From: a virus
Length of the DNA stretch: 26,156 bases
Reading direction: 5' to 3' (one strand)
IMG/VR virus record: IMGVR_UViG_3300046559_000174
Span: 1-26,156 of that record
Shown: piece by piece, positions 1 through 26,156 of the stretch
Position numbering within the stretch: the first letter of the stretch is position 1
Layout: each line of letters begins with the position of its first letter
The notes under the pieces: generated by a model
The model's database searches: none
What the model was told of the DNA's origin: nothing
The model's input: only the letters and a program-made list of their open reading frames with translations
Position numbers and translations under genes: made by a program

Positions 1-208
1 AGAGCGCCTCGAGCAGCGCCAGCCCCCAGCTTATCGTCAGCGGGCGCGACGCCCACGGCGGATTTATCTTGCCGCCCAGCTCGTCAATCCAACCCTCGAT
101 GATGGAGTCTATCTCGACGAAGCCGTCCTGCACGGCAAATTGAAACTTGATGCCGTCAACCTTGGTCAGCAGCGCGCGCAGCCGGAATTTCCATTGCAGG
201 TCGGTCAT
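1..208 (-). CDS. hypothetical phage protein, 3' end cut by the window edge
   Basis: The open frame starts with an ATG that overlaps the stop of the XF1762-like gene as ATGA and runs off the left edge without a stop, giving 69 visible residues. The N-terminus reads MTDLQWKFRLRALLTKVDGI, followed by a mixed acidic/hydrophobic stretch with EGWIDELGGKINPPW. There is no signal peptide, transmembrane segment or cysteine motif in the visible part. I do not recognise the family. The ATGA overlap and the lack of a competing frame make it very likely to be a real gene of the same operon. Confidence 0.7.
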   Translation of the reverse strand, partial: MTDLQWKFRLRALLTKVDGIKFQFAVQDGFVEIDSIIEGWIDELGGKINPPWASRPLTISWGLALLEAL

Positions 209-747
209 GCCAGATGAATGCCCCCCGCCTTCGCTAGAGCCGCCCGACGAGCGCGCGCCATTTCGGCTAAGTCGTCGTTCAGTCGTGCCGTTTGTTCGGG
301 ACTTAGTAAGTCATTAGGCGACCATCGAATCTTGGCCTGTAGCGGGTGCGTATCAACTCTTGGACGACTTTCTCGCCCCCATTTGCCGCCGCCAGTGCGC
401 TCCGCTACTACGCGCCATCCCGCAGCTCGGAGCGACGCTCCCGATTCCTCTGGCAAAGTGTAGGTGATTAGCTTCCGATAACCGAGCGCTTTGGCCGCTC
501 GCCACGCCGCACCGTACAGCATTGAGTTGGCGTTTTTGGTGCCATCGGTGCAAGTGCGATTGACTTCGAGCGTCCAGCCATCATCAAGCATTCGCGCGAT
601 CGGACGGCCTACGATGGCAACTCCGACGATGCCGCCGCTATCCGCCACAGCGAGACAAAACTTAGCCCCCGGCACTGGCGCATGATGCCGATGATGTTTT
701 TCGACGAAGGCATTGGCCTCATCGAGCGTTATAGGTACGATTTCCAT
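205..747 (-). CDS. XF1762-family / GNAT-like protein
   Basis: This 180-residue protein resembles the XF1762 family of phage-borne proteins, which look like small GNAT-type acetyltransferases. What can be seen: the start MEIVPITLDEANAFVEKHHR with a His-rich patch (HHRHH, about residues 18-22), a strand/loop GIVGVAIVGRPIARMLDDG, TLEVNRTCTDGTKNANSMLY and, near 90-110, GYRKLITYTLPEESGASLRAAGW, the pattern of an acetyl-CoA-binding helix followed by a 'GW' strand. The family assignment is from memory of these motifs. Substrate and biological role are unknown. The ATG at 745-747 overlaps the preceding 40-residue membrane gene by 19 nt, and the stop overlaps the next gene as ATGA. Confidence 0.75.
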   Translation of the reverse strand: MEIVPITLDEANAFVEKHHRHHAPVPGAKFCLAVADSGGIVGVAIVGRPIARMLDDGWTLEVNRTCTDGTKNANSMLYGAAWRAAKALGYRKLITYTLPEESGASLRAAGWRVVAERTGGGKWGRESRPRVDTHPLQAKIRWSPNDLLSPEQTARLNDDLAEMARARRAALAKAGGIHLA

Positions 748-851
748 ATGACCGCCGCCACGACGTAGGCTACCCCTGTCAAAACCGCGAATATCGCTAC
801 TAGTCCCATCGGGAAATGCTCACACAGATAATCGAAGAAATAGGCGATCAT
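729..851 (-). CDS. 40-residue one-pass membrane protein
   Basis: This small frame starts MIAYFFDYLCEHFPMG, continues with a hydrophobic helix (about residues 15-34, LVAIFAVLTGVAYVVAAVIW) and ends KSYL. The start lies 1 nt after the stop of the 47-residue gene upstream (TGAAATG), and the end runs 19 nt into the XF1762-like gene. One predicted transmembrane segment, short charged tail. It could be a holin accessory, a spanin-like or a membrane-modifying peptide; nothing in the sequence decides this. The packing and hydrophobic pattern support it being real. Confidence 0.55.
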   Translation of the reverse strand: MIAYFFDYLCEHFPMGLVAIFAVLTGVAYVVAAVIWKSYL

Positions 852-852
852 T

Positions 853-996
853 TCAGCCCCCGTACCACGCGCAGACAAAGATGATCGGCAGCGCAACCGC
901 CATCAGCCCGTAGGCGAGCCACACCTTCCAGTTGCCCCGCCGTTGCCACATCCACGAGCCCTCGGTCTCGTCGAACAGGTCGCAGCGGTGCTTCAT
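853..996 (-). CDS. 47-residue one-pass membrane protein
   Basis: The ATG overlaps the methyltransferase stop as ATGA. The protein begins MKHRCDLFDETEGSWMWQRR, a polar N-terminus with basic residues, then has a single hydrophobic helix (about residues 25-43, including AYGLMAVALPIIFVCAW) and ends YGG. This suggests a small inner-membrane protein with a cytoplasmic N-terminus. No family recognised. A second tiny membrane gene follows almost immediately, so the two may act together; this is inference from position only. Confidence 0.6.
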   Translation of the reverse strand: MKHRCDLFDETEGSWMWQRRGNWKVWLAYGLMAVALPIIFVCAWYGG

Positions 997-1559
997 GCCG
1001 TCGCCCCCACAAATAAATCCTTCTGGGGCAAGCCGTTACTATACGGAGATTCGTCGCCCCAGCCGTCAAAGCCCGTGATAATCCGCCGATTGAATAGGTC
1101 GATGCGAGGCTCGCAACTCACCTTGCGAACGAGCGTATAGAACTCCCCCGGCTTGGCGCTGTGCTCGGATGGAACCGCCTCGAAGTGAGTCGGGAGATAG
1201 CGGAGGCGCTTGAACTCACAGCGCTTGTAATAGCCGAACAGGCAATGCTGAGTTGTGCCGACGAACCACGAACCAACGCCCGAAGGTTTCACCCACGTTA
1301 CCGTGGTCAGGTACTTGAACCCCCAGCCCTCCACCACGTCGAAGGCTTGACGCAAAAATGCGTTCGTCGTCCAGAGCCAGAGATGCGAGCCCACATCAGC
1401 GATTGATTCAATTGGAAGCGCCTTGATTTCCTGCAGCCCCATTCCTTCGTAAGGAAGTCGCACGGCTTGCTGTGGACGACGTTTCCCGCCCCACGCCATC
1501 GGCTGTCGCCACGGCGGGTCAACCACGATGCAACGGTATTTGCCGTCAGGCAGGTTCAC
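993..1559 (-). CDS. MT-A70 family N6-adenine DNA methyltransferase
   Basis: The protein has 188 residues and carries the MT-A70 catalytic motif DPPW at residues 14-17 within CIVVDPPW. Other family hallmarks follow: a SHLWLWTTNAFL stretch, WGFKYLTTVTWVKPSG, a GTTQHCLFGYYK segment and near the C-terminus EPRIDLFNRR with GFDGWGDE. MT-A70 enzymes methylate the N6 position of adenine using S-adenosylmethionine. In phages this usually modifies phage DNA to evade host restriction; that role is inferred here. The start is a GTG overlapping the lipoprotein stop as GTGA. The length is typical of compact phage members, and there is no sign of truncation. Confidence 0.9.
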   Translation of the reverse strand: MNLPDGKYRCIVVDPPWRQPMAWGGKRRPQQAVRLPYEGMGLQEIKALPIESIADVGSHLWLWTTNAFLRQAFDVVEGWGFKYLTTVTWVKPSGVGSWFVGTTQHCLFGYYKRCEFKRLRYLPTHFEAVPSEHSAKPGEFYTLVRKVSCEPRIDLFNRRIITGFDGWGDESPYSNGLPQKDLFVGATA

Positions 1560-1840
1560 TTCGCCAGAATCTCCCCGTGCATCGCCATGTTCTGCTTAAC
1601 CAGCGCCGCGATGGTCGCGATGTCCAGCCCCGGCGTAATCCCCGCGCTCATTTCCTTGCCCGTGGCCGGGTCTGTGCAGGTCGCCGTCACCGGCTGCATC
1701 TGAGGGATTAGCCCCGCGCTGTAGTTGACGACCGTGGTCCCGCAGGTGAGCGAGATTGACGACGTGCCGGAGATGCTGCCGATGCTGAGGCCGGCGCAGC
1801 CCGCCAGCGGCAGGAGCAATAGAAGCGCTAGGTATTTCAT
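1556..1840 (-). CDS. small phage lipoprotein
   Basis: The start at 1838-1840 is chosen because GAGG lies just upstream and because the protein then opens with a clean lipoprotein signal: MKYLALLLLLPLAGC, with lipobox LAGC and the lipidated Cys at residue 15. The 80-residue mature part contains two further cysteines (SLTCGTT and TATCTDP), which could pair. Lipobox proteins are processed by signal peptidase II and anchored in the envelope; Ala rather than Asp at +2 suggests the outer membrane in enterobacterial rules. Known phage lipoproteins include Rz1 spanins and receptor-blocking exclusion proteins. This one lacks the proline richness of Rz1, so its role is open. Confidence 0.75.
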   Translation of the reverse strand: MKYLALLLLLPLAGCAGLSIGSISGTSSISLTCGTTVVNYSAGLIPQMQPVTATCTDPATGKEMSAGITPGLDIATIAALVKQNMAMHGEILAK

Positions 1841-1850
1841 CCCCACCTCG

Positions 1851-2009
1851 TTAAATGTCCGCATCGGTATCGTGATCTAAAATTCGCTGGTAATCACGCT
1901 CAGCCCATTCATCCCACGCCTTACGACAAACGGGACAGAGCGAACCGCTATGGTGCATGAGGAGTTGCTTGAGAAGTATATACTCCTCGCGCATTTTCTC
2001 ATGCGTCAT
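1851..2009 (-). CDS. 52-residue CxxC protein
   Basis: I place the start at the ATG at 2007-2009 (MTHEKMREEYILLKQ), which has GAGG five bases upstream and overlaps the preceding small gene by 11 nt. A longer open frame exists upstream but would cover that gene entirely. The protein is charged and helical with one CPVC motif at about residues 25-28, followed by an acidic, aromatic tail (AWDEWAERDYQRIL). A single CxxC suggests metal binding, perhaps as a dimer. Function unknown. Confidence 0.6.
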   Translation of the reverse strand: MTHEKMREEYILLKQLLMHHSGSLCPVCRKAWDEWAERDYQRILDHDTDADI

Positions 2010-2148
2010 CCCACCCACCCTCATCAAACATCCGTCGCGTTTCCCCACAACGGCGACAATAAACGCCATATTGAAGACCGTGCGTTACTCTCATCTGAGC
2101 CGCATAGGCTTCTCTATGGCCGAGAATGCGACAGAGCAAGGCCCTCAC
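1999..2148 (-). CDS. 49-residue zinc-type microprotein
   Basis: This gene is short and starts with GTG, overlapping the stop of the preceding gene as GTGA, with GAGG just upstream. The product begins MRALLCRILGHREAYA and has a second metal-type site YCRRCGETRR at about residues 30-39. A Cys/His pair (C6 and H11) followed by CxxC about 20 residues later is a pattern I associate with small phage zinc-finger-like proteins. It ends in an acidic tail (FDEGGWDDA). It probably binds zinc; partner and role are unknown. Confidence 0.6.
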   Translation of the reverse strand: MRALLCRILGHREAYAAQMRVTHGLQYGVYCRRCGETRRMFDEGGWDDA

Positions 2149-2315
2149 TGCCACCTCTTTTCATCGGCCAGCTTCTCAAACGTCTCGGGGTTGTCGCCGA
2201 GCAGCACAACCGCCGCTTCCATGATCCGGCGCACCGAGATTAGCGGCACATTACCGCAGTCTTCGGGCAAGCACCGCTGGTAAACGTCCTGCACTTGCTG
2301 GTCGGTGAAATCCAT
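2145..2315 (-). CDS. 56-residue hypothetical protein
   Basis: The ATG at 2313-2315 forms a TGATG overlap with the stop of the RlpA-like gene; a GTG five codons upstream is possible but less likely. The product starts MDFTDQQVQDVYQRCLPE and is predicted mainly helical, with no membrane segment and two cysteines (residues 15 and 20). I recognise no family. Its position between an RlpA-like protein and tiny zinc proteins gives no clear functional hint. Confidence 0.6.
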   Translation of the reverse strand: MDFTDQQVQDVYQRCLPEDCGNVPLISVRRIMEAAVVLLGDNPETFEKLADEKRWQ

Positions 2316-2680
2316 CAAATGAACTCCCACGAGACCATGCCGTTATCCGTCATGCCGAGTTGCTTCCAGACGTACTCGCCGAGGTCGATGCCCGCGCCAT
2401 TGGTCGTGCGCCCTCGAGTATCGGTTCCCGACTCGGCCTGCGGTCGGTCGCCATCAAAGACGTAGCCGTCGTCGTCGTCGTTCCACGGGCCCACGTCCAA
2501 CACGATAGCCGTACAAGACCCAAGCAGATCGCCGTTACGGCTATACCGATAGACGTGCAGAAACTTGTGCAACGCTTTCACCGACGGCAGGGCGACATAT
2601 GGCACCACCGCGTCAACGATATAGCCAGAAGCGGTCTTGCCGCCAATGAGGCCTTCGCGGGTCGCTTTAACCGTGATCAT
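2315..2680 (-). CDS. RlpA-like double-psi beta-barrel protein, candidate lysis enzyme
   Basis: This 121-residue protein matches the pattern of the RlpA/expansin double-psi beta-barrel fold. Visible features are TASGY at 17-21, a VALPSVKALHKFLHVY stretch (29-44) like the family's segment before the active site, LDVGPWN at 61-67 where RlpA has D-R-G-P-F, GAGIDL at 95-100 where RlpA has I-D-L-S, and LGMTDNGMVSWEF at 108-120 corresponding to the LG...G...V ending. RlpA proteins bind or cleave denuded peptidoglycan as lytic transglycosylases. No signal peptide is present. It sits directly downstream of two small membrane genes, one holin-like, so it could be the endolysin or a helper. The start overlaps the upstream stop as ATGA. 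Confidence 0.6.
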   Translation of the reverse strand: MITVKATREGLIGGKTASGYIVDAVVPYVALPSVKALHKFLHVYRYSRNGDLLGSCTAIVLDVGPWNDDDDGYVFDGDRPQAESGTDTRGRTTNGAGIDLGEYVWKQLGMTDNGMVSWEFI

Positions 2681-3021
2681 TTCTCCACCACTTGCACGTC
2701 GAGCGTCGCCGCTGCGGGGCCAGGTATCGTCTGCGTCTCCTCGGCGACTTTCGTTACCAGCTTATTCTCGCTGCCGTCGGCGTGGAAAGACGCGCTACCT
2801 GGCGAGTGTGGATAAATCGCCAACAGGTAGGAGAGCCCGCCAAAGCCGCCGATCCCCAGCGCATCTTTGAACGAGCCCACCGTCAGGTTCATCAGGTTGC
2901 CGTGCGAGGTCGCAGCGAGGGTCGCGAGCGTGGCGCCGCCGAAGGTAATCATCGTCGGCATCACGAAATACTGGATGAAGTAGGATTGCTGGAGGGTGCG
3001 GAGCTTCGGGGAGAGGTTCAT
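2677..3021 (-). CDS. membrane-associated hypothetical protein
   Basis: The ATG at 3019-3021 overlaps the stop of the holin-like gene as ATGA; an in-frame ATG at 3234 would give 185 residues but would cover that hydrophobic gene completely. The 114-residue product begins MNLSPKLRTLQQSYFIQYF and has a hydrophobic stretch at about 20-44 (VMPTMITFGGATLATLAATS) and a weaker one near 60-75 (GFGGLSYLLAIYP). The C-terminal half is polar. This looks like a two-segment membrane protein of a lysis or envelope module, but no family is recognised. Confidence 0.6.
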   Translation of the reverse strand: MNLSPKLRTLQQSYFIQYFVMPTMITFGGATLATLAATSHGNLMNLTVGSFKDALGIGGFGGLSYLLAIYPHSPGSASFHADGSENKLVTKVAEETQTIPGPAAATLDVQVVEK

Positions 3022-3224
3022 CGCGGCCCGAAGTTTAGCCCGAAGCTCCCATGCCCAGAGCCGCCCAAAAACCCACAGCAGTTCAAGAACGCAATAAGCA
3101 CGAGCAACCCGATTAGCAGCCGAATGAGCATATAGACGGGCGGCGGCAAGGCTATGAAAGGGGCGAGCACCGTCTCCAGAATGTAGAGGACGATTATCGC
3201 GATAATCACCCACACAATGAGCAT
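3018..3224 (-). CDS. holin-like two-segment membrane protein
   Basis: The 68-residue product is extremely hydrophobic. The first segment covers about residues 2-25 (LIVWVIIAIIVLYILETVLA) and the second about 31-52 (MLIRLLIGLLVLIAFLNCCG), with a Pro-rich turn between them and a short glycine-rich tail ending in Arg. Size and topology fit a class II holin, which would form inner-membrane lesions at lysis. Small uncharacterised membrane proteins can look the same. The start is uncertain: the ATG at 3224 has no Shine-Dalgarno at normal distance, while a strong AAGGAG lies 26 nt upstream and 8 nt from an in-frame ATT codon. Confidence 0.55.
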   Translation of the reverse strand: MLIVWVIIAIIVLYILETVLAPFIALPPPVYMLIRLLIGLLVLIAFLNCCGFLGGSGHGSFGLNFGPR

Positions 3225-3250
3225 TACTAAGCATTCTAAAATGGTGGTCT

Positions 3251-3256
3251 CTCCTT
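3251..3256 (-). promoter_or_regulatory. strong Shine-Dalgarno (AAGGAG) with unusual spacing
   Basis: AAGGAG overlaps the stop codon of the upstream gene (TAAAGGAG). The nearest ATG in the holin-like frame is 26 nt away, far beyond the usual spacing. An in-frame ATT at 3240-3242 lies at the ideal spacing of 8 nt and would add six residues (ILECLV) to the holin-like protein. Confidence 0.5.
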
Positions 3257-3546
3257 TAGCAGCCTTCGCACGGCTTCCCGTCTTTATCGAACCATTTGTA
3301 AATGGGCACGCGCCTGTCGGTGTCGAAGGTGACTTGGACTCGCATCCGCTTGTGGCTGTGCCCGTGGGCCGTCATCGTCGCGGTGGGCGTCGGCGGCTCC
3401 TCGACCCATTCCGCCTTCACCGGCGCGAGGTCGAAGCCCTTGCAACTCTGGCAGCCCGCCATCACGCAGGTCAGCCGGCGCCCTTCGTGGAACAGAGCCC
3501 GGTGCCCGCAAGTGCAGAATGCGTCCTGTGCTATCGGTTCGCCCAT
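3256..3546 (-). CDS. zinc-motif protein (C-x-C-G-H type)
   Basis: This protein has 96 residues. Residues 11-38 hold a compact metal-binding pattern: CTCGH at 11-15, a second His at 20, then Cys at 27, 32 and 35 followed by KGF. This C-x-CGH...H...C...C..C..F arrangement is one I associate with small phage zinc proteins. The C-terminal half is polar, contains an HGHSHKRMR patch and ends CEGC. It is probably a small zinc-binding protein; no function can be assigned. The start is the ATG at 3544-3546. Confidence 0.6.
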   Translation of the reverse strand: MGEPIAQDAFCTCGHRALFHEGRRLTCVMAGCQSCKGFDLAPVKAEWVEEPPTPTATMTAHGHSHKRMRVQVTFDTDRRVPIYKWFDKDGKPCEGC

Positions 3547-3608
3547 GTCAGCCCGTTCCGCAAATGGTAAAGCATCCAGCTAACCTGACTCGCCTGTGCT
3601 GCTGTCAT
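3531..3608 (-). CDS. possible 25-residue micro-ORF
   Basis: The ATG overlaps the preceding gene's stop as ATGA, the same junction used through the operon, and the frame fills the 58-nt gap before the next gene. The product is MTAAQASQVSWMLYHLRNGL plus five residues. The Q...V..ML..LRNG pattern resembles the first helix of small phage helix-turn-helix proteins, but the frame ends just where the second helix would start. It could be a remnant or a chance frame. Confidence 0.3.
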   Translation of the reverse strand: MTAAQASQVSWMLYHLRNGLTWANR

Positions 3609-3802
3609 TGTTGCGTATCCACTTTCCGCAATATCTCGACTTGGCGCTTAATTGACGGCTCCGCGTCGCCACACTGTCCGCAGAATGCATTGATTGCCGA
3701 CACTTTACCACAACTTTCGCAAGTCCAAAAAGTCTTGGCCTTCGCCGCTTTCGCTTCTATGTCGCGATTAAGGCTAAGCGCAAATTCTCGCCAATCATTC
3801 AT
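3605..3802 (-). CDS. 65-residue zinc-ribbon protein
   Basis: The start at 3800-3802 gives an ATGA overlap with the upstream stop; a longer frame begins within that gene and is unlikely. The N-terminal half (MNDWREFALSLNRDIEAK and onward) is helical and charged. The C-terminal half holds a four-cysteine ribbon: CESC at 28-31 and CGQC at 41-44, ten residues apart, a standard zinc-ribbon spacing. It may contact nucleic acid or protein; the target is unknown. Confidence 0.65.
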   Translation of the reverse strand: MNDWREFALSLNRDIEAKAAKAKTFWTCESCGKVSAINAFCGQCGDAEPSIKRQVEILRKVDTQQ

Positions 3803-4449
3803 CCACAAACTCCGTCCCCATTCCACGCGCCCGTGTCGCCGATGTAAATCCAGGGCCAACCAGGGCACTTGCTATCCGCATAGTACGTGTACGAACCCGC
3901 CGGTAGAACTGGCGCAGGCTTGCCCTTGATGACAACCGTACAGTCGCCCACGTCGCTAAACCAGAAGCGCACCCACTTGCCGCGCTCGCCGGTGTGGATA
4001 ATCGGTATCAGTTGGCAGTCCGTGTCGGGAATCTGCCATGCCGGATGGAGCCCCGCGCCCTGTGGATAGCCGTAGCCGCTGTCGAGGTTCCGGCAGTTTG
4101 CGGGCGACCAGCCTTGCTCGGAGCACGCCAGCGGATGCGAGTAGAAGGCGGAGCCGAGGTTATCGCGGCAGACGTTGAGATGGATAAACGGCCCGACGAG
4201 GCAGGCCTGTCCGCCTTGGCGCGGCGTGAGGTTGTAGTAGAAGGCTTTCTTGACGTGCCCGCCACCGCTGGTTACGGCAGCGGGCCTCGCCTTATAAAAT
4301 CTGGCAATTGCAGATTTATGGTGATCACCCCCTTGCGTGCAGGCGTGGCCGAGGCCGTAGAGCAAGGCCCACACGGCAATGACGGCGACGAGGCCGAGCC
4401 ATAGCCGTCCGTCGCGCCGCCGCCTCGTGCCGTATTCGTAGGGTTGCAA
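3799..4449 (-). CDS. membrane-anchored Cys-rich extracytoplasmic protein with TTG start
   Basis: The frame begins with TTG at 4447-4449, directly after the TAA stop of the preceding gene and in the same frame. No other plausible start lies before the membrane segment. The 216-residue product has a basic N-terminus (YGTRRRRDGR), one transmembrane helix at about 17-33 (LWLGLVAVIAVWALLYG) and a long polar domain with nine cysteines, rich in Gly, Trp and Tyr. The arginines ahead of the helix favour an N-in topology with the domain in the periplasm, where disulfides could form. No enzyme motif recognised. Its last bases overlap the zinc-ribbon gene as ATGA. Confidence 0.65.
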   Translation of the reverse strand: MQPYEYGTRRRRDGRLWLGLVAVIAVWALLYGLGHACTQGGDHHKSAIARFYKARPAAVTSGGGHVKKAFYYNLTPRQGGQACLVGPFIHLNVCRDNLGSAFYSHPLACSEQGWSPANCRNLDSGYGYPQGAGLHPAWQIPDTDCQLIPIIHTGERGKWVRFWFSDVGDCTVVIKGKPAPVLPAGSYTYYADSKCPGWPWIYIGDTGAWNGDGVCG

Positions 4450-4749
4450 TTACGGATTCGCGGCGATGGTCCCAAGCGCGGCCACGCTCGCCTGCGCCGA
4501 GGTATGCGCCGCCGCCAAGTCTGCCACCGCCTGATCGAGTTCCGCCTGCGTCACCGTGCCAGCTTGCAAGCCCGCCAGCGCGGTCTGAACGGCGGTAATG
4601 CCGGTGCCTACCGCGTCGAGGTCGGTCTTGATGGTCGCGATGCCTGCCGCCAAGTCTGCTTCAGTCGCCATGATTTTCTGTACTCCTGCCCAAATTTTGT
4701 TGAGAGTTTTACGGTCGTCCTCGTTGAAACAATTATTGAACCAGCCCAC
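4450..4749 (-). CDS. Ala-rich coiled-coil phage protein
   Basis: This 99-residue protein begins at a GTG (MGWFNNCFNEDDRKTLNKIW) with little Shine-Dalgarno support. An internal ATG at 4669-4671 (MATEADLAAG...) has AGGAG 11 nt upstream and would give 73 residues. From residue 27 onward it is Ala/Thr/Asp/Leu-rich with heptad-like repeats (IATIKTDLDAVGTGITAVQT), a low-complexity helical pattern that suggests a coiled coil or oligomer. Function unknown. It ends in TAA followed at once by a TTG in the same frame. Confidence 0.6.
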   Translation of the reverse strand: MGWFNNCFNEDDRKTLNKIWAGVQKIMATEADLAAGIATIKTDLDAVGTGITAVQTALAGLQAGTVTQAELDQAVADLAAAHTSAQASVAALGTIAANP

Positions 4750-4769
4750 AGGTTCACTCTACTCTTTGA

Positions 4770-5063
4770 CTACGGCATTGTCCCGCCGCGGTATTTCTCC
4801 CGTACTAACAAATCGTAAATAGTGTCGAGTTTCTTGGTGTTCTCCCTGTGCTTTTCCTCAACGTCGCGCTTCAGGTCTGCCACGATGCGCGTGTGGTAGC
4901 GGTCTATAGATGCTTCGATCAACGCGGCCACCGCCTCGTACCCAATCTTGTTGTCGAGCGCGGTCTTGACGGCTTCCAGCTTCGCGTTCAGCACGTAGGC
5001 TAAGAGGCTGCCAACCAAGCTGACTAACCCGATGGCCGCTGTCGCGAAGATGCCCCAATTCAT
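4770..5063 (-). CDS. one-pass membrane protein with cytoplasmic helix
   Basis: From the ATG at 5061-5063 the product has 97 residues: a transmembrane segment at about 3-24 (WGIFATAAIGLVSLVGSLLA) and then a long charged, helical tail (KLEAVKTALDNKIGYEAVAA ... EEKHRENTKKLDTIYDLLV) likely to be a coiled coil. Frames extending to an ATG at 5180 would add a helix-like 39 residues and overlap the upstream gene by 23 nt; that start has no ribosome-binding site. It sits next to a holin-like gene, so a lysis or envelope role is possible. Confidence 0.6.
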   Translation of the reverse strand: MNWGIFATAAIGLVSLVGSLLAYVLNAKLEAVKTALDNKIGYEAVAALIEASIDRYHTRIVADLKRDVEEKHRENTKKLDTIYDLLVREKYRGGTMP

Positions 5064-5157
5064 AGATAATCCCGCTGCTAACTCGTTGTCAACTTTCTGC
5101 ACACTCTCTGTCAACTCATAGTCTAACTCTCGGCTTCCCCTTTTGAGCCGTGTCTCA

Positions 5158-5364
5158 TTACCGCCAAGTACCGTTAGCATGGAACACCAGACACATAGTT
5201 AGCACGATCCCAAAGCATCCGATGGCCGCTCCCAGCCCCCCAAGTATCAGATATGCTACCACGCCCGATTGCGTGCGTGCCTTTTTAGCGTGCTGCGCCA
5301 TCACCGTCACGAACAGAAATCCAAAGCAGAACATCAGCGCAGCGGCTATTTCGACGTTGTGCAT
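5158..5364 (-). CDS. holin-like protein, two transmembrane segments
   Basis: The ATG at 5362-5364 overlaps the preceding stop as TGATG. The product has 68 residues: first hydrophobic helix at about 6-23 (IAAALMFCFGFLFVTVMA), a basic loop (QHAKKARTQSG) and a second helix at about 38-60 (YLILGGLGAAIGCFGIVLTM), with a short tail ending in Arg. This is the size and hairpin topology of a class II holin. A second holin-like gene lies at 3018-3224, so one may be an antiholin or an unrelated membrane protein. About 93 nt without a convincing gene follow before the next start. Confidence 0.55.
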   Translation of the reverse strand: MHNVEIAAALMFCFGFLFVTVMAQHAKKARTQSGVVAYLILGGLGAAIGCFGIVLTMCLVFHANGTWR

Positions 5365-7409
5365 CAGAACGGCCACCCTCCATTCGTCGGCGGCAGAGGT
5401 GCCGGTGCAAGGCTGAAAATCGTTTCGCTATCATATTGGAGCCGCACTGCCGCGCTGGTCTGCGTCGGGGCGCTCACGGATTGCAACCCCTCGGTCGCTG
5501 ACGCCCACGGGCCACCGCAACTGCCAACTACCTGCGCCGTCGTAGCAAAGTCGATAGGCATAAAGAATGCCGCGAGCTTGTTGCCCAGCGTGACCGCCGG
5601 AGCAATCTGCTCCCCCTGTGTCGCGAGCGTCGGCGAGCATCCCGAATAGGCCATGAAGCTGAGAGCGAGGTCGTCGCTGGCGGTCGGGGCTTGTATCGCC
5701 GCGGTCATGTCGTTAGCCAGCCCTTCGTTCTTGAGCGTGCCGCTCGAATCAACCGGCGTCGTCGTGTTGAGATTGCCCACGTCCACGATGAGGGCATCCG
5801 CCGTCGATTGGCTGGCCGAGAAATGGAATTGCTCCAGCACGTTTGCCGGTAGACCATGAGCCGAGTACGTATCGAGTTGAACGCTGTTGCTCTCGTTGGC
5901 CAATGCCGAGGTTTGGTGCGTCCACGGAGATGCTGCGGCGGTGTTCGTCTTGAGCGCTACGTGACAATAAAGCCACGTCTGAGCGCTCCCTGGCGTCGTG
6001 TATGCTTGCGCACCCGTCGAGCCATGCGCGCCCTGCTGATAAAGTCCCCCCGCCGCCGCCGAGCCGTTGTTCTGCCATAACACTATATTCGCCGCTGGAG
6101 GGACTGGGGTGGTCGCCGATGCTTGTCCAAATAGAAATGAATAAATCGTGTCGTTGTCGGTCCCCGTGGTAATCGCTGGAACGCTGGGGTTTGCGGTGGA
6201 TGCGATCGACCCGCAAGTCGCTGTATCTTTGGAGATCGTCGCCCCGCTGTTCGAGGCAAAATCCGCAATCCCTTGATTTACGCCGCCGCTCGACCCCGTG
6301 AAGGTGTAGGAATGGCTGATGTCGCACGAATCAATTATCTTGCCGAACGCGCCGATAAACGAGCCCGAGGTCGCAAGGCTTTGCCACGCATCCGAGCCGC
6401 ACGCAGCAGGCGCCGACATTACTGCCCCATTCCCGAAAGCGACGGTGAAGAAATCGTTGACAACGGTCGCTGAACTTATGGTGAAGGTCTGATTACCCGT
6501 GCCCGTGACATAGGTCGGCGCGTAACGTTGCACGATGTCGGGCGGTGCCGTGATCGTCGCCCCTGGAGTTAGCTCAGCAATCCCCGCGATATGCACATCC
6601 CCCGAATGCACATTGGCCGCGAGCGTCGGCGGACTCACGGTCGTACTTGAACTGACGGCGGTATCAGCGCCCGCGCCGACTAGCACTTCGCCCGCGCTCG
6701 TTGCCTCGATATCCGCTGCGAAGCACGCGATGTCATAGATGGCTCCGCCCACGTGCTGAGAGGCTTGCGTCATCACTGCCGCGCCGCTCGTCCCGCTCCA
6801 GCCGAGGAATCCCGAAGTCTCCACTCCCGAAGTGGCCGTCGAAGGAAATGGCGTATTATCGAACGTGGGATTGCCGCCTCCGCCAAAGGCGCACGACTCA
6901 AAGACGAGATCGCCGTTCTGCGCTGGCGTGATTGCACCAGGGGTACAAGATGCCGCGTTCGCGCCGCATTTCCCCGTGATATTGGTCGAGGCGACCGTGA
7001 TGCCGCCATTGTCCGACGGCGTGATTATCCACGGCGTCACCGTCGCCGAATTGTTATTCGTCCAGCTCACCGAGATGGTCGAGCCCGGATCGCCCGCAAT
7101 CAGGGTCTTCTTGAACACTGCGACGACGGTTTTGTTCTGCGTCTCGGTCGTCCCAACTTGGCACGACACGCAAAGTGTCCCGTTGACGGTGAAGGTCGGA
7201 CTGGTCGCCGCAGACGCCCCGCCGTAAATGCTGGTATGCACCCAGAGTATTTGCCCGACCTGTGCGCTCGCTGGCACTGTCACGGTTGCGCACGAGGTCT
7301 TGTTGCCGCCGCCGCAGGTCTGATAAATCCCAAGGAAATACGAGAGCGACGCCGCCTGAGCCGTCAGCGGAGCCAACATGAAGGCGAGCAGAAAGAATAG
7401 CCGCCTCAT
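5364..7409 (-). CDS. large exported multidomain beta-rich protein of the fibre locus
   Basis: The start at 7407-7409 (ATGA overlap) gives 681 residues and a clear Sec signal: MRRLFFLLAFMLAPLTAQA, with basic n-region, Leu/Phe core and AQA cleavage motif. The mature part is rich in Ser/Thr/Gly/Ala, with about three copies of a weakly similar sandwich-type unit whose hallmark is 'GQIL/GDLV/GDVH' followed by a TxTxP loop (near residues 50, 155 and 275). It has 14 cysteines, many in close pairs (CVSC; CGANAASC), suggesting disulfides. Its C-terminus is GGWPF. It is the last gene of the fibre-locus run. A host-facing or surface-exposed role is inferred; no family is recognised. Confidence 0.75.
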   Translation of the reverse strand: MRRLFFLLAFMLAPLTAQAASLSYFLGIYQTCGGGNKTSCATVTVPASAQVGQILWVHTSIYGGASAATSPTFTVNGTLCVSCQVGTTETQNKTVVAVFKKTLIAGDPGSTISVSWTNNNSATVTPWIITPSDNGGITVASTNITGKCGANAASCTPGAITPAQNGDLVFESCAFGGGGNPTFDNTPFPSTATSGVETSGFLGWSGTSGAAVMTQASQHVGGAIYDIACFAADIEATSAGEVLVGAGADTAVSSSTTVSPPTLAANVHSGDVHIAGIAELTPGATITAPPDIVQRYAPTYVTGTGNQTFTISSATVVNDFFTVAFGNGAVMSAPAACGSDAWQSLATSGSFIGAFGKIIDSCDISHSYTFTGSSGGVNQGIADFASNSGATISKDTATCGSIASTANPSVPAITTGTDNDTIYSFLFGQASATTPVPPAANIVLWQNNGSAAAGGLYQQGAHGSTGAQAYTTPGSAQTWLYCHVALKTNTAAASPWTHQTSALANESNSVQLDTYSAHGLPANVLEQFHFSASQSTADALIVDVGNLNTTTPVDSSGTLKNEGLANDMTAAIQAPTASDDLALSFMAYSGCSPTLATQGEQIAPAVTLGNKLAAFFMPIDFATTAQVVGSCGGPWASATEGLQSVSAPTQTSAAVRLQYDSETIFSLAPAPLPPTNGGWPF

Positions 7410-8644
7410 CGAATCACCGTCGCGGTAACGTGGCTCGCGTTCGCGGAGCTGCCCCACGCGCTACTTGTCGATGGATCGGTGGGCGAGACGCACCCTATTT
7501 GTTGATAAGTCCCGATTTGCAGATTGTTGGCGATATAAGTCCCCAAGGTGTCGCCGCCGAGACTGTAGCCGTTGCCCCACGGGCACTGGTAATTCGTTCC
7601 ACTGATATTCCAGCCGAGTTGGGCGATGCGCGTTCCTGGCGCGGTCTTCTCGACGCTCGCCCGCTGTGTGACGAACAGGATATTCGAGAAGGTGCCGAGG
7701 TTCATGTTGTAGATGTCGTAAGCGCCTGCGGTCGCGTCGGCGTTATAGCTTGCGCTGCCGGGTGTCGCCGCCGCCGCGTTCTGCCAGTTGGCGTTCGCGT
7801 TGGGCGTGAAGTCGATATGGGAACCATTGCCGATCGGCTGCGCAGTCGCGCCGTACATCGTCCCCAGCGCACTCGCGGGACAAGCCGCGCCGGAATCATA
7901 GACGGCCCATAGTCCCTGCCTCAAAGAACCGCCACCGCCAAGCTCATAGTCAGGCACAGTAACGCCGTTGCCACCGCCTATATTTGGCGCGCTAGTGCCC
8001 GGCGTGGCATTGTTGACGTATTGAGTACCGTCCAGCCACGCCGATTCTTTCGAGGGAACCGTGCCGCTCCCATTCGTTCCCGAGATATAGCACCATTCGT
8101 TCTGATGGAAACTGCCATCAGTCGGTAGCGCTACGCTCTTCGATCCGCTTCCTGTCACGTCACTGAAAATCTTGTTGTCGGTGCCGATTTCCTGCGCCGC
8201 ATAGTCGATGCAGCCGCGATAGACGCCCGTTGTCGCCTGATGCGTGCAATCGTTCAGCCGATTAATAAAGACGTTCGATGTGATGTTTCCAGTGAGCGCG
8301 ATTAACTGGACGATGCCGATCGCGCGGTGCGGCTGGTTGAGCTTGACGAAAATCCCTTGCCCCGGATTCGGCGCACCGCCGCCCGCGCACGTCGCTCCGT
8401 TGGTCGCCTCCACATAGTAGTCGAGACTGACGCTATTCGGGTCCCATATCGGCGCACTTATCAAAGCCGTCTGGAAGCAGTTCGGAAAGTTGACGATGTA
8501 CGGGTAGAGGAAATCCGTCCCGCTAATCGGGTTAGCAGCGCCATAGCCGTTATAGCTGCCGCCCGCGATCCACGTCCGCGTCTGTGCCAGTGCCGGCGTT
8601 ACCCACAGGCAAAGCGCGATGAGAATGGGCGCTATGCGGTTCAT
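7406..8644 (-). CDS. exported Cys-rich protein of the fibre locus
   Basis: The ATG at 8642-8644 makes a TGATG overlap with the upstream stop; the GTG one codon earlier is less likely. The 412-residue product starts MNRIAPILIALCLWVTPALA, a signal peptide with ALA cleavage site. The mature chain has eight cysteines and is rich in Gly, Asn, Ala and aromatic residues. A segment near 185-210 (HQNEWCYISG ... AWLDGTQYVNN) faintly resembles the 'W..I....DG..Y' pattern of concanavalin-like lectin domains, which is weak evidence. No catalytic motif seen. Its place behind a fibre attachment gene suggests a surface-binding role (inference). Confidence 0.7.
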   Translation of the reverse strand: MNRIAPILIALCLWVTPALAQTRTWIAGGSYNGYGAANPISGTDFLYPYIVNFPNCFQTALISAPIWDPNSVSLDYYVEATNGATCAGGGAPNPGQGIFVKLNQPHRAIGIVQLIALTGNITSNVFINRLNDCTHQATTGVYRGCIDYAAQEIGTDNKIFSDVTGSGSKSVALPTDGSFHQNEWCYISGTNGSGTVPSKESAWLDGTQYVNNATPGTSAPNIGGGNGVTVPDYELGGGGSLRQGLWAVYDSGAACPASALGTMYGATAQPIGNGSHIDFTPNANANWQNAAAATPGSASYNADATAGAYDIYNMNLGTFSNILFVTQRASVEKTAPGTRIAQLGWNISGTNYQCPWGNGYSLGGDTLGTYIANNLQIGTYQQIGCVSPTDPSTSSAWGSSANASHVTATVIR

Positions 8645-9825
8645 CACGATCCAAACGTCGGACAGCTAGGCACCTGAAGTTGTGGTGTAGCCGGCCCGGT
8701 ATGATATTCAAGCGCAAACAAAATGCAGCTCCCTGCCGAGGTCGGCATCGTTGGCTGCGCGGCACATCCCCCCGTTGTTGCGAAAGTGACCGCCGTCCCA
8801 CTGCCAGCGGCAAGCGCCGCGAAAGTGAAAGGCCCGCCGCCTATTGGATTCGGCTGGCACACCCAGAAATGGTCGCTCCAGCCGCTCACGGGCGCTGCCG
8901 TCGAGGCAAAGGTGGTCGTTGTGTTATTCCCGCTCAGGGTGAGCACATGACACTCGCTAACCGGATGCGTCTTGTTCTTCGGGGTCAGGGTCGAAGTCGT
9001 GGTGCCCGATACCACCGTGCAATCGGGGAAAGCGGGGGCGACCGTCGCGTCGATAGTGTTCTTGTTGGCCTTGCCGGTAACGTCGCCTGCGAGATTGTTG
9101 CCGTTGCCGCCGCCCGTTCCCTGCGCTGCGGCGATCTGAATGTACGTCAGCGGGTCGGTGCCGATCGTCGTCACTGGTAGCTGCTCAAGCCAGAGCGTCC
9201 CCACCAGCGTTCCGCCAGCCGCCACAGGCACAGCCCCAACCGAATCGATATTCGCCGCCGTGTTGTAGTCGGTCGCCCGCGTGAGTACCCAAGGGTTGCT
9301 GCCATCTCCCGCCGCGGTTACAAGATAGACGCCGTTTTGAAAGGTGCTCACTTGATTCTTGACGAGTACGCGATTGTTGAGCACCGCGACGGTGCCATCG
9401 ACCGTCAGCGTTCCATTGCCGGTGCGAGTGAGCGTCGCGCCAACGCCCGCAGTGCCGTTGTTGTAAGTCGGCGTGTTCGGCAAGATGGCGATCGTCGCAA
9501 GGTCCACTGAGGCCAGCGGATTAAGTGCCGCCAAGGCTTGCTGAACGAATAGAGTAGTCGGAATCTTTGTGCTGGAGTCACCCGAGGTCGGCGTCGTGCC
9601 GATGGCTCCGCTCTGCACAGAGACTACTTGGCCGGTGAGCACGCCCCCACTCTGCGAAGTTCCCGAGCCGAAGTCGCCAGCGCCGCTGGTGATGGTCGTG
9701 CCGCCCCCACCGCCGCCGGCTCCCGCCCCACCACCGAATCCGGCGCCGCTGTTATTCCCCGCAGCGGAGGCGACTAAGGGCATCGCCAAGGCCAACATGA
9801 GGAGGATTGAGACAAGTCGTTTCAT
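8644..9825 (-). CDS. exported tail-fibre-like protein with fibre repeat domain
   Basis: This 393-residue protein opens with a signal peptide, MKRLVSILLMLALAMPLVAS, cleaved after an A-S-A motif, then a Gly-rich start AGNNSGAGFGGG. Residues about 105-235 carry a unit well known from phage tail-fibre and tail proteins: TLTVDGTVAVLNNRVLVKNQ, STFQNGVYLV, WVLTRATDYNTAANI, then VPVAAGGTLVGTLWLEQ and IGTDPLTYIQI. The remaining C-terminal part is beta-rich with six cysteines in the mature chain. A fibre module behind a secretion signal is unusual, because fibres normally assemble on virions in the cytoplasm. The start overlaps the preceding stop as TAATG. Confidence 0.8.
   Translation of the reverse strand: MKRLVSILLMLALAMPLVASAAGNNSGAGFGGGAGAGGGGGGTTITSGAGDFGSGTSQSGGVLTGQVVSVQSGAIGTTPTSGDSSTKIPTTLFVQQALAALNPLASVDLATIAILPNTPTYNNGTAGVGATLTRTGNGTLTVDGTVAVLNNRVLVKNQVSTFQNGVYLVTAAGDGSNPWVLTRATDYNTAANIDSVGAVPVAAGGTLVGTLWLEQLPVTTIGTDPLTYIQIAAAQGTGGGNGNNLAGDVTGKANKNTIDATVAPAFPDCTVVSGTTTSTLTPKNKTHPVSECHVLTLSGNNTTTTFASTAAPVSGWSDHFWVCQPNPIGGGPFTFAALAAGSGTAVTFATTGGCAAQPTMPTSAGSCILFALEYHTGPATPQLQVPSCPTFGS
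9734..9766 (-). repeat. copy A of a 33-bp repeat encoding AGNNSG-x-GFG
   Basis: This 33-bp segment at the start of the 393-residue protein matches 10963-10995 at 29 of 33 positions when read side by side. It encodes the mature N-terminus just after the predicted signal cleavage site. Confidence 0.75.
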
Positions 9826-11051
9826 TATCCATGAACCTCAACCGAGCACTTAGCTTCGAGGGCCGTCGGCGTCCCGCTTGGGACTGCCGTGTAATAAAGA
9901 ATGTCGTTCGCCGCGATACTGACCGCATCGCCTGCTGTGGTGTCTGAGCAAGTCGATTGCGCGGTCGTAATCGTGCAAGTCTGCGCGGTGGTTGAAGCAT
10001 TCTTATTCAACGTCAGAACGTAGCTCGTCCCGCCCGCCGCCGTAACCGTGCCGTTCGACGCCATCAGGACGCAATGAAGATTGGCCACGATATAGGAGCC
10101 GGAGGAGATCGTCATCACGTTTCCGTTGGTCGCGACCGATGCCGCTGGCGAGAGACCATTTACCAGAAAATATGACGTGGCCGAGTTGGATAGCGTGGCA
10201 TTCGTGCCGCCGAGCCACACCCATTTCAGCGAGCCGACCGTTACCGTGCCAGTGTTATCGACGGTCCATTTACTGACTCCGTTAATCTTTTCATCTTGAA
10301 GGGGAGCCGTCTGCCCCGACGGGCCGTTAGCCTGAAACTCTGTCGTTCCGGTATCGGTCGGCTGGCTAAAAAACTGCGCCTTGGTGCTAATCGCGCTGAC
10401 GGCTACTCCATTCTGATACCCGACGAAGGGATTCCCCGTCGAGGTGTTAGCCATGAATACGTTGATGCCATCCTGCGCGATTTGGGACGGCGAGAGAATG
10501 ATGCTGCCCGCCCTGATAAATTCCGTTCCGTTGCCAGTCGTCCCCTGCACATAGAAGCTGGTCGGCGAATTGGCCGCATCCGCGAGATTGCACCCCGTCC
10601 CGCTGACAACCGCGCACGTCGCGACCAAGACGCTTTGTGCCCCCGTCGGCACGGAATTGGCCGTGTAACGAAGCAGGTAGAGATGGGTCGCGCCGGTCTC
10701 ACCTGGACAGGACATCGTTCCGGTCTGCGCCGTGGTTCCTGTGGCCGACGAGAGCGGTGTTATCCCCATCCCATTAGTGGTATTCGCGTTGATGTCGCCC
10801 GCCGCACAGTAATAAAAGGCCGTCGAGCCGCCAGTGAATCCGCTGACGATCGTCGGCGCAGCAGGAACCGTCACTGGCGAGACGAGAATCGAGCCGTTGG
10901 AAGTAATACCGCCGTTAGGGGCAAGCCCCGATGACCCTCCGGGGGCTCCGCCGCTACCCGAACCGAATCCCGACCCGCTATTATTCCCCGCAGCGAACGC
11001 CGCGGATGCGCTGAGTAGCAAGAGAGTGCAAAGGATTCGCAGGACCTTCAT
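9825..11051 (-). CDS. exported protein with C-terminal beta-sandwich head
   Basis: I chose the ATG at 11049-11051, which gives the ATGA overlap; a GTG two codons upstream is also open. The 408-residue product has a signal peptide (MKVLRILCTLLLLSASAAFA) followed by AGNNSGSGFGSGSGG, nearly the same mature N-terminus as the next gene's product. The middle is Ser/Thr/Gly-rich. The last 90 residues (SYVLTLNKNAS, CTITTAQSTCSDTTAGDAVS, AANDILYYTAVPSGTPTALE) look like the beta-sandwich head domains seen on phage fibres and spore-surface collagen-like proteins. There are eight cysteines in the mature part. A fibre-tip or surface adhesin role is inferred. Confidence 0.75.
   Translation of the reverse strand: MKVLRILCTLLLLSASAAFAAGNNSGSGFGSGSGGAPGGSSGLAPNGGITSNGSILVSPVTVPAAPTIVSGFTGGSTAFYYCAAGDINANTTNGMGITPLSSATGTTAQTGTMSCPGETGATHLYLLRYTANSVPTGAQSVLVATCAVVSGTGCNLADAANSPTSFYVQGTTGNGTEFIRAGSIILSPSQIAQDGINVFMANTSTGNPFVGYQNGVAVSAISTKAQFFSQPTDTGTTEFQANGPSGQTAPLQDEKINGVSKWTVDNTGTVTVGSLKWVWLGGTNATLSNSATSYFLVNGLSPAASVATNGNVMTISSGSYIVANLHCVLMASNGTVTAAGGTSYVLTLNKNASTTAQTCTITTAQSTCSDTTAGDAVSIAANDILYYTAVPSGTPTALEAKCSVEVHG
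10963..10995 (-). repeat. copy B of the 33-bp repeat encoding AGNNSG-x-GFG
   Basis: Partner of 9734-9766 (29 of 33 identical). It encodes the same mature N-terminal sequence in the preceding gene of the operon, while the signal peptides and the rest of the two proteins differ much more. Confidence 0.75.
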
Positions 11052-11524
11052 TTCCACGCTATCCCGAAGAAGCAGTCACCGCCGGAAGTGGTGTCCACGG
11101 TCAGTTTTTTGCCCGTTGTCGAGCACGCGCAAGTCAGCCCCGACACCAGCCCGACGCCCTCGTTAGGCAACGAAAAGCTACACGTCGAGGGCTGCGCTGC
11201 TGCCGTCGCAGTCGCCAGTGAGCATTGCGAGAGCAGCGCCGCGACTGACGCCGCCGAACCGTCCGCTGGCAGCGTCGCTGAGTCGAAGCACATCGCTACC
11301 AGTGCGGCACTCGTGTTGTAGCTGACTGCGGAAAGCATCATAAATCGGCGCGAGCTGGACGGCGACGAATTGACGACGATGACGGAGTTCTCCATGCCGG
11401 TCGTCGAAGCATTCGCCCCGTTCGCGTCCTTGTTGCCGGTATGGTAGTAGCCGATGGCCTGCGCTCGCGCGAACGACGGAATAAGGAGCGCCGCCAACAT
11501 CACCCAGAGTATTCGTGCCTTCAT
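11048..11524 (-). CDS. small exported Cys-rich protein
   Basis: Of three in-frame ATGs, the one at 11522-11524 is preferred: AAGGAG lies exactly 6 nt upstream and the product then opens with a clean signal peptide, MKARILWVMLAALLIPSFARA, ending in ARA. The product has 158 residues and six cysteines in the mature part. The mature chain is Ser/Ala/Thr-rich with a beta pattern (MENSVIVVNSSPSSSRRFMM ... LTVDTTSGGDCFFGIAW), resembling a short single sandwich domain. No family recognised. It lies between the collagen-like gene and the 408-residue gene, consistent with one exported set. Confidence 0.7.
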   Translation of the reverse strand: MKARILWVMLAALLIPSFARAQAIGYYHTGNKDANGANASTTGMENSVIVVNSSPSSSRRFMMLSAVSYNTSAALVAMCFDSATLPADGSAASVAALLSQCSLATATAAAQPSTCSFSLPNEGVGLVSGLTCACSTTGKKLTVDTTSGGDCFFGIAWK

Positions 11525-11530
11525 CTCCAT

Positions 11531-11536
11531 CTCCTT
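11531..11536 (-). promoter_or_regulatory. Shine-Dalgarno AAGGAG deciding a start
   Basis: AAGGAG overlaps the TAA stop of the collagen-like gene. The first following ATG touches it directly, while the second (11522-11524) has the optimal 6-nt spacing, so translation of the 158-residue exported protein most likely begins there. Confidence 0.7.
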
Positions 11537-12323
11537 AGTCCGTGGTAAATTCAAAGCCTACGCCGACGTTCGTCGCGAAGGGACTGCAAGTTCCCGCCGA
11601 GGTGCCGACGCGCAATTCGATAACATCGCCCGCGACCACTGCGAGCGCCTGGTCCGTATGCCCCGTGGCCGCGCTATTGGCGAGAGTCAGGCTGCTCCCG
11701 ACTGGCGAGCCATTCTGGTAGAGCACCAGCACCGGCGGCGTCCCGCAGACTCCCGCCGTCTGAGCGTCGTAATAGGTTCTCACGATATGGATATTCACGC
11801 GCGGGATAAGCGTGACGAGGAACGCCTGCGTCGAGAGCCCGCCGAAGGTCGGAACGAATCCCGTCCCTGCCGCGTGGGCAGCCGGCCCTGTGGCTCCGGT
11901 TGGCCCCGTGGCCCCGGTCGGCCCCGTTGGGCCAGTCGGGCCGGTTGCTCCCGTTGGTCCGGCTGGCCCGGTAGCGCCTGTCGGTCCGGTTGGCCCTGTT
12001 GCACCGCCCGCCGGCCCAGTTGCTCCGGTAGCTCCGGTCGGCCCCGGTACCGCAGCGCCCGCGCCGCAATTCCACACGCCCGCGATGCGCTGTGCCCACG
12101 CCCCACTGCCACCGCCCGCACACACGACGGCCAGCTTACAATCGAGGCAATAGCCCTCGGTGCCGTTCTCTTGCGGAATCGTCAGGGTCAGATTGGCGAA
12201 GGTGGTCGGGCGAAACGTGATCGACCGATAAGTGGGAACCGGCGTCGGAGCCGCAGCCACGAATAAGAGCATCGCGACAATCGCGGATGCCACGGTCAGA
12301 ATTGGGCCTTGATATTTCTTCAT
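11535..12323 (-). CDS. exported collagen-like protein with beta-sandwich head
   Basis: The 262-residue product begins [20 protein letters not shown] followed by FVAAA, a signal peptide or signal anchor. Residues about 94-148 are a collagen-like stretch of 18 G-x-y triplets made only of GPT, GAT and GPA, with one extra Gly after the fourth triplet. The C-terminal 110 residues form a probable beta-sandwich head ([20 protein letters not shown] ... [13 protein letters not shown] ... VGVGFEF), as in trimeric collagen-stalk proteins. Six cysteines: four before and two after the stalk. Collagen-like stalks in phage fibres make rigid trimers. Here the signal sequence suggests export. The start overlaps the fibre-adaptor stop as ATGA. 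Confidence 0.8.
11880..12044 (-). repeat. collagen-like triplet repeat (18 Gly-x-y units)
   Basis: A 9-nt-periodic GC-rich tract encodes (GPT/GAT/GPA)n, interrupted once by an additional Gly codon between triplets four and five. Such tracts can change length by slippage or recombination. Confidence 0.85.
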
Positions 12324-12709
12324 CGTGTGACACTCGCCGCTAGTTCCTGAATTACCAACATCATCCGATCCAGTGATGCCTCCAGCGCTCCTGCCGAAAA
12401 TGGGTCTTGCGGGTTAAACACGGCGAGTTGGGTCGGCGCGGTCTTGCGCGTAATCGTAATCGTCCCGCCCGTCACCGGAGCCACACCGAAATTCACCATG
12501 CCGCCGTTATTGTAGGTGTTGAGCTTATCGTCGAGCGTCCCTGAGACCGTGTAGTCGGAGTTGAAGGTCTTTACCGTCACGACACCGCTTGCGTCGGTGT
12601 ACTCCACCACGAGGTCAGCCTGCGCGTAGAAGTAGCTCGGGAAGGCGAACGCCGTGCTCATCCCATCCGTCGAGTAGGCGAATTGGACTACCTGATCGCT
12701 GACGCTCAT
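12320..12709 (-). CDS. short tail-fibre attachment (T7 gp17 N-terminal-like) protein
   Basis: The 129-residue protein reads like the N-terminal virion-attachment domain of podovirus tail fibres. Visible pattern: [20 protein letters not shown] at the start, then [22 protein letters not shown], a [20 protein letters not shown] strand pair, [20 protein letters not shown] and a C-terminal helix [20 protein letters not shown]. In T7-like phages this domain joins the fibre to the tail and is fused to the shaft. Here it ends straight after the helix, so the shaft and tip must come from other proteins, plausibly those encoded just downstream. Both ends overlap neighbours as ATGA. Confidence 0.8.
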
Positions 12710-14238
12710 CGTTCCACCTCGAAGGGGTTGCGGTCGTAGCCGTCCGCGAACTTCGTCCGCTTCTGCGTTAGCTCAGGGGCCGCCCGTAGTGCCGTGCGCT
12801 GCTCGCCCGCCCCCAGAAGCATATATTGAGCCGCTTCCGCCACATGGCTGAACATATCCTTGACCGGCAGATCGTGATAGCGCTCCTGTCCTGTTACCTG
12901 TACGCGCTTGTAATGGTAGCCGCCCGCGAGCGCCTTGCGGAGCTTCTGGCAGTTGGGATGGATGAGCATCCCAGGCTCGCCATCGACCATCTTGTTCAGG
13001 AAATAGGCGAAGGTCTCGCGACGTTTGGTCGGGTCGTTCGTCGCTGCCGGACGCGCGGCAATACCAGCCGCCCGCAGCACCTCGAAGGGCGTTCCCTTGT
13101 CGGTCTGCGCTCGCGTGTCGCCAGCGGGGTCGCCGGTTATGGACGCGATCTTGTAGTCCGCGAACTCCCCACGGAGCGTTTGCCCGAGGAGATTACCAAA
13201 TTCAAGGGCGCCCATATCCTCGGTGACGATTTCTTTATATACACGCCACGCACCCATGATCGTCCGTTGAGCGATAGTTGCCGCCGGCGTGAGCCCAAAG
13301 TCGATGCCAACGTAGATCGGCAGATTGCGGTTAAGCGCAAACTCCCGGCAGTGCATTCCGTCGCGATACTCGGGATAGACGGGCTTCCCGTCGAGGACGA
13401 ACCCATACTCACCGTCAACATAGACCTTGATCCATTCGTTCGATTTGCCAGCACTTAGGCGCTCGTAATAGCCGGGAGTGAGGTTCTTTATATTCTCCGC
13501 GTTCGGGGCGCGTCCGCCCGGTTGCGCGTAGAAGCGCTGGAGCGACTGGTCTTTGCGGAGCGTGCCCATCTCGCGCAACCTATCGGCAATCTCCTCGTTC
13601 TTTATTGTCATTTCGGGGTCGGCGAAGTCAGCCATCTTCGCCCACCAATGGTCGGTATCGGGCGAGTTGGTATCCATGATGATTTGCGGGGCCGCGCAGC
13701 CATGAGTGACGTTGCCCTTGGGTCCGCGTACCGTGCGTGGGAAGCGCCCAACGCGGCCCGTGAGCCCGTCAAGGATGACCTTGGGGAGTTCGCGCGCTTC
13801 GTTGATCCACGCATCGCTCAATTCGAGCGACAGCAGGTGCCGAAGGTCGTCCGGCTGGTCGAGGGCGAGGAAGATGATTTCCCAATCGACCTTGGGGTTA
13901 TCCGTCTGGATGCGATGCATCGGTGGTCCCTTCTCGCGCCAGCGTCCCACGTTCGGCGGCACCCATTGCTGCCACGTCTTAATGGTCGTGGTCGTGAGTT
14001 CGGGATAGGTATTGCGGATAATCGCGGTGCGACGCCTGACGACGCCATCTGGCCCAGGCCGCTGAAGCGTGAAGTTTCGGAGAAGTTTCGCGATGCAGGC
14101 GGTCGATTTGCCGGAGCCGAAGGGACCGCGGATACCGCAGAGCAGCGCATCGTCCGCCACGAAGGCACGCGAGACCGGCCCCGGCGGATTCCAGGTGAAG
14201 TTGATCGGCTGCTCGACTTGCTTGACGGTGGTTTTCAT
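12706..14238 (-). CDS. terL: terminase large subunit
   Basis: This is the DNA-packaging motor: an ATPase that pumps DNA into the prohead and a nuclease that cuts it. In the 510 residues, Walker A is GPFGSGKST at 38-46 and the Walker B region is ELSDAWINEARE at about 139-150 with the catalytic acidic residue near E147. A coupling-type motif DTNSP is at 189-193. The nuclease domain shows IYVGIDFGLTP (Asp at 313), ITGDPAGD (Asp at 370) and KDMFSHVAEA (Asp at 461), the three acidic positions expected of the RNase H fold. Length is typical. No small terminase subunit is visible in the window. The start overlaps the gp16-like stop as ATGA. Confidence 0.92.
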   Translation of the reverse strand: MKTTVKQVEQPINFTWNPPGPVSRAFVADDALLCGIRGPFGSGKSTACIAKLLRNFTLQRPGPDGVVRRRTAIIRNTYPELTTTTIKTWQQWVPPNVGRWREKGPPMHRIQTDNPKVDWEIIFLALDQPDDLRHLLSLELSDAWINEARELPKVILDGLTGRVGRFPRTVRGPKGNVTHGCAAPQIIMDTNSPDTDHWWAKMADFADPEMTIKNEEIADRLREMGTLRKDQSLQRFYAQPGGRAPNAENIKNLTPGYYERLSAGKSNEWIKVYVDGEYGFVLDGKPVYPEYRDGMHCREFALNRNLPIYVGIDFGLTPAATIAQRTIMGAWRVYKEIVTEDMGALEFGNLLGQTLRGEFADYKIASITGDPAGDTRAQTDKGTPFEVLRAAGIAARPAATNDPTKRRETFAYFLNKMVDGEPGMLIHPNCQKLRKALAGGYHYKRVQVTGQERYHDLPVKDMFSHVAEAAQYMLLGAGEQRTALRAAPELTQKRTKFADGYDRNPFEVER

Positions 14239-17200
14239 AATGACGGCGCCGTGGCCGAAGCGGGCGTTATCCCGCCGCTAGGCGCTGGTTGATGGGCCAT
14301 TTCGCGATATTTCATCCGTGCCGCATAGCGCTGGCGAACGTCTGCACTTTCAGCATACAGCGAACCAATGGCGCCGTGGGTAAAGCCCGTTACTACATGC
14401 TCCAGCGCCTTAGCCCTTTCATCGCGTGGCGCCGACTTAAATTGCGGATCGGCCACCAGCGCATTCAACGCCTCGCGCATATTCATCCCCGTGCTTGGGT
14501 CTTTGATCGTGTTAGTTAAGACTTTGCCCCTATCCTGCTCTTGCGGTGTCAAGGCAACGCCAACGTCGGGACTATTTGGCTGATCGCCATACTTCGCCGC
14601 GCGGCCCGTTCCCGGCATTATGGCGGGGAACTTCATAGGGCTCGCCCCGTTATCGTATATCGCTTTAGCAACCGGGTCGTGCGTGTCGTGGCCTACAGAG
14701 AAGGGCCAGACCTCGTTCGCCATGAAGCCGCCGGGAACGGGAATCTTTTCGCCGTACAGGTCGCGCACAGGTGGAAGTTCCTGGCTGTAGCCGGGAGTGC
14801 CAGCCTTGAACTCGTCCATCATTCCGCGCGTCTGCCGCATAATCGGGTCTTCGCGCTTCGCTTCACCTTGGAGCGCAGCGGGAATTAACCCCTTCAATTC
14901 GCGCCCGCCGAACTTCGTCACGCCTTCGAGCGGGTCTTTGCCTTCCTTGGCGTCATCGAATAGCGAACTGAGATTCACGAAGGTCTGCACATAGCTTTGG
15001 CGGCTAAGATTACGCGCCATCGCCATCGCGAAGGCCGCGCCGACGTGCTCAAGCTGCTGCTCGCGGTCGCCAGGAGTCGCCTGTGCATAAGTATCGTGCA
15101 TATCCGCAGCGATGCCGAGCGGCATCGAAACCGGCTCCGCCCATCCATAAGGGATGTAGCTATCGCCAATATGAAACGAATACGGTTTCCAGCCGGTCGC
15201 CTTGAGGTCGCTCAGGAGCTTCGGGTCACTGGGGCCACCGCCTGTAATATGGCCGTCCATCGCCCATTGGCCCATCTTCACGCTCATCAGCGTGCCGAGT
15301 CCGAGTTTCGCCTTAGCGATCGCGCCGTCGGCACCACCAGCCTGCATATCCTGCCAAATTTGCTTGCTAAATACTCCGAGGGCCGAATTGTCGCGAGCGA
15401 ACTTCCAGAGGTTCGTCGGCACGCGACGGAACGGGAAAAGGAATCGCCCGAGCCCCAGTGGAATCTTGTCGAGCGAATCGCTAATCCCCTGCATCACCGG
15501 CCCGAGCGGATTCGAGTAGGTCTGTGTACTCGCGAAGTTCCGCGCGTTCGCCAGCATCTCGGGCGGCGTATCGTTGGTCAGGTCGGCCACGCGCTGCTTG
15601 ATAAAATTGCCAGCTTCACCACCACTGAGACCTTGATCCATCGCCTCTTTCCAGCCCTGACGTTCCGCGAGGGCGGCAACCTGCGCCCGCATATTCATCG
15701 TGCGCGCGAAGTCCTGAAGTCCGCCCATGCTGCGCGGGCCAAGACCGATGACGTGGCCGAGCAGGTCGATGCCCTGTCCGGTTAGGGTGTTCTCGAAGCG
15801 CGTTCCCGTCGAAGTGATCTGCGTCAGTGGGCGCTCGAAGGCTGCTTCTTCGCCGGGGTAGAGTCGATCAAACTCCGACGTGCCGCTTTTCCAAGTCTTC
15901 CCCGCAATACGAAGCGCGTCGCCCACATTGTGCATCCAGGCGTTAACCATCGCGGGCGCTTCGGTCGGCGCCACATCGCTGCTGGTCATCGCGGCTATCT
16001 GGCGCGTTGGAATCGAGAGTGCCATCGACCAGAGGTCGCCGGTCGCTTTTTTGACCAACGTGCGCGGACGTGAGAGCAGGGCGCCATAGTAGTAATCGCT
16101 GATGGCTCCCTTAAGAGAACCGCCAGCCTGCACATTCTCGTTCATCTTGCCGAGTTGGGCTGCAATCGCGTCGGGGTCGGCGTGGCCAGCGAACATCTGC
16201 ATCATGTCGGTCATGTTCTGGCCGTCGCCCGCTTGTAAGGCGAAGCGATTGACTGCGCTCGCCATTGCCGTTTCGGGATTCTTGAGCGGATCGAGAATCT
16301 GGAGAGTACGTCCTGCCGCGCTACGCTCGCCCGCGACTCTGCCGGCCTGCGGAGCCAACGCGGAGACACGATTAAACCATGCTTGAGAATCCGCGGTCAC
16401 GTCCTCACCCGCCGCTTGGCGTTTGAGAATGTCGAGAGCGCTATTTCGTAGTTCGATCGCTTCCCCGTGAACCGTTTGCGCGAGTGCGGCAACTCGCATC
16501 GTTTGCTCAGGGTCGCCGATGTTCTGCGCCTTCAGTTGCTCCATCGTCAGGCCGAGTTTCTTCGCGTTCGCCATTGTCTGAGCGACCGGAACCTGCGTCG
16601 CGAGGTCGGGGCGATTCACTTCCGCCGCGCCGCCTTCGCCGACTTGGAGTTTCTTGAATAGGTCGGCTTGCTTCTGGGCGAGGGTCTGCGCAGCAGCTAA
16701 CGGAGTCGCGTGCTCGGGAACGATCATGTCGGGCGTTAAATCGACGGCCTTTGCGGGAGCGGTAACTATTGTCTGTGCCTGTTTCCCCGCTTCAATGTCT
16801 GCCGCCCATTTCTGATGCTGATTAACGATCCCCTCCATATCGGCAATGGATGTCTTCAGCTTTTCCTGTTGCATCTCGTTTGTTGCGAGATGTTGCGCGG
16901 CCTCTTGGGGATCGATGCCCTCGGGAAGATTCTTCGATGTTTCCAGTAGTTGTCCGTGAAGCGATTGGGTCTCGGCTAATTGACCCCTCAGATTATCCAG
17001 TACCCCTTGCACTTTGGCAGTCCGCTCAGCCAGCGTAGTTACGGGAGCAGGCGCGGCAGTCGTTGCTACCGGCCCGCCCCCTTCGGCAGCCGGAGCAGCA
17101 GCAGCCGGTGCCGATTCTGAAGCCACCGGATTGCCTTGGGCGTCAACGATGCCACTAGATTTGGCGGGAACGCCACTTGGCGCCTCGCCCGAGGGCAATC

Positions 17201-18077
17201 CCGCAAACATACCCATGCCAGTCGCGAACGAGCCCGCAAGGCCCGAAATCGCGTCAAGCATCGGATGATTGTTCCCGTAGAGCTTACGCGCCTGCTGGAT
17301 CGTCGCTTCAGCGCCGAGGCTTTGCGCCTTATCGAGCAGCACGCCGCCCACGATCGCGGCGGGCGCGGCAACACCGGCCGCCATGAGCGCCGCCGCTCCT
17401 CCTCCGATCCCGGCTGCTTTCTGGACGACTTCGGCGCCTTTGGTCGCGGTTTCAAGGTTACTGAGATTCTGGCCCGCTTCCGCTTGCGCCTGATTGGCTT
17501 GCTCCTGTTGAGGTAATAGTTTGTCCGATGGGCGACCACCGCCAACCGGCGTCCCTTCGCTCGAAGCGCCAGCATCTTGCGCATCACCACCCGCATCCAG
17601 GGCTATACCGAGAGATTTCCATTCGTCGGGATGCGTCCGTAGATAGGCCATCCCATAATCGACCTTGGAATCGTCCGCATGGCGCGCGGCGTAGGCTTGT
17701 TCCGCCCCGACCGGATCGTCGCTTCGGCCGCCCGACCTCGCCAACACATTATCGGCATACTGAAGCGCCGCAGGGTCACGCTCGCCGCGGTCGTACTTCC
17801 CTGGCCCCTGGTTGTAGGCGATTAGCGCCGCGCGCTCGTTACCTTGATACTTGTCGAGCAGGTCGCCCATGTAGCGCGTGCCGACCTGTCGGTTAACATT
17901 CGGGTCTTTGAGCGTGGACGGATCGACGCCGTAATCCTTCGCCGTCGAGGGCATTACCTGCATCAGCCCTTGCGCGTTTTCGCCCGTCCAATTGTCGGGA
18001 CCAGTGACGCTAGGGCGCCCACCGGACTCCTCATGGATCATGGCGTCGATAAGCTCAGGGCGCGGAGTAGTCGGCAT
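14235..18077 (-). CDS. gp16-like internal virion protein with lytic transglycosylase domain
   Basis: The 1280-residue protein combines an N-terminal soluble-lytic-transglycosylase domain with a very long ejection-protein body, like T7 gp16. Residues 1-95 show the family motifs: IHEESGGRP with the likely catalytic Glu at 17, AQGLMQVMPST at 36-45 and IAYNQGPGKY at 86-95. This domain would cleave murein as the ejected proteins form a conduit across the envelope. An Ala/Gly/Val-rich segment at about 215-250 (AAGIGGGAAALMAAGVAAPA) could associate with membrane, and long helical regions follow (about 350-450). The start overlaps the gp15-like stop as TAATG. Confidence 0.88.
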   Translation of the reverse strand: MPTTPRPELIDAMIHEESGGRPSVTGPDNWTGENAQGLMQVMPSTAKDYGVDPSTLKDPNVNRQVGTRYMGDLLDKYQGNERAALIAYNQGPGKYDRGERDPAALQYADNVLARSGGRSDDPVGAEQAYAARHADDSKVDYGMAYLRTHPDEWKSLGIALDAGGDAQDAGASSEGTPVGGGRPSDKLLPQQEQANQAQAEAGQNLSNLETATKGAEVVQKAAGIGGGAAALMAAGVAAPAAIVGGVLLDKAQSLGAEATIQQARKLYGNNHPMLDAISGLAGSFATGMGMFAGLPSGEAPSGVPAKSSGIVDAQGNPVASESAPAAAAPAAEGGGPVATTAAPAPVTTLAERTAKVQGVLDNLRGQLAETQSLHGQLLETSKNLPEGIDPQEAAQHLATNEMQQEKLKTSIADMEGIVNQHQKWAADIEAGKQAQTIVTAPAKAVDLTPDMIVPEHATPLAAAQTLAQKQADLFKKLQVGEGGAAEVNRPDLATQVPVAQTMANAKKLGLTMEQLKAQNIGDPEQTMRVAALAQTVHGEAIELRNSALDILKRQAAGEDVTADSQAWFNRVSALAPQAGRVAGERSAAGRTLQILDPLKNPETAMASAVNRFALQAGDGQNMTDMMQMFAGHADPDAIAAQLGKMNENVQAGGSLKGAISDYYYGALLSRPRTLVKKATGDLWSMALSIPTRQIAAMTSSDVAPTEAPAMVNAWMHNVGDALRIAGKTWKSGTSEFDRLYPGEEAAFERPLTQITSTGTRFENTLTGQGIDLLGHVIGLGPRSMGGLQDFARTMNMRAQVAALAERQGWKEAMDQGLSGGEAGNFIKQRVADLTNDTPPEMLANARNFASTQTYSNPLGPVMQGISDSLDKIPLGLGRFLFPFRRVPTNLWKFARDNSALGVFSKQIWQDMQAGGADGAIAKAKLGLGTLMSVKMGQWAMDGHITGGGPSDPKLLSDLKATGWKPYSFHIGDSYIPYGWAEPVSMPLGIAADMHDTYAQATPGDREQQLEHVGAAFAMAMARNLSRQSYVQTFVNLSSLFDDAKEGKDPLEGVTKFGGRELKGLIPAALQGEAKREDPIMRQTRGMMDEFKAGTPGYSQELPPVRDLYGEKIPVPGGFMANEVWPFSVGHDTHDPVAKAIYDNGASPMKFPAIMPGTGRAAKYGDQPNSPDVGVALTPQEQDRGKVLTNTIKDPSTGMNMREALNALVADPQFKSAPRDERAKALEHVVTGFTHGAIGSLYAESADVRQRYAARMKYREMAHQPAPSGGITPASATAPSL

Positions 18078-19537
18078 TACATCCCCCCTGCGCTTTCATC
18101 GCCCGCGGGCGTGATAACGAAGTTGACCGACCTGGCGCGTTCGGCGGCGCGTAGCGCCTGCTCACGAGTGATCGTGCTCGGCAACGGAACGTGCGGTACC
18201 GGCTTGGAAGCTGGCGCATAGCGGCGGCGAATCGCTTCGACCTGCTTCTGCACATCGCTAGGCGTCTTGAACTCGCCCGCATCCCACGCCGTTTTGAGGT
18301 CGCCCAACGCCTCGCTCATGTTCTGCGTCCGATGGGTGAAATCGTCCGACATAAAGCTCTTGGGGAACATATCGCGGATAGCCTGCTGGGCTTGATCATA
18401 GGACGCCTTGAGCGGTTTCTTGGCTGCTTCCAGCGTGTCCGTGCGCCACGCAATTAGCCTATTCCGGTCGGGGCCGTTGATGGTATTCGGGTCGATTGCC
18501 TGAATATCTGCCGCGCTGACGCTATTCGGGTCGTTGGTAATGCGGTCCTTCCAGAAATCGACCACCCCCGGCGCCGAGTCATCGAAGATTTTCCCGTGCG
18601 TATAGATGCGCCCTTCTTGCTGGGAAATCATGCCGTCGTGGTAAGCCTCGGTCGCAGCTTGCACGAGGCCCGGATCGTGTGCGTTCATCATGCCGTCGAG
18701 CTTTGTAACCGTTTGCGCACGCGCGAGCGCATGGGCGGTCTCGCTCTGCCGGATAGGTTCGCGCACCGCCATATCTGATACGCGCTGCAACGCCCCGACT
18801 TCAGACGCGGTAAAGCGCCCCGAGTTCTGATTCAGGAAGGAATCGAGAGCGCCGGGATTGGATGGGTCGGGGTTGCGTGCGATAGCCTGCGCCCGATTGA
18901 GCGACTTGTCCTGATTGTAATTTGCGATGAGTGCGTTCGCCGTGTTGGGGTTCTTCCCGTAGAGCGCCTGAATCATGCCGAGGTGATTCTGCTCGACGGC
19001 ATCCGCCTGCGCATTATTGGCGAAGGTGCCATCGGGCTTGATAACGAAATTCGGTCCCGCGATATTGGCCGCAGTCTTCCCGTTAATCGTCACCTGATTG
19101 TGGTGATCGACCATCGTCTGCGACGCACCCGCGCGAAGCGCTTCGTCCGCGTATTGCGCTCCCATCTTCGGCAGTTCGGATTGGAGATAGCCCGCGATAT
19201 GCGCGTTCTGCGGATCGGTGAGCGCCGCCTGAAGGATATCGTTGCTCTTTTGCTTAAACGCATCGGCCTGCTGGTCGCCGGGAAGCTGCTTGACATCGAC
19301 GAGCGCCTGAGTGAGCCCCTTGCGTACGCCATTGCTAACCGTATCGGCGTCGAGGATTTGCTTATGCTGGTACTGGACGGCGAGGATATCCGCGAGCTTG
19401 CCGAGCCCTTCGCCGACCTGCGCCTCTCCCTTAGCCTCGGGCGCGGGAATCTGCGGCGCGGTGCGAGCGTAGCGCGGCGGAACGTCGGCGACACCGACGG
19501 TCTGCTGAATCTGGGGTATCTGTGCGAATTCGCCCAT
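18077..19537 (-). CDS. gp15-like internal virion protein
   Basis: The 486-residue, Gln/Ala-rich, mainly helical protein lies exactly where T7 gene 15 would be, between gp14-like and gp16-like genes. It starts MGEFAQIPQIQQTVGVADVP and continues with ALGDLKTAWDAGEF and similar amphipathic helices; there is no signal peptide or membrane segment. In T7 such a protein is part of the internal core and is ejected into the cell with gp14 and gp16. The assignment rests on position, size and composition more than on motifs; it is somewhat shorter than T7 gp15. The TAATG overlaps at both ends suggest coupled translation with its partners. Confidence 0.72.
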   Translation of the reverse strand: MGEFAQIPQIQQTVGVADVPPRYARTAPQIPAPEAKGEAQVGEGLGKLADILAVQYQHKQILDADTVSNGVRKGLTQALVDVKQLPGDQQADAFKQKSNDILQAALTDPQNAHIAGYLQSELPKMGAQYADEALRAGASQTMVDHHNQVTINGKTAANIAGPNFVIKPDGTFANNAQADAVEQNHLGMIQALYGKNPNTANALIANYNQDKSLNRAQAIARNPDPSNPGALDSFLNQNSGRFTASEVGALQRVSDMAVREPIRQSETAHALARAQTVTKLDGMMNAHDPGLVQAATEAYHDGMISQQEGRIYTHGKIFDDSAPGVVDFWKDRITNDPNSVSAADIQAIDPNTINGPDRNRLIAWRTDTLEAAKKPLKASYDQAQQAIRDMFPKSFMSDDFTHRTQNMSEALGDLKTAWDAGEFKTPSDVQKQVEAIRRRYAPASKPVPHVPLPSTITREQALRAAERARSVNFVITPAGDESAGGM

Positions 19538-20076
19538 TAGAAGCCCATGCTATTGCCCAGCAACGGAATGAAATTCGTGCTCGTGCTGCCGCTGCTCCCG
19601 TAACCTACGCCACGCGACATCAGCATCGACGTACCAATTCGACCGCCGCTGCCGATCGCGTCCCCCATACCGCTCAAAATCCCTTCCTGCGTCGGCTTAA
19701 TCTGGTTCGCCTGCCACTGCTGGAAGTTGGCCTGATTCTTGAGGCTCGACGATTCCAGTTCACCCTGATACCAAGTGTTCAACTCGTTCATACGGGCGTT
19801 AGTCGCGCTCTGCTTCTCGACCGTCCGCACGCTTCCGCCAGTCCCGATATTGGCCCCCGCGAAGCCTGCTGCCTGCTCACCTAACAATCCTTGGTCTTTG
19901 CGAATCTCCTCCGCTTCATTTGCCGCACCGGCGGCGCTCGCCTGCTTGGCTTCCTGATTGAGCGCGGTAGCGTTGTACTCGGCGATATTCTTCTGCTGCT
20001 GCGCTTGCGACGCCGCAGCCATCCCCTGCATAACCGCCGAGCCCACCGCCATGATTGCCATTGCTGGGCCAGCCAT
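19537..20076 (-). CDS. gp14-like internal virion protein
   Basis: The 179-residue product begins with a hydrophobic Ala/Met-rich helix (MAGPAMAIMAVGSAVMQGMA), then AQQQKNIAEYNATALNQEAK, a pattern common to gp14-like internal virion proteins of podoviruses. The middle is a long Gln/Ala/Glu helix and the tail is Gly/Ser-rich (GSGGRIGTSMLMSRG). T7 gp14 is of similar size and forms the outer-membrane pore during ejection; the same role is inferred here. Start and stop overlap neighbours as TGATG and TAATG. Confidence 0.78.
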   Translation of the reverse strand: MAGPAMAIMAVGSAVMQGMAAASQAQQQKNIAEYNATALNQEAKQASAAGAANEAEEIRKDQGLLGEQAAGFAGANIGTGGSVRTVEKQSATNARMNELNTWYQGELESSSLKNQANFQQWQANQIKPTQEGILSGMGDAIGSGGRIGTSMLMSRGVGYGSSGSTSTNFIPLLGNSMGF

Positions 20077-20492
20077 CAGCTAATCCTCGCGTACAGGCCC
20101 GCATCGTGACCTTGGTAGAAGTTGTGCATAATGCCTTCGAGGCCGAAGCCGAGAATCTTCGTCACCCAGCGATGGCCTTTCACGTTGCCCCTGCTCACCG
20201 TTGTTTCGATGCGCGGGATGCGCGATTCGATAAACCACGCCCGCATGGCCTTGTTGAGACTCAGAAAATGTCGCGACGCGAGCTTCGGATCGGTGAGCGC
20301 CCAGCAGCGATAAGTATATTCGTTGATCGGGTAGAGTCCGACGCACGCAGCGACGCCCTCATCAACCAGGCCAGCAAAGGCGGGACCGCCGTCGATGGTC
20401 TTCTGGATGTAGGCCAAGGCTTCCTGCGCCTCTTCCACGCCCTGCGCGGCCAGGGTCTCGACGTGCGCTCGCGTTAGTTGCTCAATCTTCAC
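20076..20492 (-). CDS. gp13-like / GNAT-fold small virion-associated protein
   Basis: The 138-residue product starts at a GTG that overlaps the previous gene by 11 nt (MKIEQLTRAHVETLAAQGVE). The centre has acetyltransferase-like traits: VGLYPINEYTYRCWALTDPK, then a strand and helix near ETTVSRGNVKGHRWVTKILG and FGLEGIMHNFYQGHDAGLYA, which resembles the end of a GNAT domain. Small proteins of this type are frequent between nozzle and internal virion genes in T7-like phages, where T7 gp13 sits. Catalytic activity is doubtful and was not established from sequence; a role in virion assembly is more likely. Confidence 0.68.
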   Translation of the reverse strand: MKIEQLTRAHVETLAAQGVEEAQEALAYIQKTIDGGPAFAGLVDEGVAACVGLYPINEYTYRCWALTDPKLASRHFLSLNKAMRAWFIESRIPRIETTVSRGNVKGHRWVTKILGFGLEGIMHNFYQGHDAGLYARIS

Positions 20493-22473
20493 TGTCTAAG
20501 TTGGGATAGATTCCCACCACCGTCATCGGGTACGGCTCGTCGTTAAGCATCGTTATGCGACCTTCGACTTCGTAACCCGCAGGGAAATTGAACGCATAGG
20601 TCTCCTCCGGCCAGAGGCCGTTATAGACCGTGAGCGCCTGACTCATCGGGTCGTCGGGGTCGCGCATCTCCACATTGTCGAAAATACTTTCGGGCGGGTC
20701 GCTCAATTCTTTATCGGGATCTTCTCTGCCAATCTTGCCGCCAAGCGTATTCTGAAAGCGCACAGTGAGGTCGGTTATGCGCTTGACCTTGCCCGCCGCG
20801 GAGCCTGTGGTCGCCCCCGCCTCAATCGGCATCGTCGTGAGACGCGCGAGCTGCGGGAGTCCGATTTGCACTATCTTGGCCGGCCACTGAAGCGAGATTT
20901 GACCGCCCGTCACGACGCAATCTGGATGCAACGCGCCATCCGTCAACACCTTCACGGTCTGGCCTTCGAGGTAGCCGAGGCCGGTAATCGTCTGCGTCGC
21001 CGCGCCGTTGTAGGTCGTCCCCGAGTCCGAATAGAAGGCGTCGGTCGCGAGGTCGTCCCCGGTCACGAAATGCGGCGCCATATATTCGACGTACTGCTTG
21101 GTGACGCCGTTGATGGAGCGCTGGACAATCATCCAGAGGTCGTCCTGCGACTTCGAGGGATTCGGGATGCAGGCGATGGCCCTCACCCCACCAACCATCG
21201 GATGGCGATGCCATGCTGTCACGCCCTGCTCCTCGTTGAAGGTGAAGCCGATAAGGTCGCCAGCAGGAGTCGGAGTAGTCGCGAACGGTATGATCTGCTG
21301 GAAATGGCCGCCGAGATGCTGATTCGTCAGGGTCACGCCACCGTCGGCAGAATAGGCGTTCGTGAGCACGTCGAGCGCGTTGGTGTTCCGCAATCCAATG
21401 CCGATGCCGATATCGTCGGGCGCTCCGATGATCGCGAAGATGGTCGCGCTCATAAACGATGGAACTTCGGGCAACACCGGAATCGTTGCGCCCCAGCCCT
21501 TGCCGTCGCTGCTGGCCGCAATCAGCGCCTCCTGTGATAGCGGGCTAGTCGCCGTGACCCGCGTGCCGACCATGTAAAGCAGACCGCCGACTTCGGTGAT
21601 GGCAACGAAATCGTCGGCTGGCACCGCCGGCGGATCGGCGGCTGAGGTATAGCCGTAAGTCCACGCTTGGTCGGGCGCAGGCGACCAGACAATGCCGTTG
21701 TGCGGATCGGCGGACGCGCCGCCCTTGTTCGCGATTCCTACCCATAGATTCAATCGCGACGAATACCAGAGTGGAGACGGAAAACTGACCATATGCGGAT
21801 AGTTCGCGGGGAACACTTGATCTATCCAGGTAATTCCGTCGGTCGATTTGAATACCTTTGTCGTGCCGATTACCCAGAGAGTAGTTCCGTCGTCATAAAT
21901 CTGAGAATAAAAGCTATCGACGGCATTCCGATTCGTCCAAGTCGCGCCGCCCGCCGGCGAAGTCCATATTTTGTCGCCGACCGCGATCCAGAGATTCAGC
22001 CGGGGAATCCATTTCAGCGCCTGAATCGCGTCGAAACTATTAGACGCTTCAACGATAACTGGCGCCCATGAGGTCTTGGGCGAAGTAGAAGTAAAGACCG
22101 CAGGGTTTCCATTAAGATCGAGCGCGCCGATTGCATAAGTCGTCCCATCGAAGTCGATGGCTTGTGGGCCGGTCTGCGGCTGTCGGTTGCCGCCCTGCCC
22201 GCCAATGAAGGTGGTGCCATCGTTGAGATTGACCGGCATCGCCCAAGTGCCATCCCACACGGCAATCACGGCTGGCGATACGAAATTCGTAGAGATGATG
22301 ATCTTGCCATCGTAGTAGAGGTCACCGCCGTAGCTGGGGACAGCAGCAGCCAGCGCAAGCGCCCCCAGACCGACCACGGCGGCGTAGGTTTTCAGGTCGA
22401 TGGTCATCCAAATCGGCTCCGCTGGCGGCGTCGTCGAGATATTGTTGAGGATATAGGTCGTCGTGCCAGCCAT
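20482..22473 (-). CDS. second nozzle gene: Asp-box beta-propeller plus C-terminal tail tubular protein B domain
   Basis: The 663-residue protein has two parts. Residues about 50-400 form a probable beta-propeller with Asp-box (BNR) motifs: SPAGGATW (172-179), STDGITW (210-216), SSDGKGW (321-327) and SADGGVTL (375-382). From about 405 it becomes the C-terminal part of tail tubular protein B: GDLIGFTFNEEQGVTAWHRH, then DDLWMIVQRSINGVTKQYVE, YLEGQTVKVLTDGALHPD and WPAKIVQIGLPQLARLTTMP. In one-gene nozzles this would follow directly the last residues of the neighbouring 606-residue protein. The propeller could bind host glycans; no sialidase catalytic set was identified. The start is fused to the upstream stop as TGATG. 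Confidence 0.82.
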   Translation of the reverse strand: MAGTTTYILNNISTTPPAEPIWMTIDLKTYAAVVGLGALALAAAVPSYGGDLYYDGKIIISTNFVSPAVIAVWDGTWAMPVNLNDGTTFIGGQGGNRQPQTGPQAIDFDGTTYAIGALDLNGNPAVFTSTSPKTSWAPVIVEASNSFDAIQALKWIPRLNLWIAVGDKIWTSPAGGATWTNRNAVDSFYSQIYDDGTTLWVIGTTKVFKSTDGITWIDQVFPANYPHMVSFPSPLWYSSRLNLWVGIANKGGASADPHNGIVWSPAPDQAWTYGYTSAADPPAVPADDFVAITEVGGLLYMVGTRVTATSPLSQEALIAASSDGKGWGATIPVLPEVPSFMSATIFAIIGAPDDIGIGIGLRNTNALDVLTNAYSADGGVTLTNQHLGGHFQQIIPFATTPTPAGDLIGFTFNEEQGVTAWHRHPMVGGVRAIACIPNPSKSQDDLWMIVQRSINGVTKQYVEYMAPHFVTGDDLATDAFYSDSGTTYNGAATQTITGLGYLEGQTVKVLTDGALHPDCVVTGGQISLQWPAKIVQIGLPQLARLTTMPIEAGATTGSAAGKVKRITDLTVRFQNTLGGKIGREDPDKELSDPPESIFDNVEMRDPDDPMSQALTVYNGLWPEETYAFNFPAGYEVEGRITMLNDEPYPMTVVGIYPNLDSED

Positions 22474-24293
22474 CAGGTCACGTCACCTCGAATCATCCAG
22501 ATCACGCTATCCGGCTCCTGCTGGTAGGCCAGCGCATTGCACCCGATTTTCTCGAAGATATGGTTGGCGAGCGCGGCCAAGTCTTCCGACTGATACTGGT
22601 CGGTAAAAAACTGGTACTTCATTATGCGGAGCTTCTGGCCGCTCGTTTGAATCCACAGCAGCGAGTAGCCGATGAGCACTGGCGGTATCGAGCGCGAGCC
22701 GTGGCGCATCTGGGCCTTGCTCGCGATATTCGACGGGCCGAACGCCTGCCCCGTGTTGATCTCCTGAATGACGTGCTCCGCGCCCTCCGTCCCGACCACC
22801 AACACGCGGCCCTCGATTAGCCACTTAATCGGGTCTTGCGTCGGCAAGGTGATGTGGATGGCCTGGTCGGGCGTCGCTACGCCACCCGGATTGAGCGCCG
22901 CATAATTCTCGAAGTCGGACGCCACCGACATGAACACTTCGCCTTGGCGCGCGAAGGCCAGCCGCCCACGAAAGAATGAACAAGCCGTCGGATAACCGTC
23001 ACGATTATTGAACGCACCCACCGCCCAGTTCGAGGTCGCGTTCTGTGAAAAAACTACAGACTTCGGTAAACGGTTCACGGTCCCGTCCTGAGTCTGCTGG
23101 ATGACATCCCCGGTGGCCGTCCAGAGCATATTGCTCACGGAGCCGCTGTCGGTGTAGGCGTCCCAGAAGGTGCCATCGACCGGCCCATTGGTCCCGTCGC
23201 CGTCAGTATCGTCCTGATAAAGTTCAAAGGTGAGGCCGCCCTTATTGTGGACGCGATACCATTTGTCGTTGACTTCGGGCATTCCACCGACGCCTGAGAT
23301 GAAAACGAGGTCGCCATTAGCTCCTGCGGTCGCTACGTCGGTCGTCACCACTGGCGGCTTAGCCGCCGTGATATTCGTGACGTTGACGATATTCCCGGTC
23401 GGATCGACGCCACGCGAGGTCAGTTGAACAAAGCCGAAGCCGGGGTCGCGGTACTCCCAAAGGATGCCCTCAAGACCGCCCGAGTCGTAAGCCTGCCCAA
23501 AGAGATGCGTCGGCGGCACGCTGCCAGTAACTGGCGAGAACGGAGTGAGCGAGAAATTCGTCCCGTTCAACGCCTCATAGGTGACGCCATTGAACCGTCG
23601 GCGCGCGCCTTTCTTGACGCCGACCCCCGGCTCCCACGGGCGAATCGTGCGGATATTTTCCTGCGTCAGTTGGAAGTACGCGCCGATGAGCAGCGGGTCG
23701 AAGATATCGGATGAGGCCGTCAGTGTGACGCCGGTCCCGGTCTGAGCATCCGCGAACACCACTGGATTCGTGCCGGGGTTGGCGTCGGCAAAGGGGCCGT
23801 TGAGGAAGTCGACGGGCGCGAGCGTCCAGTGCGTCGGCCCAAAATGCGACAGCTTATAGGCGGGGAAGGTCGCGCTACGATGTGTGATATAAACCACGTC
23901 GGCGCTTTCCACGAATACGAGCTGAAACATATTGTCGGAGTCGTACAGGTCGCTCGCCGCGTAAGGCGAGACAATCTCGTAGGGAACGCCGGGGGAAACC
24001 TGCACCTGCGCGTGGTTTTGGTAGAAGCGCATATAGAGGTCGCCCACCTCAATTATGAACGCCACGCTCTCGCTGCGCTTGAACGGAATCAGGGCAGTCG
24101 CTCGATCCGAAAACTTGACCTCGGCGACGAAGCGGGTGCCGGGGCGCCGCCGCGCCGGTCCCTGCACTTGCGGGATGAAGTTCTCCAGCCGAAAGCAGGC
24201 CGTGGCGTAGCCCTTCGTGTCGGTGCGGCTCTCCATCGCGGGCGACCATTCGCCCGAATTGAAGCCGACTATGCCTGGGGATGCTTTAGCCAT
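22473..24293 (-). CDS. tail tubular protein B (gp12-like nozzle), N-terminal part
   Basis: The 606-residue protein has the classic nozzle start: GFNSGEWSPAMESRTDTKGY, LENFIPQVQGPARRRPGTRF, then ALIPFKRS and VGDLYMRFYQNHAQV. Later motifs include FGQAYDSGG, ACSFFRGRLAFARQGEVFMS and TGQAFGPSNIASKAQMRHGS. It ends ALAYQQEPDSVIWMIRGDVT, the point at which ordinary family members go on with DGxLxGLTY and the C-terminal third. That missing part is encoded in the next gene. Nozzle proteins form the hexameric end of the short tail through which DNA leaves. The start overlaps the tail tubular protein A stop as TAATG. Confidence 0.88.
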   Translation of the reverse strand: MAKASPGIVGFNSGEWSPAMESRTDTKGYATACFRLENFIPQVQGPARRRPGTRFVAEVKFSDRATALIPFKRSESVAFIIEVGDLYMRFYQNHAQVQVSPGVPYEIVSPYAASDLYDSDNMFQLVFVESADVVYITHRSATFPAYKLSHFGPTHWTLAPVDFLNGPFADANPGTNPVVFADAQTGTGVTLTASSDIFDPLLIGAYFQLTQENIRTIRPWEPGVGVKKGARRRFNGVTYEALNGTNFSLTPFSPVTGSVPPTHLFGQAYDSGGLEGILWEYRDPGFGFVQLTSRGVDPTGNIVNVTNITAAKPPVVTTDVATAGANGDLVFISGVGGMPEVNDKWYRVHNKGGLTFELYQDDTDGDGTNGPVDGTFWDAYTDSGSVSNMLWTATGDVIQQTQDGTVNRLPKSVVFSQNATSNWAVGAFNNRDGYPTACSFFRGRLAFARQGEVFMSVASDFENYAALNPGGVATPDQAIHITLPTQDPIKWLIEGRVLVVGTEGAEHVIQEINTGQAFGPSNIASKAQMRHGSRSIPPVLIGYSLLWIQTSGQKLRIMKYQFFTDQYQSEDLAALANHIFEKIGCNALAYQQEPDSVIWMIRGDVT

Positions 24294-24931
24294 TATCCGG
24301 GCAGCCTCGCGATGAGCCAGCTATTGTCCGGCAGCGGGTCGGGCGGCAGTTCAATGGAATCCGCGCGAATTGCCGCGATGATCGCCGCCTTGTATTCGGT
24401 CTGCGCGAGGTCCCGCTTGCTATCCTTCTGCGTCACGTCCTCGGCCAGCTTCATCGCCAACCGGCAGGCAAATGCCTCGACGAAGCCGGGGTCGAACATG
24501 GTCGGGTCGGTGATGCGCGCGATATAGCGCAGCGGCAATGGCCCTGTCGGGGCGACCGGGGCATTGAAGCCGGTCATCTGGTTGCTGACGATGGTCTTAC
24601 CCTCGATGCGCCAATCGCTCGCCTCGCTGGTCACGATGCCGAGCCAGCGCTGCAACCCCGGCACCCACCGGCCAGCCTGAATCACGCGAATGCAATCGTC
24701 GGGAAGCTGGTAGGCGGCGGTGTAGCCAAAGACTGGCGGCACCACGAGCGCGGGGAGCAGGATGCGCTTGACGGCGAAATTCCAGAGATGCGCCCGCAGT
24801 TCTGCGTCGCGCTCCACGTCGTAGATGGCGAGTGCCGAACGCGCGGCCTTCACGTTGTCCTGAAGCGTGAGAATACGTTGCTGGCCGAGCAGGGTCAGCG
24901 CTACGTTTACGATGTCAACATCGTTAGGCAT
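24293..24931 (-). CDS. tail tubular protein A (gp11-like)
   Basis: The 212-residue protein shows the family's N-terminal pattern, DVDIVNVALTLLGQQRILTL followed by DNVKAARSALAIYDVERDAE and LRAHLWNFAVKR, then YAYQLP-like strands (AAYQLPDDCIRVIQAGRWVP). Gatekeeper proteins of this type form the ring joining portal to nozzle in T7-like virions. Size is close to T7 gp11 (196). The gene begins 2 nt after the previous stop (TAGAGATG) and ends in a TAATG overlap with the nozzle gene, so portal-proximal and distal tail parts are made together. Confidence 0.88.
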   Translation of the reverse strand: MPNDVDIVNVALTLLGQQRILTLQDNVKAARSALAIYDVERDAELRAHLWNFAVKRILLPALVVPPVFGYTAAYQLPDDCIRVIQAGRWVPGLQRWLGIVTSEASDWRIEGKTIVSNQMTGFNAPVAPTGPLPLRYIARITDPTMFDPGFVEAFACRLAMKLAEDVTQKDSKRDLAQTEYKAAIIAAIRADSIELPPDPLPDNSWLIARLPG

Positions 24932-24933
24932 CT

Positions 24934-25254
24934 CTACACCCGATAATCGCAGAGCACCGAGGTCGCCGGCGCGGTAGTCCCGAAGGTGATCGTCGCGGTC
25001 GCCAGAACGTAATCGGTGGTGCGGAGTCCGTCGCGATAAACCTTCAGCCCCGCCGCCGGTGTGTTGGCGAGCACAAAGACCTTGTTCACGCCGTTGATCG
25101 TTCCGGTGGGCACTTCGCTATCGACGAAGTTCGCTTCCTGCACCGCCGTCGGCGCAGGCTCCGCCATCACCTGAGTCGCGTTGCGCTGGATTCGCGCTGC
25201 GTAATCGACGAGCGCTTGTCCGGTGAGCGCGACCTGCTGTCGGGCTTCAGCCAA
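24934..25254 (-). CDS. small virion protein with beta-sandwich unit, TTG start
   Basis: The 106-residue frame starts at TTG (25252-25254) with AAGGG eight bases upstream and overlaps the preceding gene by 8 nt. The N-terminal 45 residues are helical (MAEARQQVALTGQALVDYAA). The C-terminal 60 residues follow a pattern I know from many phage structural proteins: PTGTINGVNKVFVLANTPAA, LKVYRDGLRTTDYVLATATI, TFGTTAPATSVLCDYRV. This is a small beta-sandwich used in head-tail or tail accessory proteins. The position directly before tail tubular protein A fits a neck or tail role. Confidence 0.68.
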   Translation of the reverse strand: MAEARQQVALTGQALVDYAARIQRNATQVMAEPAPTAVQEANFVDSEVPTGTINGVNKVFVLANTPAAGLKVYRDGLRTTDYVLATATITFGTTAPATSVLCDYRV

Positions 25255-25462
25255 TCGCCGTACCCTTGCCGACCAGATGGCGCACGATTTTCTCTATCAA
25301 ATCGATCGTGCTCGCATTACCGGCGCCTGAGCCACCTGAGATGGTCGGGATAGTCGCAAGGTCAACGCGCACCTCGACATTCCCCGCACCAGGGGCGCTA
25401 GTGCCTTCCACTACCGCAAATTCGTCCTGTCCGAACGACAGGCTGAAAGACCGAGAAGCCAT
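25247..25462 (-). CDS. 71-residue hypothetical protein
   Basis: The start at 25460-25462 has GGAGG six bases upstream, which overlaps the stop of the exported Cys-rich gene. The product begins MASRSFSLSFGQDEFAVVEG, has a Gly/Ala/Ser linker in the middle (PTISGGSGAGNAS) and a helical end (TIDLIEKIVRHLVGKG). No cysteine, signal peptide or membrane segment. It looks like a small structural or chaperone-type protein of the head-tail region; the family is unknown. Confidence 0.6.
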   Translation of the reverse strand: MASRSFSLSFGQDEFAVVEGTSAPGAGNVEVRVDLATIPTISGGSGAGNASTIDLIEKIVRHLVGKGTAIG

Positions 25463-25471
25463 GATTCCCTC

Positions 25472-25933
25472 CTACTGGCGCATCGTCGCGCACACCGTAT
25501 TCAATTCAGTTTCGAGCGTGGAACTGCACCCGACGCCGAGCACCGTCACCTTAATGGCGTACTCGTCCGTGGGTGTTGCGCTAGTCAGTTTCGCACCGAT
25601 GGCCGTCGAGGCCACTGTCGCGGTCGCCGTCACCGTCGCGCTCACCGTGCTCTGCGTTATGTCGATGACCTCATAGACCGGAAAGGTCGTCGAGCAAGTC
25701 GCTTGCGCGCGGGCGGTAATCGTATCGAAAGTCGGCGCGGCCTTCCCCGCCGCGGCGGTGAAATCACACCAGAGCGAGTTGGCCGCAGCAGCGTCGGGAA
25801 TCGTGCAACACACCTGCGACTGCGCACCATTGGGGCTCCCCGTCCCGCCGTTGTTCATGCCCTGAAGATTCGCGGTATCGGCAAAGGCCAGCGACGGAAT
25901 CAAGAGCGCAAATAAGAGAAACCAGCGTTTCAT
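25472..25933 (-). CDS. small exported Cys-rich protein between capsid-side and tail genes
   Basis: I chose the ATG at 25931-25933: AAAGGGA lies upstream and the product then opens with MKRWFLLFALLIPSLAFA, a Sec signal peptide ending in AFA. A longer open frame would run through the terminator and the upstream gene. The 153-residue product has six cysteines in the mature part, including an adjacent pair (QVCCTI), and a Thr/Ala/Val-rich beta region (STVSATVTATATVASTAIGA). Export and disulfides are therefore likely. It resembles the fibre-locus exported proteins 13-20 kb away more than its neighbours. Function unknown. Confidence 0.7.
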   Translation of the reverse strand: MKRWFLLFALLIPSLAFADTANLQGMNNGGTGSPNGAQSQVCCTIPDAAAANSLWCDFTAAAGKAAPTFDTITARAQATCSTTFPVYEVIDITQSTVSATVTATATVASTAIGAKLTSATPTDEYAIKVTVLGVGCSSTLETELNTVCATMRQ

Positions 25934-25945
25934 CGGCGTCCCTTT

Positions 25946-25970
25946 GAAAGGGGGGCCGAAGCCCCCCAAT
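25946..25970 (-). terminator. hairpin terminator with UUCG loop
   Basis: Read on the minus strand, GGGGGGCTTCGGCCCCCC forms a 7-bp all-GC stem closed by a UUCG tetraloop, followed by TTTC. It lies just after the stop of the upstream structural gene and 13-16 nt before the next start, with no room for a new promoter. The short U-run suggests incomplete termination, so downstream genes would be fed by read-through, as with the T7 terminator behind gene 10. Confidence 0.8.
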
Positions 25971-25973
25971 CGG

Positions 25974-26156
25974 TTAAGGCATTTTGTAGCTGATTTCGAC
26001 CACCATCGCGCCGCCGGTGTTAATGGTCGCTGTGCTGGTGAGCACCACGTCATATTCCACCGAACCGATCGGCGTTCCTTGGGCCGGGTCAGCCGAGAGC
26101 CCAAGAATCTGCCAGACCATCTGATCCATCTTCGCGACGGTAGTCCACGAGGATTG
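25974..26156 (-). CDS. 3' end of a virion structural gene, possibly major capsid
   Basis: Only the last 60 codons are in the window, ending in TAA at 25974-25976. The fragment reads SSWTTVAKMDQMVWQILGLS, then TPIGSVEYDVVLTSTATINT and ends VVEISYKMP, a helix followed by beta strands. No database-level match can be made from this fragment. Its place before a terminator and upstream of the tail tube genes is where T7-like phages carry the major capsid gene, so a capsid or capsid-decoration protein is the best guess. Confidence 0.5.
   Translation of the reverse strand, partial: QSSWTTVAKMDQMVWQILGLSADPAQGTPIGSVEYDVVLTSTATINTGGAMVVEISYKMP

Follow-up and report, generated by a model that had tools for sequence, protein, structure and literature searches.

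Tailed-phage fibres are taken to assemble in the cytoplasm, and a fibre locus in which every gene following the virion adaptor appears to encode an exported protein raises the question of what such proteins do and where they would meet the virion, if they meet it at all. The stretch of DNA analyzed here (the window) is a virus record of 26,156 bases that recurs, nearly identical, within a 42 kb contig (L003). Its virus is a podovirus that has genes for tail tubular A and B and for a terminase, as well as ejection-protein-like genes; the tail tubular B protein is homologous to that of epsilon15/phiV10/SPN1S and HTVC010P-type podoviruses, and inspection by eye of the examined stretches of the 42 kb contig revealed no integrase. 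The terminase gene is followed directly by a T7-gp17-type adaptor gene, then by six genes (g6 to g1) and then by membrane genes, and the adaptor, g6 to g1 and the neighbouring genes all lie on the minus strand. From the adaptor through g6 to g1 and on to the next gene, the junctions are either overlaps of 1–4 bases or gaps of 4 bases, so that the genes look like one translational unit, which the membrane genes continue after g1 (5158-5376). The features concerned are the following:

12320..12709, minus strand: orphan virion adaptor, 129 aa, T7 gp17 N-terminal-domain-like, without signal peptide or shaft (PHROG_1640 tail protein, E=6e-18; Pfam Phage_T7_tail, E=0.005, below its cutoff)
11535..12323, minus strand: g6, predicted N-terminal signal (peptide or anchor), followed by the 4-Cys domain, a collagen-like shaft and a knob at the C-terminus; overlaps the adaptor gene by 4 bp and has 6 Cys beyond the signal
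12252..12323, minus strand: g6 predicted signal peptide, 24 aa
12057..12227, minus strand: g6 4-Cys domain, YCxDC...C.GGGSGA.A...G.W.C
11880..12047, minus strand: g6 collagen-like Gly-x-y shaft (Pfam Collagen, E=2.6e-6; phage tail-fibre PHROGs to E=3e-17)
11048..11530, minus strand: g5, predicted signal peptide and 137 aa mature protein with 6 conserved Cys
11462..11530, minus strand: g5 predicted signal peptide, 23 aa, diverged from its L006 counterpart
9825..11051, minus strand: g4, predicted signal peptide, AGNNSGSGFGSG mature N-terminus and body; 8 Cys
10992..11051, minus strand: g4 predicted signal peptide, 20 aa
8644..9825, minus strand: g3, predicted signal peptide, AGNNSGAGFGGG mature N-terminus and phage tail-fibre-type domain at about residues 122-264; 6 Cys (PHROG_11518 tail fibre, E=7e-7; PHROG_24595 virion structural protein, E=2e-7)
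9763..9825, minus strand: g3 predicted signal peptide, 21 aa
9727..9762, minus strand: g3 mature N-terminal motif AGNNSGAGFGGG, also in g4 (10956-10991), the bodies being unrelated
7406..8644, minus strand: g2, predicted signal peptide and 392 aa mature protein, no assigned fold; 8 Cys
8585..8644, minus strand: g2 predicted signal peptide, 20 aa
5364..7409, minus strand: g1, predicted signal peptide and 662 aa mature protein, 14 Cys; C-terminal stretch homologous to the signal-bearing L021_14813 and L026_4591 (E=3e-8 and 1e-11)
7353..7409, minus strand: g1 predicted signal peptide, 19 aa
25472..25933, minus strand: gX, predicted signal peptide and 135 aa mature protein, 6 Cys, between head and tail genes

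The first-pass annotation had claimed a Sec-type signal on all six post-adaptor genes, and a basic n-region, a Leu-rich core (8-residue KD mean 2.9–3.4) and an A-x-A-type site are indeed found in each; the exported type that it assigned to the gX product was likewise confirmed, with a signal present and 6 Cys after the predicted site. The g6 cleavage site (between VAA and APTP) is the least certain of the six, such that this N-terminus may be a signal anchor, and a Cys at the +1 position is absent in all six. Our signal test is a heuristic of our own that asks for a positive n-region, an uncharged hydrophobic 8-mer and an A-x-A-like site; it is passed by 0.9% of shuffled N-termini, by 2 of 276 ORFs (at least 100 aa) of reference phages, both within a lysis region, and by none of the window's tail, ejection-type, terminase and adaptor genes.

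Relatives collected by TerL and adaptor searches extend this pattern over a clade whose TerL identity to the window is 92% for L004-L006, 86% for L020, 72–74% for L021, L022 and L026, and 69% for L024 and L025. The terminase-adaptor layout is common to six lineages, the window included, and while the post-adaptor proteins vary among these relatives, some being homologous and others replaced, signals occur on 25/25 contiguous post-adaptor genes of the six lineages (window 6, L006 5, L020 4, L021 3, L026 3, L024 4) versus 0/36 other virion genes tested, a count from which gX, which passes, was kept apart. The L025 spike likewise bears a signal, and 26 of 27 clade signals meet a strict threshold. 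On these counts, the predicted-signal pattern is not a product of chance. More distant TerL relatives in Burkholderiales (50–56% identity) show a different layout and give no pointer to the host.

The cysteines tell a similar story. The first-pass counts after the predicted sites hold (g6 6, g5 6, g4 8, g3 6, g2 8, g1 14), and with gX the number is even in 7/7 window proteins, a result that is weak on its own (1/128). Across the clade, even counts are found in 15/17 protein families (p=0.0012; the L021_13614 family and the L024 spike deviate) and in 10/16 other virion proteins, and the median Cys content is 2.05% in the mature exported-type proteins versus 0.42% in other virion proteins (p=4.5e-8). 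All six g5 cysteines are kept in the L020 homologue at 68% identity; an AF2 model of mature g5, built from three sequences, has a mean pLDDT of 35.9.

The manner in which the signals evolve is informative in its own right. Between the window and L006, mature g5 is identical at 137/137 residues, with 25 synonymous and no replacement changes, whereas the two signal peptides agree at only 9/20 aligned residues (dN 0.51, dS 0.49) and close DNA similarity resumes at the cleavage-site codons. The drifting g5 signal nonetheless keeps its basic start, hydrophobic core and A-x-A site, and among the other pairs compared dN is higher for the signal than for the mature part, except for g4, whose signal is conserved. 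Judged by these comparisons, the drift pattern is that expected of selection for a generic Sec signal, not for a specific virion contact, and the predicted signals are best described as exchangeable export modules, not virion anchors. In addition, the mature N-termini of g3 and g4 are alike, AGNNSG[AS]GFG (AGNNSGxGFGxG), despite unrelated bodies. This mature start is confined to the clade; where the AGNNSG motif turned up in two contigs outside it, the stretches were unrelated and had no preceding signal.

In every clade member, the mature part of the first post-adaptor protein opens with the 4-Cys domain. The AF2 model of this domain (mean pLDDT 72.9) found no significant match in the fold search, the best E values being 1.6 (PDB) and 1.9 (BFVD); many weak viral fold matches were seen, to Mtd-N-terminal, collagen and tail proteins. 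In the genome search the domain was found in 8/199 Acidobacteriota genomes; in three other groups, none of the genomes searched (190, 185 and 195) had it. The Acidobacteriota proteins are Cys-rich chains of about 520–560 aa, with signal-like N-termini where the locus reaches them, and they carry the domain as in g6, but they are chromosomal, have it at the C-terminus, and no phage genes were seen near them in the short stretches examined. An acidobacterial host may be suggested by this distribution, as a lead and not as a result. A protein of the Manatee Spring phage (L080) also ends in a 4-Cys domain, and since the domain is C-terminal both there and in the Acidobacteriota proteins, it is not a dedicated adaptor-binding domain.

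Export and oxidative folding of the post-adaptor proteins are, as predictions, well supported, because the pattern is kept across divergent relatives, because the signal drifts while the mature part is constrained, and because cysteines are over-represented, with even counts, and signal-bearing Acidobacteriota proteins contain the 4-Cys domain. The first-pass annotation had proposed from the signals that the proteins either are shown on the surface of the infected cell or shed by it, or join virions only after lysis: the export half of that proposal stands, whereas the data do not divide display or shedding from joining after lysis.

To what extent are these proteins fibres? Modules of the trimeric shaft and knob type are present in g6 (collagen) and g3 (tail-fibre PHROG matches); g1, g2, g4 and g5 have no family match, and for these four the fibre label therefore rests on location and companion genes. 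Across the clade the first post-adaptor protein is a collagen fibre or, in L024 and L025, a possible beta-helix spike, all with the 4-Cys domain; the pectate-lyase fold of L024_3584 comes from a weak profile match over 46 columns (P=0.007, probability 5%).

What the six proteins lack is an N-terminal virion-binding adaptor domain, which is instead encoded apart in the 129 aa gene, and in every clade member the adaptor is an orphan of 129–182 aa. Elsewhere its homologues form the N-termini of one-piece fibres or spikes of 401–912 aa (phiV10, SPN1S, HTVC010P, HTVC034P, EXVC032P and several viral contigs). The epsilon15/phiV10/SPN1S and HTVC010P types possess a homologous adaptor, but in one chain with the fibre or spike and with no signal, and the one-piece relatives have no signal-bearing immediate neighbour, although these counts are not phylogenetically independent. 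The Manatee Spring phage is intermediate, with a 305 aa adaptor followed by a signal-bearing fibre-like protein of 917 aa that has a weak BclA_C match.

The reading that we prefer, to which we assign a rough probability of 0.45, is that the fibre is split between a cytoplasmic adaptor in the tail and exported binding or depolymerase parts, of which at least the first, 4-Cys, protein docks after lysis. It starts from what the sequence itself displays, namely predicted signals on all post-adaptor genes, modular mature starts, the Cys pattern, fibre-type modules and a shaftless adaptor. The short adaptor would be made in the cytoplasm and built into the tail, while the receptor-binding or depolymerase parts would be separate proteins with a cleavable Sec signal in place of the virion-anchoring domain. 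Late in infection these would pass through the inner membrane, acquire their disulfides and trimerise in the periplasm and be released at lysis, upon which g6 would dock on the adaptor of freed virions; the remaining exported proteins may extend the fibre as additional branches or act as accessory binders that stay free. Such post-lysis docking of the first fibre is favoured by the adaptor being an orphan throughout the clade, and docking of at least g6 is preferred because the virion would otherwise meet the host with nothing but the 129 aa adaptor or the nozzle. The AGNNSGxGFGxG start common to mature g3 and g4 is as a docking peptide would be.

The strongest rival, which we consider a somewhat less likely account, is that the proteins are exported but never virion-bound and act in superinfection exclusion, as receptor blockers that keep progeny off debris, or as free depolymerases. 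The well-supported signals suit this role equally, and so do phages in which an exported-type fibre-like protein accompanies a complete fibre or spike. BcepC6B gp19 (Burkholderia phage) and PBR31 gp35 (Xanthomonas phage) are signal-bearing fibre-like proteins encoded directly after the fibre or spike gene, each with a fibre-type C-terminal knob, and a Sec-type signal followed by fibre-type modules in a fibre locus is a trait that they have in common with the window. They differ in being single companions with few Cys beside a complete fibre or spike, whereas the window has six beside an orphan adaptor, and when all clade proteins were compared against one another and gp19, none matched this kind (mature start ATLxPxQLLNPAGSTSGQ, RARRVR end). 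Both are annotated merely as tail fibre or putative structural protein; the identified structural proteins of BcepC6B named in a neural-network paper are gp16 and gp18 only (PMC3426561), and in the examined passages of the PBR31 paper a signal peptide is named for the esterase gp40 alone (PMC10975493). Fibres of Drulisvirus KpV74 (Klebsiella) and Phimunavirus Peat1 (Pectobacterium) carry the gp19-type C-terminal knob, but have their own N-terminal domain and are adaptor-anchored without a signal peptide, which speaks for the split-fibre reading. We found no account of signal-bearing fibres in the openly accessible literature, which is weak evidence, as subscription papers mostly lie outside it.

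Proteins related to gp19 and gp35 were found in 22/300 Burkholderiaceae genomes, and almost all of those with an intact N-terminus bear a signal; the signal-less homologues (L125, L131, L138) begin with other sequences. The companion, with 0–5 cysteines, directly adjoins the spike or fibre gene in 3/6 prophage-like regions examined (L151, L154, L156) and lies a few genes after it in 2/6 (L152, L153). Since these signal-bearing companions stand beside complete spikes, export does not require an orphan adaptor, and for them a free role would be as likely as docking. It also follows from the few or absent cysteines in some signal-bearing companions outside the clade that disulfides are not the general reason for this predicted export. 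Precedents for exclusion-type export from a receptor-binding locus exist, and a predicted exported-type product is a trait common to g6 to g1 and proteins of the Lom/Llp kind. For example, T5 llp adjoins the receptor-binding gene of that phage. The documented precedent is lom of phage lambda, which lies between the genes for the tail spike and the tail fibre and whose product is exported to the outer membrane (PMC12309495), but Lom is an outer-membrane beta-barrel from a single gene, with no fibre modules. A free role would leave only the 129–182 aa adaptor for host recognition, unless the adaptor or the nozzle recognises the host, and six separate exclusion proteins would be unusual.

That the proteins are envelope-acting enzymes or binders that aid lysis or breach exopolysaccharide before lysis is improbable. 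The operon does continue into membrane genes, L024 has its possible beta-helix spike, and the second post-adaptor protein of L006 and L020 combines a Pro/Thr-rich linker and Pfam Big_7 Ig domains with a C-terminus that is lysozyme-like by eye. However, this lysozyme-like domain (L006_2787/L020_13268) was not confirmed, the stretch being without a PDB or Pfam match; no lysin family (muramidase or amidase), nor any other enzymatic match, was found for any of the six in Pfam or NCBIfam, and collagen and tail-fibre domains are not lysis modules.

Less probable still is the first-pass alternative that the hydrophobic N-termini are retained and have a role within the virion, anchoring the proteins or plugging the trimer: they precede fibre-type domains at the anchor position, but the drift of the g5 signal at close to its synonymous rate with its export features intact, the free change of sequence up to the cleavage site and the strict-threshold result all disfavour it. 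Just as improbable is that the fibre operon has collected morons, exported accessory genes with no relation to one another: although gene content after the first fibre varies between relatives, every gene is signal-bearing in six lineages, the unit is single and tightly packed with the adaptor, and g6 and g3 are of fibre type.

Overall, a set of fibre-module phage proteins that seems to have escaped notice is predicted to reach the envelope, in this clade, in cultured phages and in many Burkholderiaceae genomes. It may be that some virions are finished only once the cell has lysed; otherwise, phages would be routinely releasing their binding domains in soluble form. Both outcomes, testable in the cultured phages BcepC6B and PBR31, would alter how host range, adsorption and superinfection are read from fibre genes. 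In its fullest form, which we advance with less assurance than the split fibre itself, the proposal is that a tailed phage completes its receptor-binding fibres outside the cytoplasm, exporting them through Sec, oxidising them in the periplasm and adding them to adaptor-bearing virions only at lysis, and that related exchanges of signal for anchor have spread knobs through Burkholderiaceae prophages. If such extracytoplasmic completion is true, the cell envelope itself would time the last step of virion assembly.

Besides the six fibre-locus genes, the window also encodes:

1556-1840, small lipoprotein-like gene, MKYLALLLLLPLAGCAG
3799-4449, protein that begins with a signal, or signal anchor, whose n-region is RRRR

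The latter carries eight cysteines after its signal or signal anchor and is kept, at 47% identity, in the related phage L006. The lipoprotein-like product is possibly an outer-membrane spanin. In a single Burkholderiaceae prophage-like region (L155), two signal-bearing fibre-like genes (1808-3832 and 7335-8546) lie amid other tail-type genes. In L117, a 42 kb contig nearly identical to the window, the protein encoded at 17511-18329, close to the contig end, contains a papain-like motif, QGQQGACTGHS.

The large terminase gene (12706-14238) comes last in the structural block, immediately ahead of the orphan T7-gp17-type adaptor gene, whereas in the cultured Burkholderia phage BcepC6B it stands at the start of that block. 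Tail tubular protein B is encoded jointly by two adjoining genes (20482-24293), such that PHROG_376 positions 1-270 align to the first and 470-711 to the second, whose first half, by eye, contains Asp-box-like repeats of the propeller type.

The window also carries two DNA modification genes:

205-747, Mom-like DNA modification protein
993-1559, DNA methyltransferase

Together, these genes suggest that the phage DNA is modified.
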